NCBI GenBank assembly: GCA_903882965.1
Contig: CAIRZD010000407.1
Span: 1-42,610 of the forward strand
From: an uncultured Bacteroidota bacterium
GTDB lineage: Bacteria; Bacteroidota; Bacteroidia; Chitinophagales; Chitinophagaceae
Direction: 5' to 3'
Length of the DNA stretch: 42,610 bases
Shown: positions 1 through 42,610 of the stretch, one piece after another
Position numbering within the stretch: the first letter of the stretch is position 1
How the letters are laid out: each line of letters begins with the position of its first letter
The notes under the pieces: generated by a model
The model's input: only the letters and a program-made list of their open reading frames with translations
Databases searched by the model: none
Told to the model about the DNA's origin: nothing
Program-made: the position numbers and the translations under genes

Positions 1-213
1 GGTATTATCAGAAGATATACTGTAGCTGCCCCCTATAGTAAGATCGCCGCCGAGTGCAACGGGCCCTCCTGTTTCGCTGCCCGCAAGTGTAGCATTGCCC
101 TGTACAAATACATTAAAGCCTAAGGCAGGTGTAGTAGGACTCTGTGCGCTTGTATGGAGCGCAATAAATATTAAAATGGCAAGTAAGCTTAAAAAGGGTA
201 ATTTTTTATTCAT
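1..213 (-). CDS. Secreted choice-of-anchor A-type protein (N-terminal part, truncated by window edge)
   Basis: Only the first 71 codons lie in the window; the gene continues past base 1. The ATG at 213-211 begins a typical signal peptide: basic MNKK, a hydrophobic stretch, then a likely cleavage after HTSAQ. The mature start contains LGFNVFVQGNATLAG followed by GGPVALGGDLTIGG. This resembles the opening of the choice-of-anchor A domain found in secreted, surface-anchored bacterial proteins. Such proteins in Bacteroidota often carry a C-terminal sorting domain, but that end is not visible here. The gene runs leftward, with purF ending 143 bp to its right on the same strand. A TAnnTTTG element lies 38 bp upstream. 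The family call rests on a short stretch and is moderately sure; the signal peptide and export are much surer. Confidence 0.6.
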   Translation of the reverse strand, partial: MNKKLPFLSLLAILIFIALHTSAQSPTTPALGFNVFVQGNATLAGSETGGPVALGGDLTIGGSYSISSDNT

Positions 214-250
214 AACTAATGTTTTAAGAAAACATTTTTGTCAATGCATT

Positions 251-258
251 AATATGTA
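251..258 (-). promoter_or_regulatory. Candidate -7 promoter element for the choice-of-anchor gene
   Basis: Read on the minus strand this is TACTTTTG, an exact match to the Bacteroidota -7 consensus TAnnTTTG, 38 bp upstream of the ATG at 213. I see no convincing -33 TTG at the usual spacing, so the call rests on one box. Confidence 0.35.
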
Positions 259-355
259 TGCAAAAGTAAAGAAATTCTATAGTAATATGACTATTCAGCC
301 CCACTTTCGGGGTAAGTGTATCGGCCAGCAGTATTGAATGTGGTATATTTTATAT

Positions 356-2203
356 CTAATAGCCTCTTCCTTCCTGTTTTTCCATATAATTCATAAATGC
401 ACGGTTTGCCACACGATTACCGCCTTTAGTGGGGTAATTGCCGGTAAAGTACCAGTCGCCTTGATTATGGGGGCATGCCTGGTGGAGGCCTTCGAGGGAT
501 TGGTAGATAACATCCACTTCGGCGGTAACCTCTTCATGGCGGAGCATAGATGCGATCTTTTTGCTTATTTCTTCCGGAGTAAACGAGTTATAAACGCCTT
601 TTACAAAATTTTGTTCCTGAAGCGTGCCATTGACTTCTGCTTCTTTACATTGTTTGTAAATATTGTGTAGTTTTTCGCTTTGGCCATTATCGGCAAGCAA
701 GCCAACAGCAGCCTGGAATGCGATGAAATCGCCCATACGGCTCATGTCTATTCCGTAACAATCGGGGTAGCGGATTTGTGGGGCAGATGACACAACGATA
801 ATTCGTTTTGGGCCGAGGCGGTTGAGCATTTTGATGATGCTTTCGCGCAGGGTAGTGCCACGGACGATAGAATCGTCGATGACTACAAGGGTATCTACAT
901 CTCTCTGGACAGTACCGTAAGTGATATCGTATACGTGCTGCACCATTTCATTGCGGGAGGCATCTTCGGTGATGAACGTGCGCATTTTGACATCCTTGAT
1001 GGCAATTTTTTCGATCCTTACGCGGCGGGCAATGAGCTGGCGCATTTCTTCTTCCGTCATGGTATCGCGGCGGGATAGGATGCGCTGGATCTTTATTTCC
1101 TGTAAATAGTCTTCGAGGCCTTTAATGAGGCCATAGAAAGCTATTTCGGCGGTATTTGGTATAAAAGAAACGATGGTATGCTTGAGGTGATAATCGAGCG
1201 CTTTAAGCACATCGCCGGCGAGGTTGCGCCCGAGTTCCATACGTTCGCGATAAATATCGGGGTCGCTGCCGCGGCTGAAATAAATGCGTTCAAAACTACA
1301 TGCGGTATGTTCTTTGGCAGGGAGGATCTCTACATTTTTAAATTCGCCTTCTTTGGAAACTATAATTGCATGGCCGGGTTCGAGCTTGCGTACTTGTGTT
1401 TGGGTAACATTGAATGCGGTCATTATGGCAGCACGCTCTGATGCAGCAACCACTATTTCATCATCCTGGTAATAGTAGCATGGGCGAATGCCATTTGCAT
1501 CGCGCATTACAAAGCTGTCGCCATTGCCGATGAGGCCACTGAAAACAAAGCCGCCATCGAAATGAGTTGTGGCCTGTTTCAGAATTCCTTCAATATTAAG
1601 GTTTGAAGGGTTGGTATCATCTGCGAGGCATAGGTAGTAGTGTATGGTCTCTATCATAGCGCCCAAGTCGCTTTCGCGCATGGTACCGTTTGGGTGCTGA
1701 TCGAGCATGGCAAACAACTCATCTGTATTGACGAGGTTGAAATTGCCGGCCATAGTGAGGTTGCGGGTAGGGTTGATATTAGATTTTAAAAAGGGGTGGC
1801 AAAATTCCACATTGTTTTTTCCTTGTGTGCCATAGCGTAAATGCCCGAGGAGCACCTCACCTACGAAACGCATATAGCCTTTCATAAGGCCCGGATGTTG
1901 CAGTATCTCAGGGTACATTTTTTCCATTTCGGTGACTTCCGAATTGATATTCTGGAATATCTGCGATATGGCCTGGGAGCCGCTGATACGGAGCCTGTGC
2001 ATGAACTGGTGGCCGGGCTCAGTATTTAGCTTAACTGTAGCTATACCTGCGCCGTCTTGTCCACGGTTGTGCTGTTTTTCCATCAGCAGGTATAATTTGT
2101 TCAGCGCATAAAATGCAGTGCCGTATTTAAGGTGGTAGTAGGAAAGTGGTTTGAGGAGCCTTATATATGCAAGGCCACATTCGTGCTTAATTGCGTCGGA
2201 CAT
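356..2203 (-). CDS. purF: Amidophosphoribosyltransferase (PurF), first step of purine synthesis
   Basis: This enzyme makes 5-phosphoribosylamine from PRPP and glutamine, the committed step of de novo purine synthesis in the cytoplasm. The N-terminal half is a class II glutamine amidotransferase. Cys9 in HECGLA is the probable nucleophile after removal of a short propeptide, and EKQHNRGQDGAG is the family's typical N-terminal segment. The C-terminal half is a phosphoribosyltransferase with the PRPP loop VVIDDSIVRGTT at about residues 440-451. At 615 residues it is longer than the roughly 500-residue E. coli and Bacillus enzymes, as I recall being usual for this Bacteroidota form. The ATG is 8 bp downstream of a TACCTTTG box, suggesting a very short leader. 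purC lies 1 kb away on the other strand with a LysE exporter between, so two purine genes are close but not in one operon. Confidence 0.93.
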   Translation of the reverse strand: MSDAIKHECGLAYIRLLKPLSYYHLKYGTAFYALNKLYLLMEKQHNRGQDGAGIATVKLNTEPGHQFMHRLRISGSQAISQIFQNINSEVTEMEKMYPEILQHPGLMKGYMRFVGEVLLGHLRYGTQGKNNVEFCHPFLKSNINPTRNLTMAGNFNLVNTDELFAMLDQHPNGTMRESDLGAMIETIHYYLCLADDTNPSNLNIEGILKQATTHFDGGFVFSGLIGNGDSFVMRDANGIRPCYYYQDDEIVVAASERAAIMTAFNVTQTQVRKLEPGHAIIVSKEGEFKNVEILPAKEHTACSFERIYFSRGSDPDIYRERMELGRNLAGDVLKALDYHLKHTIVSFIPNTAEIAFYGLIKGLEDYLQEIKIQRILSRRDTMTEEEMRQLIARRVRIEKIAIKDVKMRTFITEDASRNEMVQHVYDITYGTVQRDVDTLVVIDDSIVRGTTLRESIIKMLNRLGPKRIIVVSSAPQIRYPDCYGIDMSRMGDFIAFQAAVGLLADNGQSEKLHNIYKQCKEAEVNGTLQEQNFVKGVYNSFTPEEISKKIASMLRHEEVTAEVDVIYQSLEGLHQACPHNQGDWYFTGNYPTKGGNRVANRAFMNYMEKQEGRGY

Positions 2204-2210
2204 GAGGGTG

Positions 2211-2218
2211 CAAAGGTA
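2211..2218 (-). promoter_or_regulatory. Candidate -7 promoter element for purF
   Basis: Minus-strand TACCTTTG matches TAnnTTTG and is followed by CA. It lies 8 bp from the purF ATG, so transcription would begin at or within a few bases of the start codon and give a nearly leaderless mRNA. No clear -33 box was found. Confidence 0.4.
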
Positions 2219-2224
2219 AAGAAA

Positions 2225-2249
2225 AACCCCAAACCCCTAAAGGTGCTTA
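2225..2249. repeat. 25-bp intergenic hairpin repeat, copy 1
   Basis: This 25-bp segment matches the one at 2991-3015 with two mismatches. Both contain a CCCCTAAAGG core that can fold into a short GC hairpin, imperfect in this copy (AGGTG instead of AGGGG). It sits 21 bp upstream of the purF start codon, in the gap between purF and the LysE-family gene. Confidence 0.6.
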
Positions 2250-2304
2250 TGCTCATTTATGATATATTTTGCTAAATAGAGGTATAAGAAATTTCTTAAG
2301 CAAG

Positions 2305-2988
2305 TTAGTGGGAAAGGATCTGATCGATCTGGGATTTCTCTGCGGTTTTTTTGAATTGTATATTAAAAGTAGTGCTAATGAATAATGAAAAGCCTATCAG
2401 CAAGATGCATGCTGCGGAGAACTTTTGTACATATATTATCCTTCGGAGTGTGAGTATCCGCTTGATCCGGTCTGCGAGGAAGACCTTAGAGAAATCTATG
2501 CCTAAAATAATGACCAGTGCTATGCCAAACAATATAAAACGATAATAACCGGAAGTGTTAGCTGTAAGGGTTACGGCGCCGAGCCAAGTGATGAGGGCCC
2601 CGGGATTCAAAGTATTTATGAGGAAACCACTTAGCCATATTCTCATATAACGGCCGCCGGAGACTTCAATTGGTGTGGATGAGGGGCGCTTTGGCTTTAC
2701 TTTCCTGATAAGCCCGACGAGGCCCATTGCCATTAAAGCGATAGCGCCACCGAATGCGATATGTTTTTCATATGGTTTGAGATGTTCGAGCCAGGAAGCG
2801 GCACTATTAGAGAGCGTAACATAAAGTATATCGCTTACAGATACGCCCAATACAAAAGCAAGACCAGCTTTGTAGCTGTAATTGAGGCTGTATTTTATAA
2901 CCGCAAAAAGCGTGGGACCAACGGAAATAGCCATAAACAGCCCAACCAAAATCCCCTTTACTATTGCATCTATAATGTTTATATGCAT
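2305..2988 (-). CDS. LysE/RhtB-family amino-acid exporter
   Basis: This is a 227-residue inner-membrane protein of the LysE/RhtB superfamily, whose members export amino acids or related small metabolites. Hydrophobic segments appear at roughly residues 8-30, 40-62, 75-95, 120-145, 150-170 and 190-210, matching the family's five-to-six-helix layout. The N-terminal segment GLFMAISVGPTLFAVIK contains the conserved GP pair of the first helix. The substrate cannot be told from the sequence. The gene lies on the minus strand 101 bp before purF and is divergent from purC. Its ATG is 2 bp from the second copy of a 25-bp hairpin repeat, so its leader is unusual. A TATCTTTG box lies 82 bp upstream. Confidence 0.83.
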   Translation of the reverse strand: MHINIIDAIVKGILVGLFMAISVGPTLFAVIKYSLNYSYKAGLAFVLGVSVSDILYVTLSNSAASWLEHLKPYEKHIAFGGAIALMAMGLVGLIRKVKPKRPSSTPIEVSGGRYMRIWLSGFLINTLNPGALITWLGAVTLTANTSGYYRFILFGIALVIILGIDFSKVFLADRIKRILTLRRIIYVQKFSAACILLIGFSLFISTTFNIQFKKTAEKSQIDQILSH

Positions 2989-2990
2989 AA

Positions 2991-3015
2991 AACCCCCAAC
3001 CCCTAAAGGGGCTTA
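2991..3015. repeat. 25-bp intergenic hairpin repeat, copy 2
   Basis: Two mismatches separate this from 2225-2249. Here the core CCCC-TAAA-GGGG is a perfect 4-bp GC stem with a TAAA loop. It ends 2 bp before the start codon of the LysE-family gene (minus strand), so the mRNA hairpin would abut the start codon and could affect its translation. Confidence 0.6.
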
Positions 3016-3070
3016 CTTATGTTATTTAAAAATTATACCACTGCATTGTTTAAATTAAAAGCTACTCATG

Positions 3071-3078
3071 CAAAGATA
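3071..3078 (-). promoter_or_regulatory. Candidate -7 promoter element for the LysE-family gene
   Basis: Minus-strand TATCTTTG matches the TAnnTTTG consensus, 82 bp upstream of the ATG at 2988. A spaced -33 TTG is not evident. The leader it would produce includes hairpin repeat copy 2. Confidence 0.35.
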
Positions 3079-3136
3079 CTAAAGTGGTATTAGTGAAATA
3101 TTAAATTATGAAGCCATCAATGTTCTTTATATTAGC

Positions 3137-3169
3137 TTGGCCGACTTATTTAGTCGTTCCTTATATTTG
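3137..3169 (+). promoter_or_regulatory. Candidate promoter of purC
   Basis: TATATTTG at 3162-3169 is a perfect TAnnTTTG -7 element. A TTG at 3137-3139 lies 22 bp upstream, compatible with the Bacteroidota -33 box. The purC ATG is 43 bp downstream, giving a leader of about 35-40 bases with no Shine-Dalgarno motif. Confidence 0.55.
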
Positions 3170-3212
3170 CAACCTATTTTTAGCTATTAAAAAATCATAA
3201 ATAAAAATTCAT

Positions 3213-4133
3213 ATGCAATTACCCGGCCAAACAAATTTTTATAAAGGAAAAGTACGAGACGTATATACCATAGCTGATAAATACATGGTGATGATCGTTA
3301 GCGACCGTATATCGGCGTTTGATGTGGTGCTGCCGCGCCCGATACCTTATAAAGGACAGGTGCTCAACCAGATCGCTGCACAATTTCTGGATGCGACAAA
3401 GGATATTGTACCAAACTGGATGATCAGTGTGCCACTGCCCAACACGACTATAGGATATAAATGTGAAACTTACCCTGTGGAGATGGTGGTGAGGGGAAAC
3501 CTAACCGGCCATGCATGGCGTACTTATAAAAGCGGTAAGCGGGAACTATGCGGTATACATATGCCGGATGGGATGAAGGAAAATGATTTTTTCGCAAATC
3601 CGATCATCACACCGACGACGAAGGCGCACGAAGGGCATGATGAAGACATAACGCGCGAGGAGATAATAAGCAGCGGGCTGGTATCGAAAGAGGAGTACGA
3701 GCAGCTGGAAAAATATACGCTTGCATTGTTTGAGCGTGGGCGGGAAATAGCAAAGACCCGTGGACTTATATTGGTAGACACGAAGTATGAGTTTGGAAGG
3801 ATAGGCGATACTATTTACCTGATAGATGAGATACATACACCGGATTCTTCGAGGTATTTTTATATGGAGGGCTATGAGGAGCGCCAGCGGAAAGGAGAAC
3901 AGCAGCGCCAGCTATCGAAAGAGTTTGTGCGGGAATGGCTTATGGACAATGGTTTCCAGGGTAAGGACGGACAGCAGGTGCCAGAAATGACAGAAGAAGT
4001 AGTGGGGCAAATATCTGAGCGGTATATAGAACTATTTGAAGTAGTAACCGGCAAAACTTTTGTGAAACACGATGTAAACCATGCGGAGCAAGAGAAGAAA
4101 TTGATAGAGGCGATAAATCAATTGAACTTTTGA
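3213..4133 (+). CDS. purC: SAICAR synthase (PurC)
   Basis: Phosphoribosylaminoimidazole-succinocarboxamide synthase joins aspartate to CAIR using ATP in de novo purine synthesis. The N-terminus has the glycine-rich [14 protein letters not shown] segment that binds ATP phosphates. The body contains [37 protein letters not shown] and [10 protein letters not shown], all hallmark SAICAR-synthase segments in the usual order. At 306 residues it belongs to the longer form also found in fungi and many Bacteroidota, not the roughly 240-residue E. coli form. The C-terminal extension is charged and helical. The ATG follows a good promoter. It is transcribed alone and divergent from the LysE-family gene. 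Confidence 0.95.
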
Positions 4134-4263
4134 CCGGGTTAATAGCCCCTTAGCATAGTGTTAATCTTAAGATAATACAATAGTAATCTTCGTTTTAATC
4201 AGTTGATAATTTTTCAGGATACCTTGCGCGCCGATATCGCAAACGTTTCCTAATAAATTAATC

Positions 4264-5712
4264 ATGAAAAAAACTCTTTTACTTTTTATTGCTGTATTTA
4301 TTTTCCTGGGTGCTCATGCCGGAAGTCATATCAAATGCTATTTCAACAAACCGGTTGATACTACAGTTTCTACAGGGGTAAATGCCGTTTATCTTAATAA
4401 TTGTATCGCTGATACGCTTGCTGCGTATCTAAATCGTGCAAAATATTCACTGGATATCTGCATGTATGATTTTGAAAAAACGTTCAGTTATAACATCTCC
4501 ACACTCGATACCATTTTTGCTCCAAAAGTAGCCGCAGCTATTGACAGCGCTTATGCGAGGGGACTGAAAGTGCGGTTTATATATGACTCAAGTAACGCCA
4601 ATACCGGGTTAACACTGCTGGATACAGGTATACATACCATGGGCAGTCCGCAAGGCACTAATTATACAATAATGCACAATAAGTTTGTAATTATTGATGC
4701 AGCTTCTCCAAACCCGAGTGACCCAATAGTATGGACCGGTTGCCTGAACTGGTATTATGAACAGTGGAACTGGGATTACAATAATGTTATCATCTTTCAG
4801 GACTCTACTCTTGCATCAGCATACACTGCTGAATTCAATATGATGTGGGGAGACACCGGGATCAATAAAAACTGGGCGACATCTAAATACGGGCAGTTCA
4901 AAACAGATCTTGGAATGCATACTTTTCATATTGACGGCAACCTTGTTGAGCTTTACTTCAGCCCATCAGACGGTACAGACTCGCATATTCAATCAACAAT
5001 AGAATCGGCCAATAAAGACCTGTACTTTGGTGAGTATACTTTTACTGAGACTACAGATGCCAATGATATTATAGCAAAGTTCAACAGTGGTATAAATGTA
5101 TACGGTATTGACGATAGCTATAGTAACAGCTATTATCCTACGACGCATTTTATACCAGCTCTTGGCACGCACTTTAAAGTATATACAGAATCGGCTGACA
5201 CTTTGTACCATAATAAAATGCTTATTATAGACCCTTCTGACACCTGTTCTGATCCAATGGTATTGACGGGTTCCCACAACTGGAGCAGCAGTGCAAATAC
5301 AAAAAATGACGAAAATACTGTTATCATTCATAACGATACTATTGCTAATTTGTATCTGCAATATTTTAGGGCATCCTTTAACAATATAGCAGGGAGCACT
5401 TTAACCACTCCGCCCTATAATTGCAGTACAACACAAGTACTCTCAAATGCTTCTGTTAAGGACAACATGATCGTATATCCTAACCCATCGAATGGTAATT
5501 TTTCTATCATTTATCAATTGGTATCAGAGCAAAATGTAACCATTGATATTTACAATATAACAGGACAAAAAGTGGGTGCAGTAATAAATGATGTGCCGCA
5601 GCAAGCGGGCAGGCACACTTGTAGTTACGCACTAAGCACACCGGGAATTTATTTTGCGCGCGTTATTGCCGGTAATGAATCTTTTATAAAAAAGATATTG
5701 ATAACGGAATAA
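4264..5712 (+). CDS. Secreted phospholipase D-like protein with T9SS sorting domain
   Basis: This is a 482-residue exported protein of the phospholipase D superfamily, which hydrolyses phosphodiester bonds in lipids or nucleic acids. Residues 1-19 form a signal peptide. Two HKD motifs are visible: H138-N-K140 with D145, and H316-N-K318 with D323. Each is followed by a TG-x-xNW segment, so both half-sites of the active centre look intact. Residues from about 401 form a T9SS type A sorting domain (IVYPNPSNGNFSI early, GIYFARV and KKILI at the end). This predicts transport across the outer membrane and surface attachment or release. It could be a phospholipase or an extracellular nuclease; the sequence does not decide. 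A porin-like gene follows after 96 bp. Confidence 0.87.
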   Translation: MKKTLLLFIAVFIFLGAHAGSHIKCYFNKPVDTTVSTGVNAVYLNNCIADTLAAYLNRAKYSLDICMYDFEKTFSYNISTLDTIFAPKVAAAIDSAYARGLKVRFIYDSSNANTGLTLLDTGIHTMGSPQGTNYTIMHNKFVIIDAASPNPSDPIVWTGCLNWYYEQWNWDYNNVIIFQDSTLASAYTAEFNMMWGDTGINKNWATSKYGQFKTDLGMHTFHIDGNLVELYFSPSDGTDSHIQSTIESANKDLYFGEYTFTETTDANDIIAKFNSGINVYGIDDSYSNSYYPTTHFIPALGTHFKVYTESADTLYHNKMLIIDPSDTCSDPMVLTGSHNWSSSANTKNDENTVIIHNDTIANLYLQYFRASFNNIAGSTLTTPPYNCSTTQVLSNASVKDNMIVYPNPSNGNFSIIYQLVSEQNVTIDIYNITGQKVGAVINDVPQQAGRHTCSYALSTPGIYFARVIAGNESFIKKILITE

Positions 5713-5750
5713 ACCTATTGGCAGAGGATTTTTTGGAAAGTGTATAATAT

Positions 5751-5772
5751 AGTTGACTTTTTAAACTCAACT
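5751..5772 (+). terminator. Possible hairpin after the phospholipase D-like gene
   Basis: AGTTGA (5751-5756) pairs with TCAACT (5767-5772), and after a C/C mismatch an inner TTT/AAA pair extends the stem. No long T run follows, so it may be a weak terminator or only an AT-rich palindrome in the 96-bp gap. Confidence 0.25.
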
Positions 5773-5808
5773 TTCTACCATTCATAAGTAACCATTAATT
5801 TAAAGAAA

Positions 5809-7107
5809 ATGAATTGGAAAACAATCTTTTTATTCTTAGCAATACTGGGAGTAATTACTTTTAAGATACAGGCTCAAACACAGGATTCTGCAACCACATT
5901 TAAGCCACACGGCAACCTATGGGGGCTTACTTTTGGTGATTATGCATTTAAAGGCAATGCAGACAGTGTTAACAATGGCCTTGGTCGTGGCGCTAACCAA
6001 TACAGCAAAATGCCTATCAATTCTAAATTTTTTCAGTTTCGCCGTGTATATCTTGGCTATAATTATGATATTACCCCAAGACTTTCTGCAGAGATCTTAT
6101 TAGCTGCTGAAGATGACTATTACCCGGGATCTGTTGGTAACCAAAGTGCTACCGGCGATGTTTTGGCAAACAATAAATTTGCTCCGTACTTAAAACTTGC
6201 AAATGTTCGCTGGAAAAACATTTTCAAAGGCACCGATCTCGTTATGGGCGAAATGTATACACCTGCTTTTCCATTACTTACTGAAGTGGTATGGGGATAT
6301 CGTTCTATTGAAAGAACTGTTGCTGATATGCGCGGTACCCCTTCATTTGACCAAGGCGTGTCAGTGCAGGGCCACTTTGATAAAAATGCAAATTTCGGTT
6401 ATGACCTTATGGTAGGCAATGGTGCCGGTGCAAGGGCCTCGAGTGGTATGTTTCCGTGGTATTATGGTGATGTATGGGCAAAGTTTCTTAACAAACACCT
6501 TATTATAGACCTATACCAGGACTATACAAAAATAGACTGGACAATTGCTGTAGATACTAATACAAACGCTTACCATCATGACAGGAACATGACCAAAATA
6601 TTTGTTGCTTATACTACGCCTAGATTTACAGTGGGTGTAGAGGCGTTTCAAAATACATTAATGGGCGATGTTACTGCGTATGCCATTGTTAACGGAATCA
6701 ATAAAACATATTACCGCACTACTGCCATCACCGCTTATTCAATTTATGTACGTGGCCGTATATACAAGGATGTACTTGGCTTCTTTGCCCGTTACGACAA
6801 TTATAATCCCGGCAATAAGATCAGTGAGGTAACAAGTATTCCTAAAATTATTTCTTATAACCAAGCCGTAAATAACACCACTTATGACCCTACTACAAAG
6901 GAGCAGCTCGTAACATTTGGTATAGATTATACCCCGTTTCCTAATTTGCACCTGATGCCCAATTTTTATATGAACACTTATCAAAGTACGCTACCTTCTA
7001 AATATTATTTTTTGAATCCAAATGGTAGTGGTGTATTAGGCACAGATGTAGTTTACCGGCTCACATTATACTTTGTATTTGGCAAGAAGGATGCTGTGAG
7101 CTATTAA
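5809..7107 (+). CDS. Porin-like outer-membrane beta-barrel protein
   Basis: This 432-residue protein starts with a signal peptide (hydrophobic residues about 5-20, likely cleaved after KIQAQ). The remainder alternates short amphipathic segments rich in aromatic residues with polar loops, for example FFQFRRVYLGYNYDIT, and ends YRLTLYFVFGKKDAVSY. This is characteristic of a beta-barrel whose last strand ends near the C-terminus. The layout resembles phosphate-selective porin O/P-like barrels of Bacteroidota, but substrate and exact family are not certain. The next gene starts 16 bp downstream, so the pair is probably co-transcribed. No T9SS tail is present, as expected for an integral outer-membrane protein. 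Confidence 0.7.
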   Translation: MNWKTIFLFLAILGVITFKIQAQTQDSATTFKPHGNLWGLTFGDYAFKGNADSVNNGLGRGANQYSKMPINSKFFQFRRVYLGYNYDITPRLSAEILLAAEDDYYPGSVGNQSATGDVLANNKFAPYLKLANVRWKNIFKGTDLVMGEMYTPAFPLLTEVVWGYRSIERTVADMRGTPSFDQGVSVQGHFDKNANFGYDLMVGNGAGARASSGMFPWYYGDVWAKFLNKHLIIDLYQDYTKIDWTIAVDTNTNAYHHDRNMTKIFVAYTTPRFTVGVEAFQNTLMGDVTAYAIVNGINKTYYRTTAITAYSIYVRGRIYKDVLGFFARYDNYNPGNKISEVTSIPKIISYNQAVNNTTYDPTTKEQLVTFGIDYTPFPNLHLMPNFYMNTYQSTLPSKYYFLNPNGSGVLGTDVVYRLTLYFVFGKKDAVSY

Positions 7108-7123
7108 AATATTGAAAGACAAA

Positions 7124-9466
7124 ATGAAAAATGCAACCAGGTTATATACTATCCTGTTCCTGTCTGTTCTTAATATAAACCAGGTGCATGCGCAGGTCAT
7201 AAGTACTTTCGCCGGTGGTTTTGGAACCGGCACCGCTGCCAACGCTGAATTACATTCTCCCCTGGCCATTACATCAGACCATGCCGGTAATATCTACATT
7301 GCAGATGCCGGTAATAATATTATAAGAAAGATCGACCACGCAAGCGGGATCACTACAGTAATTGCCGGTAATGGCTGCAATGAGGATTATGGAGATAATG
7401 GCCCTGCTACCGAGGCTGCGATTTATTTGCCGTCGGGACTGGCGGTAGACGGAGTTGGTAATCTTTATATTGCCGATAATGAAAATAGTGTCGTCCGTAA
7501 AGTGAATACTTCAGGTATCATTACCACTATTGCCGGTAGCGGATCAGTCAACGGCTTCGGCGGAGATAATGGCCCCGCGATTAATGCCCTTTTAAATGTG
7601 CCTGCAGGGGTTGCTGTTGATGACTCAGGGAATGTGTATATAGCCGATGAAAATAATAACCGCATCCGTAAAATAAATACTGCCGGAATTATCACCACTA
7701 TTGCAGGCACTGGCACACCCGGTTATACAGGCAATGGAGGTCCGGCAATAGCTGCTAAACTGCACAATCCGGTAGGAATAGCAGTTGATGCTGCAGGGAA
7801 TATATATGTGGCAGACATGTACAACAATGCGGTCCGTAAAATAAGCACTTCCGGAATTATTTCAACAATTGCCGGGAATGGTACTACAGGTTATTCGGGC
7901 AATGGTGGCGAAGCTACTTCAGCTCAACTATTCTTCCCCTCTTCCGTATTTGTTGATGCAACCGGTAATGTTTATGTAGGGGATAACCAAAACAATGTGA
8001 TCAGAAAAGTAGATAATTCAGGTATAATCACAACCATAGCCGGAAATGCAACAAATGGCTTTAGCGGTGATATCGGTCCGGCTGTATCAGCTTCATTAAG
8101 CTTGCCATATGGAGTTACTGTTGATAGCGCCGGGAATATATATATTGCAGATCAGGGTAATAACAGGGTACGCATCGTAAACAGTTCCGGGAGCATCAGC
8201 ACATTTGCCGGGCCGGGATGTTATAGTGGTGATGGTGGTACTGCTGCTGGTGCGACTTTATACCGTCCCCATGGAATAGCTACAGCTGCCGGGAGCTTTT
8301 ATATTGCAGACACTTATAACAGGCGTATCAGGAAAGTAGATGCCGCGCATACGATATCAACTATTGCGGGCACAGCAGCCATAGGGAATAGTGGAAATGG
8401 AGGGCCTGCCGCTGCTGCTACCTTTTTTCTTCCTATAGCTGTTGCTGCCGATGGTGCAGGCAATATCTACATACTCGATACCAACAATACAGTGCGTAAA
8501 ATAAATGCAGCAGGGATCATCAGCGCATATGCAGGTAACTGTATTGCAGGATATAACGGAGATGGGATAACTGCGGTCTCTGCAAAATTAAACCAGGCCG
8601 TGGGTATTGCGGTTGACAGTATTGGCAATCTGTATATTGCAGATTACGGGAATAACCGTATAAGAAAAGTAGACACAGCAGGGATTATTTCCACGATTGC
8701 AGGCAATGGGTCCCCCGGCTTTTCAGGCAATGGGGGATCGGCAATATCTGCTCAATTAAATGGCCCGGAAGGTGTTTCAGTAGATAAACATGGGAATGTT
8801 TTTATTGCAGATTACAATAATTATATGATAAGAAAAGTGGACGCCTCGGGTATGATTTCGACTGTGGCAGGGTCGGGCATTGGTGGAGGCAGTGGCTATA
8901 ATGGGCCGGCATTATTGGCCCAGATCATTGCAACAGGTGTAGGTGTTGACAATGCCGGAAATATATTGATTCTGAATAACTCTGACGATTATGTGATGGA
9001 GGTAGATACATCAGGTATCATAAGATTAATTGCCGGGCAGGGTAGCGAAGACTATGGTATTTGCGGCGAAAACGGGATAGATTCAGCAGCAGATCTGAGT
9101 AACCCTATGGGCGTGGCCACAGATAATGCAGGCAATATATACATAGCTGACGAATTCAATAACCGCATACGTATCATATACACCTCAATCAGTGCCGCAA
9201 CACCATTACTTTCGAGTGCTCCTGAAAACATTTCCCTATTCCCTAATCCGGCAAATGATTTCTTCACTTTGAAATTACCCGAAACATCTGCAAGTTGTAT
9301 AGTGACTATTTTCAATGCTATAGGACAGGTCGTTGAATCAAGCACCATAGTGTCCGGCACACATGAATATATCTATCCGCTTAACAATACTCCTGCCGGA
9401 AGTTATATTGTGAAAGTAAATGCCGGGAATAAGATGTACCGGCAGAAGATCGTTGTTATTAAATAA
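7124..9466 (+). CDS. Secreted NHL-repeat beta-propeller protein with T9SS sorting domain
   Basis: I chose the ATG at 7124 over the TTG four codons earlier because it begins a clean signal peptide (MKNATRLYTILFLSVLNI, cleavage near HAQ). About twelve NHL repeats follow, each about 50-60 residues with the signature VD-x-x-GN-hydrophobic-YIAD, then NN-x-hydrophobic-RK and a TIAG segment. Twelve repeats would suit two six-bladed propellers in tandem. NHL propellers bind proteins, sugars or RNA; a partner cannot be read from the sequence. Repeats 7, 8 and 11 depart most from the consensus. From about residue 700 there is a T9SS type A sorting domain (ISLFPNPANDFFTLKL to YRQKIVVIK). It lies 16 bp after the porin-like gene and ends in a strong terminator. 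Confidence 0.88.
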   Translation: MKNATRLYTILFLSVLNINQVHAQVISTFAGGFGTGTAANAELHSPLAITSDHAGNIYIADAGNNIIRKIDHASGITTVIAGNGCNEDYGDNGPATEAAIYLPSGLAVDGVGNLYIADNENSVVRKVNTSGIITTIAGSGSVNGFGGDNGPAINALLNVPAGVAVDDSGNVYIADENNNRIRKINTAGIITTIAGTGTPGYTGNGGPAIAAKLHNPVGIAVDAAGNIYVADMYNNAVRKISTSGIISTIAGNGTTGYSGNGGEATSAQLFFPSSVFVDATGNVYVGDNQNNVIRKVDNSGIITTIAGNATNGFSGDIGPAVSASLSLPYGVTVDSAGNIYIADQGNNRVRIVNSSGSISTFAGPGCYSGDGGTAAGATLYRPHGIATAAGSFYIADTYNRRIRKVDAAHTISTIAGTAAIGNSGNGGPAAAATFFLPIAVAADGAGNIYILDTNNTVRKINAAGIISAYAGNCIAGYNGDGITAVSAKLNQAVGIAVDSIGNLYIADYGNNRIRKVDTAGIISTIAGNGSPGFSGNGGSAISAQLNGPEGVSVDKHGNVFIADYNNYMIRKVDASGMISTVAGSGIGGGSGYNGPALLAQIIATGVGVDNAGNILILNNSDDYVMEVDTSGIIRLIAGQGSEDYGICGENGIDSAADLSNPMGVATDNAGNIYIADEFNNRIRIIYTSISAATPLLSSAPENISLFPNPANDFFTLKLPETSASCIVTIFNAIGQVVESSTIVSGTHEYIYPLNNTPAGSYIVKVNAGNKMYRQKIVVIK

Positions 9467-9497
9467 AAAAAAGCCCCTCATTGAAGGGCTTTTTTTT
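9467..9497. terminator. Bidirectional rho-independent terminator
   Basis: AAAAAAGCCC (9467-9476) pairs with GGGCTTTTTT (9486-9495), with A runs on one side and T runs on the other. The two flanking genes converge here: the NHL gene ends at 9466 and the phosphoesterase gene ends at 9513. The hairpin can therefore stop transcription from both directions. Confidence 0.88.
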
Positions 9498-9512
9498 ATG
9501 AATAAGTTTCTC

Positions 9513-10697
9513 TTAGTTGTGATTGATCACGAATTTACCTTGTCCAAGAACATTGTTGTTATTTGCCACTTTGTAAAAGTAAACACCGGCAGCAAAATCA
9601 GAAGTTTTCACTGACATATCTGTACCGGTCATTGTGTATTTTCCTATAGTACGGCCAGTAACATCAGTAATATTTACATTGGCTATTCCGCTGAGTGGTT
9701 TGTCGGACTTGAAGGTAACCATTTCAGAAGCAGGGTTTGGAATGACCCGGAATGAATAATTTTCGTTTACAGCACTATTAACTCCTGTAGTAGATAACCA
9801 GCAGTCGGTAATAGGAGTAGCAGTAGCAGCGCTACCCGCATGGCCTAATCCATAAAGATCTTCCATGGTTCTGAGCAGGTTGTATAAATTCACATTTTCA
9901 TTGTACATACCACCTTTTACCATTGGCCCAAAAAATATGGTCAATATCTGGTTATTTGGATCGGTATCATAAGACTCATCAAAAGTGAGAATGTACAGCG
10001 TATTATTAGCCATAGCCCATTGCCTTAAAGTGTCCAGATGAGTAAACATCCATGTATCACCATTGGTTATGGTTGTAGGATCAACGCCATCATGCATATC
10101 ATCAAGATCATTTGGCACTACATAACTTACTGTAGGCAACGAAGCATAATTTGTAGAAACAGGGAAAGAGGTTAGTGGTTGATTTACTGATGGACCATAC
10201 TGATTGGCACCTATAGTTCCCGTGCTAACCCAATCAGCGCATGGGTTATGCTTACGTACATAATAGCCGCTTGATACCCCATCAAAACCTACACTTGGCA
10301 TGTCTTCAGAATAGGTAATAAATGTTTTGCCGGCACCAATAAGCTCTGCACCCATATTTGCAGTGGTATACGGGTAAGTACCTGAGGCCGGGGGGTTATC
10401 AGTTGTCAATCCCTGGTTGCTGCCGGAATATAGTTGCAAATAATTGGGCTGACTGGGGTGTGTGATAGCATGAAAATTGGAAAACACAGCTGCATTAGGT
10501 AATGCTGCCAACGCATTGATATTAGGTGCTGAAGAAGAACCGTAAATTGATGAATAAGAATGGTTTTCTTCTATAAGAACAACTATATGGCTTGGTGGTG
10601 TTGATGGCAGCTGAGCAGATGCTGCTGCTGAAAATAATAGTGGAGATAGCAGTAATGCACCACTGATAAAACGGTTAATATGTAAATTGTGTGTCAT
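9513..10697 (-). CDS. Secreted phosphoesterase-family protein with T9SS sorting domain
   Basis: This 394-residue protein resembles the phosphoesterase family (PF04185) of phospholipase C and acid phosphatases. Residues 1-28 are a signal peptide. The N-terminal strand HIVVLIEENHSYSSIYG, with the E44-N45-H46 cluster, is a hallmark metal/substrate segment. THPSQPNYLQLYSG and ILTFDESYDTDPNNQ further match the metal-binding core. A hydrolase acting on phosphate monoesters or phospholipids is likely; the substrate is unknown. The last 80 residues form a T9SS sorting domain (FRVIPNPASEMVTFKS to GQGKFVINHN). The gene faces the NHL gene across a shared terminator and is divergent from hutU. It is the third T9SS-tailed protein in a 6.5-kb stretch. 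Confidence 0.87.
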   Translation of the reverse strand: MTHNLHINRFISGALLLSPLLFSAAASAQLPSTPPSHIVVLIEENHSYSSIYGSSSAPNINALAALPNAAVFSNFHAITHPSQPNYLQLYSGSNQGLTTDNPPASGTYPYTTANMGAELIGAGKTFITYSEDMPSVGFDGVSSGYYVRKHNPCADWVSTGTIGANQYGPSVNQPLTSFPVSTNYASLPTVSYVVPNDLDDMHDGVDPTTITNGDTWMFTHLDTLRQWAMANNTLYILTFDESYDTDPNNQILTIFFGPMVKGGMYNENVNLYNLLRTMEDLYGLGHAGSAATATPITDCWLSTTGVNSAVNENYSFRVIPNPASEMVTFKSDKPLSGIANVNITDVTGRTIGKYTMTGTDMSVKTSDFAAGVYFYKVANNNNVLGQGKFVINHN

Positions 10698-10875
10698 AAA
10701 ACATGATTTTGCTGTAAAATTATTTTGTGGGCATGACCTTGATGTATCGTTATCGTTATCATTAGATTAAATAAAAATGGAATAATCTGTAGAAAACCTG
10801 AAATTCGCGGATCAATTGCATTTTGTTGGAATATTTACATCGTTATTTTGTTCGGTATTTATCGTGATTACTTTT

Positions 10876-10883
10876 TACTTTTG
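10876..10883 (+). promoter_or_regulatory. Candidate -7 promoter element for hutU-ispF
   Basis: TACTTTTG matches TAnnTTTG exactly and lies 16 bp upstream of the hutU ATG. A TTTG at 10847-10850 is 25 bp further upstream and could act as a loosely spaced -33 box. The implied leader is about 10 bases. Confidence 0.45.
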
Positions 10884-10899
10884 AGCAGCTAAAAATATT

Positions 10900-12546
10900 A
10901 TGAGTACAAAAAGAATTATACGTGCACCGCACGGAACTGAACTAACCTGCAAAAACTGGGTAACAGAAGCTGCATACAGGATGATTCAAAATAACCTTGA
11001 CCCAGAAGTAGCTGAACGGCCGGAAGACCTTGTGGTATATGGCGGTATAGGTAAGGCAGCGCGCAACTGGGAAAGCTTTGATAAAATATTAGAGTGCCTG
11101 AAGAACCTTGAGGAGGATGAAACGCTGATGGTGCAGAGCGGCAAGCCGGTAGGCGTGCTGCGCTCGCATAAGAATGCGCCGCGTGTGCTTATAGCTAATT
11201 CAAATCTTGTGGGGCGGTGGGCTACATGGGAGCATTTCAGAGAACTGGAAGCAAAGGGATTGATGATGTATGGGCAGATGACGGCGGGTAGCTGGATATA
11301 CATTGGTTCGCAAGGGATAGTGCAGGGTACTTATGAAACTTATCTTTCGCTGGCTAACATACATTATAACGGCTCGCTGAAAGGGACATTGAATGTAACT
11401 GCGGGCCTGGGCGGTATGGGTGGCGCGCAGCCACTTGCCATTACCATGAATGAGGGTGTGTGCCTTGCCGCAGAGATGGAAGAGTGGCGTATAAAGAAAC
11501 GTATAGAAACAAGATATCTTGACAAGTGGACATCTGATATTGATGAAAGTATAGACTGGGCGCTGGATGCAAAAGCAAAGGGTGAGCGGATATCAATAGG
11601 TGTATGCTGTAATGTTGTGGACCTGCTGCAGCGCATGATAGACAGGAATATAACACCTGACACTTTAACTGACCAGACATCGGCACATGATGAGCTGATA
11701 GGATATTTTCCGGAGGGGCTGAGTGTGGCTGAAGCTAATGTTTTGCGCAGCAGCAATCCTGATGAATATGTAAAACGTTCGTTAGACACTATGGCGCGGC
11801 ATGTGCGGCAGATGCTGACATTAATGAGGAGGGGAGCAATCACTTTTGATTATGGTAATAACCTGCGCGGACAAGCGCATGATAAACGGGATGTAAAGGA
11901 CGCGTTTGATTTTCCGGGTTTTGTACCGGCATATATCAGGCCGCTCTTTTGTGAAGGTAAAGGGCCATTCAGGTGGGTGGCGCTGAGCGGCGACCCGGAA
12001 GATATTTATACAACTGATAAGGCCATGATGGAGCTGTTTCCTGATAATAAGGGATTGCACAGGTGGCTGCATATGGCAAGGGAGCGGATAGCATTCCAGG
12101 GGTTGCCGGCGCGTATTTGCTGGCTGGGTATGGGTGAGCGTGAGAAAGCAGGGTTGATGTTTAATGAACTTGTTCGTACAGGGAAAGTAAAAGCGCCGAT
12201 AGTTATTGGGCGGGATCATCTTGATACCGGCTCAGTGGCTTCGCCTAACCGTGAAACGGAAGCTATGAAGGATGGCAGTGATGCGGTAGCTGACTGGCCA
12301 ATACTTAATGCACTGATCAATACTGCGGGTGGTGCGAGCTGGGTGTCTTTCCACCATGGTGGTGGTGTGGGTATGGGTTATTCGCTGCATGCCGGTATGG
12401 TGATCGTGGCTGATGGTACAAAGGATGCGGAAGAAAGATTGAAACGCGTATTGTTTAATGACCCTGCAATGGGTGTGATAAGACATGCTGATGCGGGATA
12501 TGATATTGCGATCGAAACAGGTGAAAAATTCGGTTTGAATTTATAA
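10900..12546 (+). CDS. hutU: Urocanate hydratase (HutU)
   Basis: Urocanase converts urocanate to 4-imidazolone-5-propionate in histidine breakdown, using tightly bound NAD+. The 548-residue length fits the family (about 550). The NAD-binding segment [12 protein letters not shown] lies near residues 169-180. [12 protein letters not shown] places Cys407 where the active-site Cys410 of the Pseudomonas enzyme lies. The [16 protein letters not shown] segment near the C-terminus is also typical. No hutH, hutI or hutG is in the window. The partner is ispF, starting 16 bp downstream, so this hut gene is not in a histidine-utilisation operon as far as can be seen. Confidence 0.95.
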
Positions 12547-12562
12547 CAGTGCCTGGAATTTT

Positions 12563-13045
12563 ATGTATAGAATAGGACAGGGAATAGATTTTCATAAATT
12601 AGTGGAGGGCAGGGAGTTCTGGCTAGGTGGTATTCTTATACCGCATAGCAAGGGTGCGCTGGGCCATTCAGATGCCGATGTGCTGCTGCATGCTATTTGT
12701 GACGCACTGCTGGGCGCGGTGAGCCTCGGTGATATAGGACAACACTTCCCGGATACTGATGCTGCCTATAAAGGAATAGATAGTAAAGTATTACTTCAAC
12801 GGTCTTACCAGCTTGTTTGTGAGAAAGGTTATACACTTGTAAATATTGATAGCACCATTTTACTACAGGCACCCAAGATCAGGAAGTATGTGGATGAAAT
12901 GAGAAAGGCGATAGCCGATATACTCAATGTCTCGGTTGATGAAGTTTCTATAAAGGCGACTACCACTGAGCAGCTTAGTTTTATAGGCAGAGAGGAGGGG
13001 ATAGTGGCAACTGCGAATGTGCTGCTGAGGAAAAAAGATCTATAA
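12563..13045 (+). CDS. ispF: 2-C-methyl-D-erythritol 2,4-cyclodiphosphate synthase (IspF)
   Basis: IspF cyclises CDP-methylerythritol 2-phosphate in the non-mevalonate isoprenoid pathway and works as a homotrimer. The metal ligands are visible as Asp9 and His11 in GIDFHK and His43 in LLHA. The GHSDADVLLHAICDALLGA segment and LGDIGQHFPDTD match the family, and the 160-residue length is standard. KATTTEQLSFIGREEGI near the end is the conserved C-terminal region. It follows hutU by 16 bp and is probably co-transcribed with it. Its stop codon overlaps that of the converging molybdoenzyme gene, leaving no space for a terminator. Confidence 0.96.
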   Translation: MYRIGQGIDFHKLVEGREFWLGGILIPHSKGALGHSDADVLLHAICDALLGAVSLGDIGQHFPDTDAAYKGIDSKVLLQRSYQLVCEKGYTLVNIDSTILLQAPKIRKYVDEMRKAIADILNVSVDEVSIKATTTEQLSFIGREEGIVATANVLLRKKDL

Positions 13046-13813
13046 ACCGGCGAAATAATCATACCCCTGTTCTGCCCAATAGTCTTTGGGTTTTTCATTA
13101 CTGAAGTACATAACACCAATACGTTTGAGGTGCTTGATACCATATTTTACGGGAATAATTAAACGTAAAGGATAACCCTGATCCTGCGGTAATGGCTTGC
13201 CATTCATTTCATAACAAAGTATGGTTTGTGGTTGCAGCATGCTGGGCATATCATTGCCTACGTAATATGCTTCATCAGGTGTTATCATGCCTACATACTT
13301 CATGCCCATTTGCGGAACAAGGTTGTATTTTTCCATAAAATCACTAAACCGCACTCCGCCCCACCAGGTTACCTGGCTCCACCCTTCAACGCATTTAAAG
13401 TCAAAAACGATCTCTGTTTTGGGTAATGCTTTCAAATCATTGAGCGTAAGCACCAGAGTATCTCCGGGTTTCCGGGCTATTTTCAGCCGCCATGTTGTAT
13501 CCAGGTTTCCGTCCATGCCTACATCACCATTCACACGTACTTTTGTAACCGCATCTGATTTTTTAAAAGATTTAGCCTCACGTTTTTTGCTAAAGAAAAG
13601 GCTGAGTAGTTTTTCATTTGCCCGTAAACCTTTTCGGAGAATGGGTTGCAGGTTATCTTCGTTTTGGGGCTGATTGTATATTTTAAAAAAAAGCACGCCA
13701 CCCAAAGTAAGGCACAGGAAAAAAACGGAGAAAGAAATAAAAGTGCGGCACTTTATTTCCTGCTCTACGGTGCGTTTTTTTAGCCCCTTTTTTATGTTGG
13801 GTGGTGTTGTCAT
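13040..13813 (-). CDS. Membrane-anchored sulfite-oxidase-fold molybdopterin oxidoreductase
   Basis: This 257-residue protein has an N-terminal hydrophobic segment at about residues 25-46, then a sulfite-oxidase-like molybdopterin domain from about residue 95. Cys141 in FDFKCVEGWSQ occupies the position of the molybdenum ligand, and WWGGVRF and QGYPLRLIIPVKYGIKHLK are typical of the MsrP/YedY and SuoX-like fold. The substrate is unknown; a periplasmic oxide reductase such as MsrP is one possibility. It overlaps the cytochrome b-like gene upstream by 4 bp, so the pair probably forms a quinone-linked redox complex like MsrPQ. I see no twin-arginine motif before the hydrophobic segment (only KKR). 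The gene's TAG lies inside the last sense codon of ispF. Confidence 0.83.
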   Translation of the reverse strand: MTTPPNIKKGLKKRTVEQEIKCRTFISFSVFFLCLTLGGVLFFKIYNQPQNEDNLQPILRKGLRANEKLLSLFFSKKREAKSFKKSDAVTKVRVNGDVGMDGNLDTTWRLKIARKPGDTLVLTLNDLKALPKTEIVFDFKCVEGWSQVTWWGGVRFSDFMEKYNLVPQMGMKYVGMITPDEAYYVGNDMPSMLQPQTILCYEMNGKPLPQDQGYPLRLIIPVKYGIKHLKRIGVMYFSNEKPKDYWAEQGYDYFAGL

Positions 13814-14514
13814 TCTTTGTCTTTAACAGTTTCGGTTATTTCTGGTTGTGGTTCAGGCTCCTTTATGTTTTCCACTTCAAAGCCGGTGACCATTGCCTGA
13901 AAATTATTCCAGCCTGCAAGAATTACCTGGCCAATATGCACAAGGAAAAATAAAGCATAACCAATGGTAAGTATAAAATGCTCTATGCGCGCGGCTTCAT
14001 AGCCACCGCATAATGCGCAAAGCCAATAAAACTGGATGGGTTTATAAATGGCTACTCCTGTAATCACAGAGCCCATGCCCATCACAACTATCGAAGAATA
14101 AGCTATGCGCTGGGCGGCATTATATTTATCCTGGGGAGGAACAGTTTTGCGTATATGGAGATCGTGTAACACTACTTGCCAGGCCTCTTTGAAGGAATGC
14201 CTGTTTGGTAAAAGGTATCGCCACTCACCTGAAAAAATGGTATACAAAACATAGAGCAAACCATTGAGGAAGAAAAACCACATAAAGAAAAAATGGAACG
14301 CCATGCCGGTAGATAGCCGGAACGGGATGTGCAATGCATCATAAAAAGACTGGGGGAAAAACTTCAATAAAGTTTTATCGCCCCAGCCTAATTTGTAAAT
14401 ATCATTTGCCCAGTAAATGAGCAGCCCGCTCCATATCATGATGGTAAGCACAGGAAAATTTATCCAGTGAAACCAGCGTATAGCGAGCGGGTGCTTTTTT
14501 ACGATTTGTTTCAT
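13810..14514 (-). CDS. Cytochrome b561-like membrane subunit
   Basis: This 234-residue integral membrane protein has about four transmembrane helices (roughly residues 18-36, 68-92, 140-158 and 178-202). His16, His74, His179 and His193 lie in or next to helices and are plausible axial ligands for two b hemes, as in cytochrome b561/Ni-hydrogenase-type subunits. The C-terminal tail is acidic and cytoplasmic. The ATGA overlap with the following molybdoprotein indicates translational coupling and a two-subunit enzyme: electrons pass between the quinone pool and the molybdenum site. The gene starts 18 bp after the giant adhesin gene ends, so all three may share a transcript. Confidence 0.8.
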   Translation of the reverse strand: MKQIVKKHPLAIRWFHWINFPVLTIMIWSGLLIYWANDIYKLGWGDKTLLKFFPQSFYDALHIPFRLSTGMAFHFFFMWFFFLNGLLYVLYTIFSGEWRYLLPNRHSFKEAWQVVLHDLHIRKTVPPQDKYNAAQRIAYSSIVVMGMGSVITGVAIYKPIQFYWLCALCGGYEAARIEHFILTIGYALFFLVHIGQVILAGWNNFQAMVTGFEVENIKEPEPQPEITETVKDKE

Positions 14515-14532
14515 TTAGTTCATGATATCGGG

Positions 14533-17500
14533 TTACTGCTCTATAACCAGGTGGAATACTTTATTTTCATTTTCAGCATGAAGGCTTAATGTGTACATAC
14601 CATTAGCGAGTTTACTGTTCAATTGAATTTGTTCATTTATTCTTCCGCCAACAGCCATTATTTTATTCTTGTAAATAACCTGGCCCAGCATATCTGTTAT
14701 TTCAACCGATACTTCTTCATCAAGCGTGGTGGCTAATGTGCCTTTTACTGTGAATGAACCATTATTGGGGTTTGGTACCAGCCTGAGATCGCTATTACCT
14801 GCAGTGATCTGCTGCACATTGAGCTTGCCATCTGTAATGATAATAGCAGAGTTGAATGTATACAGTCCACATTCGCCGGAGCCACGCACTATGCATGTAA
14901 CGGAGTCATTATTAGATAAAGTATCTGAAATGAATACATTAGTGGTATCACCGGAGACAGGTACTCCATTAACCAGCCATTGGAAAGTTGGTGATATACC
15001 GCCATTAACTACAGTTGCAGTAATTGTATCACTTTGCCCCTGAAGTATGGTAATACCCGGTGTTGCATTAAGCGTAATGACCGGTATCAATGAGCTGTCA
15101 ATTACCAGCTGGATATAGCTGCTGGAAACAGTGTCGGTTGTTACGCATGCATAATTGCTCGTCATTTTACAGTAAATAATGTCTCCATTATCAGGTATGT
15201 ATGGAGTAAAAGAGAATGTGCTGCCGGTGCCTGCATATATGCTGTTCTTAAACCAATTGAAGACAGGTGCTGTGCCGCCGAATGAATCGACAGCGGAGAA
15301 AGTAGCCAATGCGCCAGCACAAAGGGTGTCACCGGGGAAGATGGAGATACCTACACCCGGTAATTTATTGTTATTCACAGTCATTACGATCGATGTTATT
15401 GCCGTATCGGGCGATACACAAATTGCATTGCTGGTAAGTATTACAGAAACGACATCGCCATTTACAGGTATATAACTATAATGGTTGCTGTCTGCACCGG
15501 GGCTAACGCCATTCACAAGCCATTGGTAACCAGGAAGAGTGCCGCCATTTACCGAAGTTGCAAAGAATGTAGTGTAGGTGCCTGCACAAACGGTATCGGA
15601 AGCAGTAGAGATATTAACTAATGGGATTAGTGGGGTAGTTATACTTACCACGGCGCTATCCAACATACGACTGGTACATCCCGTTGTGGCATTAGTGGCA
15701 AGAACGGTATACGCACCAGCAACGGTTTGAGGGCCAAAGTTCACTGTATCGCCGGTGCCGGGAAGAGTTGTTATTGATGTTGCGGCCTGATATAATGTGT
15801 AATTAATACCGGTATTAGAACTATCAAGGATAATATTGACGCCTATGCCACCGCCGCAATAGCTGCCGCCACCATTTACTAAATACGCTGTTGGTAATGC
15901 ATTGACTGTAAATGTGCCTGTGATACTGCATCCATTATTTATGGTGTATTTTATGGTGTCAATGCCTACGGTAACACCGTGCACTAATCCTGTACCTGAG
16001 CCAATAGTAGCATTGCTATTGCTTGCACTCCATGTGCCAGGTGTGGTGATGTCACTTAAAGTAGTTGCAGCACCAAGGCAAACCTGTGCTGTGCCGAGTA
16101 TAGCAGATGGTGCAGGATTGATGGTAACAACCGCGGAAACGCTGCAGCCTGTGCCAAGCGTATAAACAACTGATGTGGTGCCGGTAATTAAGCCGGTAAC
16201 AATACCTGAAACCGGGTCAACAGATGCATTGCTGTTGCTGGCAGACCATGCGCCACCGGCGAGGGCATCGCTTAAACTGGTTGTGGTATTGGTACAGGCT
16301 TTTAAAATACCTGTTATCGGGGTAATGGTATTCACTACATTAAGTGTAGTTGTGACAATACAGCCGGTGGGCAGCGTATAGGTAATTGCTGATGTGCCTG
16401 CAGCAAGTGCGGTTACAACACCGGTGTTTGGATCTATTGTGCCTGTACCTGTATTACTGCTACTCCATGTGCCACCGGTAGTAGCATCACTTAGGGTAGT
16501 TGTTGAAGTTGGGCAAATATTTATTATGCCGGATATTGCGAGGGGCAGCGGGTTAACCGTTGCAACTGTTGTGGCGATACATCCTGCGGGGGTTGCGTAA
16601 GTAATGTTCGCCATACCTGCAGATAGCCCGGTAACGATACCTGTGGATCCAACAGACGCGATGGATGTATTACTGCTGCTCCAGTTGCCACCGGTAGTGT
16701 CATCTACCAGCGTATTTGTTAATCCAACACAAACAAAGACTGAACCCGTGATGGCAGCAGGTAATGAATTTATTGTAACCAAGGTAGTAGCGGTGCAACC
16801 AGTGCCCAGCATATAAGATATTGTAGTGGTGTCTGCCGCAACCCCGGTAACGGAGCCACTTATTGGATCAACGGTAGCAATTGTTATATCGTTGCTGCTC
16901 CATGTGCCGCCGCTGATGGCGTTGCTTAATATGGATGGTGCGCCTATACAATCATTGGTATTGCCTGTTATAGCAGGTAATGAAGAAACAACTACCACAG
17001 TAGTTGAGGCGGTGCAGCCGGTAAGCAATGTATAAGTAATAAGAGTAGTACCGGCACTTAATGATGAAACAATTCCGGTGTTAGGGTCTACTGTGCCTAC
17101 TGCAGTATTACTGCTGCTCCATGTTCCGCCGGTTACATTATCTGATAATGTAGTTGTTCCGGGATTACAAATGCTGGTAATGCCATTTATCGGGGCAATA
17201 GGATTAACAGTTACTGTTGTTGTAACAGAGCATCCTGTGCTGAGTGCGTAGGTTATTGTTGCAGTGCCGGGGGTAACCGCTGTAACGATACCTGTAGATG
17301 AACCGATAGTTACATCAGCATTGCTGCTTGTCCAGGTACCACCTGTGGTGGTATCACTGAGATTTGTTGTGGCGCTGTTACAAACTGTTGTGTTGCCGAG
17401 TATTGGCGATAATGGATTGACAGTAAGTACTGATGTTGTATTACATCCGGTGCCAATGGTGTATGTTATCGTAACTGTGCCGGCAGCAATACCGGTAAGT

Positions 17501-20500
17501 ATGCCGTTATTTGAGCCTACGCTGGCAACACTAATATTACTGCTGCTCCATGTGCCTCCTGAATATGCATCAAGCAGGTTTGATGTGAGCCCTACACAAA
17601 GTACCGAAGGTGATGCAATAAGAGTAGGTACATAATTAAGTACAGATACCGTAGTTGTAATTATGCAACCTAGAGGCGAAGAGTAAGTAATGGGCGCAGG
17701 ACCTGATATTACACCTGTTATTATGCCTGATGATGAACCTACGAAAACATTGCTGCTGGTGCTGCTCCAGGTACCACCTGATTCAACATCTGTTAAAGTA
17801 GTGGATGAGCCGACACAAATAGTTGTGATACCGGTGATCGGCTGGCCATTGACGGTTACAGTTGTAGTAACAGTGCAACCTGCGCCCAGAGCATATGTAA
17901 TCGTTGCTGTACCGGCATTAATACCTGTAACAACCCCGGTAGCAGAGCCCACAGATATATTAGGGCTGCTGCTGCTCCAGTTGCCGCCAGCTGTTGCATC
18001 GCTTAACGTGATTGTGAATCCGGGGCATACACTGAATGTAGTGCCGGTAATAGATGGTATTGAATTGATGACAGTAAAATTAGCGGTGGCAATGCATCCG
18101 GACGAAGCGGTAAGCGTAGCTGTAACTCCACCTACTGATTCACCAGTAATTATACCTGCAACTGACCCGATAATCGCATTGCTGTTGTTAACGCTCCATG
18201 TGCCTGAAGATGTATCATCTAAATTAAGTGATAAGCCGACACAAACTTGTGATGATGAAGCGGTAATAGGCCCAACAGTACTGAACACATTCACCGTTGT
18301 GGTAACGAAACAGCCGGAAGAATTAATATAGGTAATTATTGCAGTGCCGGTTGAAATGCCCGTAACAACACCTGTGCTGCCATTGATCGTAGCAACTGAA
18401 TTGTTACTGCTGCTCCAAGTGCCGCCTGTTGTGGGGCTGCTGAGTACTGTTGTTAACCCGGGGCAAACACTTGTAGTGCCTGTTATGGCTGCTGGGAAAG
18501 GATTGGAATAGAAATTAATAGTGCTGTAACAACCGTTACTTGTAGTATAATCAATTGTAGCAGTATCAAATGTAGCAGTGCCAACTATATTTCCAGTTAC
18601 ATTTCCCGCAGGATCGATAATTATAGTAGTGCTGCTCCAGGTACCGCCAGCGGTTGTATCACTTAAAGTAGTCGTGCCGCCAGAGCAAACAGCCGGAGTG
18701 CCTAATATAGGACCCGGTGTTTCCAATACAGTTACAATTGTATCCGTCGTGCAGCCAGCAGCTGATGTGTAGGTAATATTAGCTGTTCCTGCCGATACTC
18801 CTGTAAGCACACCGGTAAATGAGTTAATACTTGCAACAGTGGCATCGTCAGAAATCCATGTACCACCCGCAAGCGCATCGGATAATGTTGTTGTAGATCC
18901 GGCGCATACGGTTTTAATTCCCACAATTCCGGATGGAACAGGATTTACTGTTATTACTTTTGTCACTGCGCAACCGGTTGTGGCCACCTGGTAAGTAATA
19001 TTGGCTGTGCCCAATGCAACTCCAAAAGTTGCACCGGCGCTTACATAAACAACCGATGTATTACTGCTGCCCCATGTGCCGCCACCGGTAGCGTCACTTT
19101 CTACTACCCCTGAAAGATAGCAGACGCCAGACGGCCCGGCAATAGATGCCGGAGTTGGGTTGACTGTAATATTGGTATACGCAGCACAACCGGTAGCTGA
19201 TAGTGTATAGGCAACTGTGTACGTACCTGCTGAGGTAGCTGTAACAGTAGTAATTGTACTGGCAGATGTTAGCGTCACTGATGATGCGCTCCATGTTCCG
19301 CCCGGGGTGCCGTCGCTTAATGTTATACTGTTTGCAGTAATGCTGGACGATTGGCAAACAGCAGTAGGCCCGGATATAGCTGCCGGATTTGGGTTAACAG
19401 TTATTCCGGCGGTTGAGGTGCAACCGGTTCCCAGTTTATAACTGATAGTAGCGCTACCTGCATTTACGCCGGTGGCAAGACCACTTGAACTGCCTATAGT
19501 AGCAATAGCTGTATTACTGCTGGTCCATGTGCCCCCGGTTATTACTCCGTCACTGAGGCTTGTTCCCAGGCCTTTGCATACGGATAATGTTCCTAAGATA
19601 TTAGGTAATGAACTTACAATTGTTACAGTGGTTGTAGTATTACAACCGCCTGCTAAAATATAGCTTATGACCGTAGTACCTGTAGATACGCTTGTAACAA
19701 GACCTGATGAAGAGCCAATTGTAGCAACAGTAGGATTAGTGCTGCTCCATGTGCCGCCGAGGGTTGTATTATGTAAATTAGAAGTAGATGCATAACAGAT
19801 ATCTGTATTGCCGGTTATGGCAGGAACTGTATTGAAGGTAACTACTTTAGTAACTGCGCATACGCCACCGAGTGAATAAGTAATGGTAGCTGTGCCAGGG
19901 GTAATATCAGTAACAATTCCGGTTGAACTTACTGTGCCTACAGCTGTGTTGCTGCTGCTCCATGTTCCGCCTGAGGTTGCATCATTTAAATTTATGGGGA
20001 ATTGCGGGCAATTTGTTGCTGTGCCTGTAATAGGGTTAATGGTTACAATAACACTTACTACTGTTGTAATATAACAGCCTGTAGGAAGTATATAACTAAT
20101 AGTGGCTGTGCCAGCAGAAACTCCCTGCCCGGTAACAATGCCGGTAGAAGAGCCTACTATAGCCACCGCGGTATTACTACTGACCCATGTACCGCCTGAA
20201 GAAACGTCAGATAAGGGAATCGTAGTGCCGGAACAAACAACATTCGGGCCGGTTATTGCAGATGGCAGCGGATTTACAGTAATGACAGCCGTTGCAATGC
20301 AACCTGTAGACAGGGTATATGTAGATATCCATGTGCTGGGTATACCTACTATGCCTCCGGTAGCAATACCGGAAGACGAACCGATAGTAGCAATAGCGGT
20401 GTTACTACTGCTCCAGGCGCCACCGGTAGGAGCATCACTTAATGTGATCGTTGACCCTGAGCATACATTATTTGGGCCTAAGATATTTCCCGGTAATGGA

Positions 20501-23500
20501 TTGACCGTGATCGTAGTGGTGGCAATACATCCTGTTGTACCAAGTGTATAGATAATGTTTGCTGTACCCGCGGTGAGCCCCGTAACAATACCGGAAATGG
20601 GGTCTACTGACCCTATAGCGGGACTACTGCTGCTCCATGAGCCGCCTATTGTAGCATCACTTAATGTGGTTGTAAGGCCTATACACACATTTGTAGTACC
20701 CGTTATTGCTGCAACAGCACTAACCACAGTTACAGTGAGTGATGTGGCGCAGGTAGTAGGCAGTGTATAACTAATAACAGATGTGCCTGTCGAAAGGCTT
20801 GTAATAATACCTGACGAAGAACCAATTGTACCTACGCTTGTATTACTACTGCTCCATGTGCCTCCCGTCGGGGTATCGCTTAATCCGGATATAGAACCTA
20901 AGCATATGTTTGGAGCACCGCTAATAGTTGCGGGAGCAGGATTAATGGTTACAATAGCAGTTGAAATACAACCTGCTGATGTAACATAAGTAGCAGTGGC
21001 AGTGCCGCCGGACACGCCGGTAACGATACCGGTTAATGAGCCAATTGTTGCAATGGTTGACGTGCTGATATACCATGTACCACCGGATGACCCGTCGCTT
21101 AAACTAATCGTAGAGCCCGGGCAAACCGAATTAGGAGTTAAAAAACTTATAGCAGGTGGGTTTGGATTTACCGTTATAACAGCGGTAGTAATACAGCCCG
21201 TAGGTAGTGTGTAAGTAATAACAGCAGTGCCATTTGCATTTCCGGTGACAATCCCGGATATAGCATCAACAGAGGCCATAGAAGGATTACTGCTGCTCCA
21301 TGTGCCTGTAGCAGGTATAGAATTTAATGTTGTAGTTAGCCCAAGACAAACATTCAAAGGGCCGGTTATTGTGCCCGGTAATGGATTCACTGTAATTATT
21401 TGTGTGGCTGCACAACCTGTAGGTATTGTGTAGCTAATGGTAGATGTCCCCGCGATAAGACCGGTAAGGATACCTGTTGATCCTATAGATGCATTTGCAT
21501 TAGTGGTACTCCATGTACCTGTACCATCTGCGTCGCTGAAACTGATCGTAAGACCAAGACAAACCGTATCTGATATTCCGGTTATAGCAACCGGAAGCGG
21601 ATTGATCGTAATGATTTGTGTTGTTATGCAGCTTGTAGGCAGTGTATAGGTTATTGTAGCAGTAGCCGGGCCGGCCGCTATACCGGTAACAGCTCCTGTT
21701 GTTGAATTTACAGATACAGTAATATCACCAGTACTCCATGTGCCACCTCCTGCATCACTTAGTATGATCGTTGAGCCGGAGCAAACAGCACTTGATCCCA
21801 AAATATTTGTTGGTAAAGGATTTACGGTAAAAACAGATGTAGTGTTACAGCCTGTAGGTATGGAATAAGTAATATTGACAGTGCCGGAAGATGTGCCGGT
21901 GGTAATACACCCGGTGCTGCCAATGGTTGCAACCGTTGCATTACTAGTGCTCCATGTGCCGCCCGGCGTGAGATCTGTAAGGCATGTAGACAAACCAATA
22001 CAAACTTCAGGTGTGCCCGTAATTGGAACAGGTATCGGGTTGACTGTAATAGTTGTATTAGTGGTACAGCCGGTAGGCAGTGTGTAAGTGATCGTAACAG
22101 TGCTGGCAACCAGAACTCCGCTTCCACCTGTAACACAGCCTGAGGTGCCCCCAACCGTTGCAACAGCAGTATTGCTGCTGCTCCATGTGCCTCCTGTACT
22201 TGCATCAGTAAGGCAAAGTGTAGTACCTGCACATAATGGCGCGTTCCCACCCGAAATGCCGGAAGGCAGAGGGTTTACTGTAGTCGTTGTATATGCGGCG
22301 CAGCCGGTGGGTGCTATTAAATAAGTAATTGTAGCAGTACCTAAATTATTCCCTGTAATAACACCTGTGGTAGAGCCAATATCTGCAACAGTTGTATTGC
22401 TGCTGCTCCATGTGCCACCCGGTGTGACATCGCTAATGGTTGCCGTTAACCCGATACAAACTGCAGGCGAACCGAGTATTGCAGATAGAGGATTAACAGT
22501 AACGGGGATAGTGGCAATACAACCCGTAGGTAGTTGGTAAGTAATAGTTGGAATCCCAGCCGAAACCCCGGTGACTATGCCACCGGTACCTACTGTAGCT
22601 TGTAAATTACTACTGCTGAGCCATATCCCACCAGGTGTTTGGTCAGCTAGTGAGGTTGTTTGGGTAGCACAAACTACATTTATGCCGGTAATGTTATCCG
22701 GTAAAGGATTAACAGTAACAACAGTTGAAATGATACAGCCTGTAGGTAGTGTATAAGTAATACCAGTTGTACCTACTGAAAGGCCTGTAACAATACCATT
22801 AGTCCCAATGGTACCTATTGAAACATCGCTGCTGCTCCATGAGCCACCTGCTGTAGCATCGCTCAAGCTGGTTGTTAGGTTGAGGCAGACATTCTTGTTG
22901 CCGGAAATATTTGCCGGCAGCGGATTAACGGTAGAAATGACTGTTGTAATACAGCCTGTAGGCAATGTATAGGTGATTACTGATGTGCCGGCGAAAAGGC
23001 CGGTGACACAACCTGTACTTCCATTTATGCTTACATTGCCGTTACTGCTGCTCCATGTACCTAAGGGGGTAGGATCAGATAAGCAAATACCCAGGCCATT
23101 ACAAACCGCAATATTGCCGGTAATGCTTGAAGGTAAAGGATTGACCGTTAACACTACGCTTGATATAGTAGTTCCGCATGAGTTAATAACTTCGTATACA
23201 ATGTTTGTAGTACCACCGGCACTTCCGGTAGTAGTAACAACACCTGTCACAGGGTCTATTGTAGCTACCCCTGCATTACTGCTGCTCCAGCCGGTGCCGG
23301 AACCTACAGGGGTTGTATTGCTAAAAATTGTTGACCCCTGGTAACAAATGACCGCATTACCTGTAATAGCTGCCGCTGCTGTATCTACCTCTACAAATGA
23401 TGAGGTATCAGAGGCGCTGTAACATCCTGCGCCTGGGTATGTAACTGTTAATACATATTTTCCGCTTGCTGCAAGAGTGGATGCTGTAAGTGAAGTGGAG

Positions 23501-25110
23501 GAGGTAGTAGTTGAGGTACTATACCCATTTGGCCCGCTCCAGTTATACGATGATATTGTTCCTGCTCCGGTAGTGGCGCCGGCAGTTAATGTGATTGTAC
23601 TGCCGGTACATAACGGCGATGGGGTAGCTGTGATATTGGCTACTGATGGTGAGTCGTTAACGGTAACAAAAGACGATATGACCTGGTTGCTGGTACATCC
23701 TGCCCCGGGATATACAACCGTCAAACTGTAAATACCACTGGCGGCAATAGAGATCGGGGTGTATATTGAAGTGTCTGATGCAGTTACTGCTGTGTAGCCA
23801 TTAGGCCCTTGCCAGTTGTAAGTAGGTATTCCTATACCTGTGGCGCCACTACCAATTAATGTTAATGGATTTCCTACACATAAAACAGCAGGCGTAGCTG
23901 ATATACTTGCAACCGTAGGTGTGGGGTTAATGGTTAGTGCAGCCGCAGAGGAGGATGGTGTAGTAATACTGGTGCCACAAATATTTGTAAGCACACAGTA
24001 ATAGTAGTAAGTGCCCGGAGTAGTAGTAACAGGTGGGCCAGGTGTGTAATTTGAATTAGTAGCTCCCGATATGATAGTGCCGCCTGTATTTGTGTTGGTT
24101 GTATTGGTATACCATTGGTAGGTAAGGCCTGAACCGGTTGCACCTAAAAACAGAACCGGGGTGCTGCCAACACAGGCTAATGTATTTTGCGGAAGCAAAG
24201 AAATATTAGTAGGAACGTATAGGCAAACAGTATAATCTTCTGTTTCGCCATCTGTTGTATTGGGTAACATGGTGCAGGCATCAGATTGAACCATGGTTTC
24301 TGATATGCCATAACGCACGCGCATAGCTGTATAGCCCGGGGTAGCGCTCGCAGGGATGGTGATGGATTTAGATATAGTTGAACCTGTTGTTGCAACATTA
24401 CTTACAAGGAAAAACTCACCGGCATCCAACAAACTGCTGTTTTGGTTAAAATCAAACCACACACCTGCTCCATGAACACCCGGATTACCACCGCCGGTGC
24501 TTACACTTAAAGTGTAAGTATTGGCAATTGCAAGGTTTGTAGTTTGGCTGCCTGTGGGGAAGTAAAAAGAATATCCGCCTGTGCTGCAGCTGGAGCTATT
24601 ATTTAGTGTATTGACGGTAACATTGCTGATATAATCTGTTGCACAGGTCAGGTCATTAACAGGCGTGCATTGGCAAGTAGCACTGGGTGCAAGCAGGTTG
24701 GCAATTGAAGCCCCGGTCAATGTAGACCAGGCTGAACTGTAACATACCGATGTAGGTGATACAGAATCAACAGCCATTATCCTGAAATAATAACTGGCGC
24801 CGGCTGTGAGGCCGGTAAATGAATAAGACGTTGTTATAGAGCCTGTTTCAAACGGGCCGGCTATGATAGTAAAAAAACCAGGATCACTGGCTAATTCAAC
24901 TACATAATTTGTAACAGTACCTGATGGCGTATTCCAGTTAGCGAGGAATGAACTGCAACTAATATTAGTTGGCGAGGTTACAGTTACTACACCGGGCGAG
25001 GTGCACTGTGCTGTACTTTTACCTGGTTTTAATGCAAGCCCAACTAATAAAAGGCAAGTAGCGAAAAATTTCAAGTAACTGCAAATGCGGGAAGTGTAAA
25101 TTGAATTCAT
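14533..25110 (-). CDS. Giant T9SS-secreted multi-Ig-like adhesin (3525 residues)
   Basis: This is one uninterrupted 10.6-kb reading frame. Residues 1-35 are a signal peptide. A fibronectin type III-like domain occupies about 36-130, and a GEVED-type domain about 143-297 (GVWFDFNQN, GETEDYTVCLY). Ig/PKD-like domains occupy about 298-580. About 34 tandem modules of 70-76 residues then run from about 581 to 3072. Each follows the pattern ITG-x-VC, TLSD, GGTWSSSN, TGIVTG, AGTATITY, GC, close to bacterial Ig-like group 2 (BID_2). Nearly every module has two cysteines, suggesting one disulfide each. Further Ig-like domains lead to a T9SS sorting domain at about 3440-3525 (LRLVPNPNNGSFTVKG). It is likely a long surface stalk or adhesin. 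Two redox genes follow on the same strand. Confidence 0.92.
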   Translation of the reverse strand: MNSIYTSRICSYLKFFATCLLLVGLALKPGKSTAQCTSPGVVTVTSPTNISCSSFLANWNTPSGTVTNYVVELASDPGFFTIIAGPFETGSITTSYSFTGLTAGASYYFRIMAVDSVSPTSVCYSSAWSTLTGASIANLLAPSATCQCTPVNDLTCATDYISNVTVNTLNNSSSCSTGGYSFYFPTGSQTTNLAIANTYTLSVSTGGGNPGVHGAGVWFDFNQNSSLLDAGEFFLVSNVATTGSTISKSITIPASATPGYTAMRVRYGISETMVQSDACTMLPNTTDGETEDYTVCLYVPTNISLLPQNTLACVGSTPVLFLGATGSGLTYQWYTNTTNTNTGGTIISGATNSNYTPGPPVTTTPGTYYYYCVLTNICGTSITTPSSSAAALTINPTPTVASISATPAVLCVGNPLTLIGSGATGIGIPTYNWQGPNGYTAVTASDTSIYTPISIAASGIYSLTVVYPGAGCTSNQVISSFVTVNDSPSVANITATPSPLCTGSTITLTAGATTGAGTISSYNWSGPNGYSTSTTTSSTSLTASTLAASGKYVLTVTYPGAGCYSASDTSSFVEVDTAAAAITGNAVICYQGSTIFSNTTPVGSGTGWSSSNAGVATIDPVTGVVTTTGSAGGTTNIVYEVINSCGTTISSVVLTVNPLPSSITGNIAVCNGLGICLSDPTPLGTWSSSNGNVSINGSTGCVTGLFAGTSVITYTLPTGCITTVISTVNPLPANISGNKNVCLNLTTSLSDATAGGSWSSSDVSIGTIGTNGIVTGLSVGTTGITYTLPTGCIISTVVTVNPLPDNITGINVVCATQTTSLADQTPGGIWLSSSNLQATVGTGGIVTGVSAGIPTITYQLPTGCIATIPVTVNPLSAILGSPAVCIGLTATISDVTPGGTWSSSNTTVADIGSTTGVITGNNLGTATITYLIAPTGCAAYTTTTVNPLPSGISGGNAPLCAGTTLCLTDASTGGTWSSSNTAVATVGGTSGCVTGGSGVLVASTVTITYTLPTGCTTNTTITVNPIPVPITGTPEVCIGLSTCLTDLTPGGTWSTSNATVATIGSTGCITTGTSSGTVNITYSIPTGCNTTSVFTVNPLPTNILGSSAVCSGSTIILSDAGGGTWSTGDITVSVNSTTGAVTGIAAGPATATITYTLPTSCITTQIITINPLPVAITGISDTVCLGLTISFSDADGTGTWSTTNANASIGSTGILTGLIAGTSTISYTIPTGCAATQIITVNPLPGTITGPLNVCLGLTTTLNSIPATGTWSSSNPSMASVDAISGIVTGNANGTAVITYTLPTGCITTAVITVNPNPPAISFLTPNSVCPGSTISLSDGSSGGTWYISTSTIATIGSLTGIVTGVSGGTATATYVTSAGCISTAIVTINPAPATISGAPNICLGSISGLSDTPTGGTWSSSNTSVGTIGSSSGIITSLSTGTSVISYTLPTTCATSLTVTVVSAVAAITGTTNVCIGLTTTLSDATIGGSWSSSSPAIGSVDPISGIVTGLTAGTANIIYTLGTTGCIATTTITVNPLPGNILGPNNVCSGSTITLSDAPTGGAWSSSNTAIATIGSSSGIATGGIVGIPSTWISTYTLSTGCIATAVITVNPLPSAITGPNVVCSGTTIPLSDVSSGGTWVSSNTAVAIVGSSTGIVTGQGVSAGTATISYILPTGCYITTVVSVIVTINPITGTATNCPQFPINLNDATSGGTWSSSNTAVGTVSSTGIVTDITPGTATITYSLGGVCAVTKVVTFNTVPAITGNTDICYASTSNLHNTTLGGTWSSTNPTVATIGSSSGLVTSVSTGTTVISYILAGGCNTTTTVTIVSSLPNILGTLSVCKGLGTSLSDGVITGGTWTSSNTAIATIGSSSGLATGVNAGSATISYKLGTGCTSTAGITVNPNPAAISGPTAVCQSSSITANSITLSDGTPGGTWSASSVTLTSASTITTVTATSAGTYTVAYTLSATGCAAYTNITVNPTPASIAGPSGVCYLSGVVESDATGGGTWGSSNTSVVYVSAGATFGVALGTANITYQVATTGCAVTKVITVNPVPSGIVGIKTVCAGSTTTLSDALAGGTWISDDATVASINSFTGVLTGVSAGTANITYTSAAGCTTDTIVTVLETPGPILGTPAVCSGGTTTLSDTTAGGTWSSTTIIIDPAGNVTGNIVGTATFDTATIDYTTSNGCYSTINFYSNPFPAAITGTTSVCPGLTTVLSSPTTGGTWSSSNNSVATINGSTGVVTGISTGTAIITYINSSGCFVTTTVNVFSTVGPITASSSQVCVGLSLNLDDTSSGTWSVNNSNAIIGSVAGIITGESVGGVTATLTASSGCIATANFTVINSIPSITGTTFSVCPGFTITLSDATAGGNWSSSSPNISVGSATGVVTGINAGTATITYALGAGCTVTTTVTVNGQPITGITTICVGSSTTLTDVESGGTWSSTSSNVFVGSSSGIITGVISGPAPITYSSPLGCIITTTVSVLNYVPTLIASPSVLCVGLTSNLLDAYSGGTWSSSNISVASVGSNNGILTGIAAGTVTITYTIGTGCNTTSVLTVNPLSPILGNTTVCNSATTNLSDTTTGGTWTSSNADVTIGSSTGIVTAVTPGTATITYALSTGCSVTTTVTVNPIAPINGITSICNPGTTTLSDNVTGGTWSSSNTAVGTVDPNTGIVSSLSAGTTLITYTLLTGCTASTTVVVVSSLPAITGNTNDCIGAPSILSNAISGGTWSSNDITIATVDPISGSVTGVAADTTTISYMLGTGCTATTLVTINSLPAAITGSVFVCVGLTNTLVDDTTGGNWSSSNTSIASVGSTGIVTGLSAGMANITYATPAGCIATTVATVNPLPLAISGIINICPTSTTTLSDATTGGTWSSSNTGTGTIDPNTGVVTALAAGTSAITYTLPTGCIVTTTLNVVNTITPITGILKACTNTTTSLSDALAGGAWSASNSNASVDPVSGIVTGLITGTTSVVYTLGTGCSVSAVVTINPAPSAILGTAQVCLGAATTLSDITTPGTWSASNSNATIGSGTGLVHGVTVGIDTIKYTINNGCSITGTFTVNALPTAYLVNGGGSYCGGGIGVNIILDSSNTGINYTLYQAATSITTLPGTGDTVNFGPQTVAGAYTVLATNATTGCTSRMLDSAVVSITTPLIPLVNISTASDTVCAGTYTTFFATSVNGGTLPGYQWLVNGVSPGADSNHYSYIPVNGDVVSVILTSNAICVSPDTAITSIVMTVNNNKLPGVGISIFPGDTLCAGALATFSAVDSFGGTAPVFNWFKNSIYAGTGSTFSFTPYIPDNGDIIYCKMTSNYACVTTDTVSSSYIQLVIDSSLIPVITLNATPGITILQGQSDTITATVVNGGISPTFQWLVNGVPVSGDTTNVFISDTLSNNDSVTCIVRGSGECGLYTFNSAIIITDGKLNVQQITAGNSDLRLVPNPNNGSFTVKGTLATTLDEEVSVEITDMLGQVIYKNKIMAVGGRINEQIQLNSKLANGMYTLSLHAENENKVFHLVIEQ
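15893..23371 (-). repeat. Tandem array of about 34 BID_2 module repeats in the adhesin gene
   Basis: The DNA repeats with a period of about 210-230 bp; boundaries are approximate. Conserved blocks recur on the plus strand as versions of 'ctgctgctccatgtgcc', encoding GTWSSS. Unit lengths vary by a few codons, and copies differ at many synonymous sites, so the array is old and diverged rather than freshly expanded. The periodicity also produces a series of antisense open frames on the plus strand. Confidence 0.85.
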
Positions 25111-25162
25111 ATCCTTACTGTTTATAAAAAGAAAGTTTGTTTATTGATATACTATTCAGTCA

Positions 25163-25170
25163 CAAAAATA
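25163..25170 (-). promoter_or_regulatory. Candidate -7 promoter element for the giant adhesin gene
   Basis: Minus-strand TATTTTTG matches TAnnTTTG, 52 bp upstream of the ATG at 25110. No well-spaced -33 TTG was found. The rest of the 258-bp gap (25111-25368) is AT-rich and holds nothing else I can recognise. Confidence 0.38.
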
Positions 25171-25368
25171 TATGCGCTATCGGGCACATTATTTCATGCT
25201 TGAAACTGAACCGTTAAAGTTACTGTATTATGATATAAAACCCCCATCCATCCTTATTCGCAGGCAATATTTTTCTATTATTTTTTGGGGAGTCAATGCA
25301 ATTTTCGTACGACTGGTTAATGAGTTGTTAAGGCTCGTTGTGGAATCAGCATAAATGCAAAGAAAATA

Positions 25369-26280
25369 TCATTTTTTTGATACCAGTATGCCTCCATTAT
25401 GTGTGACCTCAAGTTTGTGTGGGACGCCTAATATGAGGGTATGATTTATTTCCTGGTGGCCTGCAGGGAAATTGAAACAAACAGGGTAGTCATATTCTTT
25501 TACCTTATCCCATATTATCTCTTCTATGGTTTGCCCGAAAGGTCGCTCGGTATCTTGCATTTCTGTGAAGCCGCCAATTATGAGTGCTTTGATATTGTCA
25601 AATTTGCCTGCACGTTTCAGGTTCAATAACATGCGGTCTGCATTATACAGGTATTCGCCGATGTCTTCAATAAAAAGAATTTTCCCGGCAGTATCAACTT
25701 CTGATACAGAACCGGTGAGATGTGCAAGTATAGCAAGATTACCGCCTGTTAAAATACCTTCTGCTGTTCCGTTTTTGTTAAACGGAGATGGTGGTGTCTG
25801 ATATTGCAGCGATCCGCCTGTAAGGCCTGTATACAATGTTGTAAGGTATGGCTCATTTTCGGTTTCAGGTTTAAAGGCGCCACACATAGGGCTGTGTAAA
25901 GATGCCATACCATTATGCGCCTGCAGGTGATTGTGCAGTACAGTAATATCACTAAATCCGCATATCCATTTTGGTTTTTGCAGGAAAGATGTGAAATCAA
26001 GCGCATCAATAATGCGGCTCATACCATAGCCGCCCCGGCCCATGAGTATGGCATCTATAGCAGGGTTGTCCATCATTTCCTGTAAATCTGCAAGCCGCTG
26101 CTCATCGGTACCTGAGAAATAAAAATGTTCTGTACCGATCGTTGTCCCAAGTTTCACTTTGAATCCCCATTTTTCCAATACTTTGACAGCGTAAGCAACC
26201 CGGTCGGTAGACACATAACCGGAAGGGCACGTGATACCAACAACAGAACCTTGTTTGAGGAATGGAGGATGTGAGGCCAT
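25369..26280 (-). CDS. LD-carboxypeptidase, peptidase family S66
   Basis: S66 enzymes remove the terminal D-alanine from tetrapeptide stems during murein recycling, or cleave related substrates such as microcin C7. The 303-residue protein has the family's catalytic elements. Ser110 lies in CGFSDIT as nucleophile, Glu205 in LFIEDIGE, and His275 in FPAGHQEINH completes the Ser-Glu-His triad. GRGGYGMSRI near residues 81-90 is also a family hallmark. There is no signal peptide, fitting a cytoplasmic recycling role. It is last in a leftward cluster, 45 bp after the Rieske gene, and may be co-transcribed with it. Confidence 0.9.
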   Translation of the reverse strand: MASHPPFLKQGSVVGITCPSGYVSTDRVAYAVKVLEKWGFKVKLGTTIGTEHFYFSGTDEQRLADLQEMMDNPAIDAILMGRGGYGMSRIIDALDFTSFLQKPKWICGFSDITVLHNHLQAHNGMASLHSPMCGAFKPETENEPYLTTLYTGLTGGSLQYQTPPSPFNKNGTAEGILTGGNLAILAHLTGSVSEVDTAGKILFIEDIGEYLYNADRMLLNLKRAGKFDNIKALIIGGFTEMQDTERPFGQTIEEIIWDKVKEYDYPVCFNFPAGHQEINHTLILGVPHKLEVTHNGGILVSKK

Positions 26281-26325
26281 TAATGTTTTTAAGGATACTA
26301 AAGTAATAAAAAACCCTTAACCGGC

Positions 26326-26649
26326 TTACTCCCGCAGACCTATAAATATTTCATCACCTCTGATCTCTACGGGATAAGTAAACAGTTTATAGCCTTCGCC
26401 GGTTGTGTTGCGGCCATTTGCGGGATCGAAACGGTATTTGTGGTCCGGGCAAACGATTCGCCCCAGGGGATCTAGCCAGCCTTCGCATAGTGGCGCACCT
26501 GCGTGCGGGCACAAGGCAGTGAAAGCATAGATGCCACTGCTTTTTTTCAGCAGGCCTATTCTTTTTTCACCAACAGTTACTTCTGTAAGTTTATTTTCTT
26601 CCATGCCGGAAGCCGTTATGTTTTCTATTTTATGCCAGGTAGGTAGCAT
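26326..26649 (-). CDS. Small Rieske [2Fe-2S] ferredoxin-like protein
   Basis: This 107-residue protein has one Rieske domain. The cluster ligands are C47-P-H49 in LCPHAGAPLCEGW and C67-P-D-H70 in VCPDHKYRFD, the two-Cys two-His pattern. There is no membrane anchor or signal peptide, so it is probably a soluble electron carrier or the ferredoxin part of an oxygenase or nitrite-reductase-like system; it resembles NirD-like small Rieske proteins. No oxygenase subunit is nearby. It lies between the TadA-like deaminase (20 bp) and the LD-carboxypeptidase (45 bp) on the same strand. Its partner is unknown. Confidence 0.86.
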   Translation of the reverse strand: MLPTWHKIENITASGMEENKLTEVTVGEKRIGLLKKSSGIYAFTALCPHAGAPLCEGWLDPLGRIVCPDHKYRFDPANGRNTTGEGYKLFTYPVEIRGDEIFIGLRE

Positions 26650-26669
26650 CCGGTTGATTGATTAGGTGA

Positions 26670-27113
26670 TCATCTTCTTGCTGCGAAAAAATCTTTCATC
26701 AGTTGTGCACATTCATCTGCAAGCACACCCTTTACAAGTTCTGCTTTTGGATGAAAAGGAAAATTGTCGCCGGTAGTTTTGTGATAGCCGTTTTTTATAT
26801 CTTCTGCACCATACACTATGCGTGCTATCTTAGACCAGAAGATAGCGCCGCAACACATAAGGCATGGTTCTACGGTCACGTATAATACAGCGCTGGGTAA
26901 ATATTTACTGCCCAGTGTGTTGAATGCGGATGTAAGCGCAATCATTTCGGCATGAGCGGTGCTATCATTGAGTTGCTCCACCTGGTTGTGCCCCCGGGCA
27001 ATGATCTTATTGTCCCAAACCACAACAGCGCCCACAGGTACTTCGCCGGCCTCATATGCCAGTTTAGCCTGTTTCAGCGCTTCTTTCATAAAATGTACGT
27101 CATCCAATTCCAT
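26670..27113 (-). CDS. tadA: tRNA-specific adenosine deaminase-like protein (TadA)
   Basis: TadA deaminates the wobble adenosine of tRNA-Arg(ACG) to inosine. The 147-residue protein has the zinc and catalytic signature of the cytidine/deoxycytidylate deaminase superfamily. H54-A-E56 lies in TAHAEMIAL, with Glu56 as proton shuttle, and PC84LMC87 lies in VEPCLMCCGAI. VPVGAVVVWDNKIIARGHN is the typical N-terminal strand region. The related nucleoside deaminases, including guanine deaminases, share these motifs, so a free-base deaminase remains possible; the acidic DD-x-H start and the VKGVL tail fit either. The ROK kinase gene ends 9 bp upstream. Confidence 0.8.
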   Translation of the reverse strand: MELDDVHFMKEALKQAKLAYEAGEVPVGAVVVWDNKIIARGHNQVEQLNDSTAHAEMIALTSAFNTLGSKYLPSAVLYVTVEPCLMCCGAIFWSKIARIVYGAEDIKNGYHKTTGDNFPFHPKAELVKGVLADECAQLMKDFFAARR

Positions 27114-27122
27114 AAGTAGTTT

Positions 27123-28064
27123 TTACCAGGCCAGTGCACTTGCTCCTAATATTGCTGCATCTGCATCCGGTAAAGCAGACCGAAGTAATGATACTTTATT
27201 CTGATAAATGTTCAGCATATTTTCTTCCATGTATTTATGTACAGGCCCTAGTAACAATTCTCCGGCTTGTGCAAGCCCACCAAAAAATATGATTGCTTCA
27301 GGAGAGGTAATGGCAACCGTATCGGCTAATACCTGTCCCAATATTTTGGCGGTATAATCAAATACTGCCAGCGCGAAGATATCTCCCGCAGCGGCAGCTT
27401 CATGTATCATCTTTGCAGTTATATTTTCTTTGTTGGCACGGAGTATGGTGTCATCGTTTCGCTGTTCCAGCCACTCGTGTGCAGTGCGTACTACGCCTGT
27501 GGCAGAGGTATAGGCCTCCAGGCAGCCGTGGCGTCCGCAGCCACATTTTCTGCCATCCCTTACCGCTATCACATGGCCCAGTTCTCCGGCAAAACCATCA
27601 TGGCCGTATATCACCTGCCCGTTTGCCACAAAGCCGCTGCCAACACCTGTGCCGAGCGTGACGACTATAAAATCTTTCATTCCTTTTGCAGCGCCATACA
27701 TCATTTCGCCTATTGCCGCTGCGTTTGCATCATTGGTAAGGGTTGCTTTTAATCCAAACGTTTCACTTATCATACGCACAATAGGTATCACACCTTTCCA
27801 TGGAAGGTTTGGTGCAAAGACTATCTCGCCGGTAAAAAAATTTCCGTTTGGTGCGCCCACCCCTACACCATTTATATTTTGCCTGCCTGCTTTTTCTATT
27901 AGCGGACGTAAGGCATATTCCAAAGCTATGAAGTAGTCTTGCGGTGTTTTGTGCCCTATGGTAGGCATGCTCCCTTTTGACAGGATCTCACCACGCCTGT
28001 TTACAATGCCGAATGATGTGCCGGTGCCGCCAATATCAATGCCCAGCGCCAATGCTTGCGTCAT
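27123..28064 (-). CDS. ROK-family sugar kinase (glucokinase-like)
   Basis: I start at the ATG at 28064 because it places ALGIDIGGTGTSFG right after the initiator, as in other ROK proteins. The longer frame to 28127 would add an implausible N-terminus inside the transporter gene. The 313-residue protein has the ATP-binding DIGGT motif (residues 10-14), catalytic Asp112 in TNDANAAAIGE, and the ROK zinc site His164 with C174-G-C176-G-R-H-G-C181. The absence of a helix-turn-helix domain argues for a kinase rather than a repressor; the sugar is probably a hexose such as glucose. Its start overlaps the end of the upstream sugar-transporter gene by 29 bp, coupling uptake with phosphorylation. Confidence 0.88.
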   Translation of the reverse strand: MTQALALGIDIGGTGTSFGIVNRRGEILSKGSMPTIGHKTPQDYFIALEYALRPLIEKAGRQNINGVGVGAPNGNFFTGEIVFAPNLPWKGVIPIVRMISETFGLKATLTNDANAAAIGEMMYGAAKGMKDFIVVTLGTGVGSGFVANGQVIYGHDGFAGELGHVIAVRDGRKCGCGRHGCLEAYTSATGVVRTAHEWLEQRNDDTILRANKENITAKMIHEAAAAGDIFALAVFDYTAKILGQVLADTVAITSPEAIIFFGGLAQAGELLLGPVHKYMEENMLNIYQNKVSLLRSALPDADAAILGASALAW

Positions 28065-29691
28065 AGTCAATACCTTGTTTTTGTAAAATACGGCGTGCTG
28101 CAAAACCAAACCATGCAAGGTAGGCAAACCCTATTACGGGAATCCAGTAAGATTGGTGTATGCCTATTGCTGCAATGTCTGCGAGTTTGCCTTGTAAAGG
28201 CGGTATAATAGCGCCACCCAATATCATCATGATAAGGAATGCTGAACCCTGTGCGGTATACTTTCCGAGCCCTGCGATAGACAATGCGAAAATGCATGGC
28301 CACATAATGGAGCAAAACAGCCCGCCGCTAAGGAACGCATAGGTGGCTATTTTGCCCGTAGTGAATATACCAACGAGCATAAACGCTACGCCTAACAATG
28401 AAAATACCATAAGCGTTTTTGCAGGTTTATCTTGTGTTGCATAGAATGCAATGCCCTGTATAATGATACAAACTATGTAGCCGTAAAATGGTGTGACATC
28501 GTTTTGTGCAATGGAGTTAACACCCAGCACTACGAGGAAGGCGATAACCGGCACCAGGAATATAAGAATGGTTTTAACGCTGCCACCGGGCTCAAATATT
28601 TTTATAGAGCCGGTCCAGCGGCCTATCATAAGGCTGCCCCAATACACAGAAATGAAGGGGGCTACCTGTGACGATGTATACCCGCCAAAATCTTTAAGTT
28701 CCAAAAGTGCACCCATATTACTCTGTATGGTTACCTCCACTCCTACATAAGTGAATATGGCCAGCATGCCCAGTATGAGTTGTGGGTATTGCATGGCACC
28801 CCAGCCGGTCGCATTTTTCTTAGCGCTTAGCAGGGATACCAGCAAAGTGCCTACGATCAATATAAGCCCTGCTACGAGCCATTTAAACCGGTCCATCTGC
28901 ACAGATTCTATTATGCCGGGATCAGTGCTTACCACCATGTAACTCCTGAATACCGGCACAAAAACCATTATTAAGAAAAGGGTCATAATGCCCAATGCCA
29001 TCAAAGCTTTGGGCGATTGTTCAGACTGCGTTTCATACTTACCTGCAGGTAATTTTTTAGAAAAAAAGAATAATGCGGCAGCCATAATAAACAAAGCTCC
29101 TACGCAGGCATAAAGTATGGTCACTTTATCAAGGCCCAGCGAATTGATCTGGTCATCTTTTGCAATGGTAGTGCCAAACAGTGCAAGCGCTACAATGATA
29201 GGGCCGATGGCTGTGCCGAATGAATTGATACCACCACCTAATGTGATGCGGTGTGCTCCCGTTTCAGGTGGGCCGAGCAATGTGGCAAAAGGATTAGCAG
29301 CTGTTTGTTGTAAAGAGAAACCAAGTGCAACGGCAAACAGCCCTGCAAGCATACCTGGAAATGTATTTGCATTTACGGCAAGGATCATTATTCCTGCACC
29401 AATTGCAGAGAACAACAGGCCATAAACGATACTGTTTTTAAATCCCCATCGTGCTACCACATCTTTTTTAAATACCGATGCAATAAAATATAAGGTTAGT
29501 GCCCCGAGGTAATAGGCGAGGTAAAATGCAAAGTCTATCAGCTGCGACTGGAACTGATCCAGCTTAAAATAGTGTTTACAAAATGGGATAAAAACACCGT
29601 TGCCCGCGGCAATAAAGCCCCAGAAAAAAAACACGGTTACCAACGTAGAAAGCGCTCCTGAATTTGATGACCGTTTTTGTGTATCGCTCAT
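28036..29691 (-). CDS. Sugar MFS transporter, FHS/FucP-like
   Basis: This 551-residue inner-membrane protein resembles the fucose-galactose-glucose:H+ symporter (FHS) branch of the major facilitator superfamily. TLVTVFFFWGFIAAGNGVFIP and the SLQQTAANPFATLLGPPET region match FucP-like permeases, and about twelve or more hydrophobic helices are spaced through the protein. It is longer than E. coli FucP (438 residues), mainly through a central expansion around residues 220-300. It probably imports a hexose in symport with protons. Its 3' end overlaps the ROK kinase gene start, a direct link between uptake and phosphorylation. A TATGTTTG box lies upstream. Confidence 0.87.
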   Translation of the reverse strand: MSDTQKRSSNSGALSTLVTVFFFWGFIAAGNGVFIPFCKHYFKLDQFQSQLIDFAFYLAYYLGALTLYFIASVFKKDVVARWGFKNSIVYGLLFSAIGAGIMILAVNANTFPGMLAGLFAVALGFSLQQTAANPFATLLGPPETGAHRITLGGGINSFGTAIGPIIVALALFGTTIAKDDQINSLGLDKVTILYACVGALFIMAAALFFFSKKLPAGKYETQSEQSPKALMALGIMTLFLIMVFVPVFRSYMVVSTDPGIIESVQMDRFKWLVAGLILIVGTLLVSLLSAKKNATGWGAMQYPQLILGMLAIFTYVGVEVTIQSNMGALLELKDFGGYTSSQVAPFISVYWGSLMIGRWTGSIKIFEPGGSVKTILIFLVPVIAFLVVLGVNSIAQNDVTPFYGYIVCIIIQGIAFYATQDKPAKTLMVFSLLGVAFMLVGIFTTGKIATYAFLSGGLFCSIMWPCIFALSIAGLGKYTAQGSAFLIMMILGGAIIPPLQGKLADIAAIGIHQSYWIPVIGFAYLAWFGFAARRILQKQGIDYDASIGAGH

Positions 29692-29764
29692 GCTGTATAT
29701 TTTATGGTAAGATAGGAGATTTGTTGATTACTTGGTAACAGCTTTTATTACATAGGTAATATTA

Positions 29765-29772
29765 CAAACATA
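29765..29772 (-). promoter_or_regulatory. Candidate -7 promoter element for the sugar transporter cluster
   Basis: Minus-strand TATGTTTG matches TAnnTTTG, 73 bp upstream of the ATG at 29691. It lies just past the hairpin that ends the preceding cvfB-like gene, consistent with the start of a new transcription unit covering transporter, kinase, deaminase, Rieske and possibly the carboxypeptidase. Confidence 0.42.
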
Positions 29773-29781
29773 GCGCTCATT

Positions 29782-29817
29782 CGGCCTCACCTCTCCTTCG
29801 GATAGGCCGGGAGAGGT
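29782..29817 (-). terminator. GC-rich hairpin/interlocked inverted repeats after the CvfB-like gene
   Basis: ACCTCTCC (29789-29796) pairs perfectly with GGAGAGGT (29810-29817). A second pair, CGGCCT (29782-29787) and AGGCCG (29804-29809), interlocks with it in A-B-A'-B' order, the arrangement of an H-type pseudoknot or of two competing hairpins. It lies 2 bp past the stop codon of the upstream gene and has no T run. It could be a terminator or a member of an intergenic repeat family. Confidence 0.5.
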
Positions 29818-29819
29818 AT

Positions 29820-30650
29820 TTAGTCTTCCAGCTTGGTGCCGGTTTGGGTAAAGGTTACCAACCGTTTTTTGTACAATGCGCCCAGTGTCATTTTAAAAGT
29901 TTTTTTGCTCATCCCGAAAGCTGCATAGATTTCTTCAGGCGATGATTTATCATTTAGCGGCATGTAACCGCTATTATCTTTAAGGTAGCCTAAAACACGC
30001 TCTTCCTCGCCTAGTACTTTTGTATATCCCTTGGTGCCGGGAGAGACATCTATTTTGTTATCCGGCCTTATATGCTTTATAAATCCTTTTAGTTTTTCGC
30101 CGATCTCCAGCTCGCGGAATACTTCATTAAAATGCAGTAACCCCATGTGCTTGCTGTTGATGATCACCTTGTAGCCAATGTCTGTTTTCTGGTACACTAC
30201 CAGGTCTACCGGGTCAAGCTCAGCTACTGTGAGTTCATAATTACTCAGGTATTTGTCTATCTTTTCGCTAGCCGTAACACGGCCGGTTTGCTCATCTATA
30301 AAGAGCCGCACCAGTCGCCGGTCGCCGGGCTTCATTCTTTTTTCCTGCAGGGAAATAGGTACGAATACGTCTTTCATAATACCCCATTTCAGGAAGGCCC
30401 CGGAAGGGTTTACATCAGCTACTTCAAGCATGGCTATTTCACCCACCACAGCATACGGCTTATCGGTAGTGGCAATAAGCCTGCCATCATTATCGTGATA
30501 GATAAATACGTTGATCTCATCATCAACTTTCAGGTCTTTTGGTACATATCGTTTTGGCAGAAGTATCTCATCTGCGCCGCCATCAAGATACATACCAAAA
30601 TCTACCTCTTTGGCTACTTTAAGTGTATTGTATTGCCCTACGTTTACCAT
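29820..30650 (-). CDS. cvfB: S1-domain RNA-binding protein, CvfB-like
   Basis: This 276-residue cytoplasmic protein resembles CvfB, a conserved RNA-binding protein with several S1-type OB folds and a C-terminal winged-helix domain. Visible S1-like segments start near residues 1 (GQYNTLKVAKEVDFGMYL), 65 (VGEIAMLEVADVNPSGAFLKWG) and 145 (VYQKTDIGYKVIINSKHMGLLH). The C-terminus (ISPEEIYAAFGMSKK-type, here SSPEEIYAAFGMSKKTFK) is the winged-helix part. CvfB in Staphylococcus affects virulence gene expression, but its role in Bacteroidota is not established. It lies 70 bp after the second GldN-like gene on the same strand and is followed by a hairpin. Confidence 0.85.
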   Translation of the reverse strand: MVNVGQYNTLKVAKEVDFGMYLDGGADEILLPKRYVPKDLKVDDEINVFIYHDNDGRLIATTDKPYAVVGEIAMLEVADVNPSGAFLKWGIMKDVFVPISLQEKRMKPGDRRLVRLFIDEQTGRVTASEKIDKYLSNYELTVAELDPVDLVVYQKTDIGYKVIINSKHMGLLHFNEVFRELEIGEKLKGFIKHIRPDNKIDVSPGTKGYTKVLGEEERVLGYLKDNSGYMPLNDKSSPEEIYAAFGMSKKTFKMTLGALYKKRLVTFTQTGTKLED

Positions 30651-30720
30651 CGTGTGGCAAGATACGCTTGTTATGTGAAAAGTGAAAACCTGCAGGCAGG
30701 GTCAAAACCTAAAAGTATGT

Positions 30721-31902
30721 TCATTTCTGCACCTCAGGCTTTACATCACCTAAAAAGTAATCATGCCATATATGCCCTGCCAGAGTATTGTCGGGATTGT
30801 ATTGTTCGTACTTCGCTATTATATTGTGTATATCATTATAGCGCAACCAGAATAAAGGTTTGTTCCCGATACGATAACAATTTCCGCAAAATATCTCCAT
30901 CAACGGGCCTATTCCTTTGATTTGTATATGTGTTTTCCCGCTATTCATATCAAAAGACCATTCTTCCAGTATTTTGTATTTGTTTATCTCAATATTTTCA
31001 TGCCTGATTTCCAACGTTTCCACATTGGCCACAGGATCTACAACTGTGAATGTATCCATAAACGTTATTATCTTCTGTAAGGAATTATAAGATAGTTTCG
31101 TTGTCAAGCTATTATTATCACATGGATATGCATTTAGTTTACCGGATTTTATTGCTGCTGAAATCACTTTATATATAGATGTGTCTTCACTTGCATCTGT
31201 TAAGTGATGGCTGATATTATCATCTTTTTGGGCAAAGTCCACTAACCGTGTTGCTTTTTTCTTCCATACTTCACCTGTAGTGCTGTCATTTGAAAAGTAG
31301 TCGCGCCATATATGCCCTGCAATTGTATTGCCGGGGTTGTATTGTTCATATCTTGCTATTATACTGCGGGCATCATTATATTTTACCCAAAACATAGCCT
31401 GCACACCACGAAAGGCGCCACCTTCATCATATATTTCCCTGATCGGTGCAATCCCTGTTATTTGTATTTCTGTTCGTCCGGTATGTGGGTCAAAGGTCCA
31501 TTCTTCCAGTAGCCTATACTTATGGATCGAAGAAAAATCAAAATTCCTTTTCTCAAAATACCCTGCTTCTGTTTTAGGGTAAGCTTCAGTAAGGGTATCT
31601 ACCTCAACCCCGAAGATTTTTGTGATTTCAGGAATAGTAATTTGATTATTAAAATTATTATCAGAATTACTATATACATTTAGTTTCCCAACTCTTGCTT
31701 GAGCAACTAATAATTCCAATAAGGTTTTATCGGATATTCCATCTTTATGATGATGTTTTTTATTGCTTTCATTTGATGCAATGTCTATTACACGTGCCAC
31801 TCTTTTATGCCATATCACGCTTGCATTTTCACTCTGCCCATCAGCTCTCAATACCATAACTAACAGCGAATACAATATCCCCACAAAACTTGATCTAATC
31901 AT
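30721..31902 (-). CDS. Doubled GldN/PorN-like secreted protein, copy B
   Basis: This is a 393-residue exported protein with a signal peptide (hydrophobic to about residue 20, cleavage near DGQ). It has two successive modules, about 25-200 and 205-393. Each begins with W-x-K-K/R-x-x-R-V/L-hydrophobic-D, has a 'SGKLNAYPCD'-like middle and a L-L-E-E-W-(S/T)-F-D segment. The ends are GIAPIREIYDEGG or GIGPLMEIF, then FW-x-(K/R)YND and AGHIW-x-DYF. This order matches GldN/PorN, the gliding motility and T9SS periplasmic-ring protein, which normally has one such module. Copy A starts upstream and ends only 7 bp before this gene. It may be a T9SS accessory or a degenerate duplicate; function is inferred. 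Confidence 0.72.
   Translation of the reverse strand: MIRSSFVGILYSLLVMVLRADGQSENASVIWHKRVARVIDIASNESNKKHHHKDGISDKTLLELLVAQARVGKLNVYSNSDNNFNNQITIPEITKIFGVEVDTLTEAYPKTEAGYFEKRNFDFSSIHKYRLLEEWTFDPHTGRTEIQITGIAPIREIYDEGGAFRGVQAMFWVKYNDARSIIARYEQYNPGNTIAGHIWRDYFSNDSTTGEVWKKKATRLVDFAQKDDNISHHLTDASEDTSIYKVISAAIKSGKLNAYPCDNNSLTTKLSYNSLQKIITFMDTFTVVDPVANVETLEIRHENIEINKYKILEEWSFDMNSGKTHIQIKGIGPLMEIFCGNCYRIGNKPLFWLRYNDIHNIIAKYEQYNPDNTLAGHIWHDYFLGDVKPEVQK
31130..31545 (-). repeat. Near-identical patch shared with the paralogous gene, copy B side
   Basis: This block of copy B aligns with about 32330-32745 in copy A at an offset of about 1.2 kb. In a 194-base part (from about 31321 versus 32519) I count about 12 mismatches, while the genes' outer parts are strongly diverged. 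The limits are approximate. Confidence 0.7.
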
Positions 31903-31909
31903 ACAACGA

Positions 31910-33103
31910 TCATTTTACCAGTTCCGGCTTTACATCACTTAAAAAGTAATCATGCCATACATGGCCTGCCAGGGTATTGTCAGGGTGGTATTGTTCATAC
32001 CTTGAAGCTATATCCTGTATATCATTATAACGGAGCCAGAACATAAGTTGCGTTTCGCTGCCCGATTCATCATGCTGCACATCTATTGTTGGCCCAATAC
32101 CTTTTATTTGAATCTCTGTCTTTCCTGTATGTGGGTCTAAAGTCCATTCTTCCAGTATTCTATATTTGTTTATGGTGTAATATTCAAAAATGAGGTCGTG
32201 AATTTCCCATGTTTGCTGGTTAGTTATAGGATCTACAATAACAATTGTATCCGGCTTACCCCATCGTTTTTCTTTTAGTGCTTCATAAGATATTTTACTT
32301 GCCAGATTTTTATCATCGCTTGCATATGCACCAAGCTTACCTGATTTTATAGCTGCTGTAATCATTTTATAGATAGAAGTATCCTCACTTGCATCAGTTA
32401 AGTGATGGCTGATATTATCGTCTTTTTGGGCAAAGTCCACTAACCGTGTTGCTTTTTTCTTCCATACTCCACCGGCACTGCTGTCATTTGAAAAATAGTC
32501 GTGCCATATATGCCCTGCAATTGTATTGCCGGGGCTGTTTTGTTCATATCTTGCTATTATACTACGAGCATCATTATATTTTACCCAAAACATAGCCTGC
32601 ACACCACGAAAGGCGCCACCTTCATCATATATTTCCCTGATTGGTGCTATGCCTGTTATTTGTACTTCGGTTCTTCCGGTATGCGGGTCAAAAGTCCATT
32701 CTTCCAGTAGCCGGTATTTATGAATTGCACTATAGTCACAATCTTTACGTACGAGTTTTGTCATTTCTTTCCCGGTCACCGGGTCTACAACTACTATAGT
32801 ATCTACCTTTGAAACGATCATATTTTTCAACTCTGCTGCTGATAACTTGGTTGTAAAGCTGCAATCGAAGGTACTGTAGGCATCCAGCTTTCCTGATTTA
32901 ATGTCCTCGGTCATCATTTCTAACAACGTGGGCTTTGGCTTTGCATCCTTGGTATGATGGGTCACGCCATTCTCTTTTTCAGACAGGTCTATCACTCTCC
33001 CCACTTTTTTCTTCCAGGTACCATTATTTTGTGCAGATGCAACGCCGCATATTGCACAAAATAGTGCGACAAAGACTACCTTATAAAAATCGGATGTTTT
33101 CAT
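31910..33103 (-). CDS. Doubled GldN/PorN-like secreted protein, copy A
   Basis: This 397-residue paralogue of copy B starts with a signal peptide (about residues 1-24, cleavage after ASAQ). Module 1 (about 28-205) runs from WKKKVGRVIDLSEKE through DTIVVVDPVTGKE and YRLLEEWTFDPHTGRTEV to AGHIWHDYF. Module 2 (about 210-397) repeats the series. The DTIVVxDP segment between the two conserved parts also occurs in Chitinophagales GldN as I recall it. A block spanning the end of module 1 and start of module 2 is almost identical to copy B in DNA and protein, while the outer ends have diverged. No gldK, gldL or gldM is adjacent, so it does not belong to the core T9SS operon. Confidence 0.73.
   Translation of the reverse strand: MKTSDFYKVVFVALFCAICGVASAQNNGTWKKKVGRVIDLSEKENGVTHHTKDAKPKPTLLEMMTEDIKSGKLDAYSTFDCSFTTKLSAAELKNMIVSKVDTIVVVDPVTGKEMTKLVRKDCDYSAIHKYRLLEEWTFDPHTGRTEVQITGIAPIREIYDEGGAFRGVQAMFWVKYNDARSIIARYEQNSPGNTIAGHIWHDYFSNDSSAGGVWKKKATRLVDFAQKDDNISHHLTDASEDTSIYKMITAAIKSGKLGAYASDDKNLASKISYEALKEKRWGKPDTIVIVDPITNQQTWEIHDLIFEYYTINKYRILEEWTLDPHTGKTEIQIKGIGPTIDVQHDESGSETQLMFWLRYNDIQDIASRYEQYHPDNTLAGHVWHDYFLSDVKPELVK
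32330..32745 (-). repeat. Near-identical patch shared with the paralogous gene, copy A side
   Basis: This is the partner of 31130-31545. It covers the end of GldN-like module 1 and the start of module 2 in copy A. The sharp contrast between this patch and its flanks is what gene conversion, or strong constraint on the patch, would leave. Confidence 0.7.
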
Positions 33104-33183
33104 ACTTTTAATCTTTTTATAAATTTAATCAGCAATTAAATAAAACATAAAAACATTGTACTCTAAGTAAATAAAATGAGTAC

Positions 33184-34245
33184 TTAGTGCAACCTCACTC
33201 TCGGATCGATCCATGCATATAGCAGGTCGGTAAAAAGATTGATGATAATAAAGATAAATGATGTGAGCAATACCGCGCCCATTACCAGCGGAAAATCAAA
33301 TTTATCAAGCCCGTCAACGGTTATTTTCCCCACACCCTTCCACCCGAAAATATACTCCACAAAAAACGAACCCGCCAGCAACTCAGCCAGCCAACCGGAT
33401 ACCGCTGTAATAACCGGGTTAAGGGCATTGGGCAAGGCGTGGCGGAAAACTATTTTTGTTTTTGAGAGCCCCTTGGCATATGCCGTACGGATATAATCCT
33501 GCGAAAGTGTATCGAGTAATGCGCTGCGGGTAAGTTGGGTAATAATAGCCAGTGGCCTTATGCCAAGTGCAAAAGCAGGGAGTATAAGATTTTTCAGCGC
33601 GAGGTGTCTTCCGGTTATTGGGTCATATTCCCACAGGCTACCGGTCATATTCAGTCCGGTGTAGCTGTGCAGCAAATAACCAAATACAAAAGCGACCAGT
33701 AGCCCCGCAAAAAATGATGGCATCGAAATCCCCGCCACACTGGCGGCAATGGCAGAGGTATCCAGCCATGTATTTTTCTTAAGTGCCGCCAATATCCCCA
33801 GGAGTATGCCGAAGAAAGTAGCAAAGGTCATTGCAGTTACCGCAAGAATAACTGTGCCAGGCAACGCCTCACCAAGTATGGCATTCACTTGCCTTTTTGT
33901 ACGGTACGAACGGCCCAGGTATGGCCATTTTAATACCAGCGCTTTGTGGGCTGTAACAGGCATTAGCTGGGTATAATGATACAATTGTTTTGTAGTACTG
34001 TCCCGGTTGTTAATGCTCACAGGGAGCAGATCGTTGAGATAAAGAAAGTAGCGGGAGAATAGCGGCTTATCAAGATTGAGTTCATGCCTGGCATTCTCTA
34101 TAGATGCGAGATCGCTACGCTGGCCCATAGTGAGGCGTGCGGGGTCAGCAGGCAATACATTGAAAAGAAAAAACACCAATGTAACCACTCCCCACAATAC
34201 CAGCAGGCTATAAAGCGCACGATCAAGAAAATAGCGAACAAGCAT
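33184..34245 (-). CDS. Peptide/nickel-type ABC transporter permease (DppB-like)
   Basis: This 353-residue inner-membrane protein has the DppB/OppB layout. The first helix near residues 9-30 is followed by the LPADPARLTMGQR-type loop, and five more helices cluster from about residue 130. The cytoplasmic EAA loop is visible as YIRTAYAKGLSKTKIVFRHALPN, which docks on the ATPase. The C-terminal VEYIFGWKGVGKITVDGL and AWIDPRVR also match. It should form a channel with a DppC-type permease and two ATPases, but none of these nor a binding protein is in the window. The periplasmic loop at about 60-110 is longer than in enteric DppB. It is divergent from a GNAT gene. Confidence 0.88.
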   Translation of the reverse strand: MLVRYFLDRALYSLLVLWGVVTLVFFLFNVLPADPARLTMGQRSDLASIENARHELNLDKPLFSRYFLYLNDLLPVSINNRDSTTKQLYHYTQLMPVTAHKALVLKWPYLGRSYRTKRQVNAILGEALPGTVILAVTAMTFATFFGILLGILAALKKNTWLDTSAIAASVAGISMPSFFAGLLVAFVFGYLLHSYTGLNMTGSLWEYDPITGRHLALKNLILPAFALGIRPLAIITQLTRSALLDTLSQDYIRTAYAKGLSKTKIVFRHALPNALNPVITAVSGWLAELLAGSFFVEYIFGWKGVGKITVDGLDKFDFPLVMGAVLLTSFIFIIINLFTDLLYAWIDPRVRLH

Positions 34246-34273
34246 TTACCGGGTAAAAGTTAAAAGTGTTCCT

Positions 34274-34281
34274 CAAATTTA
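34274..34281 (-). promoter_or_regulatory. Candidate -7 promoter element for the ABC permease gene
   Basis: Minus-strand TAAATTTG matches TAnnTTTG, 28 bp upstream of the ATG at 34245. AT-rich sequence makes chance matches more likely, and no -33 box was found. Confidence 0.3.
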
Positions 34282-34348
34282 TACTATTTAATGGCTTGCA
34301 GGCATAGCATTATGGAACTTTGTATCTTTAAAGAACGATTTATTCCTC

Positions 34349-34846
34349 ATGACACAAAAGATAAGCATCACCAATTACATACCCGCCGATCATTCCGAAC
34401 TGCTGCGCCTGCTGCTTGTATTGCACAGCAGCTACTTCGATGAGAATGCCCCGAAACAATTCCAGGAGCTCCGGCAAGAGAAATCAATGAAAAGTTCTTA
34501 CGAGAATTATCTTACCGGTATTGAAAAAAACAAAGACGACACCTGGAAAATATTAGTTGCCAAGACACTGTCCGGTAAGATCGCCGGTTTTATCATTGGC
34601 AGTATCTCAGAAGATGAAGAACTGGTATTAGGAAACATAGGTCGGTTGGAAGATTGGTTTGTAGAGCCCGAATTTAGGAAAGAGGGCACCGGGTTAGTTC
34701 TGTATAATGAACTCGAAAAATGGTTTAAATCAAAAGGTTGCAAACAGGTAACTTCCGGCACATGGGAAGGTAATGACCTCAGTATTTCAGCTCACAAAAA
34801 AGCAGGTTTTTTCATTTCTGAGATCACATTCAGCAAGAAAATATGA
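34349..34846 (+). CDS. GNAT-family N-acetyltransferase
   Basis: This 165-residue cytoplasmic protein has the GNAT fold. The N-terminal part contains the substrate-side helices. The central strand KIAGFIIGSI leads to motif A, DWFVEPEFRKEGTGLVLYNE, where the R-K-E-G-T-G loop binds the pyrophosphate of acetyl-CoA. The late SAHKKAGFFISE segment matches the family's motif B. The acceptor cannot be predicted. It stands alone between a divergent ABC permease gene and a convergent histidine kinase gene. Upstream there is a near-consensus TATCTTTA (34323-34330). Confidence 0.87.
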   Translation: MTQKISITNYIPADHSELLRLLLVLHSSYFDENAPKQFQELRQEKSMKSSYENYLTGIEKNKDDTWKILVAKTLSGKIAGFIIGSISEDEELVLGNIGRLEDWFVEPEFRKEGTGLVLYNELEKWFKSKGCKQVTSGTWEGNDLSISAHKKAGFFISEITFSKKI

Positions 34847-34874
34847 AGATGGATAAGGGGAGTACTGTACCTCT

Positions 34875-35333
34875 TTAAAGATTAAACTCGATCCTGAACT
34901 CTGTGCCTTGCCCCACCGCACTCTCAACATTTATTTTACCTCCCAGCATTTCTACTTGTGTCTTCACCATATATAACCCTAACCCTTTCCCTTCTACATG
35001 AAAATGAAAACGTTTATACAGGCCAAACAAGTCATCCCCTATTTTATTCAGATCCACGCCAATACCATTGTCCTTAAATGTAAGTATGAGTTTTTGTTCC
35101 CGCACCTCGCTTTTTATTTTGATCACGGGATCTGCATTTGCTTGCCGGTATTTGATGCTATTTGAGATCAGGTTACTAAATATATTTGCGAGGTAATTAT
35201 GCAGCGTATAAATATTGTCAATTACGGAGAAGTCGGTTTCAATAATAAATTTAATATTGTTGAATTCCCCCGACATGATTTTCTCTATCTCACGAACCAG
35301 TTTTGGAAAAAAAAACGATTTCCCTTTTTTCAT
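34875..35333 (-). CDS. Histidine kinase ATPase domain (C-terminal fragment after frameshift)
   Basis: This reading frame holds the HATPase_c domain of a sensor kinase. The N box is NLISNSIKYR, G1 is DNGIGVDLNKIG, and G2 is GKGLGLYMVKTQVEMLGG, ending EFRIEFNL. It lacks sensor and phosphoacceptor domains. The codons after 35333 read KKGKSFFFPKLVREIEK. Removing one T from the T9 run at 35307-35315 (minus strand) would fuse this frame with the upstream kinase gene as EIVFFPKLVREIEK, a natural linker. It is therefore the back end of one kinase of about 491 residues, not a separate gene. The internal ATG at 35333 lies in an overlap and is an unlikely true start. Confidence 0.82.
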   Translation of the reverse strand: MKKGKSFFFPKLVREIEKIMSGEFNNIKFIIETDFSVIDNIYTLHNYLANIFSNLISNSIKYRQANADPVIKIKSEVREQKLILTFKDNGIGVDLNKIGDDLFGLYKRFHFHVEGKGLGLYMVKTQVEMLGGKINVESAVGQGTEFRIEFNL

Positions 35334-36351
35334 TCATCCCCGTTTTAAATCGAAGTATATCATTGAGGTCTCTTATCACACCATCCAGCCGCATTGCAGA
35401 TTGGGATATACCCATAACGACCTCCTGTTTTTCATTATCATTTAGGTCAAATTCAGAAATAACATCTGCAAGGCCTATCAGGCTTGCTACCGGCGCTCGC
35501 AGGTTATGAGAAACTATGAATGTAAATTGCTCCAGTTCATTATTCCTTTTTATCAGGTCATTGGCAATCTCTTCTCTTTGCAATTCGGCTTTCCATAGAT
35601 CTGTTATATCGCGTATTATGGACATTATGGTCTCTATTTTACCATCCTTATCGGTCAGGTAAGAGTTATGCCAGCGACAGTACAACACCTTACCATCTTT
35701 TGTGTAATTTCTGTTTGCTATTGGGCCTTTTTCCTGTGTATTATCACTTGCCAGCAGTAGATTCTCGGTTACAGTATTTACATCGTCCTTATAAATCAGG
35801 AATTCACTGACCCTCTTGCCAAGCGCTTCTTCTTCAGTCCAACCGAAAAGGTCTTTTGCTCTCTTGCTCCAAAAGGTAACTTTCAGGTCATTATCATATT
35901 CAATAACTGCAAGCGGGCTGTTGTTAATATGATAATTGAGTCTCTCTTGATTTTTTTTGATCGCATTTTCGGCATTCACACGTTCTGATATATCGATGCC
36001 CATGCCTATTATGCATATTTTCCCCTCATAATTCACAACCCTTCCATTAAAATAATAGGGGATTATTTTGCCGTGTTTTGTAATAGTTTCAATCTCGATC
36101 TCAGCACTACCTTCTTCAAAGGCCTTACTAATGGCATTTGAGATACGGGCGTGATCCTTGGGGTCAAAAAAATTAAGCGGGCTTAGTTCTTTAATTTCAG
36201 CAGCAGAGTATCCCGAAACTTTTTCAAAATTTTTATTCCACCGGAGATATTTGCCACTTTGATCCTGTAAATAGAAAATACCTGGCAGACTATTGATAAC
36301 GAGGTCGGATATTTCCTTTTCATTTAAGATCTCAATATCTGCAGCTTTCAT
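35290..36351 (-). CDS. PAS-PAS sensor histidine kinase (N-terminal part, frameshifted)
   Basis: This 353-residue frame has two PAS domains at about 15-125 and 140-255. These are followed by a HisKA dimerisation and phosphoacceptor domain with His282 in FIVSHNLRAPVAS, the predicted phosphorylation site. No transmembrane segment is apparent, so it probably senses a cytoplasmic signal such as redox state or a small ligand. The frame ends early, after NDILRFKTGMNEKREIVFFSKTGS. The ATPase domain continues in the next frame, so the product as encoded would lack kinase activity. No response regulator gene is adjacent. Confidence 0.82.
   Translation of the reverse strand: MKAADIEILNEKEISDLVINSLPGIFYLQDQSGKYLRWNKNFEKVSGYSAAEIKELSPLNFFDPKDHARISNAISKAFEEGSAEIEIETITKHGKIIPYYFNGRVVNYEGKICIIGMGIDISERVNAENAIKKNQERLNYHINNSPLAVIEYDNDLKVTFWSKRAKDLFGWTEEEALGKRVSEFLIYKDDVNTVTENLLLASDNTQEKGPIANRNYTKDGKVLYCRWHNSYLTDKDGKIETIMSIIRDITDLWKAELQREEIANDLIKRNNELEQFTFIVSHNLRAPVASLIGLADVISEFDLNDNEKQEVVMGISQSAMRLDGVIRDLNDILRFKTGMNEKREIVFFSKTGS
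35307..35315 (-). other. Frameshift site: nine-base homopolymer in the histidine kinase gene
   Basis: Nine A on the plus strand (T9 in the coding sense). Eight T would give one continuous kinase frame through EIVFFPKLVREIE. The extra base could be a sequencing or assembly error, a real mutation, or a slippery site for phase variation. Confidence 0.8.
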
Positions 36352-36503
36352 TTCTTGTGCGGGAGTGTGTTATTTATTTAGTCTAATAGAAAATGGTATT
36401 AATAGCAGGAATTTAAAGATACGAAAATGTATAATGAATATCTTGATTTTTTCATTGTTTTTTGTTTTCATAAATGATAGACAGCCCTATTGAAATATTA
36501 TTT

Positions 36504-36511
36504 TAGCTTTG
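36504..36511 (+). promoter_or_regulatory. Candidate -7 promoter element for the barrel-peptidase pair
   Basis: TAGCTTTG matches TAnnTTTG, 55 bp upstream of the ATG at 36567. A TTG at 36490 is too close to serve as -33, so the call rests on one box. The rest of the gap 36352-36503 is AT-rich and unremarkable. Confidence 0.38.
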
Positions 36512-36566
36512 GGTAAAATAGTCTGTGCATATTTTCCGTGATTCTGCCAAGACTTTCAGTAAAAGC

Positions 36567-37136
36567 ATGAAGAAAAAGTCATTAAAAAATCTTTTTATAC
36601 TATTATCAATATTGTCGTGTACCACCATCCGCGCACAATATCTTGATCCCCGTTTTGCAATTTATCTAACCAGCCCTTTGGGCATTCTATCTAAAGCCGG
36701 CATAGGAGCTGAATACCGGTTAAACTTACAAAACGCACTTCTTTTAAATTATACCGAATATTGGGGATTTTTCCCCGGTTACCAGGGCTCATTTGAGTAT
36801 CGCATGTATTTTACAGACCGGAAAAGTAACGCCGAAAATTTTATTTATGGTAAAGCAGGCTTAGGGTTCGCAGACTATAAGCCCAATAATGGGTATAATA
36901 ATATATCCATTTTCGGCGATGGCAGAAATGATTATTCCGCACCCGGCACTTATATATTTGGTGGCGGTGGCGTTGGGCGGCATTTTAACTTCGACTGGTT
37001 TTTTATGGAGATAAATGCAGGGCTTAAATTTGCGGGGGTTACCAACCCACCTGCCGTTTATAACGAACATTTATTTTTCCTTACAGGACCGGGTTCTTAT
37101 GTGGATCTCAATTTCCATTTTGGTGTCCAGTTTTAA
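36567..37136 (+). CDS. Small outer-membrane beta-barrel protein
   Basis: I start at the internal ATG 36567 because MKKKSLKNLFILLSILSC is a proper signal peptide ending near IRAQ; the in-frame ATG at 36525 would prepend 14 unlikely residues. The mature protein of about 165 residues alternates strands with aromatic residues at strand ends (GAEYRLNLQNALLLNYTEYW, SFEYRMYFTD). It contains a GGGGVGRHFNFDWFFMEI segment and ends in Phe (NFHFGVQF), typical of outer-membrane insertion. It resembles the small OmpA/OmpX-like barrels common in Bacteroidota. The function is unknown. The M14 peptidase gene starts 38 bp downstream. Confidence 0.72.
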   Translation: MKKKSLKNLFILLSILSCTTIRAQYLDPRFAIYLTSPLGILSKAGIGAEYRLNLQNALLLNYTEYWGFFPGYQGSFEYRMYFTDRKSNAENFIYGKAGLGFADYKPNNGYNNISIFGDGRNDYSAPGTYIFGGGGVGRHFNFDWFFMEINAGLKFAGVTNPPAVYNEHLFFLTGPGSYVDLNFHFGVQF

Positions 37137-37174
37137 TATAAATAGTAATAGCAATCACTCATTATTCATTGCTC

Positions 37175-38917
37175 ATGAAAAACCTGCTTCTTTTTTTTCT
37201 CATTATATTATTTGCAACACCTGCAGCTAACGCATCAGGCACTGATACTGCATTCATCACGCCATTTGAACGTTCAAAGGGTATGCACACGGCTACTTAT
37301 CTTGAAGCATTTGATTTTTATAAACAACTTCGGGATTCTTTTCCCACTATTGTTATAGGCGATGTTGGGCCTACAGATATAGGGTATCCTTTGCGCTATG
37401 TATCTTATACCAGTGATGCTAATTTTGATAAGGATGATATAAAGAAGCAGGGCAGGATAGTAATACTTATTAATAATGATATTCATCCCGGTGAGCCGGA
37501 TGGGGTAGATGCCAGCATGATGCTGCTGCGTGATGCTGCAACAGGTAGGATAAACGTACCTAAAAATGTGGTGCTTGTGGTAATACCTATGTATAATATA
37601 GGGGGCGCGCTCAACAGGAACAGCTATAGCCGTGCCAACCAGGATGGCCCGGTGAGTTATGGATTTCGTGGTAATTCACGCAATCTTGACCTAAACCGCG
37701 ATTTCATAAAATGTGATGCCGCAGAAACAATAGGTCTCGAAGAACTGTTCATAAAGATCAACCCCGACATTTTTATAGACAATCACGTAAGCGATGGTGC
37801 TGATTACCAGCATGTAATGACATTATTGGCTTCCCAGCATGATAAACTTGGTGGGGAAGCAGGTGCTTATATGTATAATACATTCACTCCGCTGCTTTAT
37901 AAAGACATGAAGGAAAAAGGCTATGACCTGGTGCCTTATGTAAATGATTTCAGCACTACCCCTGATGCCGGTTGGCGCGAATTTTATGAATCACCAAGGT
38001 TTTCAAGCGGATATGCATCCTTATTTCAAACAATGGCTTATGTCCCTGAAACACATATGCTCAAACCATTTAAAGAACGTGTATTGGCTACATATTCACT
38101 TATGCAAAGCTTTATTAAATTAGGGTCTGAGCATGCCAAAGAAATAAAACAAGCGCGGGATAATGACAAGGCTGCGCTGATAAATAAAAAAGAATTTGTA
38201 TTAGATTGGAAAGTGGATACTACACGCTGCGATAGTGTTCTGTTCAAGGGTTACGAGGCAGCATACAAAACCAGTGAGGTATCCGGGTTGCAAAGACTAT
38301 ACTATAACCATAAGAAACCATTTACGAAAAACGTACCTTTTTACGACCATTTTATCCCCTCCAAAACAGTTACTGCGCCCAAGGCATATATTATACCCAA
38401 AACGTGGGTGCCTGTTATCAGTATTTTGCGTTCAAACGGTGTGCATATAAGGCGCTTAAGCCGCGATACTACACTTATCGTCACTGCTTATCACATCGAT
38501 GATTATGAGAGCGCAACGCACCCTTATGAAAAACATTACCTCCATAAGAATGTGCAGGTAACCCCCGAAAAAGTAGCGATTCAGTTCTCTGAAGGAGATT
38601 ATTTTATCCCGGTCAACCAGCCTGCCAATCGTTATCTTGTAGAAACACTCGAGCCTACAGCTCCTGATGCATTTTTTGCATGGAATTTTTTCGATGGTAT
38701 TTTACAGCAGAAAGAGTATTTCAGTGCATATGTATTTGAAGATATTGCCGCAAAGCTGCTTGAAAAAGATCCCGTGCTCAAAAAATTATTGGAAGATAAA
38801 AGAAATAGCGATCCGGTATTTGCCAAAGATGCATCAGCACAGCTCGATTTTGTATATCGGCACTCTCCATATTTTGAACCCGAGTTTATGCGCTATCCCG
38901 TTTACAGGTTGGAGTAA
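37175..38917 (+). CDS. Secreted M14-family zinc metallopeptidase
   Basis: I start at the ATG 37175, not the TTG two codons earlier. Residues 1-20 are a signal peptide (cleavage near AANA). The carboxypeptidase A-like zinc site is intact: His104 and Glu107 in NDIHPGEPDG, and His204 in FIDNHVSDGAD. Arg175 in LDLNRDFIK fits substrate binding, and Glu292 in YVPETHML is the catalytic glutamate. The remaining residues to 580 are beta-rich with no T9SS tail. It probably cleaves C-terminal residues or peptidoglycan-type amide bonds in the periplasm or outside. It follows the small barrel gene by 38 bp. Confidence 0.88.
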   Translation: MKNLLLFFLIILFATPAANASGTDTAFITPFERSKGMHTATYLEAFDFYKQLRDSFPTIVIGDVGPTDIGYPLRYVSYTSDANFDKDDIKKQGRIVILINNDIHPGEPDGVDASMMLLRDAATGRINVPKNVVLVVIPMYNIGGALNRNSYSRANQDGPVSYGFRGNSRNLDLNRDFIKCDAAETIGLEELFIKINPDIFIDNHVSDGADYQHVMTLLASQHDKLGGEAGAYMYNTFTPLLYKDMKEKGYDLVPYVNDFSTTPDAGWREFYESPRFSSGYASLFQTMAYVPETHMLKPFKERVLATYSLMQSFIKLGSEHAKEIKQARDNDKAALINKKEFVLDWKVDTTRCDSVLFKGYEAAYKTSEVSGLQRLYYNHKKPFTKNVPFYDHFIPSKTVTAPKAYIIPKTWVPVISILRSNGVHIRRLSRDTTLIVTAYHIDDYESATHPYEKHYLHKNVQVTPEKVAIQFSEGDYFIPVNQPANRYLVETLEPTAPDAFFAWNFFDGILQQKEYFSAYVFEDIAAKLLEKDPVLKKLLEDKRNSDPVFAKDASAQLDFVYRHSPYFEPEFMRYPVYRLE

Positions 38918-38918
38918 C

Positions 38919-39046
38919 AAAATCAGAACTGCTGTAAAATGATCAGGCAGGTTGGCAGATTTGTTGAATTAAGCCATTATCACTACCTCTTTTGCTTCTT
39001 TTACATCATGTACTCTATGTATGTTTTCGCCTTGTTCCAATGCTGG
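38919..39046. repeat. Direct repeat copy 1: remnant of the folP 3' end
   Basis: This 128-bp stretch repeats at 39047-39194. On the minus strand its right part reads ALEQGENIHRVHDVKEAKE followed by VVIMA and a stop, a diverged version of the FolP C-terminus. Its left part is nearly identical to the sequence beyond folP. It contains one octamer aagccatt (38971-38978), where the second copy has four. It is a gene fragment with no start. Confidence 0.85.
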
Positions 39047-39194
39047 AAAATCAGAACTGCTGTAAAATGATCAGGCAGGTTGGCAGATTTTGAATTAAGC
39101 CATTGAGCCATTAAGCCATTGAGCCATTATCAATACCTCCCTTGCTTCTTTTACATCATGAACCCTGAGTATGTTTGCGCCTTGTTCCAGTGCT
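39047..39194. repeat. Direct repeat copy 2, covering the real folP 3' end
   Basis: This is the second copy of the 38919-39046 sequence, longer by three extra octamers plus minor changes. Its right half is the functional folP terminus; its left half is the downstream flank. Confidence 0.85.
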
Positions 39195-39931
39195 ATCATA
39201 TTCAGCGCAGTAGTGCCATTGAGTGCATGTTCTGGATTTACTTTAAGGGGCTTGCATATCATTGATTTACGCGAGAGGCCTGCCAGTATCGGGCGGCCCA
39301 ATGTACTGAATGTATTTAAAGATCTGAGCAAAGCAAAGTTATGTGCCACTGTTTTACCAAAACCAAATCCGGGGTCAATGATTATATCTGCAATACCTGC
39401 TGCTGCACATGCTGTACAAATATTTTCAAGGTATTGATGCACTTCCTTTACCACATCATTATACTGTGGCGCCAGTTGCATAGTTTCAGGTGTTCCCTGC
39501 ATATGCATGGCTATATAGGGTACTTTTAACGCAGCAACAGTTTGTAACATCTCTTTATCAAATCTGCCGCTGCTTACATCGTTTACGATACTTACACCGG
39601 CTGTAACGGCTTCTCTCGCCACTTTTGCATTATAGGTATCAATTGAAAGCCATGCTTCCGGAAATTCTTTGTTGATGGCCAATATTGCAGGCATTACCCG
39701 TTGCAGTTCTTCATCAGCTGTTATCAGTTGCTGCCCGGGTTTTGTACTCGCGCCTCCTATGTCTAGTATTGCTGCGCCCGCACTCAGCATGCGCTCTGCC
39801 ATTTGCAGCATAGCATCCACATCACTTCCTCTGCCTTTATTGTAGAAGCTATCAGGCGTAGCATTAAGAATACCCATTATTACGGGCTGTGATAGATATA
39901 AGATCCGCGATTTGCTGTGAAGAATGGACAA
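39095..39931 (-). CDS. folP: Dihydropteroate synthase (FolP)
   Basis: FolP condenses 6-hydroxymethyl-dihydropterin diphosphate with p-aminobenzoate in folate synthesis and is the sulfonamide target. Characteristic segments occur in order: MGILNATPDSF, DIGGASTKPG, SIDTYNAKVA, IIDPGFGFGKT, GLSRKS and RVHDVKEARE. The TTG at 39931 is the best start. An in-frame stop lies three codons upstream, and the first ATG would cut the protein at the first strand. The C-terminus ends VLIMAQWLNGSMA; the last eight residues come from an octamer repeat absent in the duplicated copy, so the ancestral end was probably VLIMA. DUF2147 precedes it by 24 bp. Confidence 0.94.
   Translation of the reverse strand: MSILHSKSRILYLSQPVIMGILNATPDSFYNKGRGSDVDAMLQMAERMLSAGAAILDIGGASTKPGQQLITADEELQRVMPAILAINKEFPEAWLSIDTYNAKVAREAVTAGVSIVNDVSSGRFDKEMLQTVAALKVPYIAMHMQGTPETMQLAPQYNDVVKEVHQYLENICTACAAAGIADIIIDPGFGFGKTVAHNFALLRSLNTFSTLGRPILAGLSRKSMICKPLKVNPEHALNGTTALNMIALEQGANILRVHDVKEAREVLIMAQWLNGSMA
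39097..39128. repeat. Four tandem octamers (RAGCCATT) at the folP stop
   Basis: Four units of 8 bp alternate aagccatt and gagccatt. The duplicated copy has one unit. The three extra units are 24 bp, so they add eight codons in frame and extend FolP by QWLNGSMA-type residues. This looks like slippage-driven expansion. Confidence 0.8.
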
Positions 39932-39955
39932 TGTATTTTATTTTGAAGAAGCCGT

Positions 39956-40405
39956 TTAATCAGCCTTGGTCCATACGGTCGTGCGGCCTATGAACGAAAA
40001 CCCAACGTATCCACGCACATCAAGTGATTCCCCTTTGTTGGTTATTTTGCAACTATATGTTTTCCCGTTTTTAGGATCATAAATAGTCCCGTCCGTATAG
40101 ACTTTATCACCGTCCTTTTTAAATCCTTTTAATATCAGCAAACTTAAGAGTGGATCGTTTTTGCGGTTTTTATCAGGATTGTTTTTATCAACCTTCGGTT
40201 TGCCATCTGCTTCAGGCACTTTTAGCCACACTATCTTTCCGTAAAATTTACCATCAGTGGCTTTGTATATTTGTATTTTAGCCGTTTTCTCTTCATTATA
40301 CCAAAGGTTGCGCTCCAGTGGGTCTGCTTGTGCAAATGCTATTGTTCGCACACACAGAAAAAATGCAAATAATAATAGTATTCGTAAAGAATATTTTCCT
40401 GGCAT
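39956..40405 (-). CDS. DUF2147 family secreted protein
   Basis: This is a 149-residue protein with a signal peptide (about residues 1-25, cleavage near AFAQ). The mature part has the DUF2147 pattern: LWYNEEKTAKIQIYK, GKFYGKIVWLK, NDPLLSLLILKGF, GTIYDPKNGKTYSCKI, and RGYVGFSFIGRTTVW near the end. Its small beta-barrel, lipocalin-like fold is inferred from family knowledge. The family has no established biochemical role. It is 24 bp upstream of folP and may be co-transcribed, but no folate link is evident. Confidence 0.88.
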   Translation of the reverse strand: MPGKYSLRILLLFAFFLCVRTIAFAQADPLERNLWYNEEKTAKIQIYKATDGKFYGKIVWLKVPEADGKPKVDKNNPDKNRKNDPLLSLLILKGFKKDGDKVYTDGTIYDPKNGKTYSCKITNKGESLDVRGYVGFSFIGRTTVWTKAD

Positions 40406-40458
40406 AAAAGGCGTTATTTACCAATAAATATAACAAAAATCCTGCCAATCCCAATAGA

Positions 40459-41190
40459 CTAATTAGCATCTGCTATTGTACCCACTCCGGATACTTGCTG
40501 GGTAACAGATGGATGGCCTTTGTATTTTATTGTTCCTGCGCCACTTATAGTAGCACTAAGTTTTGTGAGTGCAGTGACTTCATTTTTTCCGGCACCGGAG
40601 ATAGATGTGGTTGTTTCAGTAGCTTGTAATGGGAATGCCAGTATTTTCCCGGCACCACTTATTTCATACGAGGCTTTTCTAACTGCACCTCCTTTTACTT
40701 CTATATCTCCCGCTCCTGAAACTTCCGAGCTGAAATTATCTACATTAATATTGTCTATCACAACTTTGCTTGCCCCTGATATTTCTAATTTAAAATCAGC
40801 ACCGGTAATATTACCATGCATATTAGCATCTGGTGCACCCGTTAATGTTAGCGCTGTGATAACCGGAAGGGTGATCGCCGCGCTGACATCATTACAATTT
40901 ATCTCCCACATTTCATCCAGGTCCGATGTTATATAAAGCACATTGTTCTTTACTGTTGTTTTTATATGTTTTATGACATTGCCATAACCATTTAGTTGTA
41001 TACCTGCCTGTGCTCCGTTTTGTACAGTAATATCAGCTTTGATCGGCAGATCAATATCAACAGCACTAAATGATGCAACAGATGGAGTGCTGGATGTTTT
41101 ATTACCTTCCCCTCTCAATACATTTCTCTTACAGGATGAAATGCTTATTATTATTGTAACACAAACCAGAAGTAAAAAATATTTTCTCAT
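40459..41190 (-). CDS. Head-GIN domain (DUF2807) lipoprotein
   Basis: This 243-residue protein has a lipoprotein signal ending ISISSC, with Cys20 as the probable lipidated residue. The mature part is rich in repeated short beta segments with SGAG and TGAP turns (ISGASKVVID, VSGAGDIEVKG, ISGAGKNEVT, ISGAGTIKYKG). This is typical of the DUF2807 putative auto-transporter adhesin head-GIN family, which is common in Bacteroidota and thought to form a right-handed beta-helix-like surface domain. It is likely on the periplasmic or outer surface. No regulator is adjacent. A stem-loop lies upstream, past the next operon's end. Confidence 0.88.
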   Translation of the reverse strand: MRKYFLLLVCVTIIISISSCKRNVLRGEGNKTSSTPSVASFSAVDIDLPIKADITVQNGAQAGIQLNGYGNVIKHIKTTVKNNVLYITSDLDEMWEINCNDVSAAITLPVITALTLTGAPDANMHGNITGADFKLEISGASKVVIDNINVDNFSSEVSGAGDIEVKGGAVRKASYEISGAGKILAFPLQATETTTSISGAGKNEVTALTKLSATISGAGTIKYKGHPSVTQQVSGVGTIADAN

Positions 41191-41234
41191 AGAGTTGAAA
41201 TTTTGACCGAGTTTAACTTCTTCTTTCAGAAACT

Positions 41235-41264
41235 ATAAGCACAGGCTTTGCCCTATGTGCTTAT
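41235..41264 (-). terminator. Stem-loop ending the SCO1-DUF420 cluster, overlapping a stop codon
   Basis: ATAAGCACA (41235-41243) pairs perfectly with TGTGCTTAT (41256-41264) around a 12-base loop. The stop codon of the 70-residue gene (41261-41263) lies in the stem. No clear U run follows, so termination is likely but not certain. Confidence 0.5.
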
Positions 41265-41473
41265 GAACGTGAATTACTACTACGCCACCATATAAAGCCC
41301 AGTGTTCCCATTATGATAAGGGGCAAAAATGCAAGATATATGATACCCCCATTAAGGCCCTTTGCACTTTTGTCATCCATGCCGGCAGCTACTTTTGTAC
41401 ATACAGAGCAACCCTGTGCGTATGAGATTCCCGAAATCAGCAACAATAAACCAGCTATCACAATTCGCTTCAT
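41261..41473 (-). CDS. Small CxxC membrane protein next to DUF420 and SCO1
   Basis: This 70-residue protein has a signal peptide to about residue 20 (SYAQ), then GCSVCTK with a C-x-x-C pair. A transmembrane helix follows at about residues 44-63 (IIYLAFLPLIIMGTLGFIWW) with a short polar tail. It is too small for catalysis by a known fold; the two cysteines outside the membrane could bind copper or form a redox pair. It is co-directional with the DUF420 and SCO1 genes, 50 bp after DUF420, in a copper/cytochrome-oxidase assembly setting. I do not recognise a named family. The stop lies in a terminator-like stem. Confidence 0.65.
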   Translation of the reverse strand: MKRIVIAGLLLLISGISYAQGCSVCTKVAAGMDDKSAKGLNGGIIYLAFLPLIIMGTLGFIWWRSSNSRS

Positions 41474-41522
41474 ACAATAAAGTTACAAAATATTTAAATA
41501 TAGAAAAGGGTAGTGTTTGCTT

Positions 41523-42083
41523 CTAGATATGCGGTACATAATAAGGGCTTATCAGCAAATATACCAATACACCGGTAACGCTCACATATAGCCATAAAGG
41601 CCACGTATATTTAGCCAGTTTTTTATGTTTTTCATATTCTCCGGTCAATGATCTGTATGCGGTAAACAGGATGAATGGAAGAATAACCGTTGCAAGAAAA
41701 ATATGAGTAATGAGAATGAACAGGTAAAAGAAATATAACCAGTCATGCGCTCCGCCATACTTTGTTTCGCTCGCCAGTAAGTGATGCCCTATATATGACA
41801 CAAGGAACAGTACGGACAACACAATAGCAATTAGCATGAGTTTTTTATGAAGCACATACTGTTTGTTTTTTACCGCTATTAATGCCCATACCAGCAAAAT
41901 GGAAACAGTACCGTTAATAACAGCATTAAATAAAGCAAGCAGGTGAACGTTAAAACCAAGATTAAGGCCGGTCAGGATCTTAACGTTAGTCAAAAAAACT
42001 ACCGCGCCAAAGATCACGAACGAAACAACCCATATCAGCAGGTTCGCCTTCTTATCGTTCTTTTTTAATACAGGAGTAAGCAT
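41523..42083 (-). CDS. DUF420 membrane protein (cytochrome-oxidase assembly-associated)
   Basis: This 186-residue integral membrane protein has about five helices. I start at ATG 42083 (MLTPVLKKNDKKA) because the longer frame to 42116 begins with TTG and adds 11 residues of little use. Conserved His residues include NVHLLALFN, YIGHHLL and THIFLATVI in or near helices, as in the DUF420 family. This family neighbours SCO1 and cytochrome oxidase genes in many Bacteroidota and is related in appearance to CtaM/YozB proteins. A role in oxidase or heme/copper assembly is inferred from context. SCO1 ends 86 bp upstream. Confidence 0.85.
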   Translation of the reverse strand: MLTPVLKKNDKKANLLIWVVSFVIFGAVVFLTNVKILTGLNLGFNVHLLALFNAVINGTVSILLVWALIAVKNKQYVLHKKLMLIAIVLSVLFLVSYIGHHLLASETKYGGAHDWLYFFYLFILITHIFLATVILPFILFTAYRSLTGEYEKHKKLAKYTWPLWLYVSVTGVLVYLLISPYYVPHI

Positions 42084-42141
42084 AAAATATTTTTTTAAAA
42101 ACCTAAAACCAGGCAAAGTACATCCAAACCAGATGCTCCAA

Positions 42142-42174
42142 TCAGCTAATCATAATATCAGCTAATCAGCTAAT
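42142..42174. repeat. Three tcagctaat nonamers at the SCO1 stop
   Basis: TCAGCTAAT occurs at 42142-42150, 42158-42166 and 42166-42174. The last contains the SCO1 stop codon (42170-42172). Like the folP octamers, this is a short direct repeat built onto a gene's 3' end. Confidence 0.6.
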
Positions 42175-42610
42175 TTTTTTTATGTTTTCTTTCCAAGGTA
42201 AGCAGCACAATATCATCAGCGCATTTCCTTACATCGGTGTCATTCAGCCCGTCATAATAACCTCTGATAAACCTATCCTTATCAAGCAATACAAACCTGT
42301 CTGTATGAATGAAATCGTCTGCACCGCCATCGCCCGGACCTGTTGAGATACCGAGTTCATTACGGATGAAGTTGTAAATTGTTTTTTTATCACCCGTCAA
42401 AAACCACCAGTGATCAGGGTTAGCACCAAAGCGGTCGGCATAAGCCCGCAATACCTGGAAGGAATCATACCCTGGATTTACAGTGATGGAAATAAATTGA
42501 ACAATTGTATCCAGCGATGCTTCCTTTTTTGGGTCTTTTCTGAAACTGGTTTGCAATTGCTGCATGTTCTTACTCAGTCTCGGGCATATAGTAGGGCATG
42601 TAGTAAAAAA
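42170..42610 (-). CDS. SCO1/SenC copper chaperone (N-terminal end cut by window edge)
   Basis: The last 147 codons are present; the gene continues beyond base 42610. The frame runs upstream of the ATG at 42565 through FFTTCPTICPRLSKNM, which contains the SCO copper-binding C-x-x-x-C. That ATG is therefore internal, not a start. The region SITVNPGYD, WWFLTGDKKTIYNFI and the segment with H-T-D-R in FIHTDRFVLLDKD follow, the latter with the third copper ligand His. SCO1 delivers copper to the CuA site of cytochrome oxidase. It precedes DUF420 and the CxxC protein on the same strand. Confidence 0.93.
   Translation of the reverse strand, partial: FFTTCPTICPRLSKNMQQLQTSFRKDPKKEASLDTIVQFISITVNPGYDSFQVLRAYADRFGANPDHWWFLTGDKKTIYNFIRNELGISTGPGDGGADDFIHTDRFVLLDKDRFIRGYYDGLNDTDVRKCADDIVLLTLERKHKKN

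Follow-up and report, generated by a model that had tools for sequence, protein, structure and literature searches.

Two adjacent genes each encode two GldN core modules

The window analysed here is a stretch of 42,610 nucleotides from contig CAIRZD010000407.1 of an uncultured Bacteroidota bacterium of the family Chitinophagaceae, whose genome probably comes from a lake, going by the sample names. The original prediction placed two adjacent genes 7 bp apart in this window. An ORF check confirmed both as intact open reading frames with that gap and supplied their orientation, which the prediction had left out: g2 and g1 both lie on the minus strand. The coordinates of the genes, their modules and their conserved neighbors are collected in Table 1. 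With regard to possible horizontal transfer, the GC content of g2 and g1 is lower than that of the direct neighbors, yet it stays inside the window range or at its lower limit. A short inverted repeat (AGTACTC/GAGTAC; 33158-33184, minus strand) is located between the permease gene and g2 and touches the end of the permease gene.

Table 1. Genes, modules and shared tract at the GldN array of the window.
Feature	Coordinates	Strand	Remarks
cvfB-like gene, downstream of array	29820..30650	-	S1 domains, CvfB winged helix; conserved neighbor
g1, exported protein with two GldN core modules	30721..31902	-	393 aa
g1 second module	30724..31272	-	PF19841 E 4e-28
g1 first module and export signal	31273..31902	-	PF19841 E 2e-32
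g2, exported protein with two GldN core modules	31910..33103	-	397 aa; transcribed first
g2 second module	31913..32470	-	PF19841 E 2.3e-26
g2 first module and export signal	32471..33103	-	PF19841 E 1.5e-34
Near-identical tract shared with g1, across the module joint; approximate place in g2	32385..32712	-	
ABC transporter permease, upstream of array	33184..34245	-	BPD_transp_1; conserved neighbor in one subgroup

GldN is the sole Pfam family above the cut-off in the whole g2 and g1 proteins. The PF19841 profile matches two stretches in each protein, with whole-protein E values of 3.7e-61 for g2 and 8.6e-60 for g1. Each of the four modules was also cut out and searched singly, a check proposed with the original prediction, and all four match with E values of 2.3e-26 to 1.5e-34. 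The homology of the modules to GldN is certain, and the claim of two GldN/PorN-like modules per protein and four at the locus holds. The motifs quoted for these modules fit the first modules best, as in WHKRVARVID at the start of g1; variants of them, for example ILEEWTLDPHTGK, occur in the second modules. Scored singly against TIGR03523, the modules reach 46-64 bits, below the equivalog cut-off of 85.9. The whole proteins exceed the cut-off (g2, 105 bits; g1, 114 bits) because the scores of two modules sum. A whole-protein GldN profile score can thus pass an equivalog cut-off though no single module does, and such scores call for caution. The signal peptide claimed for each protein was judged by eye from a hydrophobic N terminus, with an ASAQ motif in g2 and a less clear site in g1; an N-terminal helix in the AlphaFold2 model of g2 also fits an export signal. 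A type A sorting tail (TIGR04183) was not detected in g2 or g1 in an ncbifam scan up to E 1.

Canonical gld genes lie elsewhere in the genome

The absence of adjacent gldK, gldL and gldM genes, as originally described, extends to the whole window: searches found no gldM or gldK match, and the ORF list contains no gldL. The neighbors of g2 and g1 are the ABC permease and cvfB genes, and not a gldKLMN cluster. The source genome has 10 GldN matches. A separate canonical gldN, another point raised with the prediction, is present on contig C276, where gldK, gldL, gldM and gldN stand in a row as a complete cluster and GldN scores 174.9 bits with TIGR03523. Contig C1 carries gldK-, gldL- and gldM-like genes, and contigs C366 and C304 carry two gldN genes of a second type. 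These data indicate that most or all of a second gldKLMN set is present, split over contigs. Another two-module GldN gene is found on C495 (9132-10397), and C327 holds a GldN remnant near BlaI, M56 and GldM-D4-like genes.

T9SS cargo genes had been noted nearby. Four proteins with type A tails (TIGR04183) are indeed encoded in the window, but other genes separate them from the array. The nearest, 5.6 kb away, encodes a 3525-aa protein (14533-25110, minus strand), and the other three are at 4264-5712, 7112-9466 and 9513-10697.

The g2 model has the PorN core fold and the ring-anchoring parts are absent

The AlphaFold2 model of g2 was compared with known structures, as the original prediction had suggested. 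Both halves match PorN and the model has the PorN core fold; the clear matches are PorN structures only. In the PorKN ring, the PorN N-terminal helix (25-37) fits into PorK, and the C-terminal helix together with a loop carrying W278 anchors PorN to PorK (PMC12421860; ring contacts also in PMC12635249). PorN residues E235 and N236 form a PorN-PorN contact and A241 cross-links to PorM (PMC12421860; PMC12635249). The core of g2 and g1 starts 29 residues from the start codon, directly behind the export signal, and upstream extension of the two open frames adds at most 7 and 4 codons. Alignments place the end of the core at about PorN residue 232, and in both proteins it is followed by a tail of 10 residues and the stop codon. 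Therefore, equivalents of the N-terminal helix, the C-terminal arm, E235/N236 and A241 are absent. Neither a PorN-type N-terminal helix (25-37) nor a C-terminal helix and loop with W278 was found in g2 or g1.

The short tail is a property of the wider group. Across the fetched sets, the tail after the core is 7-18 residues long (mostly 10) in the short proteins, not counting a MORN fusion and one protein truncated at the end of a contig, compared to at least 50 residues in 25 canonical GldN rows, which represent 24 genes with G036 counted twice. A W..Y/F tail motif occurs in 25/25 canonical rows, 7/8 second-set rows, 5/32 rows of a third GldN class and 1/34 short rows. The sole short row with the motif is the MORN fusion, and the count among short proteins with a tail of their own is 0/32. 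Two core loops that face PorK are retained in the g2 and g1 alignment, and the equivalent of PorN D220, D202 of g2, is invariant across 22 aligned rows, so some contact with PorK may persist. The short modules end before the position of A241, the residue that cross-links to PorM, and this makes a GldM-type contact less likely.

These features bear on the claim that the locus encodes a T9SS component. GldN/PorN is a T9SS ring subunit and, in recent work, also part of the track (PMC12635249). The g2 and g1 proteins share with it the core fold, the motifs, predicted export and the PF19841 match of all four modules. They differ in having two modules per chain and no adjacent gldKLM genes, and they depart from ring subunits on four features: the single-module TIGR03523 score, the N-terminal helix, the C-terminal arm and the gene cluster. 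Because both elements that fix PorN on PorK, the N-terminal helix and the C-terminal arm, are absent, g2 and g1 are probably not ring subunits. The claim of a T9SS component is therefore not borne out by modules that lack the PorK-anchoring arms and score 46-64 bits each against a cut-off of 85.9. GldO of Flavobacterium johnsoniae, a full-length protein encoded beside gldN, provides the model for a different view. In this alternative, g2 and g1 would be variant ring or gliding-track subunits, and the two covalently linked modules of a chain would occupy adjacent PorN sites of the GldK ring or track. GldO, a paralogue that coexists with canonical gldN, participates in the ring complex (PMC10202324), and the common fold, the PorK-facing loops and D202 agree with such a role. 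This idea is unlikely given the missing helix, arm and E235/N236 and A241 equivalents, a gldK that is not adjacent, and the two gldN types kept in the source genome. Participation of GldO in the complex is also what sets it apart from the g2 and g1 proteins as we read them.

Short GldN modules form a clade seen in one genus

In a tree of 110 modules, in which the bootstrap had not settled, the short modules form one clade of 45 rows with support of 99/91. The clade is separate from the third GldN class and from the second gldN type, and it falls on the canonical-gldN side of the tree. Since that split is weak (79/53), descent of the clade from canonical gldN of the gldKLMN type is only likely on the basis of the tree. 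Short GldN was found in 24/35 genomes of one genus, and two-module genes were found in 11/35 (15 genes: three in the source genome and two each in G007 and G802); these counts take in matches at E up to 1e-20 and fetched loci and possibly miss weaker modules. Five of the 24 genomes (G797, G798, G801, G803 and G804) were classed by length and tail rather than by the tree. G014, where the second gene is divided between two contig ends, is possibly another two-module genome, which would bring the count to 12.

Outside the genus, short GldN was not detected among the matches listed for 396 genomes of the order (165 genera; matches from about 114 bits upward) and 395 genomes of the phylum, all of which are full length. 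Sampled genomes of other genera of the family mostly have one match at E<=1e-20, and at least 10 have none. Three candidates were rejected. The 530-aa frame in G152 and the 403-aa frame in G025, considered as short or two-module GldN outside the genus, are both full-length single GldN genes, and the 206-aa frame in G106 belongs to a canonical gene that the contig end truncates.

Conservation and evolution of the array

The short genes are located upstream of cvfB on the same strand in 16/24 genomes, separated from it by no more than two ORFs longer than 110 aa. One subgroup has the ABC permease on the far side of the array; in another, cytochrome-c-like and/or redoxin genes usually stand there. 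The arrays upstream of cvfB hold 1-4 GldN modules. One module is present in G012 and G804, two separate single-module genes in G004, G011 and G019, and one two-module gene in G005 and G797. A single-module gene accompanies a two-module gene in G001, G010, G024, G801, G802 and G803, with a MORN fusion in addition in G018. Two two-module genes were found in the window only; the array of G014 is cut. The module count varies among the arrays, and the window pair represents the largest all-fused form seen of the locus. In G018, a GldN-like module is joined to MORN repeats at L154 (5544-7667) and L068 (9707-11068), with 13 and 5 stretches, respectively.

In the 110-module tree, the first half of g2 is sister to that of g1 (97/96). 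Their second halves pair likewise (100/96), with the G005 second half next (100/96). First halves pair with first and second with second, so fusion of two modules likely came before duplication of the whole gene, as far as tree topology can tell. A tract of 328 aligned bases is 93.9% identical between g2 and g1, compared to 58% nucleotide identity outside it, which points to recent gene conversion or partial duplication. The tract covers parts of both halves and may itself help to pair the g2 and g1 halves in the trees. The six modules of the window and G005 form one clade (96/88) in the 110-module tree and not in a 49-row tree, where holding them together gives p-AU 0.22. The second halves of the window and G005 group at 100/96 in both trees, and the fusion is likely older than the split between the two. 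A single origin of all fusions was tried in the 49-row tree and set aside, with p-AU of 0.038 for keeping all 11 first halves together and 0.11 for all 11 second halves; several fusions are suggested by these topologies. The dN/dS ratios (NG86) were 0.06-0.14 in eight between-species comparisons, with two further comparisons giving no value, and 0.28 for g2 versus g1, with dS largely saturated. The short two-module genes are under purifying selection. The g2/g1 locus is real, conserved and under selection.

Relatives of the modules are joined to or lie beside M56 and BlaI

In BlaR1, the sensor domain follows the M56 membrane part. Two relatives have a short GldN module behind an M56 membrane part, at the place of the sensor domain. 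One ORF of G015 (L067 6964-8364) combines Peptidase_M56 (E 1.5e-10) with a short GldN module (E 7.1e-36). G802 has a corresponding M56 and GldN pair with the M56 N-terminal part in another frame; in the stretch that is open, GldN is the sole Pfam match. A BlaI gene is nearby in both, identified by PF03965 (E 5.8e-29) in G802 and by similarity in G015, and a small secreted protein similar to GldM D4 adjoins the M56-GldN genes in both. BlaI, the D4-like protein and M56-GldN occur in a row at L067 4528-8364 and L155 4864-7247, which belong to two species; the L067 row includes a second M56 gene. In hhalign, a joint profile of the D4-like proteins from C327 of the source genome (G000), G015 and G802 aligns with GldM D4 over its C-terminal half, with a probability of 96.5 and an E value of 7.7e-10 that applies to a single pair. 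Singly, the C327 protein gives a Pfam value of 0.028, below the cut-off, and the G015 and G802 proteins give none. With phmmer, the C327 and G802 proteins match GldM (5e-7 and 1.6e-7), and the G015 protein is linked only to the C327 one. G021 and G022 have a single-module short GldN beside BlaI and M56. In G006, a short GldN gene is oriented divergently to the genes of two proteins that weakly resemble GldM (3e-6 and 9e-6), one with a Pfam value of 0.0063, below the cut-off, and the other with none.

Solo GldN genes of the third class lie near a sigma-factor-like gene at seven loci (L087, L092, L095, L097, L100, L104 and L111), an assignment made by profile in L095 and by eye in the other six; the gene that follows may encode an anti-sigma factor. 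Solo GldM-similar proteins are encoded at L119 4990-5712, L165 4924-5643 and 5700-6788, L166 2147-2842 and L164 5368-6111, with no GldL or GldK match in the fetched stretches. GldN cores thus recur near signalling genes, and the two may act jointly.

A palindrome just before the BlaI start in L013, L067, L070, L071 and L155 is exact in four of the five and has one base changed in the fifth. It is likely BlaI's own operator. In the source genome the exact palindrome occurs at BlaI only, and 26 further sites match with 1-2 mismatches, including the BlaI site itself read on the opposite strand, compared with 121 for a reversed control. Regulation of the g2/g1 array by BlaI was considered and rejected: the palindrome was not found upstream of the array, and a two-mismatch match at C407:30706-30721, in the gap before cvfB, is taken as chance. 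The window differs from the BlaR1/M56 and BlaI systems in that g2 and g1 have no M56 membrane part in the chain or cluster and no BlaI or M56 gene adjoins them; no BlaI, M56 or GldM-D4-like gene was found at the window. As the array has neither a BlaI or M56 neighbor nor the palindrome, a signalling role for g2 and g1 would be carried over from four relatives. A search of mostly open-access literature returned no paper on GldN with BlaR1, none on GldN-like fusions among the matches listed, and one genome report on GldM with M56 in Bacteroidetes.

Possible functions of g2 and g1

We read g2 and g1 as exported periplasmic proteins with two GldN cores each, members of a genus-limited clade, that work outside the ring as sensors or adaptors, and we give this reading a probability of about 40%. 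It draws on the observed homology, one predicted fold, the missing arms, the clade, the synteny and the joining of M56 to GldN in relatives. From these we infer the periplasmic location, a binding partner and a signalling role. Reuse of the GldN core as a free periplasmic sensor or adaptor is a tentative idea, somewhat short of even odds. The core would retain a protein-binding surface, freed from the ring, and could bind a GldM-D4-type domain or another T9SS or envelope protein. Through such binding it might monitor the secretion motor or the state of the envelope, or modulate either of them, and two modules per chain in two chains per locus would make a multivalent or multi-specific binder.

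The regulator proposed as an alternative to a T9SS component has some support from the relatives with short GldN joined to or beside BlaI and M56. In a more specific and rather doubtful version, the GldM-D4/GldN contact would be reused as a signalling switch, with, in some species of the genus, an M56 receptor carrying a GldN sensor and a secreted D4-like ligand; the window proteins would be free multivalent members that sense the motor. PorN is known to touch the D4 domain of GldM/PorM in the motor (PMC12421860) and D4-like secreted proteins adjoin the M56-GldN genes, but no D4-like protein is encoded in the window. Together, an arm-less GldN clade in tandem arrays and two-module, MORN and M56-receptor fusions suggest a second use of the fold. 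If GldN cores sense the secretion motor, they would offer a handle on how these bacteria tell whether their secretion system is running.

Besides its binding to PorW, PorN reportedly binds cargo tails (PMC8754138), which offers other possible partners for g2 and g1. A periplasmic T9SS cargo adaptor or chaperone, in which the GldN core would hold cargo tails or dock PorW/SprE off the ring, could make use of them. PorM and PorN are both said to bind cargo tails (PMC8754138), four type A cargo proteins are encoded in the window, and a TPR protein, exported as judged by eye, follows the array in G001, G004 and G019. We consider this role improbable, about as much so as ring membership: cargo tails are general, short GldN was seen in one genus only, and the cargo genes of the window do not adjoin g2 and g1. 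Less probable still is a decoy or cap, in which the modules would attach to GldM or GldK without allowing the ring to grow, thereby restricting its assembly or stopping the motor. A retained core with lost assembly arms is what a dominant-negative part would look like, and solo GldM-like proteins also occur in the genus, but loss of the arms may abolish binding too. An assembly artefact or decaying duplicates, which a draft assembly of 508 contigs and the near-identical tract might evoke, is very improbable and mostly refuted by syntenic arrays in 15 other genomes, two intact ORFs, ~58% nucleotide identity outside the tract and dN/dS well below 1.

Other genes in the window

Downstream of cvfB, a block at 25369-29691 (minus strand) encodes an MFS-like transporter (below the Pfam cut-off), a ROK kinase and an LD-carboxypeptidase, together with deaminase-like and Rieske-like genes assigned by eye. 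Several relatives share much of the block, which possibly functions in cell-wall recycling. The two overlapping ORFs at 34875-35333 and 35290-36351 (minus strand) are parts of one PAS histidine kinase, PAS and HisKA and then HATPase. Its counterpart in G005 is one ORF of 491 aa, and the split is a frameshift or an assembly error.
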